Source: Candidatus Binatia bacterium
GTDB taxonomy: Bacteria; Desulfobacterota; Binatia; HRBIN30; BPIQ01
Assembly: GCA_026004195.1 (NCBI GenBank)
Contig: BPIQ01000002.1
Span: forward strand, 62,001-126,000
Length of the DNA stretch: 64,000 bases
Direction: 5' to 3'
Positions 1 to 64,000 of this stretch are shown here, piece by piece. Both the position numbers and the translations under genes were made by a program. How positions within the stretch are numbered: the first letter of the stretch is position 1; every line of letters begins with the position of its first letter. The notes under the pieces are model-generated. The model searched no databases, was not told the DNA's origin, and saw nothing but the letters and a program-made list of their open reading frames with translations.

Positions 1-1
1 C

Positions 2-175
2 GAGCGGCTCGCCTCGCTCGTCGACGACGTCCTTGTCGTTCCGCCCACCGAGCCCGTCCTGAGCCCGATCCTCCTGACGATCCCGCTCCAACTCGTCGCT
101 TACTACGTCGCCGTCGAGCTCGGGCGCGACGTCGACCAACCCCGGAACCTGGCCAAGAGCGTCACGGTCGAGTAA
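2..175 (+). CDS. glmS: Glucosamine-6-phosphate synthase, C-terminal end (partial)
   Basis: The window opens inside a gene; 57 residues and the stop are visible. They end in [15 protein letters not shown], the characteristic C-terminus of glutamine-fructose-6-phosphate aminotransferase, preceded by the [15 protein letters not shown] segment of the second SIS (isomerase) domain. The enzyme makes glucosamine-6-phosphate from fructose-6-phosphate and glutamine in the cytoplasm, the first step towards UDP-GlcNAc for peptidoglycan and LPS. Only the tail is present, so the active sites cannot be checked. The next gene starts 10 bp later. Confidence 0.93.
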
Positions 176-185
176 AGAAAGCCGT

Positions 186-653
186 GTGGCCGCCGAGAAA
201 CACGAGAGCCGAGGGCGCCCCCACCTGACGCACGTGGCCCTCTTCGTCCGGGACGTGGACGCGACGGTCGCCTTCTACTCGGAATTCGCCGGCCTCGAGG
301 TCGTGCACGACCGGACCGACGGCGACGTGCGCGTCGTGTGGCTCGCCGAGGAGCCCCACGACCCCACGTTCGTCATCGTGGCCATCGGCGTTCCGCCGGG
401 CGAAACCCGAGCTTCGCCGCCCCGCTTCGCCCACTTCGGCTACGACGTCCCCTCTCCGGACGCCGTCGACGCGATCGCCCGGAAGGCCCGCGAAGCGGGC
501 GTTCTCGTGCAAGACCCCACCGACGGAGGCCCGATCGTGGGGTACTACTGCATGCTCCGGGACCCCGACGGGAATCTGGTGGAGTTCGCCCACGGACAGC
601 CCATTCGTCCTTCCGACGCTTCCGTCCGGCGGCCGGAGTCGGGCTCGACATGA
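186..653 (+). CDS. VOC-family (glyoxalase/bleomycin-resistance fold) protein
   Basis: A 155-residue single-domain vicinal-oxygen-chelate protein with GTG start. Typical features are the N-terminal LTHVALFVRDVDATVAFYSE strand-helix, an internal RFAHFGYDV strand and the C-terminal DPDGNLVEF strand. Candidate metal ligands are His16, His83 and Glu133, the usual H/H/E set. VOC proteins include glyoxalases, dioxygenases and methylmalonyl-CoA epimerase; the sequence does not single out one. Its stop overlaps the start of the acyl-CoA dehydrogenase by 4 bp (ATGA), so the two are probably co-translated and a role in CoA-ester catabolism is plausible. Confidence 0.85.
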   Translation: MAAEKHESRGRPHLTHVALFVRDVDATVAFYSEFAGLEVVHDRTDGDVRVVWLAEEPHDPTFVIVAIGVPPGETRASPPRFAHFGYDVPSPDAVDAIARKAREAGVLVQDPTDGGPIVGYYCMLRDPDGNLVEFAHGQPIRPSDASVRRPESGST

Positions 654-1849
654 GAGAACCGGCGGGAGCTCGTCCCTTCGACCTTTACGCTCCGACCGAA
701 GAGCACCGGATGCTCGCTCGCACCCTCGAGGAGTTCGTTCGGAACGAGGTGGAGCCGCAGGCGGACGAATCGAACCGGGCCGAGCGCTTCAACCTCGGGC
801 TCTTCCGCCGCGCGGCCGAGCTCGGGCTTCTCGGCCTGACCGTTCCCGCCGAAGACGGCGGCGCCGGCCTCGACGCGGTGGCGGCCGTGATGGTACACGA
901 GGCGCTTTCCACCTCGGACCCGGGCTTCGCGCTCGCCTACCTCGCGCATTCCGTTCTCTTCGTGAACAACTTCTACCGGAACGCGAACCCCGAGCAGCGC
1001 CGGGCCATCCTGCCGCACGTTCTCTCGGGAGAGTGGGTGGGCGGGATGTGCATGACGGAGCCCGAGGCCGGAACGGACGTCCTCGCCATGCGAACGACGG
1101 CGCGGCGCGAGGGCGACCACTACGTGCTCGACGGGCGGAAGATCTTCGTGACGAACGGGGCGATCGACGACACGACCCCCGGGGACGTCTTTCTCGTCTA
1201 CGCCCGGACCGGAGAGCGGGCCATCAGCACGTTCGTCGTCCGGAAGGATTTCCCCGGGTTCCGGCTCGGGCAGCGGCTCAAGAACAAGCTCGGCATGCGC
1301 TCCTCCACGACCGCGGAACTCGTCTTCGACGGCTGCCGCGTGCCGAGAGACCACCTCCTCGGCGAAGAAGGGCAGAGCCTCCTCCACATGATGCGCAACC
1401 TCGAGATCGAGCGGGTCACGCTCGCCGCCATGTCGCTCGGCATCGCGCGGCGCTGCCTCGAAGTCATGGTGCGACACGCGAACGAGCGAAAGACGTTCGG
1501 CGTACCGATCCGCGAGCATGGCCAGATCCAGCGCTACATCGCCGAGTCCTACGCGCGCTTCCGGGCCGCCCGGGCCTACGTGTACGCCACGGCGAGCCGG
1601 ATGGATCTCGATCGGGCCGGGGGGCGACCGGATGCCGACGGCTGCAAGCTCTTCGCGGCCACGGTCGGCAAGGAAATCGCCGACCACGCGATCCAGGTGC
1701 TCGGCGGCTACGGTTACATGGGGGAGTACGTCGTCGAGCGGCTCTGGCGGGACGCGAAACTCCTCGAGATCGGGGGCGGCACGCTCGAGGCGCACCAGAA
1801 AAACATCACGAAAGACCTCTGCCGCGACCCGAGCTGGCTCGACCGCTGA
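650..1849 (+). CDS. Acyl-CoA dehydrogenase, isovaleryl-CoA dehydrogenase-like
   Basis: A 399-residue flavin acyl-CoA dehydrogenase. The start at the ATGA overlap is chosen because the family N-terminus (FDLYAPTEEHRMLARTLEEF) begins just after it; a longer upstream frame runs through the VOC gene. FAD/CoA motifs visible are MCMTEPEAGTDV and GGYGYMGEYVVERLWRDAK. Where most members have the catalytic Glu in the motif IYEGT, this one has IGGGT. A Glu in NLEIERVTLAA sits where isovaleryl-CoA dehydrogenase carries its base on helix G (recalled alignment), suggesting a branched-chain substrate. It is convergent with the next gene, leaving one base between stops. Confidence 0.92.
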   Translation: MREPAGARPFDLYAPTEEHRMLARTLEEFVRNEVEPQADESNRAERFNLGLFRRAAELGLLGLTVPAEDGGAGLDAVAAVMVHEALSTSDPGFALAYLAHSVLFVNNFYRNANPEQRRAILPHVLSGEWVGGMCMTEPEAGTDVLAMRTTARREGDHYVLDGRKIFVTNGAIDDTTPGDVFLVYARTGERAISTFVVRKDFPGFRLGQRLKNKLGMRSSTTAELVFDGCRVPRDHLLGEEGQSLLHMMRNLEIERVTLAAMSLGIARRCLEVMVRHANERKTFGVPIREHGQIQRYIAESYARFRAARAYVYATASRMDLDRAGGRPDADGCKLFAATVGKEIADHAIQVLGGYGYMGEYVVERLWRDAKLLEIGGGTLEAHQKNITKDLCRDPSWLDR

Positions 1850-1850
1850 G

Positions 1851-2357
1851 TCAGCGGGGCTCCACGTAGAGGTCTTTCATCTCGCGCTCGACGGGATCGG
1901 TGGGGTCGAACTCCTTTCGGCTCCGCAGGCGGCGGAAAATCCCCCGGCGACGCCGGATGTCTTCGAGCTCGCGTTCTTTGCGCTCCTGGGCGTAGAACTC
2001 CTCTTCCGTGAGCTTCTGGCCTTCCAGCTCTTCTTCTTCTTCCACTTCCACCGTGGCTTCTTCGAGTTCGCGGCCCTCTTCGATCGCCTCCTCGATGGCT
2101 CGCCTGCCGCGCCGGGAAAGCTCCCGGCGCCGTGCGGGGAACCGCCCGTAGGACTCGAGACAGAAAAGCACCCAGGAATCGTCCGTTCGGAGCCTCTCGG
2201 CCAGGGCTCCCACGCCCGGCGGCGACCCCTCGAATTCCCGCACGTGCCGGTGGGCCTCCGAGAGGACCTTCGTGCAGGGGGGGCGGGACTGTGCCAGGGC
2301 CGGAACCGCAAGGCCCCAGACCGTGCCCAGAAGAGCGCCGAAGACGAGACCTCTCAC
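1851..2357 (-). CDS. Secreted hypothetical protein with charged helical tail
   Basis: 168 residues, no family recognised. The first 22 residues form a signal peptide ending around VPALAQS. The mature part has two Cys (PPCTKVL and LFCLE) and then a long region rich in Glu/Arg/Lys, predicted to be helical, with a run of acidic residues (VEVEEEEELEG) near residue 105. Likely periplasmic or outer-surface. It is last of three minus-strand genes (methyltransferase, MFS transporter, this) separated by about 10 bp, suggesting one operon. Confidence 0.7.
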   Translation of the reverse strand: MRGLVFGALLGTVWGLAVPALAQSRPPCTKVLSEAHRHVREFEGSPPGVGALAERLRTDDSWVLFCLESYGRFPARRRELSRRGRRAIEEAIEEGRELEEATVEVEEEEELEGQKLTEEEFYAQERKERELEDIRRRRGIFRRLRSRKEFDPTDPVEREMKDLYVEPR

Positions 2358-2366
2358 GCGCCCAGT

Positions 2367-3710
2367 CTACTCCGGCTCCCGCGGTTCGTCCACGACGAAG
2401 TCGTGACCGGGTTCCCGCACCGGCAGCAGGAACCCGATTCCCAGAGCCAGGTAGCCGACGACGCTCAGAAAGAGAGCCGGGTAGCCGAGATTGGGCCCGA
2501 GCCCGTTGAAGAAATCGAGCAGCACCCCGCCCACGCCCGGTGCGATCACCTGCGGCAAGGTGCCGGCGATCATCCAGATTCCGAGCGACCTGGCCACCGC
2601 TCCGTCTCTCGGCAGCAAGTGAAGCGCGAGCGACCAGTCCGAGGTGAAAAAAGCGCCGTAGAAAAACCCGAAGAACATGCCGAGCACCAGCACCTCGGGA
2701 AAGCTCCGGACCGCGATCAAGCCGAGCGAGACGAGAGCGAGCCCGAGACTCGACGCCACCACCCAGGCCTTGCGCCGGCCGTGGCGGTCGATCCAGTAAC
2801 CCACGGCCACCGAGCTCGGAAGCGTGGTGAGCGACGAGGCGGCGAAGAGGTAGCCGAGCTTCGCGTTCGCTTCCCGAATGTCCGCCACGCCCAGGTAGTC
2901 GTGGATGTAGTACAGCAGGAACGTCGTGATCGTCGCGAGGGCGAGCATGTTCGCCCCGCGGGAGAAAAGGAGCCAGGCGAAATTCGGCTCGGCCCGCACG
3001 TCCAACCGGAACGCCCGCCGCCAGAGGCTCCCGCGCCGGCTCGCCGGAGGCGACTCCGCAGGGGGGTCCTCCACGGCGAGAAGGGTGACGACCAGGGCGA
3101 CGAGAAGCACGCCCGAGGTGATCGCCACGAGGGGCAACATCGGGCTCGAGCGGACCGAGACGGGCAGAAAGGGCAACATCCCGCCGAGAATCTCGGCCCA
3201 CTCCGGAAGGGAAACGAAAAGTCCCCCGACGATGGCGCCGCAGAGCCTTCCGAGCACGTCGGCGAAGCCCGCGAATCCGGTGGCCCTCCCCTTCTGCCGG
3301 TCGGTGACCTGATCGGGCAGCAGCGCGGTGTACGGCGCGCTCGCGACGTGCAGAAAGAACTGCAGGCTCGCGACGGAGAGCAGGAACCCGGCGAGCGTCC
3401 TCGCCCCGACCAGTGCGAAAAGAGAGGCCGAACCCGCGACCACTCCGAGGAGCAGAAAAGGCTTCCGCCTCCCCCAGCGCGATCGCGACTCGTCGCTCAG
3501 GACGCCCGCCAGAGGCGAGGTGAGCATGGCTACGAGCGCCCCGAGGACGGTGACGAGTCCGAGAATCCGCCCTTTCGTCGCGGGCGTGGAAAATTCCAGG
3601 GCACGCGTCGGAAGGATGTTGTTCGAAAGCACCGTCCAGTGGAACGAGAGCGCACCCCAGAGAACGACGAGGAGCAAAAGGTACCGCGTTTTTCTTTCCC
3701 TGGCTCCCAT
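2367..3710 (-). CDS. MFS transporter (GPH/SLC45-like)
   Basis: A 447-residue integral membrane protein with about 12 hydrophobic segments. The cytoplasmic loop between helices 2 and 3 reads PLAGVLSDESRSRWGRRKP, the major-facilitator motif in the form usual for glycoside-pentoside-hexuronide and SLC45-type symporters. A second copy of the motif, YWIDRHGRRKAW, follows helix 8, as expected for the two-fold repeat. Substrate cannot be read from sequence; sugars are typical of the nearest families. It lies 10 bp downstream of the methyltransferase gene on the same strand. Confidence 0.88.
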   Translation of the reverse strand: MGARERKTRYLLLLVVLWGALSFHWTVLSNNILPTRALEFSTPATKGRILGLVTVLGALVAMLTSPLAGVLSDESRSRWGRRKPFLLLGVVAGSASLFALVGARTLAGFLLSVASLQFFLHVASAPYTALLPDQVTDRQKGRATGFAGFADVLGRLCGAIVGGLFVSLPEWAEILGGMLPFLPVSVRSSPMLPLVAITSGVLLVALVVTLLAVEDPPAESPPASRRGSLWRRAFRLDVRAEPNFAWLLFSRGANMLALATITTFLLYYIHDYLGVADIREANAKLGYLFAASSLTTLPSSVAVGYWIDRHGRRKAWVVASSLGLALVSLGLIAVRSFPEVLVLGMFFGFFYGAFFTSDWSLALHLLPRDGAVARSLGIWMIAGTLPQVIAPGVGGVLLDFFNGLGPNLGYPALFLSVVGYLALGIGFLLPVREPGHDFVVDEPREPE

Positions 3711-3720
3711 CGGGCCGGCT

Positions 3721-4461
3721 TCAGGAAGGCTTTCTCGCCGTCAAGAGGAAAAGCTCGGGTTCCCCCGGAGAGTCCTCCCGGAGCGGCGCGGCGAGATCGC
3801 CGTGACCCTGCCGGGTGAGCACCTGCGCGAGCCGCTGCCGGGCGATCCCGACCGTCGGAGGTTCGGGCGAACCTCCGAGCGGGTCCACGCGGAGCTCGAC
3901 GAAGCCCGCCTCCCGCACCGCCCGCCGCGCCTCCTCCGGATCGCTCGCGGCGACGGCCAGATGCCCTCCCGGACGAACCACGCGCAGCGCTTCCGCAAGA
4001 CGCGGATCCCCGGCCGCCCAGCGGATGGGACGCGCCGACCACACGTGCGTGAAGCTTCCGCCCCGGAAGGGGAGAGCCCGGCCGAGCGCCGCGACGAAAC
4101 GCGTGTCCGCGGAAAATCCGGAGCGAGAGGAAAGAAAGGCGGCGGCTCGCGCGAACTCGAGCGCTTCTTCCACACCGACCACCCGGCAGCCGAACACCGC
4201 GTTCCACCACCTCGCCGTCGCGCCGAGACCAGCACCGAGCTCGAGAACCGTCTCGTACTTCCGGAAGATGCCGCGTTTTCCGAAAGCGCCGAGGTCCGGC
4301 AAGCCACCCGGCGGCGCGTCGAGACCGAAAAACGGCGCCCCGCGGGGGGCCGCGAACTCCCGCCTGAGTTCCCGGGCCACGGCTTCCACCGCGGCCGCCC
4401 ACGCCCACGCCTTTCCGGAAGGTCCGAGGACGCCGTAGAAGTCGCTGCCTCTCGACGTCAC
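3721..4461 (-). CDS. SAM-dependent methyltransferase-like protein
   Basis: About 246 residues from the GTG chosen here. An in-frame ATG at 4521 would put the start 5 bp from the divergent gene and inside its promoter, so it is less likely. The Rossmann motif I is VLELGAGLGATARWW, followed by acidic VVGVEEALEFA and a late WAAGDPRLAEALRVVRPGG segment like class I methyltransferases. The acceptor is unknown. It heads a minus-strand operon with the MFS transporter and the secreted hypothetical, and is divergent from the MaoC gene. Confidence 0.75.
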   Translation of the reverse strand: MTSRGSDFYGVLGPSGKAWAWAAAVEAVARELRREFAAPRGAPFFGLDAPPGGLPDLGAFGKRGIFRKYETVLELGAGLGATARWWNAVFGCRVVGVEEALEFARAAAFLSSRSGFSADTRFVAALGRALPFRGGSFTHVWSARPIRWAAGDPRLAEALRVVRPGGHLAVAASDPEEARRAVREAGFVELRVDPLGGSPEPPTVGIARQRLAQVLTRQGHGDLAAPLREDSPGEPELFLLTARKPS

Positions 4462-4473
4462 GGCGACTCTTCG

Positions 4474-4502
4474 TTGACTCGAGCCCGAGCCTTGTCCATG
4501 AT
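4474..4502 (+). promoter_or_regulatory. Sigma70-like promoter for the MaoC gene
   Basis: TTGACT (5 of 6 to the -35 consensus), a 17-base spacer and CATGAT (4 of 6 to the -10) lie in the short gap between divergent genes. The predicted transcript would begin near 4509, 18 bases before the ATG at 4527. Judged by eye only. Confidence 0.5.
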
Positions 4503-4526
4503 CCCCCGAACCCGGGAACAAGAACC

Positions 4527-5585
4527 ATGGCGACCGTTCGAAAGCAAAAGGGGAATTTTCTCGAAGATTTCGTCGTCGGGCACGTCTACCGGCACAAGGT
4601 GGGAAAGACGCTCACCGAAGGGCTTCTCGCCCATTTCACGGGATGGGACATGACGACGAACCCCCTCCACAAGAACCGCCGCTACGCCGAACGCTACGGG
4701 TTCCGTGGCATCGTGGCCCCGCCGGGGCTCGTGATGAACATCGTCTTCAGCCAGAGCGTGGAAGACATCTCCGAGAACGCCCGCGCCAACCTGGAATACA
4801 TCCGGATGCGCTTCGGGGCACCCGTTTACGTGGGCGACACGATCGAGGCGAGCTCGACGGTGCTCGGAGTGAAACCCTCGAGCCGGGACCCCGACCGGGG
4901 CGTCGTCCACGTGCAAACCACGGGACGGAACCAGGACGGGCGCGTCGTCCTCACCTACGAGCGCAAGGTACAGGTCTGGAAGCGGGACCCTTCGGCGCGC
5001 GTCGAGGAAGCTTCGATCCCCGCTCCCGAGGTCCCGTGCGAACTCGAGCTCCCCCCCTACGACCCCGGACGCCGCTACGCGGAGCTCGCGCACCTGACGA
5101 ACCCCGACACCTACTTCGAGGACTTCCGGCCGGGCGACGTCCTCGAACACTCCCGCGGGCGCATGGTCACCGACGAACACATCGCGCTCACGGCGATGCT
5201 CGACAACACCTCGCAGGTCCACTGCAACCGCACCCTGATCGAGCGCTCCCCCGAGAAGTACATCGGCGGGCAGCTCATCGTCTACGGCGGTATCCCCTTC
5301 CATCTCTGCCTCGGGCTCTCCTGCCCCGACGTGGCCGACAACTCCCTCGGCGACGTGCTCTACACGACGGGCCGGCACACCGGACCCGTCTTTTCGGGCG
5401 ATACCGTCTTCGCGACCACCGAGATCGTCGGCAAGGGCGACTACCCGGGGCGGCCCGATCTCGGCCTAGTCGACACGATCCTGAGAGGCCACAAGTTCGT
5501 CCGCAAGGGCGAGGACTTCGAGAAGGTCGAAGTCTTCTACCTCGAGCGGCGGCTGGCCGTGAAGCGGCGGAGCCACTACGGCTAG
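4527..5585 (+). CDS. MaoC-type double-hotdog hydratase, mesaconyl-CoA hydratase-like
   Basis: 352 residues made of two hotdog halves (about 1-165 and 185-350). The first half (GNFLEDFVVGHVYRH, LTEGLLAHFT, VFSQSVEDISENARANLEY) closely recalls beta-methylmalyl-CoA dehydratase/mesaconyl-CoA hydratase of the ethylmalonyl-CoA and 3-hydroxypropionate pathways, and length agrees (about 340-350). The second half carries YFEDFRPGDVLEHSRGRMVT. Assignment is from remembered family features; a generic enoyl-CoA hydratase is the alternative. It stands alone on the plus strand and points towards minus-strand CoA genes. Confidence 0.75.
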   Translation: MATVRKQKGNFLEDFVVGHVYRHKVGKTLTEGLLAHFTGWDMTTNPLHKNRRYAERYGFRGIVAPPGLVMNIVFSQSVEDISENARANLEYIRMRFGAPVYVGDTIEASSTVLGVKPSSRDPDRGVVHVQTTGRNQDGRVVLTYERKVQVWKRDPSARVEEASIPAPEVPCELELPPYDPGRRYAELAHLTNPDTYFEDFRPGDVLEHSRGRMVTDEHIALTAMLDNTSQVHCNRTLIERSPEKYIGGQLIVYGGIPFHLCLGLSCPDVADNSLGDVLYTTGRHTGPVFSGDTVFATTEIVGKGDYPGRPDLGLVDTILRGHKFVRKGEDFEKVEVFYLERRLAVKRRSHYG

Positions 5586-5592
5586 CGGGCTC

Positions 5593-5955
5593 TCAGGTTT
5601 TCAGAGCTCCGCGCCGCCAGGCCTGGTAGTGCGTCGCGCAGTAGCCCCGCGCGAGATGCGCCCGCGTGCAGCCGTCGACCGAACACGTGCGGCCCGCTCG
5701 GGGCCGGCCCCGGCGAGCCCGCCGGCGCGCCGCGCGAGAAACACCGGCCGGCGGCTCGTAGCCGGCCAGGAGTTTCTCGGAGGCGGCGAGTCCCTCGTTG
5801 AGCAGCGCGATCACCACCTCGGTTTTCGACGCGCCCAGGGCGGACGCCACCTGCCGGATCCGTTCGCCCACCAGGGTCGGGATCTTCACGTTCATGAGCT
5901 TCGCGGGGACGCGTTTCCGCTCCCGCAGGTCGTCGAGACGCAAGTCTGCGCGCAT
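5593..5955 (-). CDS. Small DNA-binding-like protein: RHH-like N-terminus plus Cys/His zinc motif
   Basis: 120 residues. The start is fixed by an excellent ribosome binding site (AAGGAGG, then CACC and ATG). Residues about 18-55 (MNVKIPTLVGERIRQVASAL then GASKTEVVIALLNEGL) resemble a ribbon-helix-helix or related DNA-binding fold. The C-terminus has CSVDGC, then GYCATHYQAWRR, a compact C-x4-C...C-x2-H zinc-ribbon pattern also found in phage and mobile-element proteins. Basic linker residues lie between them. Last gene of the minus operon with two MaoC genes and an acyl-CoA dehydrogenase, so it may be their regulator; that is inference. Confidence 0.65.
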   Translation of the reverse strand: MRADLRLDDLRERKRVPAKLMNVKIPTLVGERIRQVASALGASKTEVVIALLNEGLAASEKLLAGYEPPAGVSRAARRRARRGRPRAGRTCSVDGCTRAHLARGYCATHYQAWRRGALKT

Positions 5956-6016
5956 GGTGCCTCCTTTTCCGGGCCGCCTCGGCCATCCCGCGCCCGACGG
6001 CACTTCGCCTATCGAG

Positions 6017-6451
6017 TCAGTCGGGCGGCAACTCCGCGACGAACGAGCCCCGCAGAGCTACCTCCCCTTTCTGCGTCACGCTCTCGAGTTCCCCGGCGAT
6101 GTAGCATCGCCCGTTCTCCACGTACTTTTCGGTGACTCGCCCGCGGCACGTCACCGTGTCCCCGGGCCACACCCGGGTCGCGAACCGAACGCGGAACTTC
6201 CGCAAATTCCCGACCCCCACGTAGTCCGTCACGCACTTCGCGAGAAACCCGGCGTTGAGCATTCCCTGGGCGAAGACGGTCGGGAGACCCGCCGCTTCGG
6301 CGAAGGTCTGGTCGTAGTGGATCGGGTTGAAGTCCCCCGACGCCCCCGCGTAGCGAACGAAATCGGCCCGCGTGAGTTTCTCGACCACGAACGGAGGGAT
6401 CTCGTCTCCCACCTTCACGTCCGGGTAGCGGAGAGGGGGCTTTTCTTTCAT
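6017..6451 (-). CDS. MaoC-family enoyl-CoA hydratase subunit
   Basis: 144-residue hotdog-fold protein. The hydratase-2 motif YAGASGDFNPIHYD (residues about 34-47) contains the Asp and His used as the catalytic dyad in R-specific enoyl-CoA hydratases. The start overlaps the end of the upstream hydratase gene by 4 bp. Such a pair, one subunit with the dyad and one more divergent, is known for heteromeric hydratases (HadBC, ChsH1/H2). It probably hydrates an enoyl-CoA made by the neighbouring dehydrogenases. Confidence 0.85.
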   Translation of the reverse strand: MKEKPPLRYPDVKVGDEIPPFVVEKLTRADFVRYAGASGDFNPIHYDQTFAEAAGLPTVFAQGMLNAGFLAKCVTDYVGVGNLRKFRVRFATRVWPGDTVTCRGRVTEKYVENGRCYIAGELESVTQKGEVALRGSFVAELPPD

Positions 6452-6912
6452 CGTGCGCCCTCGCGGTCTCGGACGACCTCGCCCGTCTCGATCAGGGTCG
6501 AGCGAGCGATCGCGACGAGCTCCCCGCGCTGGTTGCGAAACTCGGTGGCGAGCACCGCGAACTGCATCCGTCCCCCGCGCGAGCCCGTCTTCTCGTACAT
6601 CTTCTCGACTTTCCCCTGCGCCGTGAGCACGTCACCGGCGTAGATCGGGGCGAAATACTCGAACTCCTGCTCGCCGTGAAGGGTTCTCCTCCAGTCCAAC
6701 CCGAGATCGATCCCGCGGCCGTCGTTCCAGAACGCGATCGTCATCAGAAAGGTCGGCGGTGCGGGAATACCGCCCACCGTGCGGCGGGCGTACTCCTCGT
6801 CGAAATAGACGGGATTCGTCTCTTTGATCGCGCGGGCGAACTCGCGGATCTTTCCCCGCTCGACGTACATGGTCACGGGGTCGCCCCGTTTTCCGAGCGC
6901 CGACTTATCCAT
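6448..6912 (-). CDS. MaoC-like N-terminal-domain (FAS1-type) dehydratase subunit
   Basis: 154 residues, hotdog fold of the 'MaoC dehydratase N-terminal' type: VERGKIREFARAIKETNPVY followed by GIPAPPTFLMTIAFW. It lacks the Asp-x-Asn-x-x-His signature of the downstream partner, so it is likely the structural or acyl-binding half of a heterodimer with the gene that overlaps it by 4 bp. It overlaps the dehydrogenase gene upstream by 8 bp, so all three are one operon. Confidence 0.85.
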   Translation of the reverse strand: MDKSALGKRGDPVTMYVERGKIREFARAIKETNPVYFDEEYARRTVGGIPAPPTFLMTIAFWNDGRGIDLGLDWRRTLHGEQEFEYFAPIYAGDVLTAQGKVEKMYEKTGSRGGRMQFAVLATEFRNQRGELVAIARSTLIETGEVVRDREGAR

Positions 6913-8071
6913 GGGCCGCCTCGCCGGACTCTTCCGGTCGGTCGAGCACCATGCGGGCCACGAGCTCCCGGTTCCACGTGGCGTCTCCGTAGGTCACCTC
7001 CGACGCCTTGGCCCGCTTGAAGTAGAGGTGCATGTCGTGCTCCCACGTGAAGCCGATCCCTCCGTGGATCTGGATTCCCTCGCCCGCGACGTACCGGTAG
7101 GCGTCCGAACAGTACGCCTTGGCCATCGCCGCGGCGAGCCTCGCGTCGGGCGTCCGGTTGGCCACGGCCCAGGCGGCGTAGTACGTGGCGGACTTCGCGC
7201 TCTCGACCTGCACGAGCATGTTGGCGCATTTGTGCTGGATCGCCTGGAAGCTGCCGATCGGCCTTCCGAACTGCTCGCGCACCTTCGCGTACTCCACGCT
7301 CATCTCGAGAACCTTCTGAGCCCCCCCGCACATCTCGGCACAGAGCGCCACCTTGGCGTGGTCGAGAATGTCCTCGAGGAGGGGCCAGCCCTTGCCGACC
7401 TTCCCGAGGACCGACGAGCGCGGCACGACGACGTCCTCGAAGCGGACCTCGCAGAGCTTCCGCGTCTGGTCCATCGTCTTGAGCAAGCTCACCGAGACGC
7501 CCGGAGCGTTCGTGGGGACGAGGAACAGCGTGATGCCGTTTTCCCCGCGTCCCGACGTCCTCGCCGCGACGATCATCCAGTCCGCCACGTGGGCGTCGGG
7601 GACGAAAAGCTTCACCCCCGAAAGTCGGTACCCGCCTTCCGTGCGCACCGCCGGCAGCGCGATCCCCTCGGCGTCCCACCTCCCGCTTTCCTCGACCTGC
7701 GCGAGCGTTCCCCTGGATTCGCCCCCGACGATTCCGGGAAGGTAGCGTTCTTTCTGCGCCTTCGAGCCACCGAGGAGAACGCCGAGACCCCCCAGCACGA
7801 CCGTCGAGAAAAAGGGTCCCGGGAACACCATCCGTCCCATTTCTTCGAGGACGACGACCAGGTCCACCAGGTCGAGCCCCGAGCCCCCGTACTCCTCGGG
7901 GAAGACGAGCCCGAGCCAACCGAGCTCCGCCATCTTCCGCCACTTGTCCTCGAGGTAGCCCGGGTCGTGCTCCATCATCTGGCGCGTGTAGGACATGGGA
8001 GCCTGTTCCTCGAGAAAGGAGCGCACGCTCTGGCGAAGCATTTCCTGTTCTTCAGTAAAGCCGAAATCCAT
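6905..8071 (-). CDS. Acyl-CoA dehydrogenase (FadE-like, steroid/aromatic side-chain type)
   Basis: 388 residues. The N-terminus MDFGFTEEQEMLRQSVRSFL and the late motif HGGIGFTWEHDMHLYFKRAK belong to the FadE group often found in steroid or branched side-chain degradation. At the place of the usual catalytic Glu it reads VTYGDAT, and no obvious Glu is seen at the isovaleryl-type position, so its catalytic base is unclear. It heads the minus-strand operon with the two hydratase subunits and is divergent, across 172 bp, from two further dehydrogenases. Confidence 0.88.
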   Translation of the reverse strand: MDFGFTEEQEMLRQSVRSFLEEQAPMSYTRQMMEHDPGYLEDKWRKMAELGWLGLVFPEEYGGSGLDLVDLVVVLEEMGRMVFPGPFFSTVVLGGLGVLLGGSKAQKERYLPGIVGGESRGTLAQVEESGRWDAEGIALPAVRTEGGYRLSGVKLFVPDAHVADWMIVAARTSGRGENGITLFLVPTNAPGVSVSLLKTMDQTRKLCEVRFEDVVVPRSSVLGKVGKGWPLLEDILDHAKVALCAEMCGGAQKVLEMSVEYAKVREQFGRPIGSFQAIQHKCANMLVQVESAKSATYYAAWAVANRTPDARLAAAMAKAYCSDAYRYVAGEGIQIHGGIGFTWEHDMHLYFKRAKASEVTYGDATWNRELVARMVLDRPEESGEAAHG

Positions 8072-8243
8072 CGATCGAGTCTCCCGAAAAGGTAGTTTCG
8101 CCTTGCTTCTGTTCGAACGATTTTTCTCGTCGGCTCTCCTCGTAGGAAGCGAGCGGCTCCAGCGCTACCACAGGGATACCGGCCACGCAATGCCCCTCCG
8201 GTCACGCTTGCATCCAGCCGGCCTTCCCGGTTTGCTAGGGCGC

Positions 8244-9416
8244 GTGCGGTACGAATTCACCCCGGAACAACTCGCCTGGCGCGACGAAGTGCGAGCGTTC
8301 CTGGCCGAGAACGTCACGCCGGAGCTGCTCGACGAGATGCGCGAGCTCGGCAACGAGGGGCAAGGCCCTCACGCCCGGGCCTTCCAGAAAAAGCTCCAGG
8401 AGCGGGGGTGGTGGGGGCTCGCTTGGCCCAAGGAATACGGCGGGCTCGAGCGTTCGGCGATCGAACAGTGGATTTTCGTCGACGAGCTCGAAACCGCGGG
8501 AGCGCCCATGCTGCCGTTGACGGTCACTTCGGTGGCGCCCACCATCATGCGTGTCGGGACGGAAGAACAGAAAAAGACCTGGCTGCCGCGCATCCGGTCG
8601 GGCGAGGTGGAATTCGCGCTCGGGTACTCGGAGCCGGACGCGGGAACGGACCTCGCCTCGCTCCGGACCCGCGCCGTGCTCGAAGGGGACCACTGGGTCG
8701 TGCAGGGCCAGAAGATGTGGAACACGATGGCGCACACGGCCACCCACAACTGGCTCGCCGTCCGCACGGAACCGGACGCCCCCAAACACAAGGGGATCTC
8801 CATCCTGATCGTACCGATGGACGCGCCCGGCGTGACGGTGCAGCCCATCTACGTCTGGCCCGGGCTGCGGACCAACGCCGTGTTTTTCGACAACGTGCGC
8901 GTTCCGCGCGACTACCTGATCGGCGAGCGCGGCATGGGCTTCTACTACGCCGCCATGGCGCTGAACTTCGAGCGGCTCAGCATCGGCTCGGTCGGCATGT
9001 GCCGTCGCTTTTTCCGCGAGCTCGTCGCCTACGTCCGCGAAGCCGTAGTGGACGGCCGCCCGCTGAAGGACGACCCCTGGGTGAGGGAACGGGTGGCGCG
9101 GCTCGCGGTGGACATCGAAGCGGCGCGCATGCTCGGTCTCGAGACGGCGTGGGCCATCGACCAGGGACGGGTTCCGGCCGCCGAGTCTTCCATGGCGAAG
9201 GTGTTCGTCAGCGAGCTCGCCCACCGCCTCGCGGATTTCGGCACCGAAATCCTCGGCCTCCAGGGCCAACTCCACATGAACGAGCCCCGTGCGGCGATCC
9301 GAGGCCGGCTGCAGTGGCTCTACCGCACCGCACCCATGCTGGCCTTCGGAGGGGGCACGAACGAAGTGCAGCGCAACATCGTCGCGATGCTGGGCTACGA
9401 CCTCCCGAGGAAGTGA
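8244..9416 (+). CDS. Acyl-CoA dehydrogenase, probable catalytic subunit of a heteromeric pair
   Basis: 390 residues from the GTG at 8244, chosen because AGGG lies just upstream and the family N-terminus (YEFTPEQLAWRDEVRAFLAE) follows; an ATG at 8190 is possible. It shows YSEPDAGTDLASL and AFGGGTNEVQRNIVA, so the common Glu position is Gly, but LNFERLSIGS provides a Glu where isovaleryl-CoA dehydrogenase has its base. It is followed 5 bp later by another dehydrogenase lacking both positions. Confidence 0.88.
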   Translation: MRYEFTPEQLAWRDEVRAFLAENVTPELLDEMRELGNEGQGPHARAFQKKLQERGWWGLAWPKEYGGLERSAIEQWIFVDELETAGAPMLPLTVTSVAPTIMRVGTEEQKKTWLPRIRSGEVEFALGYSEPDAGTDLASLRTRAVLEGDHWVVQGQKMWNTMAHTATHNWLAVRTEPDAPKHKGISILIVPMDAPGVTVQPIYVWPGLRTNAVFFDNVRVPRDYLIGERGMGFYYAAMALNFERLSIGSVGMCRRFFRELVAYVREAVVDGRPLKDDPWVRERVARLAVDIEAARMLGLETAWAIDQGRVPAAESSMAKVFVSELAHRLADFGTEILGLQGQLHMNEPRAAIRGRLQWLYRTAPMLAFGGGTNEVQRNIVAMLGYDLPRK

Positions 9417-9421
9417 GCGCC

Positions 9422-10504
9422 GTGGACCTCGAGTTCGCCCCCGAACAGCGGGAGCTGATGGCCGCGGTTCGCCGCTTCTGCGACGAGAACATCGACGGCG
9501 AGCGGCTTCTGCGGTGGGAGAAAAACCCGGGCGGGATCGACGACGCCACCTGGGAAGAAGTGACGCGGCTCGGCTGGCTGGGAATCGGAGCTCCCGAGAG
9601 CGCGGGTGGTTCGGGTCTCGGCCTTCTCGACGTGGGCTGTCTTCTTTTCGAATGCGCGCGGGGGCTCGTGCCGACGCTCGTCTCCCACTCGGTACGGGCC
9701 ATCTGGACACTCTCGCGGCTCGAACCCGAGGCACCCGAACTGCCGGATCTCGTGGCAGGACGACGGCGCTTGGCCCTGGCAGTCGACGAAGAAGCGACGT
9801 CGCGGCCCGAGCATTTCCGGACCCGGGTGGACTCCGCGAGCGGACGGCTGGACGGCGAGAAATGGTACGTCCCCCACGCGGACGTCGCGGACCTCTTCCT
9901 GGTCGCGGTCCGAGACGGAGGCGAGACCGCCTGGGCGCTCGTCGGTCGCGATCGGGTGGAAGTCCTGCCACTCCGGAGCTTCGTCACCGGAGAAACGCAA
10001 GGGATCGTGCGCTTTCGAGGTAGCGAGGGCCGCCGACTCGCGCGACCCGACTTCCCCTTCGAGCAGTTTCGAAAGGAACAGACCGCCCTCGCCCTCGCCG
10101 AGATGGTCGGCGGGTTCGAGCGCGTGCTCGAACGGACCGTGGCGTACGTCAAAGAGCGCGAGCAGTTCGGCCGGAAAATCGGCGCGTTCCAGGCCGTGCA
10201 GCACCAGGTGGCCGACATGGCGACGGCGTTCACGGCCTCGCGCCACCTCTCGTGGCAGGCGCTCAGCCGCGTCGCCTCGGGACACGAGGAGCCGATCGAC
10301 CTTCCCGCCGCGGCGGCCTTCGTGGGACAGGCTTTCAAGCGCGCCACGATGACGGCCCACCACCTGCACGGAGGCGCGGGTTACGTCGTCGAGCATCCCC
10401 TGCACCACCACAGCGAGCGGGCGCAGAGCCTCTGCATCCGCTACACCCCCGAACGCGAAGCCCTCGAGAGCGTGGCCACTCTACTCCTCGATACGCCGCG
10501 CTGA
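9422..10504 (+). CDS. Acyl-CoA dehydrogenase-like, probable non-catalytic partner subunit
   Basis: 360 residues, GTG start with GAGGAAG upstream. Sequence is shorter and more divergent than its neighbour: the substrate/FAD segments are reduced (GEKWYVPHADVADLFLVAV) but the C-terminal helices (YVKEREQFGRKIGAFQAVQH) are kept. Neither Glu position used for catalysis in the family is filled. Paired genes of this kind form alpha2beta2 dehydrogenases with two instead of four active sites (ChsE1-ChsE2 type). Followed 6 bp later by queG. Confidence 0.83.
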   Translation: MDLEFAPEQRELMAAVRRFCDENIDGERLLRWEKNPGGIDDATWEEVTRLGWLGIGAPESAGGSGLGLLDVGCLLFECARGLVPTLVSHSVRAIWTLSRLEPEAPELPDLVAGRRRLALAVDEEATSRPEHFRTRVDSASGRLDGEKWYVPHADVADLFLVAVRDGGETAWALVGRDRVEVLPLRSFVTGETQGIVRFRGSEGRRLARPDFPFEQFRKEQTALALAEMVGGFERVLERTVAYVKEREQFGRKIGAFQAVQHQVADMATAFTASRHLSWQALSRVASGHEEPIDLPAAAAFVGQAFKRATMTAHHLHGGAGYVVEHPLHHHSERAQSLCIRYTPEREALESVATLLLDTPR

Positions 10505-10510
10505 GGGGCG

Positions 10511-11608
10511 ATGGAGCTCGAGGAGCGCATCCGCCGCCGCGCGCTCGAACTCGGCTTTGCGCTCTGCGGGTTCGCCCGCCTCCGGCCCCTCGAAAGGGAA
10601 GCTTACGTTCGTAGCTGGGTCGCGGAGGGCCGGGCCGGGGAGATGCACTACCTCGAGCGCAACCTGGAAAAGCGGCTCGACCCGCAACTCGTCCTCCCCG
10701 GAGCCCGCAGCGTCGTCGTCCTCGGCTGGCCTTACCGAGCCCACGTACGCCCGGAGGCCGTCCCCGACTGGCGGGAAAAACTGCTCGGGCGCATGGCCTC
10801 CTACGCCCTCGGTCCCGACTACCACGACGTCGTAGGACGGAAACTCCGCGAGCTCTCCGGCTGGCTCGAGAGTCAGGTCCCCTGCCGCACGAGGCCGTAC
10901 GTCGACACGGGCCCCGTCCTCGAACGGGAATGGGCACGACTCGCCGGAGTCGGCTGGATCGGAAAGAACACTCTCGTCCTCGACCCCTCGCACGGATCCT
11001 GGTTCTTTCTCGGCGAAATCCTCACCGACCTTCCGCTCGAGGACTCGGAGCTCCAACCCGACCGGTGCGGCGGGTGCCGGCGATGCCTGGATCGCTGCCC
11101 GACGGGCGCCCTCGACGAGCCCTACAGGATGGACGCGAGGCTCTGTATCGCCTACCTCACGATCGAGCTCCGCGGCCCCATCCCGAGGGAGCTGAGGCCC
11201 GCCCTCGAGAACTGGGTGTTCGGTTGCGACCTCTGCCAGGAAGTGTGCCCCTGGACGCGAGAGGTGCCATCGGCCGAAGGGACGTGGTTCCTCCCCGAGC
11301 TTCTCCTTCTCGATCAGGAGGGCTTCCGGATCCGCTTCGGCCGGACCGCCGTCCGGCGGGCGAAGCGCGAAGGGCTCCTGCGGAACGCGGCCGTGGCGCT
11401 CGGAAACACGGGTAACCCCGACGCGGTCCCCGTTCTCACGCGAGCCCTCCAATCGGAGCCTTCGGCGCTCGTGCGGCGCCACGTCGCGTGGGCGCTCGGG
11501 CGGATCCCGTGCGCGGCGAGCCGGCGCGCGCTCGAAGCGTGCGTCCGCGCCGACCCCGACCCCTCGGTACGCGAGGAAGCCCGTGCCGCACTCGAAGCGT
11601 CTCCTTGA
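10511..11608 (+). CDS. queG: Epoxyqueuosine reductase
   Basis: 365 residues. QueG reduces epoxyqueuosine to queuosine at the tRNA wobble position with cobalamin and two [4Fe-4S] clusters. Visible are the catalytic Asp132 in YVDTGPVLERE, GVGWIGKNTLVLD, cluster ligands Cys186/189/192/196 (CGGCRRCLDRCP) and Cys212/239/242/246 (CDLCQEVCPW). The C-terminal 80 residues are HEAT-like helices (LLRNAAVALGNTGNP, LVRRHVAWALGRI), as in the full-length family. It is probably transcribed with the upstream dehydrogenases though unrelated in function. Confidence 0.95.
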   Translation: MELEERIRRRALELGFALCGFARLRPLEREAYVRSWVAEGRAGEMHYLERNLEKRLDPQLVLPGARSVVVLGWPYRAHVRPEAVPDWREKLLGRMASYALGPDYHDVVGRKLRELSGWLESQVPCRTRPYVDTGPVLEREWARLAGVGWIGKNTLVLDPSHGSWFFLGEILTDLPLEDSELQPDRCGGCRRCLDRCPTGALDEPYRMDARLCIAYLTIELRGPIPRELRPALENWVFGCDLCQEVCPWTREVPSAEGTWFLPELLLLDQEGFRIRFGRTAVRRAKREGLLRNAAVALGNTGNPDAVPVLTRALQSEPSALVRRHVAWALGRIPCAASRRALEACVRADPDPSVREEARAALEASP

Positions 11609-11740
11609 GAGGCTTTCCCGAAACCGGGAGATTCGGAGGGTCGGGGCGTCTCTTTTTCCGGAATCGTAAGCGAAAGCCGAGCGGAGAAAACAAGGAGAGA
11701 CTTCTGGCACGGAGGTCGCTCGGCCGACCGGCGAGACGCC

Positions 11741-12844
11741 ATGTTCGACTTCGAACGAGCCCCCTTCCTCGTCATCTGGGAGGCGACCCAGGCTTGCGAT
11801 CTCGCATGCACCCACTGCCGGGCTTCGGCCCGTCCGCAGAGGGACCCCGGGGAGCTCGACACCGAGGAAGCGAAGGCGCTGCTTTCCGAGATCGCGGCCA
11901 TGGGGACCCGTGTGGTCGTGCTGAGCGGCGGGGATCCTCTCAAGCGGCCCGACATCTTCGGTCTCGTTCGACACGCCAAGGATGCGGGACTGCGCGTCGC
12001 CACGATTCCCTCGGCGACCCCGGCGCTCGAGCGCGACGTGGTCTTCCGCCTCCGAGACGAAGGTCTCGACCAGATCGCCCTGAGCCTCGATTTCCCCGAC
12101 CCGAGGCTCCACGACTCTTTCCGCGGGACGCCGGGAGCTTTCCGAAAGACGATGGAAGCCGCCGGTTGGGCCAGAGAGGCCGGCCTGCCGCTCCAGATCA
12201 ACACGACCGTGTGGGCGCGCTCTTTCCCCCACTTTCCCGCGCTCGTCGACCTCCTCCGCCGTCTCGAGGTCGTCTTCTGGGAAGTGTTCTTCCTCGTCCC
12301 CGTCGGCCGGGGAGCCACGCTCGAGGGACTCGACGCCGAGCTGTGCGAGAGGATCTTCGGTTTCCTCCACGCCGTACAGAAAAACAACTCCTTCGTTCTC
12401 AAGGTCGTCGAAGCCCCGCAGTACCGCAGATTCGTCTGGCAGCGAGAAAACGGCGGAAAGAGCCCGAGCGAGCTTCCGCCACTGCTCGTCCGAAAAGAAG
12501 GTCCGGGGCGGTCTCTCGGGCTCGCCCCGGCGGCGGTGAACGCGGGAAAAGGGTTCGCCTTCGTCTCCCACACGGGCGAAGTCTACCCGAGCGGATTTCT
12601 CCCCCTCTCCGCGGGGAACGTTCGCACGAAGCCCTTTTCGGCCATCTACCGCGACTCGCCGCTCTTTCGAGCGATGCGGGACCCCGGTCGACTGCTCGGA
12701 CGCTGCGGCCGGTGCGAATTCCGGGAGCTCTGCGGAGGATCGCGGTCGAGGGCGTTCGCGCTCACGGGGAACCCCTTCGCGACCGACCCCTGGTGCGCCT
12801 ACAGGCCGAGCCGGCACTCCGGGTCGAACGCCGCTTGCAACTGA
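11741..12844 (+). CDS. Radical SAM/SPASM protein, Ahb/NirJ-like
   Basis: 367 residues. The radical SAM cluster motif is Cys19-x3-Cys23-x2-Cys26 (CDLACTHC) in the context APFLVIWEATQACDLACTHC, typical of the subgroup around heme-biosynthesis enzymes AhbC/AhbD/NirJ and the sporadic family TIGR04053. LSGGDPL is the SAM-binding GGE-like strand. C-terminal Cys322, 325, 331 and 352 could hold an auxiliary cluster. The exact substrate is not evident. 132 bp separate it from queG. Confidence 0.8.
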   Translation: MFDFERAPFLVIWEATQACDLACTHCRASARPQRDPGELDTEEAKALLSEIAAMGTRVVVLSGGDPLKRPDIFGLVRHAKDAGLRVATIPSATPALERDVVFRLRDEGLDQIALSLDFPDPRLHDSFRGTPGAFRKTMEAAGWAREAGLPLQINTTVWARSFPHFPALVDLLRRLEVVFWEVFFLVPVGRGATLEGLDAELCERIFGFLHAVQKNNSFVLKVVEAPQYRRFVWQRENGGKSPSELPPLLVRKEGPGRSLGLAPAAVNAGKGFAFVSHTGEVYPSGFLPLSAGNVRTKPFSAIYRDSPLFRAMRDPGRLLGRCGRCEFRELCGGSRSRAFALTGNPFATDPWCAYRPSRHSGSNAACN

Positions 12845-12869
12845 ACCCCCGGCGGGCAAAGTTGGAGCC

Positions 12870-13292
12870 GTGGAGGAAGCCAGGCTCCAGCTGGCGGGAC
12901 CCATCCTGCGTGTGGTGGCGGGCGTCGTGCGGCGCGCCGACGGGTGGTTCCTCGTCTGCCGCAGGGCGGCGGACGCCCAGCACGCGAGGAAGTGGGAATT
13001 TCCGGGGGGGAAGGTCGAGGAGGGCGAGGATCCGGAGCGTGCGCTCGTGCGGGAACTGCGCGAAGAGCTCGGGCTCGAGGTGGTGCCCGGGCGCTTGCTC
13101 GACCGCGTCGTGCACCGCTACGACCACGGCCCCGCCTGCGACGTGAGCTTTTTCGAGGTCCGAGAGTACACCGGAGTTCCCGAAAACCGGATCTTCGCCG
13201 AGATTCGCTGGGTGCGGGCCGAGGAGCTCGAGGGGCTCGAGTTCCTGGAAGCGGACCGGGACTTCGTCCGGCGGCTCGCGCGCGGAGGATAG
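12870..13292 (+). CDS. Nudix hydrolase (MutT-like)
   Basis: 140 residues, GTG start. A complete Nudix box (G-x5-E-x7-REU-x-EE-x-G-U) is seen from GGKVEEGEDPERALV through RELREELGL, residues about 47-70. Size and the position of the box agree with MutT-type 8-oxo-dGTP pyrophosphatases, but NADH or other nucleotide substrates cannot be excluded. It lies between the radical SAM gene (25 bp) and lutB (8 bp). Confidence 0.9.
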   Translation: MEEARLQLAGPILRVVAGVVRRADGWFLVCRRAADAQHARKWEFPGGKVEEGEDPERALVRELREELGLEVVPGRLLDRVVHRYDHGPACDVSFFEVREYTGVPENRIFAEIRWVRAEELEGLEFLEADRDFVRRLARGG

Positions 13293-13300
13293 GCCCGGAC

Positions 13301-14713
13301 ATGGCGCGATCCGGAGCCACGTTCGCCGAGAGAGCCGAGGGCCCCGCGAGGGACGCCCGGCTTCACAGGGCGCTCGAGCGGGCTTCGGTTCCCTACCTGC
13401 GCAAGCGAGCGCGGGCGCTCGAAGAGCTCGAGGATCTCGAGGAGCTGCGCACCCACGCCCGCGAGGTCAAAGAGGAAGCGCTGCGCCACCTCCCCTTCCT
13501 CCTCGAGGAGCTGGAACGGCGTCTGCGGCAGCGAGGGGCCCGGGTCGTCTGGGCCGCACGGGCCGATCGAGCCCTCGAGTACGTTTCCGAGCTCGTGCGG
13601 CGGAAGGGGGTGCGTCTCGTCGTCAAGGGGAAGTCGATGACGACGGAAGAAATCGCCCTGAACGCGGCGCTCGAATCGCAGGGGGTCGAAGTGGTGGAAA
13701 CCGACCTCGGGGAGTACATCGTGCAGCTCGCCGGGGAGCGCCCCTCGCACATCGTCACGCCCGCCATCCACCGGACACGAGCCGACATCGCCCGTCTCTT
13801 CCACGAGCGGCTCGCCGTGCCGCTCGGCTCCCGCCCCGAAGAGCTCACGGCCGCCGCACGACACGTTCTGAGGGAGAAGTTCCGGCGCGCGGAGCTCGGT
13901 GTGACGGGCGTGAACTTCGCCGTCGCCGAGAACGGTGCCCTCGTGGTGGTGGAAAACGAAGGGAACGCCCGCCTCTGCGCCACGGCTCCGAGGATCCACG
14001 TGGCCGTCGTCGGCATCGAGAAGGTCCTCGCCCGGGTCGAAGACCTCGAGGTCCTTCTCCGACTCCTCCCGCGCAGCGCCACGGGACAGAAGCTCACGAG
14101 TTACGTCTCCTGGGTCCTCCCTCCGGAAGCCGCCGGCGCGGACGGCCCGGAGGAACTGCACGTGATCCTCCTCGACAACGGGCGATCCGAGCTTCTGGCC
14201 GACGCGGTCCTTCGCGAATCGCTCCTCTGCATCCGATGCGGGGCGTGTCTGAACGCCTGTCCCGTCTACCGCAAAGTGGGCGGCCACGCCTACGAATCGC
14301 CCTACCCGGGGCCGATCGGCGCGACGATTTCCCCTCGGCTCGTCGGGCCGAGGACGCGCGAGCTCGCCTTCGCCTCGACGCTCTGCGCCGCCTGTCGCGA
14401 GGTCTGTCCGGTGCGCATCGACATCCCGCGGCTTCTGCTCGCGCTTCGTTCCGAAGCCGTGGAGCGGACGGAGACGGCCTGGTGGGAAAGGATCGGGATG
14501 AAGTTCTGGCGCTGGACCATGGTGGGCCGGCGCCGGTACGAGCTCGCGGGCACGCTGCTGCGCTGGGCGAGCCGCTTCGGGAACGGTTCTTTCCGAAGAC
14601 TTCCCGGCCCACTCCACGGGTGGACGCGCTACCGGGACTTGCCGGCTCCCGCCCCGAAACCCTTCCGCACGCTGTGGAAAGAGAGAGTCCGTACCGATGG
14701 ACGACCGAACTGA
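13301..14713 (+). CDS. lutB: LutB-type iron-sulfur protein of L-lactate utilisation
   Basis: 470 residues. The N-terminal two thirds is a LUD domain (VKGKSMTTEEIALNAALESQ, VTGVNFAVAENGALVVVENE); the C-terminal part carries two 4Fe-4S motifs, CIRCGACLNACP and CAACREVCP. LutABC oxidises L-lactate to pyruvate and passes electrons into respiration. The order here is B-C-A, whereas the classic operon is A-B-C. It overlaps lutC by 17 bp, so translation is coupled. Confidence 0.92.
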   Translation: MARSGATFAERAEGPARDARLHRALERASVPYLRKRARALEELEDLEELRTHAREVKEEALRHLPFLLEELERRLRQRGARVVWAARADRALEYVSELVRRKGVRLVVKGKSMTTEEIALNAALESQGVEVVETDLGEYIVQLAGERPSHIVTPAIHRTRADIARLFHERLAVPLGSRPEELTAAARHVLREKFRRAELGVTGVNFAVAENGALVVVENEGNARLCATAPRIHVAVVGIEKVLARVEDLEVLLRLLPRSATGQKLTSYVSWVLPPEAAGADGPEELHVILLDNGRSELLADAVLRESLLCIRCGACLNACPVYRKVGGHAYESPYPGPIGATISPRLVGPRTRELAFASTLCAACREVCPVRIDIPRLLLALRSEAVERTETAWWERIGMKFWRWTMVGRRRYELAGTLLRWASRFGNGSFRRLPGPLHGWTRYRDLPAPAPKPFRTLWKERVRTDGRPN

Positions 14714-15344
14714 GGTACTCGAAAAACTCCGCAGGCTCTGCGAAGAGGGGAGCCCGACGCACCGGGCGAGGAAGTCCACCCCGAGCCGGCCCGGCTCCGA
14801 GGCGACCCTCCCGCAGGAGTTCCGCTCCGAAATCGAAGCTCTCGGAGGGGAGCTCTACGAAGAGCCCGACGAGGCGGCCGCCCTCGAGCGGTGCGCCTCG
14901 ATCTTGCGGGAAGCCGGGGCCCGGCGGATCGTGGCATGGTCGAGCCCTCTCGTCGAAGGACTCGCTTCCGTCCTTTCGCCGGAAGCCGCCGTCCGGACGC
15001 CCGAGGGCGACATCGCCCGCTGGCGCGAGGAGTGTTTCGAGGCGCAGGCGGGTGTGACCGAAGCCGACTTCGGGATCGCCGAGACGGGCACTCTGGTTCT
15101 CGCCGACGGGCCGGGGCGGTCCCGACTCGCCTCGCTGACCCCGCCCCTGCACGTGGCGCTCTTGCGGCGCACGCGTCTGCTCGCGAACCTCGGGGCGTTT
15201 TTCGACCTCCTGGCACGCGAGCCGGACTGGAAAGGTCGGTTCCTCACGTTCGTGACGGGGCCCAGCCGGACCGCGGACATCGAAAAAAAGCTCGTTCTCG
15301 GAGTCCACGGCCCCGAAAGGCTCGCCGTCGTGCTCCACGGATGA
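14697..15344 (+). CDS. lutC: LutC-type LUD-domain protein
   Basis: 215 residues, a single LUD domain with GVTEADFGIAETGTLVLADG and LTPPLHVALL followed by FVTGPSRTADIEKKLVLGVH, the conserved C-terminal signature of LutC/YkgG. It is the non-cluster subunit of the lactate oxidation complex. The start lies inside the lutB end and the stop overlaps lutA by 4 bp. Confidence 0.93.
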   Translation: MDDRTEVLEKLRRLCEEGSPTHRARKSTPSRPGSEATLPQEFRSEIEALGGELYEEPDEAAALERCASILREAGARRIVAWSSPLVEGLASVLSPEAAVRTPEGDIARWREECFEAQAGVTEADFGIAETGTLVLADGPGRSRLASLTPPLHVALLRRTRLLANLGAFFDLLAREPDWKGRFLTFVTGPSRTADIEKKLVLGVHGPERLAVVLHG

Positions 15345-16099
15345 AAGCCAATCTCTTCGTCACCTGCCTCGTCGACCAGTTTTTTCCCCGGGTGGGGGAA
15401 GCCGTCGTGCGGGTCCTCGAACGCGTCGGCGTCGAGGTCGGGTTTCCGCGAGACCAGACCTGCTGCGGCCAGCCGGCCTTCAACGCGGGCTACCGACGCG
15501 AAGCCCGGGCGGTGGCCGAACGGCTGCTCGAGACGTTCCCGGCCGACGAAGCCGTCGTCGTTCCTTCGGGCTCCTGTGCCACGATGCTGCGACGCTTCTA
15601 CGGCGAACTTTTCCCCGACCGGCCGGACCTCCGCGCCCGTTGGGAGGAGCTTCGGAAGCGGATCTTCGAGTTCTCGGAATTTCTCGTCGACCACCTGGGC
15701 GTCGTCGACGTGGGAGCTCGGTTTCCGGGACGGGTCGCCTACCACGACTCCTGCCACCTCCTCCGGGAGCTCGGCATCGCCGAGCCGCCGCGCAAGCTGC
15801 TCGGGGCCGTCGAGGGGCTCGAACTCGTCGAGCTCGACCCCGAGAAGACCTGTTGCGGCTTCGGAGGACTCTTTTCGGTCAAGGAAGCTCCGGTCTCCGA
15901 CGCCATCCTCAGGGGGAAACTCGAGCAGGTCCGCCGCAGCCGCGCCGATTTCGTCGTGGCGAACGACATGGGCTGCCTCGTGCACCTGGGCGGCGGTCTT
16001 TCCCGGCACGGCTCGGCCGTGAAGGTCCTCCACCTGGCGGAAATTCTGGCCTCTTCGAAAGACGGGTCCGGACCGACGGAGGAAAGGAGTCGCCTATGA
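15341..16099 (+). CDS. lutA: LutA-type CCG-domain protein
   Basis: 252 residues with two Cys-rich CCG domains as in glycolate oxidase GlpC/LutA and heterodisulfide reductase HdrB: the first around DQTCCGQPAFNAGY and GSCATML, the second around YHDSCHLLRELG and KTCCGFGG. Third component of the lactate dehydrogenase. Its stop overlaps the tldD start (ATGA), tying the lactate genes to the TldD/TldE protease genes. Confidence 0.93.
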   Translation: MKANLFVTCLVDQFFPRVGEAVVRVLERVGVEVGFPRDQTCCGQPAFNAGYRREARAVAERLLETFPADEAVVVPSGSCATMLRRFYGELFPDRPDLRARWEELRKRIFEFSEFLVDHLGVVDVGARFPGRVAYHDSCHLLRELGIAEPPRKLLGAVEGLELVELDPEKTCCGFGGLFSVKEAPVSDAILRGKLEQVRRSRADFVVANDMGCLVHLGGGLSRHGSAVKVLHLAEILASSKDGSGPTEERSRL

Positions 16100-17553
16100 C
16101 GGACGCGCGAGCGCTGGAGAACGTCGCCCCCGAACGGTTCTTCCTCGACCGCTTCGGACTCGAGGAGCGGAATCTCGAGGCCGCGCTCGGCACGGCTCTG
16201 GCCCGCGGCGTGGATTTCGCCGACCTTTATTTCGAGTTCACGACCGTGGAGAGCCTCGGCCTCGAAGACGGACAGCTCCGGCGCGCGACGAAAAACGTCG
16301 TCCACGGTGTCGGCGTGAGGGCCGTCGCCGGGGACAAGACGGGCTACGCCTACTCCGACGAGATCACCCTGGAGAGCCTGCGGCTGGCCGCGCGGACGGC
16401 CCACGCGATCTCGCAGTCCTCGGCCACCGAGAAGCCCGTCGCCGTCCGTCCGCGCGAGAAGGGGCACGACCTCTACGCGCTGCGGAAAAGCCCCCTGGAG
16501 GATCCGCTCGAGGAACGGGCGGAGCTTCTCTCGCGCATCGACGTCGCCGCCCGACGCTACGACTCCCGCATCGTGAACGTGCTCGCCTCCCTCACGGTGC
16601 AGGAAAAGTGGGTACTCGTCGTGAGCTCGGAGGGCTTTCGCGTCGCCGACGTGCAACCCCTCCTCCGGCTGAGCGTCGTCTGCATCGCGCAGGAGGGCAC
16701 GAACCGGCAGCAGGGAAGCTACGGCGGAGGAGGTCGGGTGGAGTACGGGTTTCTCCTCGAGAACGACCGTGCCCTCGAATTCGCCCGCCGTGCGGCCCGG
16801 CAAGCCGTGGAAAACCTCCGCGCGGTCGACGCGCCCGCCGGCACGATGACGGTCGTGCTGGGACCCGGTTGGCCGGGCGTTCTCCTCCACGAAGCCGTGG
16901 GGCACGGACTCGAGGGCGACTTCAACCGCAAGAAGACCTCCGCGTTCGCGGGACTCCTCGGGCAAAGGGTCGCTTCGCCCCTCTGCACGGTGGTGGACGA
17001 CGGAACGATCCCGGGGCGGCGCGGCTCGCTCAATTTCGACGACGAGGGAACCCCGACGTCGCGGACCGTGCTCATCGAAAAGGGCGTCCTCCGGACCTAC
17101 CTGCAGGATCGCCTGAACGCCCGGCTCATGGGGATGCCGCTGACGGGCAACGGGCGGCGGGAAAGTTTCGCGCACATGCCGATGCCCCGGATGACGAACA
17201 CCTTCCTGCTTCCGGGCGACACGCCCCCCGAGGACATCGTGCGCTCGGTGTCCCGGGGTCTCTACGCGGCGTACTTCAGCGGCGGGCAGGTCGACATCAC
17301 GAACGGAAAGTTCGTTTTTTCCGCCAGCGAAGCTTACCTGATCGAGGACGGAAAGCTCGGCCGGCGCGTCAAAGGAGCCACGCTCATCGGCAACGGCCCC
17401 GACGTGCTCACACGGATCGGCATGGTGGGGACGGACCTCCGGCTCGACGAAGGCATCGGCACCTGCGGCAAGAACGGCCAGTCCGTTCCCGTGGGCGTCG
17501 GTCTTCCGACCGTTCGGATCGACGGCCTCACCGTCGGGGGCACGCGGACATGA
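16096..17553 (+). CDS. tldD: Metalloprotease TldD
   Basis: 485 residues, family-typical length. The zinc motif is HEAVGH (residues 265-270), followed by GLEGDFNRKKTSAFAG. Conserved C-terminal GTCGKNGQSVPVGVG is present. AAAGGAG sits 7 bases before the ATG. TldD with TldE forms a heterodimeric cytoplasmic protease that degrades unfolded peptides and trims leader peptides in some RiPP pathways. No precursor peptide is visible nearby, so the general role is more likely. Confidence 0.95.
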   Translation: MTDARALENVAPERFFLDRFGLEERNLEAALGTALARGVDFADLYFEFTTVESLGLEDGQLRRATKNVVHGVGVRAVAGDKTGYAYSDEITLESLRLAARTAHAISQSSATEKPVAVRPREKGHDLYALRKSPLEDPLEERAELLSRIDVAARRYDSRIVNVLASLTVQEKWVLVVSSEGFRVADVQPLLRLSVVCIAQEGTNRQQGSYGGGGRVEYGFLLENDRALEFARRAARQAVENLRAVDAPAGTMTVVLGPGWPGVLLHEAVGHGLEGDFNRKKTSAFAGLLGQRVASPLCTVVDDGTIPGRRGSLNFDDEGTPTSRTVLIEKGVLRTYLQDRLNARLMGMPLTGNGRRESFAHMPMPRMTNTFLLPGDTPPEDIVRSVSRGLYAAYFSGGQVDITNGKFVFSASEAYLIEDGKLGRRVKGATLIGNGPDVLTRIGMVGTDLRLDEGIGTCGKNGQSVPVGVGLPTVRIDGLTVGGTRT

Positions 17554-18896
17554 GCGAGTGGAAGCTCGAGGACGCCGTCTCGTTCGTGCTCGAAGAAAGC
17601 CGAAGGGCCGGGGCCGAAGCGGCGGACGTTCTCGCCGTCGCCGGAGACGAGCTCTCGGTAGGAGTGCGGCTCGGAGAAGTCGAAAAGCTCAAGAGGGCGA
17701 GGGCCAAACAGCTCGGCTTGCGTGTCTTCACGGGCTCTCGCTCGGCGGTGACGAGCACGGCGGACCTCACGCGGGACGGGCTTCTCTCGCTCGTCCGGGA
17801 TTCCTTGGCGCTCGCGCGGCTGGTTCCACCGGACGAATGCGCGGGCCTGCCCGCCCCCGAGGAAATCGCGAAGGAAATTCCTTCCCTCGACCTCGACGAC
17901 CCCACACAGCTCGAACCGGCCGAGGCGCTCGACTTCGTCCGGCGGGCGGAAGCGGCGGCGCGGGCGGAAGACCCTCGCATCGTCAACTCCGAAGGCGCCG
18001 AGCTCGAAGCCAGTGGCCGGGACGTAATTTACGGGAGCACGGCAGGTTTTCTCGGGTCCTACCGGGTGTCGAATTTCTCGCTCTGGGTGGTCCCCGTGGC
18101 GGCTCGGGACGGCGAGATGCAGAGGGATTCCTGGTACTGCGCCGGCAGGAAAGCTTCCGTGCTGGCCGAAGCCGAGGCCGTGGGCCGGCAGGCGGCGCGG
18201 CGTGCGCTCCGCCGCCTCGGGGCCCGACGCGTGCCGACCTGCGAGGTGCCGGTCGTTTTCGAGGCACCCGTGGCCGCCTCGCTCTTGCGACACCTGGCGG
18301 CGGCCGTCTCGGGGTCGTCGCTCTACCGGGGCACGTCCTTCCTCGCGGGAAAGCTGGGAGAGCGGATCGCTCCCGAGACCGTCACGGTCGTCGACGACGG
18401 ACGGATGGCCCGGGCACTCGGCTCCCGACCCTTCGACGCCGAAGGGGTACCCACGAGACGGACCCCCGTCGTGGAGAGGGGCCGGCTTGCCCACTACCTT
18501 TTCGACACCTACTCCGCGAGAAAGCTCGGCGCCCGCTCGACGGGTAACGCGGTTCGCTCGGTCGGAGGTTTCCCTTCGGTCGGAACCCACAACTTCTATC
18601 TCGAAGCGGGGCCGTGGTCGCCCGAAGAAATCGTGCGCGAAACCGACCGAGGCTTGTGGGTCGTCGAACTCATCGGCCAGGGGGTGAACCCCGTGACCGG
18701 GGACTACTCCCGAGGTGCCGTGGGACTCTGGATCGAAGGCGGGGAATTCGCTTTTCCCGTCCACGAGGTCACGATCGCGGGCAATCTCCTCGAGATGTAC
18801 CGCTCGATCGACCGGGTGGGAAACGACCTCGAGTTCCGCTCGGCCACCGCTTCTCCGACCGTCCGGATCGCGCGGATGACGGTGGCCGGCATCTGA
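17550..18896 (+). CDS. tldE: TldE/PmbA-family protease subunit
   Basis: 448 residues, the partner of TldD that lacks the zinc motif, as expected for TldE/PmbA. Conserved segments include LFDTYSARKLGARSTGNA and ELIGQGVNPVTGDYSRGA, and the N-terminal DELSVGVRLGEVEKLKRA. It overlaps tldD by 4 bp (ATGA). A 15-bp gap separates it from the CPBP protease gene. Confidence 0.94.
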   Translation: MSEWKLEDAVSFVLEESRRAGAEAADVLAVAGDELSVGVRLGEVEKLKRARAKQLGLRVFTGSRSAVTSTADLTRDGLLSLVRDSLALARLVPPDECAGLPAPEEIAKEIPSLDLDDPTQLEPAEALDFVRRAEAAARAEDPRIVNSEGAELEASGRDVIYGSTAGFLGSYRVSNFSLWVVPVAARDGEMQRDSWYCAGRKASVLAEAEAVGRQAARRALRRLGARRVPTCEVPVVFEAPVAASLLRHLAAAVSGSSLYRGTSFLAGKLGERIAPETVTVVDDGRMARALGSRPFDAEGVPTRRTPVVERGRLAHYLFDTYSARKLGARSTGNAVRSVGGFPSVGTHNFYLEAGPWSPEEIVRETDRGLWVVELIGQGVNPVTGDYSRGAVGLWIEGGEFAFPVHEVTIAGNLLEMYRSIDRVGNDLEFRSATASPTVRIARMTVAGI

Positions 18897-18911
18897 GGTC
18901 CCGCTCGCGGC

Positions 18912-19565
18912 ATGCCCCCCGCGCTCCGACGGCGCTTTTCCTCGGCTCTCACCTTTCTCGAAAGGCATCCCCTCCTCGAAGCTCCCCTCGTCTTCGCCGT
19001 CGCTTTTCCGGCGGGCCTCTGGCATCCGGTCTTCTGGATTCTCGTCCCTCTCCTCGTCTGGAGAGCGCAGGGGCTCGACGACCGGAAGTTCGGCGTCTGC
19101 TGGGCTTTCGGTAGCCCGGCTTTCCACCTCGTGACTCTCGGGGTCACCCTCGGGGGGTACGCCCTCGCACACGCAGCCGTGGCCCGTCTCTGGCTCCGCC
19201 TCCCCTTCGAGCCACACCTGCCCCGGGACTTCCTGCTCCTCGTCCCACACCATTTCTTCGCCGTGGCCCTTCCCGAAGAATTCCTCTTCCGCGGTTACCT
19301 CCAGACCCGGCTCGACGATGCGTGGGGACGCCCCTACACGCTCCTCGGTGCGCGCTGGGGAGCCGCTCTTCCGGCAAGCGCCGCGGTTTTCGCGCTCTGC
19401 CACCTCGTCCACGGGGACGTGACCCAGCTCAAGGTGTTCTTCTTCGGTCTTCTGGCCGGCTGGCTCCGGGAGAAAACGGGCGGGCTTCTCGCCCCGGTCT
19501 TCTACCACGCCCTCGGAAACCTGCTCCTCGAACTGCTGCTCGCGACTTTTCCGGGAAGAGGCTGA
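18912..19565 (+). CDS. CPBP-family (type II CAAX-like) intramembrane metalloprotease
   Basis: 217 residues with 5-7 hydrophobic segments. Active-site motifs of the CPBP family are complete: Glu122-Glu123-x3-Arg127 in PEEFLFRGYL, His164 and His167 in FALCHLVHGD, and His199-x3-Asn203 in FYHALGNLL. Members include eukaryotic-type prenyl-protein proteases, bacteriocin-immunity proteins and the myxosortases that process MYXO-CTERM tails. Because several proteins in this window end in a Cys + hydrophobic + Arg tail, a sorting role is possible but unproven. Follows tldE by 15 bp. Confidence 0.88.
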   Translation: MPPALRRRFSSALTFLERHPLLEAPLVFAVAFPAGLWHPVFWILVPLLVWRAQGLDDRKFGVCWAFGSPAFHLVTLGVTLGGYALAHAAVARLWLRLPFEPHLPRDFLLLVPHHFFAVALPEEFLFRGYLQTRLDDAWGRPYTLLGARWGAALPASAAVFALCHLVHGDVTQLKVFFFGLLAGWLREKTGGLLAPVFYHALGNLLLELLLATFPGRG

Positions 19566-19681
19566 GGCGCGTCAGGACGATAACGTCCGCCACACCGAGA
19601 GCCCGGCGGAACCGTGCGGAACCGGCCCGTATCGCCCCTGGCTTGTCGCTTGCTACGGGCCTTCCGCCGGAGGAGCGTCGG

Positions 19682-20779
19682 ATGGACATCACGCAACTGC
19701 TCACTTTTGCACACCGCGAGGGAGCTTCGGACGTCCACCTGGCGGCCGGAGAGCCGCCCATGCTGCGCATCCACGGGGACATCAAAAAGCTCGACCACCC
19801 GCCGCTGACCCCCGAGGAAGTGCACCGCATGATCTTCGACATCATGAACGACGCGCAGCGCAAGCAATTCCAGGAAACCAACGACATCGACTTCTCTTTC
19901 GAGCTCGGCGACGTGGCCCGCTTCCGCGTGAACGCCTTTCGGCAGCGCAAGGGCGAGGGGGCCGTCTTCCGCACCATTCCGTCGGCCGTCATGACACTGC
20001 AGGAGCTCGGGCTTCCCGAGGTTTGCCGGGAGGTGTGCGAAAAGGAGAAGGGACTCGTCCTGGTCACGGGGCCGACGGGCTCGGGCAAATCGACGACCCT
20101 CGCCGCCATGATCGACTACATCAACGAAACGTACGAGGGGCACATCCTCACGATCGAAGACCCGATCGAGTTCGTCCACAAGTCCAAGAAGTGCCTGATC
20201 AACCAGCGGGAAGTGGGCTCGCACACGAGATCCTTCGCCGCGGCGCTGCGGGCCGCTCTGCGCGAGGACCCGGACGTGATTCTCGTGGGCGAGATGCGGG
20301 ACCTCGAGACGATTTCGCTGGCGCTCACGGCCGCGGAAACCGGTCACCTGGTGTTCGCGACGCTCCACACCTCGAGCGCCCCGAAGACCGTCGACCGCAT
20401 CATCGACGTCTTCCCGCCGGCGCAGCAAGAACAGATCCGCATCATGTTCGCGGAGTCCATCGAAGCCGTCTTCACGCAAACGCTCGTCAAAAAGAAGGTG
20501 GGCGGAAGAGTGGCTGCCATGGAAATTCTCCTGGGCACGACGGCGGTCCGCAACCTGATCCGGGAAGGCAAGGTCCACCAGATCCCCTCCGTGATGCAGA
20601 CGAGCCAGAAACTCGGCATGCAAACCATGGAAATGGCGCTCGTCGACCTGGTGAACCGCGGCATCATCACCAAGGAAGAAGCCATCGCCCGATCCTCGAA
20701 CCCGAACCTCTTCGGGCCCGCCCCTCAGGCGGCCAAACCCGCGGCCGGCGGCTTTTCCCGCTTCGGGACGGGGCGATAG
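19682..20779 (+). CDS. pilT: Type IV pilus retraction ATPase PilT
   Basis: 365 residues. Walker A GPTGSGKST at 130-138, an Asp box with TIEDPIEF, Walker B region DPDVILVGEMRD and the His box GHLVFATLHT are all present. The C-terminal region (EILLGTTAVRNLIREGKVHQ) is the PilT-specific AIRNLIRE motif. PilT powers retraction of type IV pili at the inner-membrane base. GGAGG lies 9 bases before the ATG. pilU follows after 5 bp; no other pilus genes are visible here. Confidence 0.95.
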   Translation: MDITQLLTFAHREGASDVHLAAGEPPMLRIHGDIKKLDHPPLTPEEVHRMIFDIMNDAQRKQFQETNDIDFSFELGDVARFRVNAFRQRKGEGAVFRTIPSAVMTLQELGLPEVCREVCEKEKGLVLVTGPTGSGKSTTLAAMIDYINETYEGHILTIEDPIEFVHKSKKCLINQREVGSHTRSFAAALRAALREDPDVILVGEMRDLETISLALTAAETGHLVFATLHTSSAPKTVDRIIDVFPPAQQEQIRIMFAESIEAVFTQTLVKKKVGGRVAAMEILLGTTAVRNLIREGKVHQIPSVMQTSQKLGMQTMEMALVDLVNRGIITKEEAIARSSNPNLFGPAPQAAKPAAGGFSRFGTGR

Positions 20780-20784
20780 ACGGG

Positions 20785-21933
20785 ATGGACATCCGCAAGC
20801 TTCTCGAGGAAATGGCGAGGCAGGAAGCCTCGGACCTCTACCTGACGGTCGACAGCCCCCCGGTGTTGCGCGTGGAGGGCGAGGTTCGGCCCCTGCCGCT
20901 GCCGCGGCTCACGCCCCCGGACGTCGAAGCCCTGGCCAACTCGATCATGACCGAGAGACAGAAGGCGGCATTCGAAGAGAAACTCGAAATGAACCTCGCC
21001 ATCTCGTCCGAAACACTGGGCCGCTTCCGCGTGAACATTTTCCGGCAGAGGGGCTGCGTGGGCGTCGTGATCCGCCGGATCCGTGCCAAGATTCCGACGC
21101 TCGACGAGCTCGGACTCCCCCCGGTCCTCAAAGCCATCGCCATGAGCCGCCGCGGCCTCGTGCTCGTCACGGGTGCCACCGGATCGGGCAAATCGACGAC
21201 CCAGGCGGCCATGATCGCCTACCGGAGCCAGAACGAGGCGGGCCACATCGTCACGATCGAAGACCCGATCGAATTCGTCCACCCGCACGCCCGGAGCATC
21301 GTGACGCAACGCGAGGTAGGCTTCGATACCTTTTCCTTCCACGAGGCGCTCAAGAACGCGCTGCGGCAGGCTCCCGACGTCATCCTGATCGGCGAGGTCC
21401 GCGACGTGGAGACGATGGAGGCGGCGATTTCTTTCGCCGAGACGGGCCACCTCTGCATCGCCACGCTCCATTCCAACAACGCGAACCAGGCGATCGAACG
21501 GATCATGAACTTCTTCCCGCACGCCCGGCACCAGGAAATCTACCTCCAACTTTCGCTCAACCTCCGAGCCATCATCTCGCAGAGGCTCGTCCCCGGGATC
21601 GACGGCAACCGCGTCGCCGCCCTCGAAATCCTCGTCGACACGCCGCGGATCAAGGACCTGATCAAGCGGGGCGAAGTCGACCTCCTCAAAGAAGCCATGG
21701 AGCAAAGCACCCCGGAGGGAAACCAGACGTTCGACCAGGCCCTTTTCGACCTCTACGCGGCCGGCAAGATCACGGCGGAGACCGCTCTCGCGCACGCGGA
21801 CTCGGCGAACAACCTCCGCATCCGGATCCAGAACCTCGACATGAAGAGGGCTCCGAAGTCACCGAAAACCTCCGACCCCGGACCCTTCCGCATCCAGGGC
21901 CGGGACCCCCACGCGAAGCTCCGCGACTGGTAG
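20785..21933 (+). CDS. pilU: PilT-like retraction ATPase PilU
   Basis: 382 residues. Walker A GATGSGKSTT at 130-139, TIEDPIEFVHPHARSIVTQR and APDVILIGEVRD. Its C-terminus (EILVDTPRIKDLIKRGEVDL, then LKEAMEQSTPEGNQTFDQAL) matches PilU rather than PilT. PilU supports PilT-dependent retraction under load. It is translationally close to pilT and convergent with cutA, 14 bp away. Confidence 0.93.
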   Translation: MDIRKLLEEMARQEASDLYLTVDSPPVLRVEGEVRPLPLPRLTPPDVEALANSIMTERQKAAFEEKLEMNLAISSETLGRFRVNIFRQRGCVGVVIRRIRAKIPTLDELGLPPVLKAIAMSRRGLVLVTGATGSGKSTTQAAMIAYRSQNEAGHIVTIEDPIEFVHPHARSIVTQREVGFDTFSFHEALKNALRQAPDVILIGEVRDVETMEAAISFAETGHLCIATLHSNNANQAIERIMNFFPHARHQEIYLQLSLNLRAIISQRLVPGIDGNRVAALEILVDTPRIKDLIKRGEVDLLKEAMEQSTPEGNQTFDQALFDLYAAGKITAETALAHADSANNLRIRIQNLDMKRAPKSPKTSDPGPFRIQGRDPHAKLRDW

Positions 21934-21938
21934 CGGCG

Positions 21939-21957
21939 CCCGCGCCTTCAGCGCGGG
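21939..21957. terminator. Possible bidirectional hairpin between pilU and cutA
   Basis: CCCGCGC and GCGCGGG arms (7 bp) around a 5-base loop that contains the cutA stop codon. It lies exactly in the convergent gap. There is no T-run on either side, so it may only be a transcript-end stabiliser. Confidence 0.35.
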
Positions 21958-22280
21958 GGGACCTCCTCGCCGAGCCACTCGAGGTATTCCTCCGAGCCTC
22001 CGAGAACCGGCAGGACCAGAAGCTCCGGGAGCTCGTAGGAGTGGAGTTCCCGGATGCGCGAGAAAACCTCCTCGACCCGCTCGGCACGTGTCTTGACGAA
22101 AAGCAGAATCTCCGGGTCTTCGGACACCTCGCCCCGCCACCGGTACGTCGAGCGGACCGGACACGCGTTGACACAGGCGGCGAGCCGCTCTCCGACGAGA
22201 CTTTTCGCCATCCTCGCCCCTTCCTCCTCGCCCCCGACCGTCGTGAGGACCACGACGAAACGCCCTTCTTCTCGTTCCAT
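21948..22280 (-). CDS. cutA: CutA divalent-cation tolerance protein
   Basis: 110 residues, family-typical. Motifs FVVVLTTVGGEEEGARMAKS, ERLAACVNACP, STYRWRGEVSEDPE and LHSYELPELLVLPV are the hallmark CutA strands. It forms a trimer; copper tolerance was the first phenotype described and a general signalling role is suspected. It follows the HAD-like gene with about 29 bp between them on the minus strand. Confidence 0.94.
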   Translation of the reverse strand: MEREEGRFVVVLTTVGGEEEGARMAKSLVGERLAACVNACPVRSTYRWRGEVSEDPEILLFVKTRAERVEEVFSRIRELHSYELPELLVLPVLGGSEEYLEWLGEEVPPR

Positions 22281-22309
22281 CTCCCGACACCTCCCGAAAT
22301 CTTCTCCGT

Positions 22310-23362
22310 TCAGCGGGCCGCCCGGAGCTCCGCGGCCAACGATCGGTAGTCGATCGGGGGCAGCGCGGGCGGCGGCGCGGCCGCACGGAACCACCCCTTC
22401 CAGAAAGACGGCTCGCGCAAGGCCGCCCAGCGTCCGGCCAGGTACTCGGGCAGTTCGCCCCGCCGGAAGAGCCCTTCCCGCACGAGAGACCGGGCGAGCC
22501 GCCGTGCGTCCCGCCGGCTCACGTGCCCCCGCCGGAGCAGGTCGGCGAGCGAGTTCGCGAGCCTCCTCCCGTCGTAACCCGCCTCGGCAACCAGGGCTCG
22601 GCCCACCTCCGCCACGCCCCGGTCGTCCATCACCCCCTCGCATCGGAGGCACACGGCCGTCTGGAAGTAGTTGAAGGTGGGAACCAGCCTCGAACCGAAC
22701 GACCGGAGGTTCGCGGGCGGCGTCCGCCGCTCGAGGTGGATGAAGATCCGCCGCACGGCATCGCGGCGGGGGAGCGTCCGCATGGAATCGAGCACCCGAG
22801 AGCGCAGCTCGGGGTCGACGCCGAGGAGCCGGAGCACTTCCTCCACTTCGGCGGCCTCGACCCGACCCGAGACGATGTCCGCGTAGAGAGAGTACGCGAG
22901 CGGATCGGACTCCCAGTCGTCTCCGAAGAGAAACTCCACCGCTTCTTCGGGCAGCGAGCCCCGGCTCGCGAGAAGCTCGGTGAGCTTGAATCCGACCTGC
23001 TCGCGCAGGTTGGCGAAGCGCCCCCGGAGAAGGTTCTGCAGCTGGTCCTTGAACACGATACCGTCGTGCACGATGCCGTCGAGGGCCAGCTTCTCGCGGA
23101 TCGCGCGGCCGATCTGCGGCGGCGAGGCGGTGAGGAAGAAAACACGGACCTCGCGTCCTTGCTCCTCCGCCACGCGGCGGAGCGACCGGATCAGCGTGGC
23201 GACGCCGGGTGCCGCCACCTTGTCCGTCGCTTTCTCGAAGGCCGTCCGAACGAGGTCGCGCACCCTGTCGAACTCGGTCTTGAGGTAGGTCTTGTCCAGG
23301 TCCCACCGAAACACGCAGAATCGCGGGGGTGCCTGGGCGGCGCGCCGCAAGAACGTCCTCAT
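22310..23362 (-). CDS. HAD-like protein related to App1-type phosphatidate phosphatase domain
   Basis: 350 residues. The N-terminus FRWDLDKTYLKTEFD has the DxDxT motif of the HAD superfamily, and a second motif FFLTASPPQIGRAI (motif II Thr/Ser) with VFKDQLQNLLRG and FLFGDDWESDPLAY follow as in DUF2183/App1 catalytic domains. The C-terminal 150 residues are helical and unassigned. The start overlaps the plsX stop by 4 bp, so it may act in phospholipid or acyl-phosphate metabolism; that link is inference. Confidence 0.72.
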   Translation of the reverse strand: MRTFLRRAAQAPPRFCVFRWDLDKTYLKTEFDRVRDLVRTAFEKATDKVAAPGVATLIRSLRRVAEEQGREVRVFFLTASPPQIGRAIREKLALDGIVHDGIVFKDQLQNLLRGRFANLREQVGFKLTELLASRGSLPEEAVEFLFGDDWESDPLAYSLYADIVSGRVEAAEVEEVLRLLGVDPELRSRVLDSMRTLPRRDAVRRIFIHLERRTPPANLRSFGSRLVPTFNYFQTAVCLRCEGVMDDRGVAEVGRALVAEAGYDGRRLANSLADLLRRGHVSRRDARRLARSLVREGLFRRGELPEYLAGRWAALREPSFWKGWFRAAAPPPALPPIDYRSLAAELRAAR

Positions 23363-24375
23363 AGGAGCTGCGCGATTCCCGCCGCGATTTCCTCCGGGAC
23401 TCGATCCCGGACGGCCTTGGCGGCGACCTTGACGGCGTTCCCGATGGCTCGCGCCGTCGAACGGCCGTGTGCTTTGATGACGACCTTCTCGAACCCGAGA
23501 ATCGGGGCGCCCCCGTAGGACGCGTAATCGGTGAGGTCCCGGAGACGGCCGATCCCGCCGGCGAGCATCATGAGCCCGAGCTTCCAGCGCCAGCGCTCTC
23601 GCGAAGCCAGACTCGCCAGGTCCACGACGATCTCCGAGATGCCCTCGAGGAGTTTCAGCACCACGTTCCCCAGAAGCCCTTCGCAAACGATAACGTCCGC
23701 TTTCCCCTTCGCCAAGTCGTCGCCCTCGATGTTCCCGATGAAGTTGATGCCGGAGAGCGAGCGAAGCATCCGGTACGCCCGCACGAGCACCTCGCCGCCC
23801 TTGTTTTCCTCCTTGCCCATGTTCAGCAGAGCGACGCGGGGGCTCGCCGTCTTCGAGATCCGCCGGGCGTAGACTTCGCCCATGAGCGCGAACTGAACGA
23901 GCTCGACGGCGTCGCACCGCACGGTAGCTCCCACGTCGAGCAGAAGCGCCAGGGGATCCTGCCCCGGGTACTCCGTCTGCCGGGGAAACACGCTCGCGAG
24001 CGCCGTCTTCCGGATGCCGCGAATGGTGCGGAAAAACCGGCTGCACGCGAGCACCAGCGCTCCCGTGTTTCCCGCGGTCACGAGCGCATCGCCCCGCGAG
24101 TCGGCCACGGTGCGCGCCGCCACGAGGAGCGACGCCTGCTTTTTTTTCTCGACGGCTTCCTTGGGGTCCTCGTCCATGCCGATCGTCTCCGGGGCGTGCA
24201 GGACGGAGATCTGCTCGGGGTTGTAGGCACAGCGATCGAGTTCGGACTGCACCTTCTTTTCGTCCCCGACGAGAACGCACTGGATGGAGGTCTCGAGCGA
24301 CACGCTCGCCACTCCCTTGACGACCTCCTCGGGGGCGAAGTCACCCCCCATCGCGTCGACGACGATCGTGGGCAT
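23359..24375 (-). CDS. plsX: Phosphate acyltransferase PlsX
   Basis: 338 residues. N-terminus [18 protein letters not shown], the TAGNTGALV loop, [11 protein letters not shown] and [10 protein letters not shown] are diagnostic. PlsX converts acyl-ACP to acyl-phosphate for glycerolipid synthesis at the membrane. In many bacteria it lies beside rpmF and fabH; here rpmF is absent and the neighbour is a glutaredoxin gene, with the HAD-like gene overlapping downstream. Confidence 0.96.
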
Positions 24376-24399
24376 GGGACGGGGGCGCGCCGGCGGCCG

Positions 24400-24428
24400 A
24401 AGCTAACCGCGGCCCGAAGGGCTGTCAA
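24400..24428 (-). promoter_or_regulatory. Sigma70-like promoter for plsX
   Basis: On the minus strand TTGACA (24423-24428, perfect -35), a 17-base spacer and TAGCTT (3 of 6). Predicted start near 24393, 18 bases before the plsX ATG. It overlaps the end of the glutaredoxin gene. Confidence 0.5.
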
Positions 24429-24681
24429 TCGCGCCCGGGCGCCGGCTCCACCGCCGCACCCGGTCGCGGAGCTCGCGCTCGGTGACACGACCTTTGGCGA
24501 TCTTTTTCGTCCCGAAAAAGAGAACCGGGACCTCGGTTCCGTAAAGCTCGCCAAGCCGGGGGTCGGCGTCCACGTCCACGACGGTCAGGCGGGCCCCGAG
24601 CTCGCGGCTCACCTTGCGCACGACGGGTTCCATCTCCTCGCAGAGGCAGCAGTCGTGGCGGGTGTAAAGGACGAATTCCAT
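24403..24681 (-). CDS. Glutaredoxin-family protein
   Basis: 92 residues, thioredoxin-like fold of the small glutaredoxin-like type. [15 protein letters not shown] holds the redox Cys pair (Cys-Cys-Leu-Cys, so a C-x-x-C-like CCLC), VPVLFFG is the cis-Pro loop. Possibly a general thiol-disulfide reductant. Upstream of plsX on the same strand and divergent from rplU, with 89 bp between. Confidence 0.85.
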
Positions 24682-24727
24682 GCCCCGAGAGTGCCGCAGA
24701 CCGGCTGCGGACGGAAGACCCCCTTCG

Positions 24728-24757
24728 TTGACAATGCCGGAGCCCCTCCGGTAGATT
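24728..24757 (+). promoter_or_regulatory. Sigma70-like promoter for rplU operon
   Basis: Perfect -35 TTGACA (24728-24733), an 18-base spacer and TAGATT (24752-24757, 4 of 6). The expected start near 24764 leaves only about 7 bases before the rplU ATG at 24771, and no ribosome binding site is seen there, so the message may be nearly leaderless. Confidence 0.55.
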
Positions 24758-24770
24758 CGTGCGTTCGGAC

Positions 24771-25106
24771 ATGTCGGAGTACGCCATCATCAGGACCGGG
24801 GGCAAACAGTACCGGGTCGAGCCCGGGGACGTGCTTCGCGTCGAGAAGCTCGACCGGGCCGTCGGCCAGGAAGTGGAGTTCGACGAGGTGCTTCTCGCCG
24901 CGCGAGAAGGAAAAGTCGAAGTCGGGACTCCTCTTCTGCCACGGTGCCGCGTCCTCGGAGAAGTTCTCGCACAGGGCAAGAGCCGCAAGGTCCTGGTGTT
25001 CAAGAAAAAGCGCCGCAAGAACTACCGGCGGCGCTACGGACACCGGCAGCCGTACACCGAAGTTCGGATCACGAAAATCGAGACCGGGGGAAGCCATGGC
25101 GCATAA
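24771..25106 (+). CDS. rplU: 50S ribosomal protein L21
   Basis: 111 residues. [20 protein letters not shown] is the L21 signature, and [20 protein letters not shown] the basic C-terminal RNA-binding stretch. The ATG at 24771 gives the normal short N-terminus (MSEYAII); a GTG at 24759 would fall before the predicted transcript start. Followed by rpmA overlapping 11 bp, the standard L21-L27-Obg arrangement. Confidence 0.97.
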
Positions 25107-25365
25107 AAAAGGGCAGGGAAGTAGCCGCAACGGCCGGGACAGCCAGGGGCAGCGGCGAGGCGTCAAAGTTTTCGGCGGAGAATGGGTACGCGCCGGAAAC
25201 ATCCTCGTCCGACAGCTCGGGACGCGGATCCACCCCGGCAAGAACGTGGGGATGGGGCGGGATTACACGCTCTTCGCGCTCACGGACGGGCTCGTGCACT
25301 ACGAACGGATGGGCCGGGATCGGCGCCGCGTCCACGTACTTCCCGGGCCAGCCGTTTCCCACTGA
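25096..25365 (+). CDS. rpmA: 50S ribosomal protein L27
   Basis: 89 residues: [20 protein letters not shown], then [20 protein letters not shown] and [17 protein letters not shown]. The N-terminus begins directly at MAHKKG without the Firmicutes-type extension, so no prior cleavage is needed. Overlaps rplU by 11 bp. Confidence 0.97.
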
Positions 25366-25376
25366 CCTTCGCGTCG

Positions 25377-25405
25377 TCGACAGCGGGGCTACCCTGGGGC
25401 ACAAT
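25377..25405 (+). promoter_or_regulatory. Possible internal promoter for obgE
   Basis: TCGACA (5 of 6), 17-base spacer, CACAAT (4 of 6) in the 55-bp gap between rpmA and obgE. Start would fall near 25412, 9 bases before the ATG, again implying a very short leader. Confidence 0.35.
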
Positions 25406-25420
25406 GGCCCCGAGAGGCCC

Positions 25421-26455
25421 ATGCGCTTCGTCGACGAAGTCCGGATTTCCGTTCGGGGTGGCCGCGGCGGGCGCGGCTGCGTGGCGTTCCTGCGCGAACG
25501 GTTCAAGCCTCGTGGCGGACCCGCAGGGGGCGACGGCGGTGACGGGGGAAGCGTGATTCTGCGCGCCGACGAAGGCCTTTCGACCCTGCTCGATTTCCGT
25601 TACCGCCCGCTCTTGCGGGCGAAAAACGGCGAGCACGGCAGGGGCAAGGGGCAACACGGCCGCAAGGGCGAGGACCTGGTGGCCCGCGTGCCGGTCGGAA
25701 CCATCGTGCGGGATGCGGAGACCGGGGAGATTCTGGCCGACCTGGTCCGGCACGGGCAGTCCGTCGTCGTGGCCCGCGGAGGGAAAGGAGGTCGGGGCAA
25801 CGTGCATTTCGCCACCCCCACACGGCAGGCTCCACGTTACGCCCAGCCCGGCCTTCCCGGCGAGTCACGGGAGCTCCTGCTCGAACTCCAGCTTCTCGCG
25901 GACGTGGGACTTCTCGGCTATCCGAACGTCGGCAAATCGAGTCTCGTCCGCGCCATCTCGGCCGCTCGGCCCCGCGTCGCCGACTACCCCTTCACGACCC
26001 TCGTACCGCAGCTCGGGGTCGTCCGTTTCGGCGACACGGACTTCGTCGTCGCCGACATCCCGGGGCTCGTCGAAGGGGCCCACCGGGGTACGGGGCTCGG
26101 GAGTCGTTTTCTCCGGCACCTCTCCCGCACCGCGCTCCTGCTCCACGTCCTCGACGCGAGCCCGTCTTCCGGCCGCGACCCCGTCCGCGACTACGAGGTC
26201 ATCCGCGACGAACTCGGGGCCTTCGACCCCGCTCTCGCCGAGCGCCCGGAAATCGTCGCCGTGAACAAGATGGATCTCCCCGAGTCCAGGGCGCGATTTT
26301 CCCCACTCGCCGAGTACTTCGGCCGGAGGAAGATCCCCGTCTACCCCGTCTCCGCACTCACGGGCGAGGGGCTCCGCGAACTCCTCCGAGCCCTGGTCTC
26401 GGCACTCGAGAGGGAACGTGGCGCGGCCCGGACGCGCTCCGTCGCCGAGGGATGA
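25421..26455 (+). CDS. obgE: GTPase Obg/CgtA
   Basis: 344 residues. Glycine-rich Obg fold at the N-terminus ([30 protein letters not shown]), then the GTPase domain with G1 GYPNVGKSS (166-174), G3 DIPGLVEGA and G4 NKMD. Obg binds the 50S subunit and couples ribosome maturation with growth and stress. There is only a short C-terminal extension. The stop overlaps proB by 4 bp. Confidence 0.96.
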
Positions 26456-27603
26456 ACGGAAACCACCTGGCCGAAAAAGCCCGGCTCCTCTCCAAGGTCC
26501 GCAGAGTCGTCGTCAAGATCGGTTCGGGTCCGCTTTCCGGCCCCGACGGGGTGGACCGCGAGCGCATCCGGGCCCTGGCCGAGGAGATCGCCGAGCTCGG
26601 GTCCCGCGGAGTCCAGGTCGTCCTCGTCACCTCGGGGGCCGTCGCGACGGGCGCACGAAAGCTCGGCCTCGGGGGCAGGCCCCGCACGATCCCGGAGCGG
26701 CAGGCCGCCGCGGCCGTGGGACAGATCGACTTGATGGCGCTCTACGAGGAATGTTTCGAGCGACTCGGGAAACACGTGGGGCAGGTACTCCTCACCCACG
26801 ACGATCTCGCGAACCGCAAACGCTACATCAACGCACGGCACACGCTCGACACCTTGCTCGCGGCCGGCGTCGTGCCGATCGCGAACGAAAACGACACCGT
26901 GGCGATCGAAGAGCTCAATTTCGGCGACAACGACAACCTCTCCGCGCTCGTGGCGACCCTCGTCGAGGCGGACCTGCTCGTGCTCCTGAGCGACGTCCCC
27001 GCGGTCTACACGACCGACCCCCGGACCGATCCCTCGGCGAAACCCGTGCCGCTTCTGCGCTTCGACGGCCAGGACCCTCCGGTCCGAGCGACCCGCGGAG
27101 GCCCGCTCGGCACGGGCGGTATGGAGGCCAAGCTCGGGGCGGCCCGAAAAGCCGCCGCCGCGGGTATCCCGACCGTGATCGCCGACGGACGGGATCCTCG
27201 CATCCTCGCGAGGGTCTTCGACCCCGGGGTGGAAACCGGGACGCTCGTGCTCCCGTCGGGAGACCGCCTGGCGAGGAGAAAGCACTGGATCGCCTACACC
27301 TTGAGGCCCGCGGGAAGCCTCAGGGTGGACGAGGGAGCCTATCGGGCCCTCCTGCGGGGAGGCAGGAGCCTCTTGCCCGGTGGGATCGTGCAAGTGGAGG
27401 GGCGCTTCCAGGCGGGCGACTGCGTTCGGTGCCTAGCGCCCGACGGCCGCGTCTTCGCGCAGGGCCTCGTGAACTACGACGCGGCGGAAATCGAGAAAAT
27501 CAAAGGCCGCCGGACGGCGGACATCGAGGCCATCCTCGGCTACAAAATCCGGGACGAAGTGATCCACCGGGACGATCTCGTGCTTCTTCTCGGAGAGAGG
27601 TGA
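26452..27603 (+). CDS. proB: Glutamate 5-kinase
   Basis: 383 residues. Amino-acid kinase domain ([47 protein letters not shown]) followed by a C-terminal PUA domain from about residue 285. First enzyme of proline synthesis; makes glutamyl-5-phosphate. The usual partner proA is not in this cluster. The start overlaps obgE (ATGA). Confidence 0.96.
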
Positions 27604-27619
27604 GTCGCCGGGGGGAGCG

Positions 27620-28297
27620 GTGGGGAAGCCGAGACGGCTCGGAATCTTCGGCGGGACCTTCAACCCCGTCCACCTGGGTCACCTGCGAACGGCCGAAGAA
27701 ATCCGCGAAGAGCTGGAGCTCGATCGCGTCTGGTTCGTGCCGGCGGCTTCGCCGCCCCACAAGCGCGGCGACGATCTCGCCCCGGCACGGCACCGCATGG
27801 CCATGGTTCGACTCGCCGTGGCCGACAACCCCGCCTTCGAGGCTTCCGCCCTCGAGGTCCGGCGGCGCGGCCGATCCTACTCCGTCGACACCCTGCGGCA
27901 GCTCCGGAGGCGGTTCGGAAGCTCGACGGAACTCTTCTTCGTGCTGGGCCTCGACGCTTTTCTCGAGATCGAGACGTGGAAGGAATACGAAAAGCTCTTC
28001 ACGCTGTGCCACCTGGTCGTCACCACGCGTCCGCCGAGGACCCAGCCCGAGCTTCGCTCGGAGCTTTTTCCCGTTGCCGTGCGGGGCGAGTTCTGCTATG
28101 AGCCGGGGCAGAAAGGATTCGTGCACCGAGAGGGAAAAAGAGTTCTGTTCCGGAGCGTGACGGCGCTCGATATTTCCGCATCCCGGGTGCGGCAGCTCCT
28201 GCGAGCGGGCAAGTCGGTGCGTTACCTCGTCCCGGATACCGTCGCCGCTTACATTGCCCGGCACCGGCTTTACGAGCCGAGAGTTCCGAGACCTTGA
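27620..28297 (+). CDS. nadD: Nicotinate-nucleotide adenylyltransferase
   Basis: 225 residues, GTG start. GIFGGTFNPVHLGHLRTAEE carries the (T/H)xGH motif, FVPAASPPHK the substrate loop and ISASRVRQLLRAGKSVRYLV the ISxTxxR motif. Makes NaAD in NAD synthesis. Overlaps rsfS by 4 bp, the common nadD-rsfS pairing. Confidence 0.95.
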   Translation: MGKPRRLGIFGGTFNPVHLGHLRTAEEIREELELDRVWFVPAASPPHKRGDDLAPARHRMAMVRLAVADNPAFEASALEVRRRGRSYSVDTLRQLRRRFGSSTELFFVLGLDAFLEIETWKEYEKLFTLCHLVVTTRPPRTQPELRSELFPVAVRGEFCYEPGQKGFVHREGKRVLFRSVTALDISASRVRQLLRAGKSVRYLVPDTVAAYIARHRLYEPRVPRP

Positions 28298-28692
28298 AGT
28301 CCTTGGGTTCGCGCGAAACGGCTCTGCTCTGCGTTCGTTACGCGCTCGAGAAAAAGGCCTACGACCTCGTGGTGATGGACGTGGGCCAGTGCGCGTCGTT
28401 CGCCGAGTACTTCGTCATCTGTAGCGGCCGTTCCGACACGCAGGTGCAGGCCATCGCCCGTGGCATCGAGGAAAACCTCGACCGGCTCGGCGTCCGGCCA
28501 CTTTCGGTCGAGGGATACTCGCTCGGGCACTGGGTCCTGCTCGACTATGCGGACGTCGTGGTCCACGTGTTCTTCCAGCCCGTGCGCGAGTACTACGACC
28601 TCGAGCGGCTCTGGGGCCACGCGCCTCGGCTGGCGCTGCCCGAACCCTACCGGACCCAGGCACGAGAGCTGCGTCTGGCCGGTCAGGGCTGA
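28294..28692 (+). CDS. rsfS: Ribosomal silencing factor RsfS
   Basis: 132 residues, TTG start. KKAYDLVVMDVGQCASFAEY, FVICSGRSDTQVQAIA and DYADVVVHVFFQPVREYYDL are family hallmarks. RsfS binds L14 of the 50S subunit and blocks subunit joining in starvation. The final 15 residues extend past the usual end. Confidence 0.94.
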   Translation: MKSLGSRETALLCVRYALEKKAYDLVVMDVGQCASFAEYFVICSGRSDTQVQAIARGIEENLDRLGVRPLSVEGYSLGHWVLLDYADVVVHVFFQPVREYYDLERLWGHAPRLALPEPYRTQARELRLAGQG

Positions 28693-28731
28693 CTGGCCGG
28701 AAAGGAGCGCGTTTTGTAAGGGACGGGGCTC

Positions 28732-30018
28732 ATGCGGTGGCTTGCCTATACCGTGGGCACGGCTCTGGTGGCCGGTGCTCTCGCCTACCTCTGGTGGTCG
28801 AACCCGGGGTCCGTGGAGCTTCGTCTCGGCGAACGCGTCGTGCTCCATGCTCCGCTCGCGTTGCACTTGCTCGTGGCTTTCGGTGCCGGCGCGGGGCTCG
28901 TGCTCGTCGGCGCCGTCATGCGGGAAAGTCGCCGTGCGGTCGCGGAGTGGCGCCGGCGCAGACGCGCACGCAAAGAAGCGAGGGTGCAGGCGCTCGTGCG
29001 CGAAGCTCGCGAAGCTCTCTGGGCCGGCGCAGCCGACCGGGCCCGAAGCCTTCTTCTGAGGGCCTGGAAGGCCAGGCCGAGTCGGGAAGCCGCGCTGCTT
29101 CTGGCGGAGGCCTGCTTGCAAACGGACTCCGCCGGCGAGGTCCGGCGCCTCTTCGAACAGGCCGAGACCGGAATCGCGGAAGACCCCGACGTCCTCTGGG
29201 CGCTCGCGCGCGTGTGCGAGCAGGTGGGAGACCGGGTCGGTGCGATCACGGCACTCGAGCGCATCCGCGCGCGACACCCGCGTGCGACCCCCGTTCTCTT
29301 GCGGCTGCGCAACCTCTACATCGAGGCGGGGCGGTGGGAAGAAGCCGCGTCCGTACACGCGGCGTACGCGGCAGCCCGGACTCAGACGCCTTTCGACCGC
29401 GAACTTCTGGCCGGTATCCGTTACGAAAGCGCGATGCGCATTCCCGGCCGCGAAGCCCGGCTCTCGGCCCTCGAGGAGATCGTCTCGGCCTACCCGGGCT
29501 TCGTCCCCGCCGCGGTGAGCTTCGGGGACGAGCTCGCGCAGGCGGGCCGGACCACGGACGCCTCCCGTGTCTGGGAGCAAGCTCTCCGGAATAGCCCCCG
29601 TCTCGTCCTGGCCGAACGGCTCGCCTCGGTGGCCGGCGACGCGAAAGCCCGGGAACGCCTCCGCACGCTCGTGCGCAAGCTGCGGGCGAACCGGCTCGAC
29701 GAGAACGCAGTCCGTTGGTTCCAGGCTCGGCTCCACCTCGAGGACGGCAACGACGACGCGGCGGAGAAAGAACTCGAGGGGGTCGCCCCCGAGGCTCGGT
29801 CCACGCCGTACTACCTGACGGCCGGAGACGTCCAGCGCAAGCGACAGCAGAACGCGGAGGCCGCACGGCTTTACCGGGAGGCAGCGACCCTCGCCCCGCT
29901 CTACCGCTGCACGGGATGCGGGCGGGCCGCGAACGGTTGGGTCGCCTTCTGCTCGTCCTGCCGGCGCTGGGACAGCTACCGTGCCGTACTCGATTTCGTG
30001 CGCGAGACTCCGGCCTAG
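28732..30018 (+). CDS. lapB: LapB/HemY-like TPR membrane protein
   Basis: 428 residues. Two hydrophobic segments at about 1-24 and 38-62 (cytoplasmic domain follows a basic WRRRRRARKEA stretch), a chain of TPR-like helices, and a C-terminal rubredoxin-like metal motif YRCTGCGRAANGWVAFCSSC. That layout (TM, TPR, rubredoxin-type) is that of LapB/YciM, the adaptor controlling LpxC degradation by FtsH and thus LPS synthesis. The double membrane segment recalls HemY. Its stop TAG overlaps the stop of the convergent ATPase gene within the same CTAG. Confidence 0.82.
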   Translation: MRWLAYTVGTALVAGALAYLWWSNPGSVELRLGERVVLHAPLALHLLVAFGAGAGLVLVGAVMRESRRAVAEWRRRRRARKEARVQALVREAREALWAGAADRARSLLLRAWKARPSREAALLLAEACLQTDSAGEVRRLFEQAETGIAEDPDVLWALARVCEQVGDRVGAITALERIRARHPRATPVLLRLRNLYIEAGRWEEAASVHAAYAAARTQTPFDRELLAGIRYESAMRIPGREARLSALEEIVSAYPGFVPAAVSFGDELAQAGRTTDASRVWEQALRNSPRLVLAERLASVAGDAKARERLRTLVRKLRANRLDENAVRWFQARLHLEDGNDDAAEKELEGVAPEARSTPYYLTAGDVQRKRQQNAEAARLYREAATLAPLYRCTGCGRAANGWVAFCSSCRRWDSYRAVLDFVRETPA

Positions 30019-31115
30019 GACGGAAAGAGAAACCCGGCCATCCGCTCGAGCCCGCCGAGGTCGTGGACGTCCGTCTCGAAGTTCGGGACGATCGCCACGG
30101 CTACCCTGCGTCCCAGTTGGCGGCGAAACGCATCCATCCGCACCCCCTCGCCGCGCGCAAGCCGCTCGTAGTCGTCGAAGTTCCGCAGGAGACGAGCGGC
30201 GGATTCGGGTCCGACCAGCTCGCGCAGCGTCTGCTCGCCCGCTCCGCGCAGCGGGCCCGTGTCGAACTCACGGTGGATACGGTTGAAGACCACCGCGCGC
30301 AGCGGGATCGAAAGCTCCCTCATGCGGCCGTGGAGATACTCGGCCTGACACAGCACCGGCTCCTCCGCGCTCGTCACGAGCACGAACGCCGTCTCCCGCG
30401 CGCGGAAAAGCTCGTACGCCCGCTCGACGCGCTCCTGGAATCCTTCGAAGAGCCCGGCCATGCCCGTGAAGAATTCCGAGATCTCGAGCAGGACCGAAAC
30501 GCCCGTGGCCTCCTCGAGGCGTTCCAGGACGAAACGGGCCGTGCGGTTCGCCACGCGGAACGCCGACCACCCGGCGGCGACGTAGGGCCGGACGAACCAG
30601 CGGACGATTTTCCGGTCGAGAAACCGCGCGAGGCGGTCGGGGGCTTCGAGAAAGTCGAGAGCGTGCTGGGAGGGCGGCGTGTCGACCACGATGAGATCGA
30701 AGCGCCCGCTCTGCCGCAGCGAACAGAGCTGCTCGATGGCCATGTATTCCTGCGACCCCGCGAAGCTCTCCGAAAGGTGGCGGTAGAATCTGTTGGCGAG
30801 AATCCGGTCGCGGACCTCGGGGTTCGGCGTGAAGCGCTCGACGAGGGCGTCCCACGCACCCTTGGCGTCGAGCATCAGCGCCACGAGGCTTCCCTCTCCT
30901 TCCTGCCGTACCAGAACCTCGCGACCCGGCTCGAGCCCCGCGAGCCCGAGCGCGTCCGCCAGCCTGAGGGCCGGGTCGATCGTGAGCACGACGGCCTTTT
31001 TCCCCTGCCGGGCGGCGTGGAGCCCGATCGCCGCGGCCGTCGTCGTCTTGCCCACCCCACCGCTCCCCGCACAGACGACGACGCGGTGTCCGAGAACGGT
31101 GCCGAGCCCCGTCAT
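30015..31115 (-). CDS. ArsA/Get3-like ATPase, subunit B
   Basis: 366 residues. The deviant P-loop is CAGSGGVGKTTTA (about residues 14-26): it keeps the phosphate-binding Lys of GK(T) but has Ser where the signature Lys of the KGGVGK motif should be. Switch I-like DPALRLADALGL and VVDTPPSQHALDF are present. Members of this superfamily target tail-anchored proteins or act in arsenite extrusion; no arsenic genes lie nearby. It overlaps the companion ATPase by 4 bp and the two are thought to form a heterodimer. Confidence 0.85.
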   Translation of the reverse strand: MTGLGTVLGHRVVVCAGSGGVGKTTTAAAIGLHAARQGKKAVVLTIDPALRLADALGLAGLEPGREVLVRQEGEGSLVALMLDAKGAWDALVERFTPNPEVRDRILANRFYRHLSESFAGSQEYMAIEQLCSLRQSGRFDLIVVDTPPSQHALDFLEAPDRLARFLDRKIVRWFVRPYVAAGWSAFRVANRTARFVLERLEEATGVSVLLEISEFFTGMAGLFEGFQERVERAYELFRARETAFVLVTSAEEPVLCQAEYLHGRMRELSIPLRAVVFNRIHREFDTGPLRGAGEQTLRELVGPESAARLLRNFDDYERLARGEGVRMDAFRRQLGRRVAVAIVPNFETDVHDLGGLERMAGFLFPS

Positions 31116-32095
31116 GCTTCCGAAGCCGCCGCTCGGCTCGCCGCCGCCCGACCGACGAGCCTTTCGCCGAGGCTGCGCACCTCGGCGAGGCCGAACTCTT
31201 CCGAGTAAAGAAAGGGCAGCACGAGGAGGGGAACCGGAACGTGCCGTCGCAGCCGCTCGATGTTCCGGCGGTTGATCGCCACCCAACCGCGTTCCTCCCG
31301 CGCCCGCTCCAGCACCTCCTCGAGAAAGCGTCGCTCGCGGCCTCGGACCGAGGAAAGTCTCGCCGCGAGCGCTTCCACGTCTTCCGGACGGAGCGGGGAC
31401 TCGTGGACGCGGTTCACGACGACGCAGGGCACGGGAAAGCGCAGCTCCCCGGCGAGCTTGGCGTACATCGTGAGCGTTTCGTTGATCGGGATTTCCTCGG
31501 CCGTCGTCACGATCACGTACGCCGTCTTCTTCCCGTCCCTCAGGAGCTCGAGCACCCGCAAGGATTCCTTGCGGACGAGACCTGCGCCGAACGTTTCGGC
31601 CGCCGCCTGCGGCATGGCGAAGTACTGGAGGGAGTGGCCGGTGGCCGGTGCGTCCACCACGACGAGGTCCCAGAGCGGAGTCCCGCTCTCGGACTCCGTC
31701 CGCTCGGCTTCGTACCAGATCTTACCGACGGTCATGAGTTCTTTGAGCCCCGGAGCCGCCGCGACGAAGTACTGGTAGATCTTGCTCCGGAAGACGGCCT
31801 GGATGACCCGGCGCACCGGAACGACCAGGGTGAGGTACTCCTCGAGCGCCGCTTTTCCCTCGACCGCCATGGCGAAGAGCCCCGGAACGGGCGTCGCCAC
31901 CGCGACACCCGGGTCCCGGAGCGGCACTCCCAGGAACTGAGCCGTCCGCCCCACTCCGTCCACCTCGACGAGCAACGTCTTCTTTCCCGCTCGCGCCGCC
32001 TCGAGGGCCAGGGCCAGCGCCACGGTCGAGCGGCCCACCCCTCCTTTCCCCACGACCGTCAAAAGACGGCGGTCGAGGAGCTCGCGGACATTCAC
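31112..32095 (-). CDS. ArsA/Get3-like ATPase, subunit A
   Basis: 327 residues, GTG start overlapping the fabF stop (GTGA). Its P-loop reads VVGKGGVGRSTVA: the signature Lys is present but the phosphate-binding Lys is Arg. It keeps VEVDGVGRTAQFLG and VVDAPATGHSLQYFAMPQ. The defect is complementary to that of the downstream subunit. Pairing resembles the actinobacterial Get3-like BagA/BagB. Likely cytosolic. Confidence 0.85.
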   Translation of the reverse strand: MNVRELLDRRLLTVVGKGGVGRSTVALALALEAARAGKKTLLVEVDGVGRTAQFLGVPLRDPGVAVATPVPGLFAMAVEGKAALEEYLTLVVPVRRVIQAVFRSKIYQYFVAAAPGLKELMTVGKIWYEAERTESESGTPLWDLVVVDAPATGHSLQYFAMPQAAAETFGAGLVRKESLRVLELLRDGKKTAYVIVTTAEEIPINETLTMYAKLAGELRFPVPCVVVNRVHESPLRPEDVEALAARLSSVRGRERRFLEEVLERAREERGWVAINRRNIERLRRHVPVPLLVLPFLYSEEFGLAEVRSLGERLVGRAAASRAAASEA

Positions 32096-33342
32096 GAAGG
32101 ACCCCAGCGCCGGAAGGCGAGACACGCGTTCGTGCCGCCGAAGCCGAACGAGTTGGAAATCGCCACCCGAATGTCCGCCGGCCGAGGCCGGTTGGGCACG
32201 TAGTCGAGGTCGCACTCGGGGTCGGGATCTTCGTAATTCCACGTGGCGGGAAGCACGCCCCGCGAAAGCGCGAGAAGCGTGTACGCCGCTTCCACGGCGC
32301 CGGCCGCACCGAGGAGATGCCCCGTCTGCGATTTCGTGGAGCTCACGGCGAGCCGATACGCGTGCTCCCCGAAGACTTTCTTGATGGCCTGCGTCTCGAC
32401 GATGTCGTTGTACGGGGTCGAGGTACCGTGCGCGTTGATGTAGTCGACGTCCCGGGGTTCGAGGCCGGCATCTCGGAGCGTCTCGACGAGGCACCGGGCC
32501 GCGCCTTCGCCCTCGGGCGCAGGTGCGGTGATGTGGTGCGCGTCCGCCGTGGCTCCGTAACCCAGGATCTCGCCCAAGATCCGGGCCTTTCTCCGGAGAG
32601 CGAACCCGAGCTCCTCGAGCACCAGGATCGCTGCCCCTTCGCCCACCACGAACCCGTCCCGGCCGCGGTCGAACGGCCGGCTGGCCCGCTCGGGCTCGTC
32701 GTTGCGGGTCGAGAGGGCCTTCATGACGGCAAATCCACCGACGCCGAGCGGCGTGACGGCCGCCTCCGAGCCACCGGCGAGCATGACCTCGGCGTAACCG
32801 TCGCGGATCCTGTGGAAGGCCTCGCCGATCGCGTGGTTGCCGGAAGCACAGGCGCTCGTCGTCACGTAGTTGGGGCCCTTCCAGCCCAGATGGATGGCGA
32901 GCTGACCGGAAGCCATGTTGGCGATCAGCCGGGGGACGAAAAACGGGCTCACGCGTTTGAGACCGTCTCGGAAATAGGCGAAGAGGTTTTCCTCGATCGT
33001 TTCGATCCCGCCCATTCCCACGCCGAGGACGATACCGGCGCGCTCCCGCGCGTCCGGCTCGAGCTGCAAGCCGGAATTTTCGACGGCCATACGAGCTGCC
33101 GCAACCGCGAAATGGGAGAACCGGTCCATCCGGCGCGCTTCCCGTTTCTCGAGGAAGTCCTCCACGCGGAAGTCCTTCACCTCGGCGGCGATCCGGACCG
33201 GAAAATCCGAGGCGTCGAATCGCGTGATGGGACCCACGCCCGAACGCCCCTCGAGCAGCGCCTGCCAGTTCGGCTCGACGCCCACGCCCAGAGGGGTGAC
33301 GAGCCCCATCCCGGTCACGACCACACGGCGGCCGAGACTCAT
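32092..33342 (-). CDS. fabF: Beta-ketoacyl-ACP synthase II
   Basis: 416 residues. Catalytic triad is complete: Cys165 in TTSACASGNHAIGEAF, His305 in NAHGTSTPYND, His342 with Lys337 in KSQTGHLLGAAGA. Elongates acyl-ACP in fatty-acid synthesis. No acpP or fabG is adjacent; instead the gene leads into two ArsA-like ATPases through a 4-bp overlap. Confidence 0.95.
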   Translation of the reverse strand: MSLGRRVVVTGMGLVTPLGVGVEPNWQALLEGRSGVGPITRFDASDFPVRIAAEVKDFRVEDFLEKREARRMDRFSHFAVAAARMAVENSGLQLEPDARERAGIVLGVGMGGIETIEENLFAYFRDGLKRVSPFFVPRLIANMASGQLAIHLGWKGPNYVTTSACASGNHAIGEAFHRIRDGYAEVMLAGGSEAAVTPLGVGGFAVMKALSTRNDEPERASRPFDRGRDGFVVGEGAAILVLEELGFALRRKARILGEILGYGATADAHHITAPAPEGEGAARCLVETLRDAGLEPRDVDYINAHGTSTPYNDIVETQAIKKVFGEHAYRLAVSSTKSQTGHLLGAAGAVEAAYTLLALSRGVLPATWNYEDPDPECDLDYVPNRPRPADIRVAISNSFGFGGTNACLAFRRWGPS

Positions 33343-33351
33343 AGAGCCCGA

Positions 33352-33379
33352 CTTATGCCCGGGCGAATCGACCCGTCAA
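33352..33379 (-). promoter_or_regulatory. Sigma70-like promoter for fabF operon
   Basis: Minus-strand TTGACG (33374-33379, 5 of 6), a 16-base spacer and CATAAG (4 of 6). It overlaps the final codons of the subtilase gene and would start transcription near 33345, again within a few bases of the fabF ATG at 33342. Confidence 0.45.
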
Positions 33380-35619
33380 GGCGCGGGCGGGAAAAGGACT
33401 CCGACGAGACAAACGAGGTCCGCTACGGTCTCCCTGCCGTCTCGGTTGCAGTCGAGCGAACAGGAACGCCCGGGTTCGAAAAGAGCCGGCACCGCGGCCT
33501 CGAGATCGGCCTGGTCGAACCGCCCGCTGCAGTCGACGTCACCGGGCAGCGACGCGGTGGGGGTCGCGGTGGCGCTCCGCGAGGGAGTGGGCGTGGCGGT
33601 CGGGCCCGCCGGGCTCGCAGTGGGGGTGGGGGACGGAGAGGGTGTAACGGTCGGAGTCGCCGTGGCAGGGCGGCCTTCGAGGACGGCCTCGACGGCCGAA
33701 AGGATATCGAGCTTTCCGAACCCCCATCGATCGTTCGGCACGCTTCCGGTCGACGCGTCGCTCCGGGCGACTTCGGCAAGCAGCCGAGCCACCTCGGATC
33801 CGTCGAGCGTGGGATCTACCTCGAAGAGAAGGGCGACCGCGCCGGCCACCTGCGGCGCCGAGAAGCTCGTCCCGCGCCCGACTACGTGGAAGCCCGAAGG
33901 CGCGATCCTGGCAGGGTCCGGCGGTACTCCCGCAAGACCCGAGCCCGAGCCATCCGCGGCCGACCAGGCCCCGAGAACCACCTCGCCGCCGGTCACGAGG
34001 TCGGGCTTGGGACGCCCGTCCCGCGTGGGACCCACGCTCGAAAACGAGGCGAGCTCTCCCGGAACCACGGCCGGGTCGTGGATGGGGCCTACCTGACTCG
34101 GCCAGTCGACCCTCGCCGAAAAGGCTCCCACCGTGATGGCCCCCCGGGCCGTGCCCGGCTCGGCCACCGACATTCTGCCGTCGGCGTCCCGGCGGAACTC
34201 CTGGCCGTAGGCGGACCAGCAATCGAAGTGCCCGAGCCGGACGCCACCCTCGTCTCTCAGGTAGAACTCCCATACCCCCGCGGAGATCGGTGCCGAGCCC
34301 GTGGTGGGCTCGACCAAAAAGAGAACCTCACGGTCGCCGTTCGAGGGATCGGGCTCTCCGACGCAAGCCGTCACGGTGTTCACGGGATTGCGCGTCTCGC
34401 CGCAATTCCCCGGCCGGACGTTCGCGTCGGACCGCCCGAGACCGTTCGGATCCCGGAACCCCACGTCCACCACGTCTTCCCCCGAAAGCCAGCAATCGAC
34501 GAGAATCACGTCGGCTTCGCCCCGCTGGAGCAGCTCGAGGGTGTGGCCCCCTCGTGCCGAGCCTGCTGCATGGATGGCCTGCGCGCCTTCGTTCCCCGCC
34601 GAAACCACGACGGCACGACCTGGTTTCCGGGAGAACTCCTCGATCGCGATCTCTTCGGGGGAGCTTCCGTCGTGGGCTCCCGTGTGCCCACCGAAGCTCA
34701 TGTTCACGACGACGGGGCGCCCGAGCTCCTGCGCGCGCTCCTCCACCCAGGCGAGTGCGGCCACCACGTCCCCGTCGATCGTCGGGTCCTGCTTGCTCCT
34801 TCCCCCGAGCCGCACGACCAGAAGTTCGCTCTCGGGTGCGACGCCCACGTAAACCGGGTCCTCCGGAGCTCCGGCGCTTCCGTCACCTGCCGCGGCACTG
34901 GCCACGAGCGTGCCATGACCCACGAGGTCGAGAGACCCGACGGTGCGCCGGCCGTCCAGTGCCGCTTCGAGGTCTTCTTTCGTGTACACCGTGCCCATCG
35001 GAGTTCCGTCTTCCCGGAGAACCGGGGGAGCACGTCCCGTGCTCCCGCCGCTCGCGAAAAAGGAATCGTCGAGCTGATCCCAGAGGAAGAGGACACGCGA
35101 GCTTCCGTCCGGCCGAAGAAAGTCCTCGTGCCGGAAGTCGATTCCCGTGTCCAGGACGGCAACGAGCACCCCACGGCCCGCGAGCCCCGTCGTCTCGCGC
35201 GCGACCCGAGCGCCGTTCTCCTCGGTATTGACGTCGAGGTGCAGGCGGAAACTTCGGGGTAGGGCCATGCGGAACACGCCGGCCTTACGGGCGAGCTCCG
35301 AAAGCTCCGCCCGCGAGAAGCTACCCGACGCCACCCTGCCGATGCGAGCGTCGAGCGCGAATCCTTCGTTCTCGAGGTCGGTGAGAACCCCGGGCCGGCT
35401 CGCCACGACGTAGGCACGCAAAGACCCTCCGGACACCGGCGCAGCGCCACCCCCGCCTCCGGTGAGTTTCGCCCCTGTCCGAAGGTCCAGCTTCGGGGGC
35501 ACCTCGCGGCTCGCGACCGCCTCGTACGCCCCCGACGCTCCTGCCAGGCCCCGCAAACCCAACCAGAGAGCGAGCCAGAACCCCGCGAAGACTACCATCC
35601 GGGCTCGGTCCGGGTGCAA
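33376..35619 (-). CDS. Secreted subtilisin-like serine protease with dockerin-like C-terminus
   Basis: 747 residues. Signal peptide about 1-28. The S8 catalytic domain has Asp157 (AVLDTGIDFRHEDF), His235 (DLVGHGTLVAS), Asn343 (VVVSAGNEGA) and Ser585 (GRGTSFSAPQVAGA), with a large 200-residue insert between Asn and Ser. A Thr/Pro/Ser linker (650-690) leads to two EF-hand-like repeats (GDVDCSGRFDQADLEAAV, LDCNRDGRETVADLVCL), a dockerin type I pattern at 693-743. Probably secreted and anchored through a cohesin partner. Follows the cohesin-like gene by 25 bp. Confidence 0.9.
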   Translation of the reverse strand: MHPDRARMVVFAGFWLALWLGLRGLAGASGAYEAVASREVPPKLDLRTGAKLTGGGGGAAPVSGGSLRAYVVASRPGVLTDLENEGFALDARIGRVASGSFSRAELSELARKAGVFRMALPRSFRLHLDVNTEENGARVARETTGLAGRGVLVAVLDTGIDFRHEDFLRPDGSSRVLFLWDQLDDSFFASGGSTGRAPPVLREDGTPMGTVYTKEDLEAALDGRRTVGSLDLVGHGTLVASAAAGDGSAGAPEDPVYVGVAPESELLVVRLGGRSKQDPTIDGDVVAALAWVEERAQELGRPVVVNMSFGGHTGAHDGSSPEEIAIEEFSRKPGRAVVVSAGNEGAQAIHAAGSARGGHTLELLQRGEADVILVDCWLSGEDVVDVGFRDPNGLGRSDANVRPGNCGETRNPVNTVTACVGEPDPSNGDREVLFLVEPTTGSAPISAGVWEFYLRDEGGVRLGHFDCWSAYGQEFRRDADGRMSVAEPGTARGAITVGAFSARVDWPSQVGPIHDPAVVPGELASFSSVGPTRDGRPKPDLVTGGEVVLGAWSAADGSGSGLAGVPPDPARIAPSGFHVVGRGTSFSAPQVAGAVALLFEVDPTLDGSEVARLLAEVARSDASTGSVPNDRWGFGKLDILSAVEAVLEGRPATATPTVTPSPSPTPTASPAGPTATPTPSRSATATPTASLPGDVDCSGRFDQADLEAAVPALFEPGRSCSLDCNRDGRETVADLVCLVGVLFPPAP

Positions 35620-35644
35620 GCCCGGGGCCAGGGAGCCTCCGCCC

Positions 35645-36562
35645 CTACGTCGGGCGCTCGGCAGAAAAAGAACGCCGCCTCAAGAGCGCCAGAACGAGCC
35701 CTGGAAGGAGCGCCCAGAACAGCGAGGGCGTTCCGCCGCTGCGAACGTCGCAGTCGCACCCGCCGCCTCCGCGCCCCCTCCCTGGTCCTGCCGTCGGCTC
35801 GGCCGTCGGAGTTCCCCCACCTTCCGGCGCTCCGGCCGTAGGCGTAGGTGTCCGCGCGGGAGGCGACGGAGGCGTGGGTTCCCCGCCGTCCGGGGGCGAC
35901 GGCGTCGATGTTGGCGGGGCCACGGCGAGGACGACGACGATCGCTCCGTCTACCGCACGTGCTTCCATTTCGCGACCGAAAGTGTCGCCCACCTCGAGGA
36001 AAGCCGTCCGCAAAGGAAAGGTCCCCTCCACCGGGCCAGCGCGAAACCGGCAAGAAAACAGCGTCCCGTCACCGAAAGCCTGAACGGGCGGCTCCGTGTC
36101 CACCAGACCCAGGATCAGAGGAACCCGCCGAGTCCCGGGGGCCGGAAATACGCCCAGGTGGGTGGCCGCCAGTCGAGCATCCACGTCGCAACCTTCGTAA
36201 GAAAGATTGTCGACATCGAAGTGAATATCGCCCAGGTAAGTCGCCGCCCTGTCCTCCCCCCCTTCGGCACGAAACGCGACCGTTGCCACGCCCCCTGGAG
36301 GCACGGTCTCCGTGCTCGAATGGATCGTGACCACTGCAAGGAGTGGGGGGCAGAACGCGAGAGAAAAAACGAAAGGCAAAACCCCGAGACCGTAGGGGCC
36401 AAAAAGAAAAAGCAGGGGACCCGAAGGTCCCCTGCTCGAATTCCGACGGGGGAAAAAGCCGCGCTCAGCGGCGGCGCCGGAAGAAGAAGAGCACGGCAGC
36501 CGGTACCAGGAGCCAGAGCCCGGAGCTTCCGCCGCGCGTCCCGATCTGACAACCGTCGTCAT
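35645..36562 (-). CDS. Cohesin-like surface protein with C-terminal sorting tail
   Basis: Up to 305 residues; the real start is probably an internal TTG near residue 61, before a signal-like LPFVFSLAFCPPLLAVV, because the first 60 residues read through an upstream terminator hairpin. The core (TETVPPGGVATVAFRAEGG to EARAVDGAIVVV) has the beta-sandwich pattern of cohesins. A Thr/Pro/Gly linker follows, then GGGCDCD, a hydrophobic stretch (LFWALLPGLVLALL) and RRRS, a MYXO-CTERM-like tail. A possible binding partner for the dockerin proteins on either side. Confidence 0.75.
   Translation of the reverse strand: MTTVVRSGRAAEAPGSGSWYRLPCSSSSGAAAERGFFPRRNSSRGPSGPLLFLFGPYGLGVLPFVFSLAFCPPLLAVVTIHSSTETVPPGGVATVAFRAEGGEDRAATYLGDIHFDVDNLSYEGCDVDARLAATHLGVFPAPGTRRVPLILGLVDTEPPVQAFGDGTLFSCRFRAGPVEGTFPLRTAFLEVGDTFGREMEARAVDGAIVVVLAVAPPTSTPSPPDGGEPTPPSPPARTPTPTAGAPEGGGTPTAEPTAGPGRGRGGGGCDCDVRSGGTPSLFWALLPGLVLALLRRRSFSAERPT
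36401..36436 (-). terminator. Strong intrinsic terminator (UUCG tetraloop)
   Basis: A perfect 11-bp stem AGCAGGGGACC / GGTCCCCTGCT with a TTCG loop on the minus strand (36411-36436), followed at once by TTTTCTTTTT (36401-36410). It ends the transcript of the broken cohesin-like gene at 36465 and precedes the intact cohesin-like gene. Confidence 0.9.
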
Positions 36563-37295
36563 CGTCCCCGCCTGCCTTCGTCGGTGTCGCCGTGGGCGGA
36601 CGGGGGGTGGTCAGGGTAGCCGTCGGCGTTTCGGTCGGGGTCGACGTCACGGTCGGCGTGCTCGTGGGCGGACGGAATCCGGACCTGGATGGTGCCGTCC
36701 GAAGCCGTGGCGTCGAGCACGTTGCCCACCGCGTCGCCGACTTCGAGGAACTCCGTGGAAAGCGGAAAGTCGCCCGTCGTTTTCTCCCGCCCGAAAGTTA
36801 CAGGAAAACATGGGGCCGTCGCCGAACGTGTTGACGCGGAGGACTGGTGTCGAGAACGGCCAGGATCAGAGGAGAGCCGGCACCCTCGGCCGGGAACTGA
36901 CCGATGTGGGTCGCCTGGAGTCTCTCGTCCAACTCGCAGCCTTCGAACGTGAGATTCGCCGTGTCGCAACGCCACGTCCGCGGTGTAGGTCGCCACATTG
37001 TCGCTCGATCCCGAAATCGAAAAGGTGACCGTCGCGACCTCGCCAGCGCCACCGTGACGGACTCGGAGCTCCACGGTGATTTGAGCCCGCGCCATCCCCG
37101 GCCACACCAGGAGCCAGAACGACTGCCAAGACTCCTGCACCCGGCATCATTCCTCGCATCGACCTCTTCGCCCGGCTGTCCCGCGACGCTACCGGCCGAG
37201 ACCGTAGCTTGCGCAAAAACCCGAGAAGAGCCCAACAAAAGGACAAGCGCCAAGGCCGTAGGACAGAACTTCTTCAGCATACCCAAGCTCGCCAT
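36465..37295 (-). pseudogene. Cohesin-like anchored protein split across reading frames
   Basis: Read as a whole it is a paralogue of the intact gene downstream: signal peptide (MASLGMLKKFCPTALALVLL), cohesin-like core, Thr-Pro linker and tail DDDDGCQIGTRGG...FFFRRRR. The pieces occur in different frames: 37295 frame (signal, TVSAGSVAGQPGEEV), then GVLAVVLAPGVA, then QITVELRVRHGGAGEVATVT, then TANLTFEGCELDERLQATHI, then NTFGDGPMFSCNFRAG, then TTGDFPLSTEFLEVGD, then TSTPTETPTATLTTP. Each step needs one base skipped. The part before QITVEL may be the remnant of a second gene. A ribosome binding site (AAAGGAG) and a terminator are intact. Confidence 0.7.
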
Positions 37296-37338
37296 CTTTT
37301 CACTCCTTTCCCGATCCGAAATTCGTTCGGTTCCCTTC

Positions 37339-37866
37339 TTACTGGTGAATGGACGACACGCACGCCTCCCCGAGACCCTGCCGATCGTAGCGCGGTAACG
37401 AGGGAAGCAACGACTGCCTGAAACAAGTCACCACGTCGCTGTTGACGAGACTCCCGTTCCCGCCGCAGACAGGGGGATTGTCCGGAGGTGCCGAGTCCAT
37501 CGCCGAGAAACGTGCCGTATCGGCCGGCGGTCGAGCCGTGGCCAGTAGGGACGCTCTGAAAATCGCCACGATGTCCGCGTTGTTGATAGTACCGTTTCCG
37601 AACTGGCCAGCATCGTCGCCACTGGAAGGCACGACGTCACACACGAGGAAGGCTGCTTCGGGCCCTCCCGTAGCCCCGTCGCTCGGAGCTTGCTCGAAGC
37701 TCACTTCCACGTGCACGACATCGCCCACGCGTCCTTCCGCGCTACCGACACTCACCTTGACGCACTGGTCGGGGTCGGGGCACGCAACCAGCTGCGCGGA
37801 AGCCACGGAAACTCCCCACCCCAAGCCGCCGGCAAGCGCAAGCACCCAGCCGAGCCGATTCCTCAT
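37339..37866 (-). CDS. Secreted dockerin-like protein with cohesin-like N-terminal remnant
   Basis: 175 residues. GAGGAGG precedes the ATG at 37866. Signal peptide 1-24 (ending SVASAQ). Residues 35-56 (VKVSVGSAEGRVGDVVHVEV) look like the first strands of a cohesin-like domain that is otherwise missing. Two EF-hand-like repeats follow, GNGTINNADIVAIFRASLL and GNGSLVNSDVVTCFRQSLL, the second with an added Cys, as in dockerins. Function unknown; likely part of a surface complex. Confidence 0.75.
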   Translation of the reverse strand: MRNRLGWVLALAGGLGWGVSVASAQLVACPDPDQCVKVSVGSAEGRVGDVVHVEVSFEQAPSDGATGGPEAAFLVCDVVPSSGDDAGQFGNGTINNADIVAIFRASLLATARPPADTARFSAMDSAPPDNPPVCGGNGSLVNSDVVTCFRQSLLPSLPRYDRQGLGEACVSSIHQ

Positions 37867-37885
37867 GACAGTTCCTCCTCGGTTT

Positions 37886-39337
37886 TCACCCTTGACCTTC
37901 TGCCACAAACAGGGCCATGGCGACAAGGTCTGCCGCCGAAATTTTCTCGTCTCCGCTCGTATCCACTCCGGGCCCACTTTGTAAAGCCCCACCGGCTACC
38001 TGGATCACACCGTCCCCGTCCCCGTCGAAAATCTCCGACAAGATCCGGTCGAGGTCGGCTTCGTCGACACGGCCGTCCACGTTCGCGTCGCCCACGGCGA
38101 GGACCGCCTCGTTGAAAAGGACGGAAACGGCGTCCTCGGGGTCCTCCGAGTCGCGGTTCGCCGTGACGAGATCTCGCCTTCGGTCCCCGTCGAGATCCCC
38201 GCTCGCGACGGAAACGGGGCCCGAGCCTCCGATCTCGAAGTCCTCCCTCGTCTCGAACGTGCCGTCGGCACGGCCCCGTAGAACGCTCACCGCGTCGGCG
38301 TCACCCACGGTACCCGTCACCGCAAGGTCCGGTCTTCCGTCGAGGTTGAAGTCCCAGGCGGAGACCGCCGCCGGAAACTCGCCCACGGGCACGGCACCGA
38401 CGCCCGCGAACTCGCCGCCGCCCGTACCTTGCAGGATCGACAGCGTGAAATCGTCCTCGTCGACCGTCACGATGTCGGGATGGCCGTCGATATCGAGATC
38501 GACCACCTCGAGGGCGATCGGGCCCTCGCCCACGAGAAAGTTCCGGGGCTCTCCGAACGTGCCGTCCCCGTTTCCTGGCAGTACGGCCACGTTGGCGCCG
38601 TCGGTGTTGGCAGCCACGAGGTCCACTCTACGGTCTCCGGTCACGTCGATGGCACGGACCGCCCACGGGCCGGTGAAAAGCTCCGAATCCTCGGGCACGG
38701 TCTCGAGCTCCAGGGCAAGGCAACTCCCCTCGCCGCAGTCCGAATCCGTATCGCAGGGCATCCCATCCGCGCAAGCTCCGGCAAAAAACGTTCCGTCGCC
38801 CCGCCCGAACCTCACGGAGAGAGTTCCCACGAGCTCGAACGCGTTGGCCGTCACGGCGTCGAGCATGCCGTCTCGATTCAGGTCCGCCACGTCGAGCCCC
38901 GTGGGCCCCTCGCCGGTTTCCACCTCGACGCTTTGCGTGAACGTACGTGGCGGCCCCTGGACGAGGACGAGGAGCACTCCGGCGATGTCGTGGGCCACGA
39001 CGATGTCGGGGAGGCCGTCCCGGTTCATGTCGGCGACCCTCACGGCAGACGGCCCCGCGGCAACGGGAAAGTTCGACGGCGAGCCGAAGGTCCCGTCCCC
39101 GTTACCGAAGAGGACGCTCACGTCGTCGGAGTCCGCGTTCGCCACGACGATATCCCTGGCAGCATCTTTGTCCACGTCGGCTACGACCACCGCACTGGCT
39201 GCGGGGCCGGCAGGCAACTCCACGCTCGGGGCAAAAGCGCTCGGTACGTCGGATCCGACGGCTGCGGGCGCGGGCGAAGCCACCACGCCCGCGAAAAGAC
39301 ACGCCAAACCGAACGGTGCCAAACGGCGCATACGCAT
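37886..39337 (-). CDS. Secreted FG-GAP/VCBS propeller protein with dockerin-like tail
   Basis: 483 residues; signal peptide 1-26 (VVASPAPAAV). About seven repeats of the form VADVDKDAARDIVVAN / GNGDGTFG form an integrin-alpha-like beta-propeller with Ca-binding DxDxDG-type loops. One Cys-rich insert (CADGMPCDTDSDCGEGSC) resembles the repeats of the giant proteins at 55-63 kb. The C-terminus (GDANVDGRVDEADLDRIL, VDTSGDEKISAADLVAMALF) is a dockerin pair. GGAAAGGAA precedes the start. A probable adhesin or surface scaffold. Confidence 0.87.
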   Translation of the reverse strand: MRMRRLAPFGLACLFAGVVASPAPAAVGSDVPSAFAPSVELPAGPAASAVVVADVDKDAARDIVVANADSDDVSVLFGNGDGTFGSPSNFPVAAGPSAVRVADMNRDGLPDIVVAHDIAGVLLVLVQGPPRTFTQSVEVETGEGPTGLDVADLNRDGMLDAVTANAFELVGTLSVRFGRGDGTFFAGACADGMPCDTDSDCGEGSCLALELETVPEDSELFTGPWAVRAIDVTGDRRVDLVAANTDGANVAVLPGNGDGTFGEPRNFLVGEGPIALEVVDLDIDGHPDIVTVDEDDFTLSILQGTGGGEFAGVGAVPVGEFPAAVSAWDFNLDGRPDLAVTGTVGDADAVSVLRGRADGTFETREDFEIGGSGPVSVASGDLDGDRRRDLVTANRDSEDPEDAVSVLFNEAVLAVGDANVDGRVDEADLDRILSEIFDGDGDGVIQVAGGALQSGPGVDTSGDEKISAADLVAMALFVAEGQG

Positions 39338-39676
39338 TCCTTTCCGGTCTCGGTAGATTCAGTGCTCGATCTCTCCGACCGCCAGTTCGCGCCCGGTCCC
39401 AGGGGACAGAGGCTCGGTGCTCGGAGAACCCGTACGAAGACCCATGGCCGCTACGACCAGAAGCGCGGCGCAGTATTGTCGGATACCACGTACGTTGTCA
39501 AGGTAAGCTCGAAGAGGCCCCCTTTCCGCGGGTTCGAGCAGGCGGAAAAAACGACCTATCGAGGCGGTTCCGGCCGACGAACGGGCCCGCGAGAGGCCCT
39601 TCGGGCCTCGGCCGGCTTTCCGACTCCGGGCTCGCCCGAGCTTGACAAGAAGCGGTCGCTCCGGGATTCGTGGAAC
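39338..39676. other. Divergent intergenic region between VCBS gene and moaA
   Basis: 339 bp without a supportable gene. It contains a minus-strand promoter (listed separately) and, at 39642, a perfect TTGACA on the plus strand 35 bases before the moaA ATG with only a weak -10 (GATTCG). No molybdenum-cofactor riboswitch fold was recognised by eye. Confidence 0.6.
39472..39501 (-). promoter_or_regulatory. Sigma70-like promoter for the VCBS-dockerin gene
   Basis: Minus-strand TTGACA (39496-39501, perfect), 18-base spacer and AATACT (39472-39477, 4 of 6), about 135 bp upstream of the ATG at 39337. Confidence 0.5.
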
Positions 39677-40663
39677 ATGCCCCGCGACGGTTTCGGCCGG
39701 GAGATCGACTACCTCAGGATTTCGCTCATCGATCACTGCAACTTGCGTTGCGTTTACTGCATGCCGCTCAACGGCATCCAGTTCACGCCGCCCGCGGAAC
39801 TTCTCGGGCCGGACGAAATCGAACGCGTGGTCCGCGTCGCGACCCGTGTAGGCTTCCGCAAGTTCCGGCTCACCGGTGGCGAGCCCACGCTCCGGTCCGA
39901 CCTCGTCGAAATCGTGGGGCGCATCGCGTCCGTCCCGGGTGTCGCGGACCTCTCGATGACCACGAACGGGATCCTCCTCCCGCGTCTCGCCAAGCCGCTC
40001 GCCGAGGCCGGTCTGCGTCGCGTCAACGTGCACATCGACAGCCTCCACCCGGGCCGCCTCCAGCGCATCATGCGTTTCGGTACCGTCGAGGAAATCCGCG
40101 CCGGAATCGAGGCGGCAGAAGAGGCGGGACTCGTCCCGATCAAACTCAACGCCGTGGTTGCCCGAGGGTACAACGACGAGGACGTCGTCGATCTCGCGCG
40201 GCTCACGCTCGAGCGCGACTGGCACGTCCGCTTCATCGAACTCATGCCGCTCGGTGGCGGCGAATGCGCCAAGGTCGCCGTCACGCAGTTCGTCTCGAAC
40301 CAGGAGGTCCGGGCACGCATCGAAGCCGAGCTCGGTCCGCTCGCGCCGCTGCCGCCGTCGCACCCGTCCGAAGAATCGGAGAATTTCCGCCTCCCCGGGG
40401 CACGCGGCGTGGTGGGTTTCATCTCCCCCGTGAGCCGCCCGTACTGCGGGAGCTGCAACCGCATGCGGCTCACGGCCGACGGGCGCTTTCACCTCTGCCT
40501 GTTGCGGGAAACCGAACTCGACGTGAGGGCAGCCTTGCGGAGGGGAGACGACGAAGCGGTGGCCGAGATCCTCCTGCGGGCCGTCCGCCACAAGCCGTCG
40601 GGGCACGCGCTCGAGGCGGGCGTGGCACCCGAAGAGCGCAGCATGTACCAGCTCGGCGGCTGA
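39677..40663 (+). CDS. moaA: GTP 3',8-cyclase MoaA
   Basis: 328 residues. N-terminal radical SAM cluster Cys21/Cys25/Cys28 (CNLRCVYC), LTGGEPTLR, and the C-terminal cluster CGSC...C (Cys257, 260, 274) that binds GTP. The protein ends in Gly-Gly, as required in MoaA. It starts molybdopterin synthesis from GTP. No other moa genes are adjacent. The possible promoter begins so close to the ATG that the transcript may be leaderless. Confidence 0.96.
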   Translation: MPRDGFGREIDYLRISLIDHCNLRCVYCMPLNGIQFTPPAELLGPDEIERVVRVATRVGFRKFRLTGGEPTLRSDLVEIVGRIASVPGVADLSMTTNGILLPRLAKPLAEAGLRRVNVHIDSLHPGRLQRIMRFGTVEEIRAGIEAAEEAGLVPIKLNAVVARGYNDEDVVDLARLTLERDWHVRFIELMPLGGGECAKVAVTQFVSNQEVRARIEAELGPLAPLPPSHPSEESENFRLPGARGVVGFISPVSRPYCGSCNRMRLTADGRFHLCLLRETELDVRAALRRGDDEAVAEILLRAVRHKPSGHALEAGVAPEERSMYQLGG

Positions 40664-40670
40664 ACCCGCT

Positions 40671-41366
40671 TCAGCTCGCCCCGAAACGCTCGACGGCACG
40701 CAGAAGCCCCGGGCTCGCGTTGGCCCGAGCTTCGACGCGAGCGTTCAGGTCGGCGATGTCGAGGCCGTCCGTGGTGCGCGAGAGATCGTCGACGAGACGG
40801 GTGAGCTCGCCGATTTCTTCCGGGCTGAACGCGCAAAGGCTCGCCCCGGGAGACGCCGACCGGTAGGCGAGAACGAGCCGGACGACGGTTTCACTGACAG
40901 CGCTCAGGTCCTGCTCGAGGGCGAAGACGAAGGCTCGAATCCGGGTGCTCCCGGCACCGACCTGAAGAAGGAGGCCACAGTCTCCCACGCCCACCCCTCC
41001 GAGCAACGGTACGGAGAACCTTCCCGCCTCGGTCACGTCCGAGGCCAGAAACAACGGCTCGTCGATCTCGCCGTCCGCCGCGTCCCCGTCGTCGGCAAGG
41101 TAAAGACCCACGCGCTCGGGCGTCCTCACCGGCAGGACGGAGGGAGCCAGGGCAAAGGCATCCGGGACGATGCTCCCGAGGAGGAACCCCCAGGGGCTTT
41201 CCAGCCTGGCGAAAATTCCCTGCGGCACGAGAACTTCCCCTACCACTCTCGGCGGGGGCGGCGTCGGAGGGACAGCGGGAAAGCGGGCATCGATTTCCGC
41301 GTCGTGACCGCAGGCCGCGCAGAGGACGAGTACGAAAACGGGGAAAGCCGGAAAAAGTCGTCTCAT
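40671..41366 (-). CDS. Lipoprotein of unknown function
   Basis: 231 residues from the ATG at 41366. Signal peptide with lipobox LCAAC, lipidation at Cys19. A short Pro-rich linker (PPTPPPPRVV) leads to a region with several beta strands (EVLVPQGIFARLESPWGFLL, VGLYLADDGDAADGEI) and a helical C-terminus (DIADLNARVEARANASPGLL). No family recognised. Convergent with moaA, 7 bp apart. TTGACT is present upstream but without a clear -10. Confidence 0.75.
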   Translation of the reverse strand: MRRLFPAFPVFVLVLCAACGHDAEIDARFPAVPPTPPPPRVVGEVLVPQGIFARLESPWGFLLGSIVPDAFALAPSVLPVRTPERVGLYLADDGDAADGEIDEPLFLASDVTEAGRFSVPLLGGVGVGDCGLLLQVGAGSTRIRAFVFALEQDLSAVSETVVRLVLAYRSASPGASLCAFSPEEIGELTRLVDDLSRTTDGLDIADLNARVEARANASPGLLRAVERFGAS

Positions 41367-41499
41367 GGCGAGCGCGCCCCAGAACAAAAACTGACCACCA
41401 AGAAGCTCGGAGAGTCAAGGAAATTCCGCCTTCGGGGCCGACCTTTTTCGCTGGACTCGGAACGGAAGCTCGGATAGCCATCGAAAAAAGGGCCTTCCC

Positions 41500-41826
41500 G
41501 TGCCGATGCCTCACCGAAGACCCGAAGTCGTCCGCCAGCTCTTCCTTGCCAATCTGGGCCTCCAGGCTTTCGACGCGGTCGCGACCTATCACGGCGTCCG
41601 CCTGGGGTTCGGAGAAGCCAACCCACTCCTGCGGGCCGTCTTCGAGCAGGTAGGGCTCCTCTGGGGCCTGCTTTCGGCGAAGGCGGTGGCGGGAGGGCTC
41701 CTCCTGCTCCTCTACCGCCTACGAGCTCACCGCGCAGTGGTTCCGGCGCTCGCCTTTCTCGCGGCGGCGTACTTCCTCCTGTCTTTCGTTCCCTGGACGG
41801 CACGCCTCACGCTCGGCGTGCCGTAA
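41500..41826 (+). CDS. Small membrane protein, DUF5658-like
   Basis: 108 residues from GTG (an ATG two codons on is equally possible). Three hydrophobic segments. The N-terminal motif LGLQAFDAVATYHGVRLGFG then EANPLLRAVFEQ matches the pattern of DUF5658 proteins (D-x3-T ... E-x-NP-L-L). Function unknown. It stands alone between two minus-strand genes. Confidence 0.7.
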   Translation: MPMPHRRPEVVRQLFLANLGLQAFDAVATYHGVRLGFGEANPLLRAVFEQVGLLWGLLSAKAVAGGLLLLLYRLRAHRAVVPALAFLAAAYFLLSFVPWTARLTLGVP

Positions 41827-42071
41827 GAGCCCGCGCGACCCGAAAACGAGCCCTCTTCGGAAATTGCACCGGGCATCGAGGGACGGCCTCCCGACGAGCG
41901 GGCCCGCTGGCGGAGCGACGATCCCCAGAGACCGGCCCACGACGTACGAGCAGCGGGTGAGCGGGAAAAGTCGGCCCTGGAGCGAGGCTTACCTGCGAGG
42001 CCGGTCTCCGGGCGGTGGAGAGCCCGAAGCGACCGGATGGCCGAGAGTCCGACTGCGGTTCGAATGGGCGT

Positions 42072-42542
42072 TCAGGCGGCCTGGGCGACCGGCTTACGGC
42101 GTTTGCGCTCTCTGAGCGGAACGATTTTGTGGCGCCGGGCTGCACGTAGCCGGACCCGCGAAAATTTGACGAGCGGAGTGCCGTCCGGTCTCAGATGCTG
42201 CTCGCGCCAGCGCACGAGCCCCTTTCTCAAGAACTCGGCCTCGATCCCGAGGGCCTGGCAAATCGACTCGAAAGAAAAAACCCAGCCCGAGTTCTCCCGG
42301 TCGAAAATCCACTCTTCCGCTTCCTGGAAAATCCGATGCGCCCTGCCCGACTTGGCACCGGCATACTTCTGGTAGCAGGAGATGGCGTCTTCCATGATCG
42401 CCAGCATGAGCCGTTTCTCTCCCTCCAGGAAGTGGTGACCGGCAATCAGTTCGTAGTACTGCGAAGGCAAGAGGACCTCGGGCTCCACGAGCCTCGGGAC
42501 GTGCCTCTCGGCCGTCGTCTCCCGGTTCGTTTGCGACTCCAT
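42072..42542 (-). CDS. Conserved protein of unknown function with HTH-like segment
   Basis: 156 residues; the ATG at 42542 (MESQTNRE) is favoured over upstream frames. The core has LPSQYYELIAGHHFLEGEKR, LMLAIMEDAISCYQKYAGAK and FSFESICQALGIEAEFLRKG, the last resembling a helix-turn-helix. Related sequences seem common in deltaproteobacteria without a known role (recalled). The tail is very basic (LRAARRHKIVPLRERKRRK), so nucleic-acid binding is likely. A palindromic operator-like site lies about 140 bp upstream. Confidence 0.7.
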   Translation of the reverse strand: MESQTNRETTAERHVPRLVEPEVLLPSQYYELIAGHHFLEGEKRLMLAIMEDAISCYQKYAGAKSGRAHRIFQEAEEWIFDRENSGWVFSFESICQALGIEAEFLRKGLVRWREQHLRPDGTPLVKFSRVRLRAARRHKIVPLRERKRRKPVAQAA

Positions 42543-42681
42543 ACAACCTACCCCCCTGAGCGACCGTTCCTGCTGGTTGCCCGGCGTAAAGAGCAGGGCC
42601 CATGCCACCGAGCCCCACCCCACCGAGCGCCCTTTGCGAGCGGCAGGAGCGTTTAATCTGTCTTAAAATGAATCAACGCTC

Positions 42682-42698
42682 AGTAACGAAACGTTACT
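42682..42698. promoter_or_regulatory. Operator-like inverted repeat in an AT-rich island
   Basis: AGTAACG, AAA, CGTTACT: 7-bp perfect arms with a 3-base centre, inside an unusually AT-rich patch (TTTAATC, TCTTAAAATGAATC). It is 140 bp upstream of the minus-strand start at 42542 and next to the hairpin repeats, suggesting a regulator site. Confidence 0.4.
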
Positions 42699-42790
42699 TT
42701 GCCACGCCGCGGCAAAAAGTGCAACAGCAAAAAGGGAGAGCCTCGGCGTCCGCCCCGCCCGCCCGGGACGCGTCGCCATCGTCACCCCCC

Positions 42791-43053
42791 GGACGCGACG
42801 GAGCGCGTCCCTCCGGGCCGGACGCAGCGCTCCGGGCGTGCAATCGGAGGGACCCGCTCTGTCGGGTCCGTGTTCATTCGTGGCATCGGCCGCGATCGGA
42901 CACACGATGAAAGGTGTGTCCCCCCCCGGGGACGCGACGGAGCGCGTCCCTCCGGATGGCCGTGTTCGCATGCGGCCGGGACGTCGATCCACGCACGCAA
43001 ACGGCAAGATCCATTCCCCCGCCCCCCCCGGACGCGACGGAGCGCGTCCCTCC
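42791..43053. repeat. Cluster of four short hairpin (REP-like) repeats
   Basis: Three 24-bp forward cores (42791-42814, 42930-42953, 43030-43053), each GGACGCG, loop ACGGAG, CGCGTCC, then CTCC. A reversed copy at 42846-42869 has a changed but still paired stem (GGACCCG / CGGGTCC, loop ACAGAG read in forward sense). Flanks such as GTGTTCGCATGCGGCCGGG are shared with the 54-kb cluster. The last copy ends one base before the thiolase stop. Confidence 0.8.
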
Positions 43054-43054
43054 G

Positions 43055-44200
43055 TCACCGCCTTCCGAGGATCACGACGCAGGACACGGCTCCGGGGCCC
43101 CCTACATTGTGGGCAAGTCCGATGTCGGCCTTTTTGACTTGCCGTTCTCCGCAGCGGCCGCGGATCTGCTCGACGCACTCGTAAATCATTCTCACCCCGC
43201 TCGCCCCGATGGGGTGCCCGAAAGACTTGAGCCCCCCGCTCGGGTTCACGGGCAACCTTCCGTCGATCCGCGTGGCACCTTCCTCCACGAGCTTCGGCCC
43301 CTCTCCTTTCTCGCAGAAGCCCAGATCTTCGATGTTGGAGATTTCCGTCCAGGTAAAGCAGTCGTGGACCTCGGCGAAGTCGATGTCCCGAGGACCGAGG
43401 CCCGCCATCTCGTAAGCCTGCCTGGCCGCCTTTTGCGTCGAGCGAAAACCCAGGTAGTCGAAGGTCGGGTCGAAATAGGGCCGGCCCGTGGTCACCGCGA
43501 GACCGAAGCCCTTCACCAGCACGTAGTCGTCGGTGAACTCGCGCGCCATCTCGGCCCGACAGACGATCGCGGCAGCGGCACCGTCCGTCGTGGGACAACA
43601 GTCGAAAAGGCCGAAAGGCCAGGCGATCATCGGGGCCGAGAGGACCTGTTCCTCGGTCACTTCCATGCGGAGATGCGCCTTCGGGTTGCGGGCGCCGTTG
43701 GCGTGGTTCTTGACGGCCACTTTGGCCAGGGTCCTGCGGTCCACGCCGAACGTGTGCATGTAGCGGTTCGCGGCGAGGGCGAAGAGCCCCGGTGCGGTAT
43801 TCCCCTTCGCGAGCAGCGGGTGCCCGATTCGCGGGAGCCCCCTGCCGCCGCGGTCCTTGAGCTTCTCGGCACCGAGCACGAGCACGACGTCGTACGTGCC
43901 CGAAGCAATGGCGAGGCAAGCGTTCCGGAACGCGTCCGTCCCGGTCGCGCAGTAGTTCTCGACCCGCGTGATCGGACGGTCGTAGAGGCGCAAAGCGTCG
44001 GCGAGCGACACGGCCGCCTTGCCGCCTCCGGGCCCCGGAAGGTAGGTCCCGAGATAGGCTGCGTCGATGCGGTCCGGTTCGATGCCCGCGTCCCGATAGG
44101 CCTCGAAAGCCGCATCGCAGATGAGTTCCTCGTAGCTGCGGTCGAACCGGTCGCCGAATTTCGTGCAACCGACCCCGATCACGGCCACTTCGTCTCGCAT
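43055..44200 (-). CDS. Thiolase (SCP2-type acetyl-CoA acetyltransferase-like)
   Basis: 381 residues. The acyl-accepting Cys lies in ENYCATGTDAFRNACLAIAS, and conserved His residues in AEVHDCFTWTEI and GGLKSFGHPIGASG. The C-terminal HNVGGPGAVSCVVI is the HNxGGxG form of lipid-transfer-type thiolases and aldolases. Such enzymes cleave 3-ketoacyl-CoA or do retro-aldol cleavage of steroid side chains, often with a DUF35 partner. Here the DUF35 domain is in the gene 19 bp upstream. Confidence 0.88.
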   Translation of the reverse strand: MRDEVAVIGVGCTKFGDRFDRSYEELICDAAFEAYRDAGIEPDRIDAAYLGTYLPGPGGGKAAVSLADALRLYDRPITRVENYCATGTDAFRNACLAIASGTYDVVLVLGAEKLKDRGGRGLPRIGHPLLAKGNTAPGLFALAANRYMHTFGVDRRTLAKVAVKNHANGARNPKAHLRMEVTEEQVLSAPMIAWPFGLFDCCPTTDGAAAAIVCRAEMAREFTDDYVLVKGFGLAVTTGRPYFDPTFDYLGFRSTQKAARQAYEMAGLGPRDIDFAEVHDCFTWTEISNIEDLGFCEKGEGPKLVEEGATRIDGRLPVNPSGGLKSFGHPIGASGVRMIYECVEQIRGRCGERQVKKADIGLAHNVGGPGAVSCVVILGRR

Positions 44201-44219
44201 CGGAATTCCCCCGGTCCCT

Positions 44220-45614
44220 TCAACGCGGCGGGCGCGCCTTCCAGAAATAATTGTGGTTCCCTCCCCCGTCGTGCAAACGCCGGAAGGTGAGAACGACCGG
44301 CTTGCCGACGCGGGCCTCTTCCTCCGTCATGTCCGTGCCCTGCACGTAGAGCCGCCCCCCGCCGTTCAGCTCCACCACCAGCATGGGGAGCGGCAGCTCC
44401 ACGTTCGCGATCAGGTGGTCCACCGTGAAGGTGAAAATTTCCCCCCGCCGCTCGAGCTTGTGCGGCTCGAGTCCGTCGGGGCGGCGGCAGCCGAGGCAAA
44501 CGCGTGCCATCGGGTACTGCACGAGACCGCAGTGGCGGCAGCGGTTGCCGTGGAGCCGCACGTCCTGCTCGAGTTCCTTGAACTCGAGGACGTTCGTGAT
44601 CGCCTCTCCGGTCTCTTCGAACGGCAGAAGCCGCCGGAACTTCAGGTACTTCGCGTAGCTCGGCAAGGGGAGGCGATCCCCGAGGTGGTTCTCGAGCGCC
44701 GGTTTCTGCACCTTTCGGTGCACCCGCAGGAGCAGGACATCCGCCCCCTCGCCGTATCCCGCAAGGAGAAGCCGGTCGCCCGCGGAGCTCGTCTCGAGAC
44801 CGCGGACGAGCGCGAACAGGGGATCCGCGACGCCCGTGCTGCCCAATCGGTCGTAGGGGGGAGTGACGAGCTGACGTTCGGGGTCGAGACCGAGGGCCTT
44901 GGCCAGGTCGAGGGCCGCCCGGCTTCCGGTGGAAGCCACCACGAGCCGCAGCGAAGTTTTTCCGAGGCGGTGGCGGTCGACGAGGGCACGGGCTGCCTCG
45001 CTCACGTCGCGGACGTACCCGTACGTGTCGGAGAACCTGCCCGAGAACACGCGCACCGTACGGGAGTCGTCGAGTCTCCAGAAGTGGGTGAACTCCTCGG
45101 AAACACTCGCCGAGTCCACGAACTCGGCCAGGACACCGTCCCTTCCGACCCGAAGGGCGGCAGCGCCGTCTCCGAACCATGCTTCGAGTTCCCCCTCCAC
45201 CTCCGCGACGCGAACGTCGGCTGCCGTGACGAGGACGTCACGGCAACGTCCGCTCGCCACGGCGTGCCAGGCCGCCAGGACCGCGGAAAGGCCGGCTCGG
45301 GCGGACCCGGTGAAGTCCGCACTCCAGAGCCCTCGCGGCAGGTCGCAAACGGTGGCCACGTAGCTCGCGACTTGCTTTTCGCCATAAGGCGAGGAGGTAC
45401 TCGCAAAGAAAACGGCATCGGGAGACCCGGTGCCGCCCTCGAGGCAACGGGAGGCCGCCTCGGTGGCGAGCGTGAACGAGTCCTCGTCGTAATTGGCTAC
45501 CGCTCGTTCGCCCTTGCCGCCGCGCCTTCCCCAGGAGCGGGCGATCTCGGACCGCTCGAGACGGTACCGCGGTACGTAGAACCCGTAGTCCGTGATCCCG
45601 ACCACGCCTAGCAC
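44220..45614 (-). CDS. HMG-CoA-synthase-like protein fused to DUF35 (OB-fold, Zn ribbon)
   Basis: 464 residues. Residues 1-330 follow archaeal-type HMG-CoA synthase (GITDYGFYVPRYRL), but the catalytic positions are changed: SESHPY-like Glu becomes Thr in ASTSSPY, the nucleophilic Cys becomes Ala105 (ADFTGSARAG), and the His of HQPNG is missing (VVASTGSRAALD). These alignments are from memory. The C-terminal DUF35 has CRHC...CLGC zinc ribbon and an OB fold (LERRGEIFTFTVDHLIANV). Likely a scaffold or acyl carrier for the thiolase next door. Confidence 0.85.
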   Translation of the reverse strand: MLGVVGITDYGFYVPRYRLERSEIARSWGRRGGKGERAVANYDEDSFTLATEAASRCLEGGTGSPDAVFFASTSSPYGEKQVASYVATVCDLPRGLWSADFTGSARAGLSAVLAAWHAVASGRCRDVLVTAADVRVAEVEGELEAWFGDGAAALRVGRDGVLAEFVDSASVSEEFTHFWRLDDSRTVRVFSGRFSDTYGYVRDVSEAARALVDRHRLGKTSLRLVVASTGSRAALDLAKALGLDPERQLVTPPYDRLGSTGVADPLFALVRGLETSSAGDRLLLAGYGEGADVLLLRVHRKVQKPALENHLGDRLPLPSYAKYLKFRRLLPFEETGEAITNVLEFKELEQDVRLHGNRCRHCGLVQYPMARVCLGCRRPDGLEPHKLERRGEIFTFTVDHLIANVELPLPMLVVELNGGGRLYVQGTDMTEEEARVGKPVVLTFRRLHDGGGNHNYFWKARPPR

Positions 45615-45757
45615 CCCACGTCGCCCTGTTCTTCTTCCGGCTCGGGTTTTTTCGCCGCCCCGGCTCGCCGGCGGGGACGAACGACCCCCTTTTTGGACTC
45701 GGGCTTTTTACGCACCCCCGAAGCCCGAGCTTTCTTCTCTCGTGTTCCCGCCTTCAT
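45608..45757 (-). CDS. Small very basic protein (49 residues), putative
   Basis: ATG at 45757 overlaps the stop of the giant VCBS gene (ATGA) and the stop overlaps the next gene by 7 bp, an arrangement typical of translational coupling. The product is rich in Lys, Arg and Ala (KAGTREKKARAS, VRKKPESKKGVV, RPRRRAGAAKK) with an acidic end (PEPEEEQGD). It resembles histone-H1-like or AT-hook-like tails. No homologue is claimed. Confidence 0.45.
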   Translation of the reverse strand: MKAGTREKKARASGVRKKPESKKGVVRPRRRAGAAKKPEPEEEQGDVGC

Positions 45758-48700
45758 CGGCTTCTGCCCTTCTTCGCCCTCCACCACAGAGCAGAGCCGA
45801 GCAAAGCACCGAGAAAAGGCCAGTGCAACCCCGCGTGTCCCGGGCGCACCGAGCAGTCGCCCCTCACGTCGAAAAGTCCCGGCGTCGACGTGACAGTTGC
45901 CGTGGGAACGGGTGTGTCCGTGGGCGTCCGCGTCGGCTCGCGCGTTCGGGTCGGCGTCGTCGTAGGAGTGTCGGTGGGCGTCGGAGTCGCCGTGGGGGTC
46001 GGAGTCGTCGTGGGGGTGTCGGTAGGCGTGCCCGTGACGGTCGGCGTGCTCGTGGGTGTCGAGGTAGGCGTGGGGGGAGGCTCGCTGCTCAAAAAGAAAG
46101 TCACGATACCGTCCTCGCCGCCGAGGGCCACGGGGTCGGCCCGCCCGTCGCCGTCCACGTCGGCAAGGAGCAAGTCCGCCGGCGGAGAAGACAGCGAACG
46201 CTCGAAAGCCAGGGAAAACGTCGCGTCCCCGTTCCCGAGGAAAATCCGGAGGAGGCTTTCGGCCTGGTCGGCGATCGCGAGATCGAGGTTTCCATCGAGG
46301 TCGAGATCGCCCGCGGCGAGAGCCACGGGGCGACTGCCGGCAAAGAGCCGGGGCACGACCTCGACGAAGGAGAGCTCTCCGCCGACACGGGTGCCGCGGT
46401 AGGTCACCGCCTCCCCCGCACCCACCGCACCCGTCGTGAGAAACACGAGATCCACCACCCCGTCGCGATCGAAGTCGCCCAGGGCAAATCCGGTCTGTGC
46501 GCGACCGAGAGGAATGTCCAGCACTCGGGAAAAAGAGCCTTCGTCGTCCTGGAAAAACACCTTCGGATCGCCGACGGGGTCGCTCAGGACGACGAGATCC
46601 GGACGACCGTCCGCGTCGAGGTCCCCGATGCCGACCCTGGACACGGGCTGCCCTACCACCACCGTCTCGCGAGGTTCGAGCGAACCGTCCGGCTTCCCGA
46701 AAAAGATCGTGAGGCTGTTTCCCGCGCTGTTGCCGACCACCACATCGAGCCTGAGATCCCCGTCGAGGTCCCCGGCCGCCACGTCCACGGGGCCCGAACC
46801 CGCCCCCAGGACCACCGGCGAGCCGAAGCCGCCCTCGCCGTCCCCCGGGAAGACCTCGAGACCGGCTCGCGTCGCCGCAAGGAGGTCGAGATCGCCGTCG
46901 GGTTCGATGTCTCCGGCCGCGACGGCCTCGGGACGCTCCGTGGGCGAGAGGGCCGCGATGGTCGAACCTTCGGGGCAGGAGCCGCGGGCAAAAAGTCCGC
47001 GGTTCGTCCGAAGGACGGCGACCTGCCGGCGGCCGGGGTCGACAAGAGCCAGGTCCGGTGTCCCGTTCCTGTCGAAGTCACCCACCGTCCCGCGAGAGAC
47101 GCTCGACCCGACGCCGACCTCGCAGGCCACGTATCGGGGCAAGCCCTGCGCGAAAGACGATCCGGCCAAAGAACACAAGAGGAGAATCGGCAAGAAGATT
47201 CGAGACCCGACGGCCCGGCGCAGCCACGAGAGCAAGGCCGGGAAGAGCAGGAAGAAGACGGGGCCCCAAGGGAAGACCCGCTCGCCCCTGCCGCGAGAGA
47301 TGCGACACCCCCCGGGCCCGAGCTCGAGATTCCCCATCTTGGTCGGCGTCGGCGTAGGGGTGCGCGTCGGGGTAGGTGTGGGAGTGCCCGTGAGCGTGGG
47401 GGTAGGGGTCATGGTCGGCGTGAACGTCGGCGTCACGGTCGGTGTCTCCGTGGAGCTCGGCGTCGGCGTGGTAGAAGGGGTTCCCGTGAGCGTCGGAGTG
47501 GCGGTGAGCGTGGGCGTAGGCGTCGGAGGGGGTCGACTGCTCAAAAGGAAAGTGAGGGACGCCTCCCCCGCCGCCCGGCCCGCGTTGAGCGTCACGACGT
47601 CGAGCTTTCCGTCGCGGTCGACGTCCGCCACGGCCACGACGATCGGAACGGGACCTACGCCGAGACCCCCTTGCAGGAGGGGGAACTCTCCGCGTCCGTC
47701 CCCCACGGCAATCGTCACCTCGTCCCGAGCGGTGTCGGAGACGGCTACGTCCAGTCGGCCATCGCCCGTCAAGTCACCGACCCCGAGCCCTCCCGGGCTT
47801 CCGCCCAGGGAACGCCGGACCGCCAGGTCGAAAACGATGTCGCCCGACTGCGAGAAACTCCCCGCGTAGGTTTCCAGAAAGCCTCCGGCCCGGGCCAGCG
47901 CCAGGTCCGCGACGGCGTTGCGGTCGAAATCCGCCACGGCAAGGGCCGTGATCTCGCCACCCAGAGCGAAGCGGCCCAAGGACCGGAATCCCCCGGGGCT
48001 CGTCCCGTCCTGCACCAGGACCGCTACCTGGTCGCTGGCCACGACGAGGTCGGGCAAGCCGTCTCCGGAATTGAAGTTGCCCGAGCCCAGGTGGGGCGCC
48101 CGCAGCCCGGTGGAGACGCTCGTCGCCGGGGAAAACGAGCCGCCTGCCAGACCGAAAAACACGGAAAGGCCCGCCGTCCCGACATCCGTCGCGACGAGAT
48201 CCTGTCTTCCGTCCCGGTCGAGGTCGAGTGCCAGAATCCCTCTCGGCTCCGAGCCCCCGGAAAGCGTTTCGGCCAGGACGAACGCTCCGTTTCCGTCACC
48301 CCGGAGCACGGCCACTCCCCCCGTGACGGAGACCGCAAGGTCGATTTTGCCGTCGGCATCGAAGTCGCGCGCTGCGAGCTGCCGCGGACCCCCGGGCACG
48401 GCGACCGTCCGTCCCTCGACTTCCGTTCCGAAGCAAGCCCCGAGATCGAAAAGGCTGTCCCCACCTCGGACGACGAAAACGGCGTCGTCGTCCGGGAAAG
48501 AAACGGCGACATCGAGCCGTGCGTCGCGGTCGAAGTCGGCAAGCACGATCCCCTCGGGCGTGGAAGGGAGGCCCCGATCGCACCTCCCCAGAGCAGCCGT
48601 CGGAATGGGCGTGGGAGTGACCGTGGGCGTCGGACGCTCGGGCGTCACGGTGGGAGTGGGTGTCGCCTCGCCGGGTCGAAGGGTGTGTGTGGGCGTCGGC

Positions 48701-49887
48701 GGGGCCTCGCCCGTGTTGTTGAGGAGGATCTGGATCTGAGCGTCCCCGCGCAAAACCACGAGGTCCGGCTTCTGGTCGCGATTGAGGTCGCCGGCCGCCA
48801 GATGGTGGCCCTCGGCACCGGCACCGAGGGTGATGCAGGCCTGCGAGGACATCGTGTTCTCCTCCACCTCGCCGGTTCCGAATCCCCTCAGGTAGGCGAG
48901 ACTTCCGCTGTCCTCGTCCCCGGCCACGAGGTCCAGGTCGCCGTCCAGGTTGAAGTCGCCCGCGACGAGGGAATTCGGTGCCGTTCCGACCGAGGGACGC
49001 TGGCCGCTGTCGCGGAACGTTCCCGGGGGAGAGTTGAGATAGAGGATCACGTTCTCGATCTGCTCGAAGTTGTCGACCACCACGAGGTCCGGGTTTCCGT
49101 CCTCGAGAAAGTCCCCCACGGCAAGAGCCACAGGAAGCTGGCCCGTGCGCAAAATCCGCGGCGCGCCGAACGTGCCGTCTCCCGTCGCCAGGAGAACCGA
49201 AACGTTGTCGTTCTCCATGTTGGCGATGGCCAGGTCCGGGCGTCCATCTTTGTTGAAGTCCTCGGCCACGATGTGGTTTGCCCCGAAGCTTCCCGTGGAG
49301 ACCAAGGAAACCTCGAAGGGCTCGAACTGCCCCTCGCCCGTGTTCCGGAGGAGAGCAACGTTCTCGTCTCCCAGCAGTGCGAGGTCCACCCGGCCGTCTC
49401 GATCCAGGTCGACGGCAACGACGCCGACCGGGTCGAGGCCGGCCGAGAACACGCCCAGCTCGGAAAATGCCGGGGGCTCACCGGGCGGCCGGTCGTCCTG
49501 GTAGAGGACCGTAACGGTTTCGTCGAGCCCGTTGGCAACGATGATGTCGTTTCGACCGTTGTTTCGGGTGGAAGCCACCGCCAGTGCTGTCGCGTCGGCA
49601 CCCACGGGGATTTCGAGCGGGCTCGAGAAGCCTCCCCGACCGTCCCCCGTGAACACGAGGACCGTCTGGTCGAGCTCGTCCGCGAGGAGAATGTCGAGGT
49701 TGTCGTCGCGATTGACGTCCCCGAGAACGAGTGCCTGCTGCCGATCGAGGTCGGGGACGGAAAACGTCCCCGGCAAGAAGCGCCGCGTGCAGGTGAAATC
49801 CCCGAGCTGAGCCCCGGCCGTCACGGGAACGACGCACGAAAGACACAAGAGGATCCAGAGGAGACCACCGCCGCGCTTCGTTCGCAT
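45754..49887 (-). CDS. Giant double FG-GAP/VCBS propeller protein with internal anchor and second signal peptide
   Basis: 1377 residues. Signal peptide 1-25 (LLWILLCLSCVVPVTAGA), two blocks of FG-GAP/VCBS repeats separated by a Thr-Pro linker (near 400), then a long Thr-Pro linker (near 790-855) and a complete anchor tail: GPGGCRISRG, WGPVFFLLFPALLSWLRR. Straight after comes a second signal-like segment (IFLPILLLCSLAGSSFAQ), another propeller, a Thr-Pro linker and a second tail (GDCSVRPGHAG...WWRAKKGRSR). No stop lies between, so two genes look fused; a TTG inside FLPILL could start the second. Confidence 0.82.
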   Translation of the reverse strand: MRTKRGGGLLWILLCLSCVVPVTAGAQLGDFTCTRRFLPGTFSVPDLDRQQALVLGDVNRDDNLDILLADELDQTVLVFTGDGRGGFSSPLEIPVGADATALAVASTRNNGRNDIIVANGLDETVTVLYQDDRPPGEPPAFSELGVFSAGLDPVGVVAVDLDRDGRVDLALLGDENVALLRNTGEGQFEPFEVSLVSTGSFGANHIVAEDFNKDGRPDLAIANMENDNVSVLLATGDGTFGAPRILRTGQLPVALAVGDFLEDGNPDLVVVDNFEQIENVILYLNSPPGTFRDSGQRPSVGTAPNSLVAGDFNLDGDLDLVAGDEDSGSLAYLRGFGTGEVEENTMSSQACITLGAGAEGHHLAAGDLNRDQKPDLVVLRGDAQIQILLNNTGEAPPTPTHTLRPGEATPTPTVTPERPTPTVTPTPIPTAALGRCDRGLPSTPEGIVLADFDRDARLDVAVSFPDDDAVFVVRGGDSLFDLGACFGTEVEGRTVAVPGGPRQLAARDFDADGKIDLAVSVTGGVAVLRGDGNGAFVLAETLSGGSEPRGILALDLDRDGRQDLVATDVGTAGLSVFFGLAGGSFSPATSVSTGLRAPHLGSGNFNSGDGLPDLVVASDQVAVLVQDGTSPGGFRSLGRFALGGEITALAVADFDRNAVADLALARAGGFLETYAGSFSQSGDIVFDLAVRRSLGGSPGGLGVGDLTGDGRLDVAVSDTARDEVTIAVGDGRGEFPLLQGGLGVGPVPIVVAVADVDRDGKLDVVTLNAGRAAGEASLTFLLSSRPPPTPTPTLTATPTLTGTPSTTPTPSSTETPTVTPTFTPTMTPTPTLTGTPTPTPTRTPTPTPTKMGNLELGPGGCRISRGRGERVFPWGPVFFLLFPALLSWLRRAVGSRIFLPILLLCSLAGSSFAQGLPRYVACEVGVGSSVSRGTVGDFDRNGTPDLALVDPGRRQVAVLRTNRGLFARGSCPEGSTIAALSPTERPEAVAAGDIEPDGDLDLLAATRAGLEVFPGDGEGGFGSPVVLGAGSGPVDVAAGDLDGDLRLDVVVGNSAGNSLTIFFGKPDGSLEPRETVVVGQPVSRVGIGDLDADGRPDLVVLSDPVGDPKVFFQDDEGSFSRVLDIPLGRAQTGFALGDFDRDGVVDLVFLTTGAVGAGEAVTYRGTRVGGELSFVEVVPRLFAGSRPVALAAGDLDLDGNLDLAIADQAESLLRIFLGNGDATFSLAFERSLSSPPADLLLADVDGDGRADPVALGGEDGIVTFFLSSEPPPTPTSTPTSTPTVTGTPTDTPTTTPTPTATPTPTDTPTTTPTRTREPTRTPTDTPVPTATVTSTPGLFDVRGDCSVRPGHAGLHWPFLGALLGSALWWRAKKGRSR

Positions 49888-50213
49888 TCGTGGCGTCGCA
49901 GTCTTTCCCCCGACCCGGCATTTGTCAAACTGCCGACGGAGGTTCGGTGGCACGAAGAACCCTTCTTTGCGACGCGGAGAGACTCGAGGCAGAGAGGGCG
50001 GGCCCGCCCCTCGCCGAAGGCGTGACCGGTGGAGGACGACGGCGTCCGGAGAGGTCGTCCGACACGAGCTACGTTCGCGGGCTCTCCGGGAAAGAAAAGC
50101 TCGACCCCGGAGAGCGGTGGCGGGCTCCCCTCGAGGGAGAGACGAAGAAAAGAGAGGGGCGCCCTCCACCCCACGGCTCCCCGACACCGGGCGCCCCCCG
50201 ATCGCCCCTTCCC
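49888..50213. other. Gap between dnaA end and VCBS start
   Basis: 326 bp without a supportable gene. GC-rich, with purine- and pyrimidine-rich runs (GGGAGAGACGAAGAAAAGAG, CCTTCCCCTACCCC) but no clear hairpin terminator for dnaA and no promoter for the downstream VCBS gene that can be defended. Confidence 0.55.
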
Positions 50214-51611
50214 CTACCCCACACCCGTCCCGCCCCTCTCCCGGAAGGAGCGAAGTCTCTCGGATTTCTTCTCCGCTCTCTTCGGCAGTCCCCCTTCGAG
50301 GCGGGAAAGAAGGGAGGCCGTGGCCGGGTCGGCCCCCCTGCGACGCTCGATCGCCCGCACCGCGTGCATCACCGTCGAGTGATCCCGGCCTCCGAACTCC
50401 TCCCCGATTCGAGCGTACGGAAGATGCGCCCACTCCCTGCAGAGGTACATCGCCACCTGACGCGCGTGGTTCAACGTCCTGTTCCGCCGGTGAGATCTCA
50501 GGTCGGCTACCGTGACCCGGAACTCGGACGCCACGCGACTCAGAATCGTGCGCAGCGAAACCGCCCCGGGCTCTCCCCTTTTTTCGGGCACGACTTTTCG
50601 TGCCAGGTCGAGACCGAGAGAAGCCCCGCAGAACTCCGCCGTCGCGAGCAGGTTGTTGAGAGCTCCTTCGAGCTCCCGCACGGTCTCGCCGGCGTGCTCG
50701 GCGAGGTATGCCGCCACCTCGCCGGGCAGCGCCACTCCCCGTGCCTCGGCTTTTTTGATCAGGATCGAGACCTTCATCTCGAAGGTCGGAGGGTGGATCT
50801 CGGCAATCAGACCTCCCTGGAAGCGGCTCCGGAGTTTCTGCTCGAGGCCCGCAATCTCGGACGGAGGCTTGTCCGAGGTGAGAACCACCTGCCGGCCGTC
50901 GCGTTGGAGCGCGTTGAAGGTGTGGAAAAATTCCTCCTGCGTCCGGTCCTTGCCGGCCAGGAACTGCACGTCGTCCAGGATCAGGACGTCGAGCTTCCGG
51001 TAGCGGTCCCGGAACTCGTTCATCTGGTCGTTCCGGATCGAAGCGATCATCTCGTTCACGAAGTCTTCCGCGGAAAGACAGCCGAGACGACCGTTTCGAC
51101 TTCGCTCGAGGAACTCGGCACCGAGGGCGTTGATCAGGTGCGTCTTCCCCAGGCCGACTCCGCCCCACACGAAAAGAGGGTTGTATTTTTTTCCCGGATC
51201 TCGCGCCACCTCGACGGCCGCGCCGTGCGCTGCTTGGTTCGATTCCCCGACCACGAACGTGGCGAACGTGTATCCGGGCACGAGCCTTCCGAGGACCGGT
51301 TTCCTACTGCTTCCCGGCGTCTCCGCGCGAGAAGGGAGAGGTCCGCGCCGTAGCGGATTCTCGTCTTCCGTGGCTCCGCCGACCACCCACCGAAGCCGCG
51401 CCTTTCTTCCCGAAATTTTTCCGAGCACCTCCTCGATGTCCGAACGGAAGTGGCGTTCGAGCCATTCCCGAAAAAATGCGTTCGGAACCTCCAGCACGAT
51501 CGCGTCTCGCTTCTCCTCGCGAACGCGCACCGGTCGGAGCCATGTCTCGAAGTTCCGCTCTCCCACACGAACACGGAGCTCGTCCAACACCTTGTCCCAC
51601 ATGCTTTGCAT
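50214..51611 (-). CDS. dnaA: Chromosomal replication initiator DnaA
   Basis: 465 residues from the ATG at 51611 (MQSMWDKVL; another ATG three codons later). Domain I (WDKVLDELRVRVGERNFETW), AAA+ domain with Walker A WGGVGLGKTHLI (149-160) and Walker B LDVLILDDVQFLAGKDRTQE, and domain IV with the DnaA-box-binding signature GGRDHSTVMHAVRAIE. Neighbours are surface-protein genes; dnaN, recF and rpmH are not adjacent, unlike the classic order. Confidence 0.97.
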   Translation of the reverse strand: MQSMWDKVLDELRVRVGERNFETWLRPVRVREEKRDAIVLEVPNAFFREWLERHFRSDIEEVLGKISGRKARLRWVVGGATEDENPLRRGPLPSRAETPGSSRKPVLGRLVPGYTFATFVVGESNQAAHGAAVEVARDPGKKYNPLFVWGGVGLGKTHLINALGAEFLERSRNGRLGCLSAEDFVNEMIASIRNDQMNEFRDRYRKLDVLILDDVQFLAGKDRTQEEFFHTFNALQRDGRQVVLTSDKPPSEIAGLEQKLRSRFQGGLIAEIHPPTFEMKVSILIKKAEARGVALPGEVAAYLAEHAGETVRELEGALNNLLATAEFCGASLGLDLARKVVPEKRGEPGAVSLRTILSRVASEFRVTVADLRSHRRNRTLNHARQVAMYLCREWAHLPYARIGEEFGGRDHSTVMHAVRAIERRRGADPATASLLSRLEGGLPKRAEKKSERLRSFRERGGTGVG

Positions 51612-51662
51612 CGAGTGCCGCCCCCCTCCAAGTACGTAGCCTGGAGTCCCCTGCACCTCGTC

Positions 51663-51671
51663 TTGTCCACA
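51663..51671 (+). promoter_or_regulatory. DnaA box near dnaA start
   Basis: TTGTCCACA differs from the consensus TTATCCACA at one base. It is 52 bp upstream of the dnaA ATG and could serve autoregulation. Eight bases of a related palindrome, CTGTGCACAG, occur 60 bp further. Confidence 0.5.
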
Positions 51672-51674
51672 GGT

Positions 51675-51699
51675 GGGGAAACGCTCGAAAACGTTCCCC
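51675..51699. other. Hairpin beside the DnaA box
   Basis: GGGGAAACG and CGTTCCCC can pair with one bulged A around loop CTCGAAAA. It would lie in the dnaA leader or promoter; role unknown. Confidence 0.4.
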
Positions 51700-52033
51700 G
51701 GTCGACGACTTAGGAGTTCGATTCACTTCCCTGTGCACAGCCGACGCCCGTCTTCCCCTTTCCGACCCCGCTTCTTCGAGCCTCGGGGTCGTCAACCATC
51801 TCCGCATGAGCGTGAGGAACGGGCTGCGCGAAGTCTTTCGCGAATCGAGACGCGCCACATAGTCCGCTCGGGAAACGAAGTCAAGATGGTTCGCTTCTCC
51901 GAAAGGATTTTCCCGAAAACTTTTTCGCCGCAAAACGCGTGCCCGACCGCATGTCAACAAAAAGTATCGACGAGTCTCCGGAGGCGACGCCGACGGTTTG
52001 CGGCCTCGGGCGCCTTGGGCTACACGCAACTCC

Positions 52034-53525
52034 ATGAACCGACGCGGCCCCTCGCTTCTCGCGTGCGCCTTCGTTCTCGTGGCCGCTTTCGCTCCGGACG
52101 GAAAAGCGTCGCTCTGCGTCGGGGACTGCGACGCGAGACGGAAGGGTCGTCGTGTCGGAACTCCAGCGCGCTTTCGGAGTGCTCGCCGGAGTCCGGCCTC
52201 TTTCGGTCTGCGAAGCCGCCGATGGGGATCGGGACGGAGAGGTGACGACGGGAGAGTTCGAAGCGGCCATCCGCTCGGTCTTCTCGACTCCCGAGACTTG
52301 CCCGCGGATCCAGCCGCAGGCCCCGGGAGCCTGCTTCGATGCGCGGGTCGTCCCACTCGAGGAAGAAGGTCAGCCCGTGGCGCTCGCCCTCGGGAACCTC
52401 GACTTCGATCCGTTTCCCGAGGTTCTGGTCGTCGATTCGGCGGCTCATTCGATCGTCGTCCTGGACAACCGCGGCGGACGGAACGTCGTTCTGTCCGGAC
52501 CCTCGCGCTTCGTCGGCGACAACACGTTCCCGTCCTCCGTCACGACCTTCCGCAAGAACCTGGACCAGCTCGACGACTTCGCGATCGTTCGGGCGGCGAC
52601 CGCCGAGGAAGAAAGCGCGGAGATCTGTCTCGGTTGCCTCACCTACTGGCAGAGCAGCGGCGACGTTTTCCTCCCGCGGACCCTTGCGGTGGGTCTCGAC
52701 CCCGTGCAGGTCCTCGCCGCCGACCTCGATCGCGACGGCGACGACGACCTGGTCGTCGCGAACTCCGCCGACGACACGTTGACGGTTCTCCGAAACGATG
52801 CCTCCGACGGCTTCCCCGAAAGGCGAGACCTCCGGACAGCGTCCTTTCTCTCCGCCGCCACTGCGGCCGACGTGGACGGTGACGGTCTTCCGGAGCTCCT
52901 CTCCGCGGGTCTCGACGGAGTGACGATCCACCGGAACTCGGGCGAGTTCGCGTTCTCGAGCTGTCCCGACTGCCCTCTCCTGCCCGCGCGGGGCGCCGCC
53001 GTTTTCGTCGAGGTCGCCGACCTGGACGGAGACGGGAGAGCCGACCTTCTCGTCGGCGAAAGCTTCCCCTCTCTTCTCTCGGTGCGGCGGGGCCTGGGCG
53101 GCGGAGAATTCGAGGACACCCCTCGCCAGCTCGCCCTCGAAGACGAACCGGGCAAGGGGAAAACGGGGGACTTCGACGGAAACGGAAGGCGCGACGTGGC
53201 GGTGACTTTGCCGAACGCGGATACGGTGGTCCTGTTCTTGCAGCGGCACGACGGGACGTTCGATCGTCTCGAACTCTCGCCCCCGCCGGGTGCGGGCCCG
53301 AGCGACCTCGCGGTGGGCGACCTCGATCTCGACGGCCGGCTCGACCTGGTCGTCGCGGCCGAGGTCGAGAGCACGATCACGTTCTACTTCGGAGACCCCT
53401 GTCCGGATGCGTCCCGTCGATCGCGGCCCTGGTCCCCCGCGCGAACGCCGTCGCGCTCGATCACGATCGCGTACCGAAAAAGTCGCTCGTCGAGCGCACC
53501 GCGCACCTCGCGGCCGTTCAGGTAG
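52034..53525 (+). CDS. Secreted dockerin-VCBS protein, frameshifted after the signal peptide
   Basis: The signal peptide (ATG at 52034, RGPSLLACAFVLVAAFAPDG) and first dockerin residues LCVGDCDA are in one frame; the remaining 450 residues (body readable from GTG at 52152) are in another. Skipping base 52136 joins them into a standard EF-hand loop, GDCDADGRVVVSELQRAF. The second loop is DGDRDGEVTTGEFEAAI, then a propeller of about six FG-GAP/VCBS repeats (AADLDRDGDDDLVVANSAD, GDLDLDGRLDLVVAAEV). The last 40 residues run into the antisense of the VKOR gene and may not be real. Confidence 0.72.
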
Positions 53526-54622
53526 AACGTCGGCGTCGATTCGATCCCGAGTTCCACCCCCGCCCTGACGTCCGCCTCGACACGGCGTCTGGCCTCGTCG
53601 CTGCGGAGACACCGGCGGAAGCTTTCGAGGTCGAGCCCGAGTCGGCGAGCGTATTCCAGGAACGCGTCGCGGCCGAGGTTCGTCTGATTTTCGAAAAGCA
53701 CGTCGTGGTATTCCCAGAAGTGCCCCTGCTCCCCCGCACACTCGGCCGCCACGGCTGCGAGACAGGCATCCCGGTGCAGGTCGTGACGCAGGATGGGGTT
53801 GCACGCCCGGTCGAGCGGGAAGTGGCGGAAGACCATCCGGACGTCCTTCCCGTAGCGGGGCAGGACGGACTTGAGGACCCGGTAGGCTCGGGCGCAGTGG
53901 GCGCACTGGAAATCGGAAAACTCGACGATCGTCACTTTCGCTTCGTCGCTGCCGAGGACGTGGCCCGCCGCGCTGCCGTCCCGGGGCAACGAAAGCACAG
54001 GCTGGGAAAGGTACCAGCGGTAGAATTCCGGCTCGGCCCGGGCGATCTCGTCGGCCGAAAGCGTGGCACCGGAACCGAACCCCTTCCAGGCCACGCCGCC
54101 GGCGAGGAGAGCCGAGACGGCGACCCCGCCCGCGAGAGCTCGTCTCCAGGCGATGGACACCCGGCCCCTGGCGGAAAGCCCCCGGAAGCCGGCCCACGCC
54201 ACCGGCAACGCGAGTGCGTTGACGACGTAAAGCACGCTGCAGAAAAGGCAGACGGCGTCCAGGACGAAAACGGCCACGTAGGCCATGTACACGGAAAAGA
54301 GAAAAGCCCAGACCGAAAGCCCGAGAATCAGGGTAACGAGTCGCCGGCGCGTCGAGACCCGTCCTACCCCGAGGGCGCCGAAGGAAAGGCCGGCGAGCCC
54401 CACGTAGTAGAGGGCGGCCCACAACGCCACAGGGACGCCCAGAAAGTGGGCGTAAGGACTTCCGAGAACGACGTCGCAATTGACGGTCTCGTTCACGGCA
54501 CAGAAGCTCGCAAAGGCCCGCGCGCCGCCCGAAGACCCGTGGAGAAACAGGAGAACGACGCTCGTTCCGAGCCCGAGGGCAGCCAGGGCGAGGAGGGAAA
54601 AAAACGGGCCGCGCTCTTTCAC
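53384..54622 (-). CDS. VKOR-DsbA fusion, disulfide-bond-forming membrane enzyme
   Basis: 412 residues. The N-terminal VKOR domain has four or five membrane helices, the loop Cys pair Cys41/Cys49 (FCAVNETVNCDVVLG) and the active CxxC Cys125/Cys128 (DAVCLFCS). A periplasmic DsbA-like thioredoxin domain follows with Cys240-Ala-His-Cys243 (FSDFQCAHC) and a cis-Pro region (GIESTPTFYLNGREV). Such fusions oxidise exported proteins and pass electrons to quinone. It sits beside two giant Cys-rich secreted proteins. The last 35 residues overlap the convergent VCBS gene by 142 bp. Confidence 0.92.
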   Translation of the reverse strand: MKERGPFFSLLALAALGLGTSVVLLFLHGSSGGARAFASFCAVNETVNCDVVLGSPYAHFLGVPVALWAALYYVGLAGLSFGALGVGRVSTRRRLVTLILGLSVWAFLFSVYMAYVAVFVLDAVCLFCSVLYVVNALALPVAWAGFRGLSARGRVSIAWRRALAGGVAVSALLAGGVAWKGFGSGATLSADEIARAEPEFYRWYLSQPVLSLPRDGSAAGHVLGSDEAKVTIVEFSDFQCAHCARAYRVLKSVLPRYGKDVRMVFRHFPLDRACNPILRHDLHRDACLAAVAAECAGEQGHFWEYHDVLFENQTNLGRDAFLEYARRLGLDLESFRRCLRSDEARRRVEADVRAGVELGIESTPTFYLNGREVRGALDERLFRYAIVIERDGVRAGDQGRDRRDASGQGSPK

Positions 54623-54667
54623 CGCGGCCCGATCTTACGACCTTTGTCCGGCGAAGTCAGCACCTCG

Positions 54668-55132
54668 GCGGCGTCGGCGTGTCCCTCGCGTGTCCGACGG
54701 CGCTCGGTATCCGACGAGCCGACACGGTCACCCGGAGGGACGCGCTCCGTCGCGTCCGGGGGGGGCGGAAGAACGACGGCCGTTCGCATCCAGGGACGGA
54801 CGTCCCCGCCATGCGCGAACATGGCCACGACAGAGCGTGGCCCTCCGATATGTCCCGGGGGGATACGAACGTGTCCCCGCGTTTCCCACGACGCGACGCG
54901 CCCAATGGGCCAACACGCCCGGAGGGACGCGCTCCGTCGCGTCCGCGGGGCGGGGCATCGACGGCCCTTGCATCGGACGACGTCCCCGCCATCCGCGAAC
55001 ACGGCCACGACAGAGCGTGGCCCTCCGATCGCGTGCGGCGTCGGCGTATCGGCGTCTCCCTCGCGTGTCCGACGACGCGCGGTATCCGACGAGCGGACAC
55101 GCTCACCCGGAGGGACGCGCTCCGTCGCGTCC
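54668..55132. repeat. Hairpin-repeat cluster in alternating orientation
   Basis: Five cores alternate in direction: reverse 54734-54757, forward 54823-54846, reverse 54921-54944, forward 55003-55026, reverse 55109-55132. Forward cores here are GGCCACG, loop ACAGAG, CGTGGCC, CTCC; reverse cores are GGAG, GGACGCG, loop CTCCGT, CGCGTCC. A longer flank containing CCTCGCGTGTCCGACG and CGGTATCCGACGAGC occurs at about 54676-54726, 55033-55100 and again near 58912-58976. This fills the 546 bp between the VKOR gene and the first giant Cys-rich gene. Confidence 0.8.
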
Positions 55133-57279
55133 GGAAGGGCCCTCCGGTCGCGTGCGGCGGTCCCCCCCTCAGCGTGCCGTGAGCACGGTGAGGACGGCCC
55201 AGTCTCCGGTCTGCTGGTCGAGGGCGGTGAACGCCACCGTAAGACGCGTCCCGCTCACGCTCGCGGGACTGCCCAGAAGCGCCGCACAGTCGAACGGCAC
55301 CCCGTCGATCGCCGTCCGGCACGCCGCCCCTCGCCCCGTACACCTGCGGTGCACGATCTGCCCACCCGCATTCGCGTTCGCGTCCGCCACCAGCGCCAGC
55401 GCCCTGCCCGTCGTCCCAGGCACCGTCGACGGTACCCCCCGCGAGATCGGCGGGTCGTCGTCCGTGCACGGAAGCCCGTCGAGCCCCTTGGTCGGATTGT
55501 TCGGCACGCACGTCCCGCCTCCAGGACAATCCGCATCCGACGTGCACGCCCCGCCCGGGTTCGTCCCACCGCTGCACGTCGCCGAGGCACACACCCCACC
55601 GCCCCCGCAGTCCGCATCCACCACGCAGTCCACCCCCGGCGTGCTCCCCCCCACGCACTTCCCCGCAAACGAGCACGTCCCGATGTCGTCCAACGTCCCG
55701 ATCTGCGTCGTCTGCAACACCACCGCGTGCCCGCCCGCAAGCGGACTCCCCGTCACCCCGAGCACCGCCGGACTGTTGCAAACCCCGCGGTGGCTCGCCT
55801 TCGCCTGCGGGTTGCACTCCGTCGCACACTGACCGTCCGTCCCGCAGTCCGTATCCTGCGTGCACGGCAATCCCGCGTTCGGACCCGCCGTGCACACCTC
55901 CTCCTGCTCCAGGCACGCCTCGTCCCCCGTCCCTACCGGAAGCGGCGGCTCCACCGCCACGCACGCCGCGTCGTCCGGCGCCACACACCGCGAGCCCGGA
56001 CAGTCCGCATCCTCGTCACAGTACCCGAGAAAATTCCCCACCCCGGGACACGTCCCACCCGGACACTCCGCGTCGTTGAAACACGCAAACCCGTCGTTCG
56101 TCCCCCCCACGCAGTACTTCGGCGGCCCCATGCAGAACCCTCCACCCTGCCCGAGCCCCGTGCACGTACCCCCTCCTACACACTGCGCGTTCGTCTGGCA
56201 CGCCCGCCCGTCGTTCGTCCCACCCACGCACTGCCCGGGACCGTTCGACGGCTCCCCGCTCGCCACGCTGTTGCACCTCCCCACCGCAGACCCGCCGCAG
56301 TCCGCATCCGACACGCACGGACTCCCAGCACTCGGCCCCGAAAGACACGTGTTCGGCAAGCTCGTGTTGTGGTCCTGCGCCAGCGTGATCCCGTTCGCCA
56401 CACCCACCGCTCCGCACGCGATCTCCCCCGAGGACGAGTTCCCCGGCCCGTGCGCCGCCGCGTCCTCCACCCCGCGCACGCACGCGCACGTGATCCCAGG
56501 CACCTTCACCGGCGCGAACACCACCGAAGACGCCGGCACCGCCACCGGCACCATCCCGTCCCCGTCCGGCTTGCCCACGTGCACCTGCTGCGAGCCGATC
56601 AACGGCCCCACGTTGATCGCCGAAACCCCGAAATCCGCCTCGAGCGATGCCCTCGTCTTCGGCAAACACTCCCCGCCCCCGCACGGATCCGTCCCGCATG
56701 TCCCCCCGGGACACTGGATGTCCCCGAAAGGACACAACTGCCCGTCCTTCGTCCCCCCGATGCACCGCAGCACACACGACCCGCCAGGACACTCCGCACT
56801 CCCCAGACACAACGCCCCGGGATTCGTCCCCCCCTCGCACTTCCCGAACCGTACCGCCGACCCCGTCGCCGAACTCCCCGTAAAACAATCCGCCCCCACG
56901 TTCGGCCCGCTCGTGCACTCCCCCAACCCGAAACAACCCGAACTGTCCGTCCCGCACTCCGACACACACGTCCCCCCGCTCCCGCAATCCGAATCCTTCG
57001 TGCACGGCCGCCCGGGCTTCGTCCCACCCACACACGACGCCGCAAAACTGCACGACTCCCCGTCCCTCGCCCCAGCCACACACTCCGCCCCCGCAAACTC
57101 GTACGTCACCACCGTCTCCACCGTGCAGTTCGCCGCACACCCGTCCCCTCCAAAACCCCGACACTCCCCACCAGGACACTCCGCCTGCGACACACACAAA
57201 TTCCCCGCAGCCGTACCCCCGAAACACGCACCCCCGTCGTCGCACTCCTCCCCAGGATCCACCACCCCGTTGCCGCAGA
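55109..57279. repeat. Long direct repeat, copy 1 (2171 bp)
   Basis: Matches 59078-61248 at constant offset 3969. By eye four base differences are seen, all silent in the coding frame. One end coincides with a hairpin core (55109), the other falls in the codons before the Thr-Pro linker of the two giant genes. Confidence 0.9.
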
Positions 57280-58846
57280 GGGCGGGGTCGGGTGTCGGCG
57301 TGATCGTCGGGGTTTGCGTGATCGTCGGAGTGTGCGTGGGCGTGTCGGTGGGTCCTTGCGTCGGCGTGTCCGTGGGAGTCAGGGTGGGAGTCGCCGTGGG
57401 ACCTATCCCTGTGGGGGTCGGAGTGGCCGTGGGTGGCGGCCCTTCGCTCTTGCACCCCTGATTGCAGCCGTCGCCGTTCGTCCGGTTGCCGTCGTCGCAT
57501 TCCTCGTGCGGTTGCACGATGCCATCCCCGCACGTGCTCGGGCGGCACTCGAGGCGAAGCACGTCGGAATCGACCTTGTTGAGCGAGTTGGTCCCTCGAA
57601 TCCGGAGGGCCCTCCGGGCCGGGCGGAGCTTCCCCGTCGAGGTCACGCGCAAGGGAACGACGAACTCGGCCTCCTGGGTGCAGAAATTGCGGACGGAGTT
57701 CGGGACGCCGACACTTACCACCTCTCCCGTTCGTTTTCGGATGACGGAAACGCCGAGACCCGCGGGCGGCGGGTCGGCCCCCATGCTTTCCAGGGTTGCC
57801 AGGTGAGCCGCATCGACCGCGTCCTTGAGCCGCTTCACGTTCGGCTTGCGGACCTCGAAGACGGCCACGTCCAGGGGCTCGCAGGTGGGTAACCTCGGGT
57901 CCGCGTTGTTGACGCAAATCTGTACCCGGAACGTGCAGCTCGCATTGTCGAGGTCCGGGTCGAAGTCGCACGAAGGGTCACCCTCGAAACACGTGGCTTT
58001 GCGTTTGGGGATCCCTCGCCGGTCCGGCGGCGGAACGGGCTCCACGAGCCATTCCATCGTGCAGTCCGTGACTTTGCGGCCCCCGCCCGGCACGCACCGG
58101 TTGGCAGGGGCGTCGTCCTCGCAGAGACCGGGAATCGGCGTCGGCGTGCTCGTCGGCGTCGGAGTCAAGGTCGGCGTAGGAGTGGGCGGAAAGAACTCGA
58201 GAACGAGCCGCGGCCGCTGGCCCACGGTTCCCTCCCGCGAAGTGTAGGTGGCGCGTCCGTCCTGCCCTTCGTTCGACTTTTTGACGAGCCAGCCGAAGTT
58301 CGGAGTGCCGCCGAGGAACGCCTGAACGTCGGCCGTCACGTCGAACTGCACGTAGCCCGCAAGGTCGTTCGTGTGCACCACGCTTGCCGTGGCGGGGCTC
58401 ACGAAACTGCCCCCGCCCCACTGGACCGGGCAGTCCGGAGACCCGTTCGCGGTGTCGGTGTCGTCGGGACAGTTCCAGGTGGCACCGAGCTCCGTCCAGT
58501 CCGTAGCCAGACGGTGGACATCCACAGGACGCCCCGAGCTGCCCCAGCGCGTGGCCGATTCGACGAAAAGCTCGAGCGTCGCGGACACGAGAACCGCGCT
58601 TCCGATCGCACTCTGGATTTCGGCTTGATCGAAGCGGACGAGCGTTCGGTGGATGGGCGAGCTCCGAATGGAGAGCGGCGTCACCGTACCGTTGTTCGTG
58701 TTGGCCTGGCCGGAGTTCAGGTACGTGTCCGCAATGGCCTCGAGGGTGGCCGTGTCGGCGAAGGCACGCGGCAGAAGAGCGAGATACAGCAGCGCTACGA
58801 CGAGCGAGACGGCAGCTCCGCGCCCGGATAACCCCCGACGACTCAC
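55169..58846 (-). CDS. Giant secreted Cys-rich repeat protein (DNRLRE + TIGR02232-type repeats), copy 1
   Basis: 1225 residues, GTG start with GGAGGG upstream. Signal peptide 1-30; a DNRLRE/CBM96-like beta domain (ADTYLNSGQANTNNG, DVTADVQAFLGGTPNFGWLV); a Thr-Pro linker; a 200-residue domain (NRCVPGGGRKVTDCTMEW); the Myxococcus Cys-rich motif CGDGIVQPHEECDDGNRTNG; another Thr-Pro linker; then more than ten 22-residue repeats of type CVGGTNDGFACFNDAECPGG. Nearly every repeat has four Cys, so the protein must need oxidative folding. Likely a surface or extracellular protein; ligand unknown. Confidence 0.88.
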   Translation of the reverse strand: MSRRGLSGRGAAVSLVVALLYLALLPRAFADTATLEAIADTYLNSGQANTNNGTVTPLSIRSSPIHRTLVRFDQAEIQSAIGSAVLVSATLELFVESATRWGSSGRPVDVHRLATDWTELGATWNCPDDTDTANGSPDCPVQWGGGSFVSPATASVVHTNDLAGYVQFDVTADVQAFLGGTPNFGWLVKKSNEGQDGRATYTSREGTVGQRPRLVLEFFPPTPTPTLTPTPTSTPTPIPGLCEDDAPANRCVPGGGRKVTDCTMEWLVEPVPPPDRRGIPKRKATCFEGDPSCDFDPDLDNASCTFRVQICVNNADPRLPTCEPLDVAVFEVRKPNVKRLKDAVDAAHLATLESMGADPPPAGLGVSVIRKRTGEVVSVGVPNSVRNFCTQEAEFVVPLRVTSTGKLRPARRALRIRGTNSLNKVDSDVLRLECRPSTCGDGIVQPHEECDDGNRTNGDGCNQGCKSEGPPPTATPTPTGIGPTATPTLTPTDTPTQGPTDTPTHTPTITQTPTITPTPDPALCGNGVVDPGEECDDGGACFGGTAAGNLCVSQAECPGGECRGFGGDGCAANCTVETVVTYEFAGAECVAGARDGESCSFAASCVGGTKPGRPCTKDSDCGSGGTCVSECGTDSSGCFGLGECTSGPNVGADCFTGSSATGSAVRFGKCEGGTNPGALCLGSAECPGGSCVLRCIGGTKDGQLCPFGDIQCPGGTCGTDPCGGGECLPKTRASLEADFGVSAINVGPLIGSQQVHVGKPDGDGMVPVAVPASSVVFAPVKVPGITCACVRGVEDAAAHGPGNSSSGEIACGAVGVANGITLAQDHNTSLPNTCLSGPSAGSPCVSDADCGGSAVGRCNSVASGEPSNGPGQCVGGTNDGRACQTNAQCVGGGTCTGLGQGGGFCMGPPKYCVGGTNDGFACFNDAECPGGTCPGVGNFLGYCDEDADCPGSRCVAPDDAACVAVEPPLPVGTGDEACLEQEEVCTAGPNAGLPCTQDTDCGTDGQCATECNPQAKASHRGVCNSPAVLGVTGSPLAGGHAVVLQTTQIGTLDDIGTCSFAGKCVGGSTPGVDCVVDADCGGGGVCASATCSGGTNPGGACTSDADCPGGGTCVPNNPTKGLDGLPCTDDDPPISRGVPSTVPGTTGRALALVADANANAGGQIVHRRCTGRGAACRTAIDGVPFDCAALLGSPASVSGTRLTVAFTALDQQTGDWAVLTVLTAR

Positions 58847-58863
58847 GAATCCCTCCGCGGTCC

Positions 58864-58893
58864 ATTGTGGCTTTTTCCGACGAGGGTCGTCAA
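58864..58893 (-). promoter_or_regulatory. Promoter of giant Cys-rich gene copy 1
   Basis: Minus-strand TTGACG (58888-58893), 18-base spacer, CACAAT (58864-58869). The -35 and following bases TTGACGACCC recur upstream of copy 2 at 63407, suggesting shared control. Confidence 0.5.
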
Positions 58894-58911
58894 GGTATCT
58901 TGTGACGTGCG

Positions 58912-59101
58912 GCGTCGGCGTATCGGCGTGTCCCTCGCGTGTCCGACGACGCGCGGTATCCGACGAGCCGACACGGTCACCCGGAGGGACGCGCTCCGTC
59001 GCGTCCGGGGGCGGCGGGGCATCGTACGTTGTCCCTTTGCATCCGAAGGATCGACGTCTCCGCCATCCGCGAACGCAGGAGGGACGCGCTCCGTCGCGTC
59101 C
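58912..59101. repeat. Hairpin-repeat cluster between the two giant genes
   Basis: Two reversed cores (58983-59006 and 59078-59101) with the same flanks as the 54-55 kb cluster but with the forward core missing: the flank GACGTCTCCGCCATCCGCGA runs straight into the second core. This looks like a deletion between repeat copies. Confidence 0.75.
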
Positions 59102-61248
59102 GGAAGGGCCCTCCGGTCGCGTGCGGCGGTCCCCCCCTCAGCGTGCCGTGAGCACGGTGAGGACGGCCCAGTCTCCGGTCTGCTGGTCGAGGGCGGTGAA
59201 CGCCACCGTAAGACGCGTCCCGCTCACGCTCGCAGGACTGCCCAGAAGCGCCGCACAGTCGAACGGCACCCCGTCGATCGCCGTCCGGCACGCCGCCCCT
59301 CGCCCCGTACACCTGCGGTGCACGATCTGCCCACCCGCATTCGCGTTCGCGTCCGCCACCAGCGCAAGCGCCCTGCCCGTCGTCCCAGGCACCGTCGACG
59401 GTACCCCCCGCGAGATCGGCGGGTCGTCGTCCGTGCACGGAAGCCCGTCGAGCCCCTTGGTCGGATTGTTCGGCACGCACGTCCCGCCACCAGGACAATC
59501 CGCATCCGACGTGCACGCCCCGCCCGGGTTCGTCCCACCGCTGCACGTCGCCGAGGCACACACCCCACCGCCCCCGCAGTCCGCATCCACCACGCAGTCC
59601 ACCCCCGGCGTGCTCCCCCCCACGCACTTCCCCGCAAACGAGCACGTCCCGATGTCGTCCAACGTCCCGATCTGCGTCGTCTGCAACACCACCGCGTGCC
59701 CGCCCGCAAGCGGACTCCCCGTCACCCCGAGCACCGCCGGACTGTTGCAAACCCCGCGGTGGCTCGCCTTCGCCTGCGGGTTGCACTCCGTCGCACACTG
59801 ACCGTCCGTCCCGCAGTCCGTATCCTGCGTGCACGGCAATCCCGCGTTCGGACCCGCCGTGCACACCTCCTCCTGCTCCAGGCACGCCTCGTCCCCCGTC
59901 CCTACCGGAAGCGGCGGCTCCACCGCCACGCACGCCGCGTCGTCCGGCGCCACGCACCGCGAGCCCGGACAGTCCGCATCCTCGTCACAGTACCCGAGAA
60001 AATTCCCCACCCCGGGACACGTCCCACCCGGACACTCCGCGTCGTTGAAACACGCAAACCCGTCGTTCGTCCCCCCCACGCAGTACTTCGGCGGCCCCAT
60101 GCAGAACCCTCCACCCTGCCCGAGCCCCGTGCACGTACCCCCTCCTACACACTGCGCGTTCGTCTGGCACGCCCGCCCGTCGTTCGTCCCACCCACGCAC
60201 TGCCCGGGACCGTTCGACGGCTCCCCGCTCGCCACGCTGTTGCACCTCCCCACCGCAGACCCGCCGCAGTCCGCATCCGACACGCACGGACTCCCAGCAC
60301 TCGGCCCCGAAAGACACGTGTTCGGCAAGCTCGTGTTGTGGTCCTGCGCCAGCGTGATCCCGTTCGCCACACCCACCGCTCCGCACGCGATCTCCCCCGA
60401 GGACGAGTTCCCCGGCCCGTGCGCCGCCGCGTCCTCCACCCCGCGCACGCACGCGCACGTGATCCCAGGCACCTTCACCGGCGCGAACACCACCGAAGAC
60501 GCCGGCACCGCCACCGGCACCATCCCGTCCCCGTCCGGCTTGCCCACGTGCACCTGCTGCGAGCCGATCAACGGCCCCACGTTGATCGCCGAAACCCCGA
60601 AATCCGCCTCGAGCGATGCCCTCGTCTTCGGCAAACACTCCCCGCCCCCGCACGGATCCGTCCCGCATGTCCCCCCGGGACACTGGATGTCCCCGAAAGG
60701 ACACAACTGCCCGTCCTTCGTCCCCCCGATGCACCGCAGCACACACGACCCGCCAGGACACTCCGCACTCCCCAGACACAACGCCCCGGGATTCGTCCCC
60801 CCCTCGCACTTCCCGAACCGTACCGCCGACCCCGTCGCCGAACTCCCCGTAAAACAATCCGCCCCCACGTTCGGCCCGCTCGTGCACTCCCCCAACCCGA
60901 AACAACCCGAACTGTCCGTCCCGCACTCCGACACACACGTCCCCCCGCTCCCGCAATCCGAATCCTTCGTGCACGGCCGCCCGGGCTTCGTCCCACCCAC
61001 ACACGACGCCGCAAAACTGCACGACTCCCCGTCCCTCGCCCCAGCCACACACTCCGCCCCCGCAAACTCGTACGTCACCACCGTCTCCACCGTGCAGTTC
61101 GCCGCACACCCGTCCCCTCCAAAACCCCGACACTCCCCACCAGGACACTCCGCCTGCGACACACACAAATTCCCCGCAGCCGTACCCCCGAAACACGCAC
61201 CCCCGTCGTCGCACTCCTCCCCAGGATCCACCACCCCGTTGCCGCAGA
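59078..61248. repeat. Long direct repeat, copy 2 (2171 bp)
   Basis: Second copy of the 55109-57279 repeat, encoding the identical Cys-rich C-terminal region of the second giant gene. Beyond it the two genes diverge in linker and add a cohesin-like domain here. Confidence 0.9.
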
Positions 61249-63363
61249 ATGCCGCCCCGGGCTCGGGCGTGTTCGTGACGGTGGGTGTTTGCGTGATCGT
61301 GGGGGTGTCCGTCACGGTCGGCGTTTGCGTCGGGGTGTCGGTCGGACCGGGCGTCGGCGTGTCCGTCGGCGTCGACGTCGGAAGCGCCACTTCGATCGCG
61401 CCGTCCGTACCGCCGACAGGCACGGGATTTCCCGAAGCGTCCGAAGCGTCGGGCGTGTTGGCAAGCACCTTCGTACCGAGACTCGCTCCCGGGAGGATGT
61501 CGAAACGGCACCGGAACAGCTCGCCGTCGGGAATGGGGTTGGCGTTGGGACTCGCCGGCGGAACGGCCGCGATCCCCACTCGCAGGACCTTGGCCCCGGG
61601 CACGGAGCCGGGAGCGAAGCCCGCGACGAGCGCCTTGTCCACGGCCGTGCCCGGGCCGATCGCCGGATTGATCGTGCAGTCGGGAACGCCGCCCACGAGC
61701 GGCACGTCCACCTGCGAGTCGTCGAAAACGATGTCGTTCGAGGTCGCCACCACCACTCCACCGCCGTTCGACAACGTCACCGGGACCTCGACCTGCACGC
61801 CCGGGGGGCCGCTCGCGGTCCCCACGTCGATCGAAGCCGTGACGGCCGGCGTGGGAGTGGCCGTGTCCGTGGCGGTGGCCGTCGGGGTGGGCGTGGCCGT
61901 GGGGAAGGTTGGCGTGAACGTAGGAGTCGGGAACGTGGGCGTCGGGTGTCGGCACGCCCGGCTCGATCTGGCAGGCCTGGTTGCAGCCGTCGCCGTTCGT
62001 CCGGTTGCCGTCGTCGCACTCCTCGTGTTTCTGGACGACGAGGTCCCCGCACTTGCTCGGCAGGCACTTGAGGCGCAGCGAGTCCGTGTCCACCTTGCCG
62101 AAGGCATCCGTCACACGGATGCGCAGTGTCTTGGACCCCCGCCGCAGGCGACCCGACGCGCTCACCTTGAGCGGAACCACGACCTCCCGGAAGTTCGTGC
62201 ATTGATCGGGCGTCGTCCTGGGAGCTCCGCTGGAGACCACCGTATCCCTGCGCACCACCGTGACGCCGAGTCCTGCGGGAAACGGGTCGGCCCCGAGCCC
62301 TTCCAGAGTCGAGAGAATCGCCGAATCTTCGGGGCCCAGGAGCTTTGCCGGATTCGGCCGCCTCACCTCGAGCGTCGAGACGTCGGAGGGTTCGCACGTA
62401 GGAAGGCGGGGGTCGTGGTTGTTGGCGCAAAGGCCCACGAGGAACGTACACGCCCCGTCGCCGACGACGGGTTCCGCGTCGCAGCGGGGATCGCCTTCGA
62501 AGCAGAGGATTCGCTGTTTGGGAAAGCCGTTCCGACGTTTTTCGGGCTCGACTGCCGTGATCCACTCGAGAAAGCAGTCCGTGCTCTTCCTTCCTCCACC
62601 CGGAATGCAGCGGTTATCGGTAAACCCGCCCGTGCATTCTGGCGGGATGGGCGTGGGCGTCGCGGTGGGCGTGGGCGTGAGCGTCGGCGTCGCGGTCGGA
62701 GGAGCCACGACGAGAACGAGCCTGGGCCTCTGCCCGGCAGGTCCCTCGCGCGAGGTGTAGTCCACGCGGCCGCTGGCACCCTCGTCCGTCTTTTTCACGA
62801 TCCATCCGAAGTTCGGAGTGCCGGTGAGAAAAGCCACCACGTCGGCCGTCACGTCGAACTGGACGTAACCGGAGGTGGAATTCGTGTGGAGAACGCTGTC
62901 CGTGGCCGCAGCGGCGAAAATGCCGCCATCCCACTGCGAGGGACAGTCGGCCGAACCGTTCGCGGTGTTCGTGTCGTCGGGGCAATTCCACGTGACCCCG
63001 GATTCGGTCCAATCGACTCCGAGCCTGTGGACGTCGACCGTCCTGCCGCTTCCCCAGTTCGTCGCGGACTCGACGAAAAGTTCGAGCGTGGCGGAGACGA
63101 GCGCGAGCGAGCCCACGGCCGCTGCGATCTGTCGCCTGATCGAAACGGACGAGCGCGCGGTTCACGCTCGCGCTGCGGACGACGAGCGGCGAGGTCGCGC
63201 CTTCGTTGACGTTGGGCGAGCCTTTACGGAGGTAAGAATCCGCGACGGGCGAAAGCGTCGTCGTCTGCGCCGGAGCGGAAGCCGCCGCGAAGAGCAAACC
63301 CAGGACGAGCCCGAGCTTCGTCGCCCTCCGGATCTTCGTCTCTCCCCCCTCTTCCGTGGTCAC
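59138..63363 (-). pseudogene. Giant Cys-rich repeat protein, copy 2, split in three frames
   Basis: Paralogue of copy 1: signal peptide (LGLVLGLLFAAASAPAQ) and DNRLRE start in one frame from GTG at 63363, the rest of that domain to QACQIEPGVPTP in a second frame, and the remainder in a third frame that is open to the stop at 59138. Skipping base 63132 restores RFDQAQIAAAVGSLALVSA; skipping a base at 61946-61949 restores the Thr-Pro linker. Unlike copy 1 it has a cohesin-like domain (SIDVGTASGPPGVQVEVPVT to GGTDGAIEVA) before the Cys-rich repeats. The promoter lies before 63375, so GTG 63396 is excluded. Confidence 0.75.
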
Positions 63364-63381
63364 GGTACCCCGTCCCTTCGC

Positions 63382-63412
63382 CTTATACCCCGGCACCGGA
63401 CGGGGTCGTCAA
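63382..63412 (-). promoter_or_regulatory. Promoter of giant Cys-rich gene copy 2
   Basis: Minus-strand TTGACG (63407-63412) and TATAAG (63382-63387) with a 19-base spacer. Start expected near 63375. Same TTGACGACCC sequence as upstream of copy 1. Confidence 0.55.
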
Positions 63413-63445
63413 GAGACGAAAAACGAGCGCGCGAGCCGCTGGCCT

Positions 63446-63946
63446 TCAGGTCCTTTCCGAATCCAGGGAACTCTCCCCGGGTTCGCCGGCCGGCTCGGAT
63501 TCCTCCTCGGGCTCCTGGGCGTCGACGAGAAGCTGGTCCGTTCCGGATTTCCCCGTGGCCTCGTCGCGGATCTCGACGGTAACGGTGTAGAGGCCCGGTG
63601 TCCGGTAGACGTGCACGGGGCTCGCCTCTTCGGAGACGGGGCTGCCGTCGCCGAAATCCCAGCGGTAGCGAGGGCGGACGAGCTCTTCGTCCGCTTCCAC
63701 CGTGAACTTCACCTCGAGCGGCACGGAGCCTTCCTCCGGATGCGCTTCGGCAACCAGCACGAGCGTGAAGAGCAGCTTCCGGTCTTCCGGAGACAGGGTG
63801 GCCACGACCGTGGGGTCGAAAGTGGGCGTCGCGGTCGACGAGCTCGCTTTTCGGACTTCCTGTTTGTCGCGGCTCTTGCAGGCCGCCGCGGACAGGACGG
63901 CTACGAGCACCAACGCACAAGTTCCTCGTTTTGTCCTGCTCTTCAT
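63446..63946 (-). CDS. PKD-domain lipoprotein
   Basis: 166 residues; AAGGAGG upstream of the ATG. Lipobox LSAAAC with lipidation at Cys23, a Ser/Thr-rich linker, then a PKD domain (about 73-148) with YRWDFGDGSPVSEEASP and YTVTVEIRDEATGKSG. The C-terminus is acidic. Likely anchored in the outer membrane with a beta-sandwich for protein or glycan contact. It is upstream of giant gene copy 2 on the same strand. Confidence 0.87.
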   Translation of the reverse strand: MKSRTKRGTCALVLVAVLSAAACKSRDKQEVRKASSSTATPTFDPTVVATLSPEDRKLLFTLVLVAEAHPEEGSVPLEVKFTVEADEELVRPRYRWDFGDGSPVSEEASPVHVYRTPGLYTVTVEIRDEATGKSGTDQLLVDAQEPEEESEPAGEPGESSLDSERT

Positions 63947-64000
63947 GGGCCCTACCTCCTTCCGAGCTCGGGGTTCCTCTTCTCCGGGGCGACTTTTTCG

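Follow-up and report, generated by a model that had tools for sequence, protein, structure and literature searches.

The window, i.e. the whole stretch of DNA analyzed here, comprises 64,000 nucleotides of contig BPIQ01000002.1 (here named C2; positions 62,001 to 126,000) of a Candidatus Binatia bacterium. It had been proposed from the sequence that five adjacent minus-strand genes encode secreted proteins with either dockerin-like EF-hand pairs or cohesin-like domains with an anchoring tail. The features of this cluster and of the remaining window are listed in Table 1; gene-finder predictions were taken as a rough guide only. In outline the original prediction was borne out. However, the source genome has damaged copies of two of the five genes.

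Table 1. Features of the cohesin-dockerin locus and related features of the window
Feature	Position	Strand	Basis
Myxosortase-family CPBP intramembrane protease, candidate processing enzyme for MYXO-CTERM tails	18912-19565	+	NF040914 Mrt_core
Two tandem ArsA/GET3-like ATPases, conserved neighbors	30018-32104	-	beside FabF in relatives
FabF-type ketosynthase, conserved neighbor	32092-33342	-	15 of 15 genomes of the order
Secreted S8 subtilase, T/P-rich linker, then C-terminal dockerin-like module	33376-35619	-	Peptidase_S8 114.6 bits, E 7.2e-33
Dockerin-like EF-hand pair of the subtilase	33394-33540 (C2:95394-95540)	-	56.8 and 38.0 bits, two lineage profiles
Anchored cohesin protein: cohesin, T/P-rich linker, MYXO-CTERM	35645-36562	-	profiles, fold search
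MYXO-CTERM sorting signal of 35645	35672-35767	-	TIGR03901 27.1 bits for the stretch
Cohesin domain of 35645	35933-36328	-	relatives-only profile 55.7 bits; Foldseek ranks 1-45 cohesins
Second cohesin gene, split over several frames, MYXO-CTERM at 36468-36554	36465-37295 (outer limits inferred)	-	21.7 bits in one frame; TIGR03901 23.4 bits
Truncated cohesin-dockerin adaptor, N-terminal cohesin part kept	37339-37992	-	adaptor profile; Pfam Cohesin 15.2 bits, below cut-off
Secreted FG-GAP (VCBS-type) beta-propeller, weak C-terminal dockerin-like module at 37907-38089	37886-39337	-	FG-GAP_3 146.9 bits
Cohesin-free lipoprotein akin to the N-terminal domain of multi-cohesin lipoproteins	40671-41387	-	87.7 bits
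FG-GAP protein, N-terminal dockerin-like module at 52134-52277	52038-53522	+	module 48.9 bits; FG-GAP_3 106.4 bits
Cohesin domain, second open one of the window, in ORF 59138-62107	61388-61831	-	120.4 and 102.4 bits; upstream gene part in other frames

No ORF of the cluster reached the cut-off of either Pfam Cohesin or Dockerin_1. Since the raw Pfam models missed the cohesins and dockerins of the cluster, lineage profiles were built. The absence of any profile match, which had been named as a result that would speak against the prediction, was thus observed at raw Pfam cut-offs but not with the lineage profiles.

The cohesin seed consisted of 30 segments (95-150 aa, minus ten loci and plus the window cohesin). 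The first cohesin profiles held sequences of the window and therefore a profile free of the own genome was made from the remaining 23 relatives and used for the claim. With this profile the cohesin of 35645 matched at E 2.1e-15 over profile positions 7-137 of 137, and no matches at E<=10 were found in 3695 shuffled ORFs of the window. By sequence similarity across the whole domain the 35645 protein is accordingly classed as a cohesin. PF00963 gave no match to it at E<=1. We regard this as a limit of the model, because members above the Pfam Cohesin cut-off, present in 18 of 140 genomes of the class, are linked to 35645 via the family profile. Searched against the PDB, the family profile matched cohesins in 25 of 26 cases (best E 2.5e-13). 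Four of these 25 bear other labels in the PDB (endoglucanase for two, cell-wall anchoring protein for two); the Foldseek list gives the same entries as cohesin structures.

The predicted model of the 35645 cohesin was of middling confidence (pLDDT 63.6, pTM 0.60) and appears to adopt the beta-sandwich fold of cohesins. The best Foldseek match had an E of 1.3e-3, none reaching E 0.001, and the Archaeoglobus cohesin 2xdh was among the matches. VIA-align placed cohesins in 49 of 50 rows (Z 10.4, rmsd 2.9, 127 residues aligned), the remaining row being the adhesin domain 9ifr (Z 7.2). Additionally, two cysteines were invariant in all 36 lineage cohesins of alignment A1, which holds 35 of 43 cohesin segments and that of the window. 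The eight segments outside A1 were inspected by eye: five carry both cysteines, L064 neither, and L059 and L066 not both.

The anchoring tail expected for 35645 was identified as MYXO-CTERM. The whole protein scored 21.3 bits (cut-off 20) with TIGR03901, the model of a Cys motif, a hydrophobic stretch and an Arg cluster. Only two MYXO-CTERM matches at threshold were found in the source genome, both in the cohesin genes of the cluster. Order-wide, at least 13 of 41 matches share their ORF with a cohesin and at least two others with a weaker cohesin match, as counted by eye among the cohesin matches listed. The candidate processing enzyme scored 102.3 bits with NF040914 (cut-off 100) and contains the single NF040593 match of the source genome. 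It stayed below the cut-offs of MrtX, MrtC, MrtP and MrtZ (105, 103.4, 117.4 and 68.5 vs 180, 195, 250 and 325 bits) and is therefore named a family member rather than one of these enzymes.

The subtilase was found as proposed, with an S8 domain and an EF-hand pair. By the Peptidase_S8 match the product has the catalytic domain of S8 subtilases, and the S8 motifs D-T-G, H-G-T and G-T-S were visible by eye in the translation. The two scores of its dockerin-like module are circular, because the 56.8-bit profile has this module as its first row and the seed of the 38.0-bit profile may contain it. The VCBS protein likewise has the predicted propeller and module, but the latter is weak (18.9 bits, E 0.006 with one lineage profile; 27.7 bits with the other). 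Its counterparts in six relatives carry clear modules of 50-60 bits, the one of G077 being itself in the profile. Furthermore, the dockerin expected at 52 kb was recovered as a dockerin-like module with a profile that does not contain it. By eye, a signal-peptide-like stretch and the first loop of this protein are located in another frame.

At the PF00404 cut-off (22.9 bits), which six other ORFs of the source genome passed, there was no match for the subtilase, 12.0 bits for the FG-GAP protein of the cluster and no match at E<=0.001 for the 52 kb protein; the modules of the window are therefore called dockerin-like. Alignment A2 (26 of 44 dockerin segments, one of them trimmed, and that of the window; left out were those outside the order and a few others) shows the two calcium-loop plus helix repeats of type I dockerins. 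Both loops fit our pattern in 20 of 27 modules; their spacing there was 28-33 residues, with 32 residues in 13 of these 20. The module of the subtilase fits the calcium-loop pattern in a single loop only. Single-chain modeling of a dockerin gave a poor result with two helices only (pLDDT 54.3, pTM 0.28).

The two remaining genes of the cluster departed from expectation. The gene at 36465, predicted as a cohesin with a tail, does contain cohesin pieces and a MYXO-CTERM signal, but the cohesin is spread over several frames and the tail lies in yet another ORF. The protein at 37339 had been taken for a dockerin protein. This assignment was rejected: the lineage dockerin profile does not recognize it, and it matches the N-terminal part of the adaptor that relatives have at this position (44.7 bits, profile positions 17-87 of 329), with most of the cohesin absent. 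Outside the cluster, the predicted cohesin at 61 kb was confirmed, the lower of its two scores being obtained with the relatives-only profile and the higher with another lineage profile; Pfam Cohesin (cut-off 24.1) gave 24.9 bits with neighbors in one scan and 21.7 in another. The lipoprotein at 40671 shared 32% identity (E 1e-17) with the lipoprotein ORF L016:12579-14903.

Such damage could mean that the locus of the source genome is decaying, a formerly functional complex with little beyond the 35645 cohesin and the subtilase intact. The split second cohesin gene and the truncated adaptor point this way, as do the split frames of the cohesin genes at C2:132-137 kb and of the 52 kb and 61 kb genes, and the FG-GAP dockerin which is weak here and strong in relatives. 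However, 35645, the subtilase and a five-cohesin ORF on contig C1 are all open, and errors in the assembly may account for the frame breaks. We regard decay as unlikely; it is compatible with the explanation preferred below for the relatives.

Lineage cohesins were detected in all 15 genomes of the order and in 2 of the 125 others of the class. In ten of the 15, a cohesin whose tail is MYXO-CTERM-like stands ahead of FabF-ArsA-ArsA. The profile used for this survey contained the cohesin of the window as well as part of the surveyed loci. TIGR03901 matched four of these ten cohesins (G000, G069, G071 and G075), and the other six were assigned by our own tail pattern. Genes for a propeller-dockerin and a cohesin-dockerin adaptor were present there in all seven genomes with contigs reaching far enough (the adaptor of the source genome being degenerate). 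The subtilase-dockerin was found at the locus in three of the ten genomes, with orthologues carrying a dockerin at the same place in G076 and G077. The second ArsA-like ATPase was BagB-like, its score of 314.4 bits being below the cut-off of 521. In the five genomes of family f2, FabF-ArsA-ArsA was present and no cohesin was found in the stretch examined. A cohesin beside FabF was also carried by Deltaproteobacteria bacterium CTSoil_040, the only such named record among 80 loci. The CTSoil_040 contig L121 and L199 (G073) contain an identical set of cohesin proteins.

The cohesin-like and EF-hand modules might instead be independent, calcium-stabilized surface domains for adhesion or spacing which do not pair, the genes of secreted proteins merely being clustered. 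Each of the 13 genomes listed for families f8-f11 (G078-G090) contains 4-28 Pfam dockerins, while a lineage cohesin was found in two of them (one each) and a Pfam cohesin in one; that a dockerin implies a partner cohesin was accordingly rejected as a rule. The dockerin profile resembles EF-hands in general, as judged from its PDB matches: the 60 listed of 507 were calmodulins and other calcium-binding proteins. The adhesin domain in the fold list fits non-pairing as well. Against this, cohesins and dockerins adjoin in a gene set that three families have retained, and the top sequence and fold matches are cohesins, many of them solved in complex with dockerins. Moreover, within the order the counts of cohesins (from at most the best 28 candidates per genome) and Pfam dockerins rise together (Spearman 0.75, n=15; per Mb 0.48, p 0.07). 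Non-pairing seems unlikely.

A conventional cellulosome degrading plant polysaccharides was already disfavored and is extremely improbable, as carbohydrate-active domains occur on only two of the 35 dockerin-like ORFs scanned with Pfam, compared to beta-propeller repeats over the cut-offs on seven and protease domains on two, and on none of the cluster ORFs. The scan covered all but one of 36 dockerin-like ORFs, the omitted one being a 78-residue fragment in L016. Polysaccharidases had been predicted to be lacking; the cluster agrees with this, the genome as a whole not quite, as one dockerin-like protein carries a GH53 domain and another a pectinacetylesterase domain. Most of the recognizable clients are propellers, and for over half the dockerin is the only Pfam domain. 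The mark of a cellulosome, polysaccharidases that bear dockerins and are mounted on a scaffoldin with several cohesins, was not found as such.

An anchored cohesin with a dockerin-bearing protease and propeller, forming something other than a cellulosome, is thus backed by profile, fold and PDB matches and by gene order in relatives. Given the parts that are directly supported (cohesin family, sorting tail, myxosortase-family gene, gene order in relatives and client domains), the five-gene cluster probably belongs to a non-cellulosomal cohesin-dockerin system that extends across the lineage and has a surface anchor and clients. For export, tail cleavage, dockerin-cohesin binding and biological role we infer the following. 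The 35645 protein would be exported and its MYXO-CTERM tail cut by a myxosortase-family protease, for which 18912-19565 is the candidate, so that a flexible T/P-rich stalk would present the cohesin at the cell surface. The secreted, dockerin-tagged FG-GAP propeller and subtilase could then plug into this cohesin via calcium-dependent contacts and so stay at the surface rather than being lost. In relatives, the cohesin-dockerin adaptor could lengthen the chain. The likely job would be surface-held proteolysis and propeller-mediated binding or adhesion, not cellulose breakdown.

More tentatively, the whole order may possess a "surface socket" for protein capture or adhesion, consisting of cysteine-bearing, myxosortase-displayed cohesins together with lipoprotein and five-cohesin scaffoldins, whose clients would largely be beta-propellers, proteases and unknown domains; the sorting enzyme of the source genome would serve few substrates besides cohesin anchors. 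We consider this broader proposal possible, if somewhat doubtful. If the pair binds, the result would be a surface system of cohesins and dockerins whose anchoring mode was described in none of the papers searched and whose clients are mostly not carbohydrate-active. In a search situated mostly outside the subscription literature, no paper was found with both "dockerin" and "MYXO-CTERM", nor, among the papers retrieved, any that joins "dockerin" with the names Binatia or Binatota. The conserved set is a small testable unit of one anchor, a propeller, an adaptor and in some genomes a protease. It bears on the open question of the role of non-cellulosomal cohesins and dockerins, and may be a new source of orthogonal cohesin-dockerin pairs.

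Several known systems are comparable. The cellulosome of clostridia includes an S8 protease that has a double dockerin and a preference for ScaD, a scaffoldin bound to the cell (PMC12484212). The likeness consists of a dockerin-bearing S8 protease, a surface-anchored cohesin and adaptor scaffoldins, whereas here the dockerin-like module is single, the cluster lacks cellulases, the anchor is another one and the cohesins have two invariant cysteines (36 aligned). ScaE of Ruminococcus flavefaciens is a single cohesin anchored by sortase through an LPXTG-type signal on a Gram-positive cell. It resembles 35645 in having one cohesin and a C-terminal sorting signal as surface anchor, but the signal of 35645 is of the myxosortase type. 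Cellulosome-like complexes for other substrates are the mucinolysome of Limousia for mucin glycans (PMC12997984) and the amylosome of Ruminococcus bromii for starch (PMC9112005), in contrast to the clients described above. MYXO-CTERM surface proteins with myxosortase are known from Myxococcota (PMC11980579); the tail type and the protease family are common to both, while the substrates here are cohesins and the lineage probably lies outside Myxococcota. Finally, non-cellulosomal cohesins and dockerins have been described in archaea and in the sulfate-reducing partners of ANME, which are bacterial hosts, and a single ANME protein can contain as many as five cohesins (PMC9012536; PMC10553843). 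The adhesion-related proteins listed in PMC10553843 include some with S8 protease domains. Common to both are cohesin and dockerin proteins outside cellulose degradation, whereas the MYXO-CTERM-type anchor, the propeller and protease clients and the gene set beside FabF-ArsA-ArsA distinguish the present locus. The cluster is therefore a variant of the non-cellulosomal cohesin-dockerin systems, its new parts being the anchor and the clients.

The original prediction held that an anchored cohesin and secreted dockerin-bearing proteins, encoded by five adjacent genes, would form a non-cellulosomal surface complex. In this cluster Pfam alone recognised the S8 subtilase (114.6 bits) and the FG-GAP propeller (146.9 bits), its sole cohesin signal being a partial match below threshold in gene 37339. 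A profile built on 23 cohesins of other genomes, with none from the genome itself, matched gene 35645 over almost the full length of the profile and also matched the gene at 61 kb. In the shuffled control (3695 window ORFs) this profile gave no match at E<=10.

Furthermore, a profile of 36 lineage cohesins (A1) had 26 matches among PDB sequences at E<=1. Cohesins made up 25 of these (best 6kgc, 2.5e-13), and the only other one was a ribosomal protein at E 0.84. Two cysteines were invariant in all 36 aligned cohesins and possibly form a disulphide. For the 35645 domain, template-free modelling from four input sequences gave a model of middling confidence (pLDDT 63.6, pTM 0.60). With this model Foldseek returned cohesins at ranks 1-45, a non-cellulosomal one of Archaeoglobus among them; the best E was 1.3e-3 and none reached 0.001. 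In VIA-align 49 of the 50 rows were cohesins (Z 10.4), the remaining row being an adhesin domain (9ifr, Z 7.2). The predicted cohesin of 35645 is thus confirmed by profile, PDB and fold matches, and the second one at 61 kb by the profile free of own-genome sequences. The start of the 61 kb gene apparently lies in a different frame near 63.3 kb, where the sequence resembles a signal peptide; by eye, the gene carries Cys-rich repeats downstream of the cohesin.

Features in the window and in other parts of the genome (plain coordinates, window positions; C1 and C2, contigs; L numbers, fetched loci)
Feature	Location	Match
Myxosortase-family protease gene	18912-19565	Mrt_core (NF040914), 102.3 bits (cut-off 100)
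FabF-ArsA-ArsA	30018-33342	
Five-gene cluster, minus strand	33376-39337	
Cohesin match of gene 35645	35648-36610	23-cohesin profile, 55.7 bits, E 2.1e-15
MYXO-CTERM tail	35672-35767	TIGR03901
MYXO-CTERM tail	36468-36554	TIGR03901
Second cohesin gene	36465-37295	
FG-GAP/VCBS gene	37886-39337	A2, 18.9 bits
Lipoprotein	40671-41387	
61 kb gene	59138-63396	
Cohesin match of 61 kb gene	59141-62110	23-cohesin profile, 102.4 bits
Five-cohesin ORF	L035 1717-8325 (C1:1356.2-1362.8 kb)	
Four cohesin repeats	L016 10283-13162 (C2:132.3-135.2 kb)	
GH53 glycosidase with dockerin-like module	L219 998-2671	
Pectinacetylesterase with dockerin-like module	L032 2985-4952	

The anchoring tail proposed for 35645 proved to be a C-terminal MYXO-CTERM signal (21.3 bits, cut-off 20). 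In the whole genome TIGR03901 had two matches at E<=0.001, both in the cluster. Such tails were found in 14 of the 15 genomes of the order, with 41 matches in total; at least 13 shared an ORF with a cohesin match, and for two further ones the cohesin match in the ORF was weaker. The window also encodes a myxosortase-family protease, which passed the Mrt_core cut-off and reached none of those of the named myxosortases. MrtX-like matches were present in 14/15 order genomes, all under the MrtX cut-off, and also in 4/14 control genomes. According to PMC11980579, the Myxococcus myxosortase cleaves the tail and is required for proper surface display.

FabF followed by two ArsA-like ATPases was present in all 15 order genomes, with or without the cohesin set, the last gene being clipped by a contig end in two. 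The second ArsA/GET3-like ATPase of the window resembled mycobacterial BagB, below the BagB cut-off. Upstream of FabF, ten genomes (families f1, f3 and f4) carried a cohesin with a MYXO-CTERM-like tail, which adjoined FabF or was separated from it by one gene (a subtilase; in G075 another ORF). TIGR03901 confirmed four of the ten tails; the other six rest on our own MYXO-CTERM-like pattern. In the seven genomes with sufficient contig reach, the present one included, the cohesin was preceded by a propeller-dockerin gene and an adaptor gene, the adaptor consisting of a divergent cohesin plus a dockerin and truncated here (37339). By hhalign, the N-terminal domain of the adaptor is a relative of the cohesin profile, with a probability of 93.8. 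A subtilase-dockerin gene lay between cohesin and FabF in the present genome, G076 and G077. An adaptor-like dockerin and a cohesin were visible before the contig end in G073 and G074, and a cohesin only in G072. The cohesin set was found in none of the five f2 genomes; for G064 and G066 the readable sequence upstream of FabF was limited to ~4 and 2.4 kb.

The dockerin part of the prediction was partly upheld. Across the genome, a profile built from EF-hand pairs of the lineage (A2) had 46 matches at E<=0.1, and for 36 of these E was below 1e-3. The predicted module at 52 kb, in an FG-GAP protein, was borne out as dockerin-like (48.9 bits). The subtilase tail matched as well, which is circular, its module being part of A2; the module of the cluster FG-GAP protein was weak and outside those 36 matches. 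None of the window's modules reached the Pfam Dockerin_1 cut-off, which six other ORFs of the genome passed. Both loops fitted the pattern in 20 modules, of which 13 had an inter-loop spacing of 32 residues. Judged by PDB sequence matches, A2 looks like EF-hands generally, the best 60 of 507 being calmodulins and other calcium-binding proteins. Because of these generic matches and the missed cut-off we call the window's modules dockerin-like.

Pfam was run on 35 of the 36 dockerin-like ORFs, and 19 had no domain besides the dockerin. FG-GAP occurred in four and proteases in two (S8, M10). Kelch, YncE and BNR were over the cut-off in one each, with a second YncE-like match below it. GH53, pectinacetylesterase, an RHS protein, a P-domain, a gluconate dehydrogenase subunit and a Dictyostelium-repeat match were likewise found once each.

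The genome (3.63 Mb, 6 contigs, 98.9% complete; window at G000:C2:62001-126000) is the sole representative of its family in the comparison, which covered a class sample of 140 genomes (completeness >=80%), including the order with its four families. A1 cohesins were present in 15/15 order genomes (at least 298 matches in all, 6-34 per genome, with up to 28 candidates scored in each genome) and in 2/125 other class genomes; for the Pfam cohesin model the counts were 14/15 and 6/125. In the present genome A1 had 14 matches at E<=0.1, and a single ORF of 2203 residues on C1 accounted for five. This ORF is scaffoldin-like, with long T/P linkers, and its C-terminal part resembles repeated DUF11-type domains. 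Lipoprotein-like ORFs with several near-identical cohesins lie at C2:132-136 kb. Four repeats were seen there in two genes; three copies shared 96.7-98.0% DNA identity with the reference copy, and two of these three had frame-shifting single-base indels. The lipoprotein in the window lacks a cohesin and is related to the N-terminal domain of these multi-cohesin proteins. In three relatives (L104, L108, L112) dockerin-cohesin-dockerin followed propeller-like repeats, by eye.

With regard to pairing, each of the 13 genomes listed for families f8-f11 (G078-G090) had 4-28 Pfam dockerins, and two of them had cohesin matches; the EF-hand module therefore also occurs without a recognisable cohesin. 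Within the order, cohesin and dockerin counts correlated at 0.75, and at 0.48 per megabase (p 0.07). Split or shortened frames affected the second cohesin gene, 37339, the 52 kb and 61 kb genes and the genes at C2:132-137 kb, which reflects either decay or assembly error; FabF, both ArsA genes and a MoaA-like gene were open.

In the mostly open-access collection searched, no publication contained both 'dockerin' and 'MYXO-CTERM'. Non-cellulosomal cohesins and dockerins are described from archaea, ANME and the sulfate-reducing partners of ANME (PMC9012536; PMC10553843). A dockerin-bearing S8 protease with a preference for a cell-bound scaffoldin is described from Clostridium thermocellum (PMC12484212), bearers of non-conventional scaffoldins are reported in a survey of 305,693 genomes (PMC11557425), and complexes for other substrates are known (PMC12997984; PMC9112005). 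Since non-cellulosomal and other-substrate systems have already been described, the kind of system is known, and what is new lies in the anchor, in the clients and in the gene set that is conserved.
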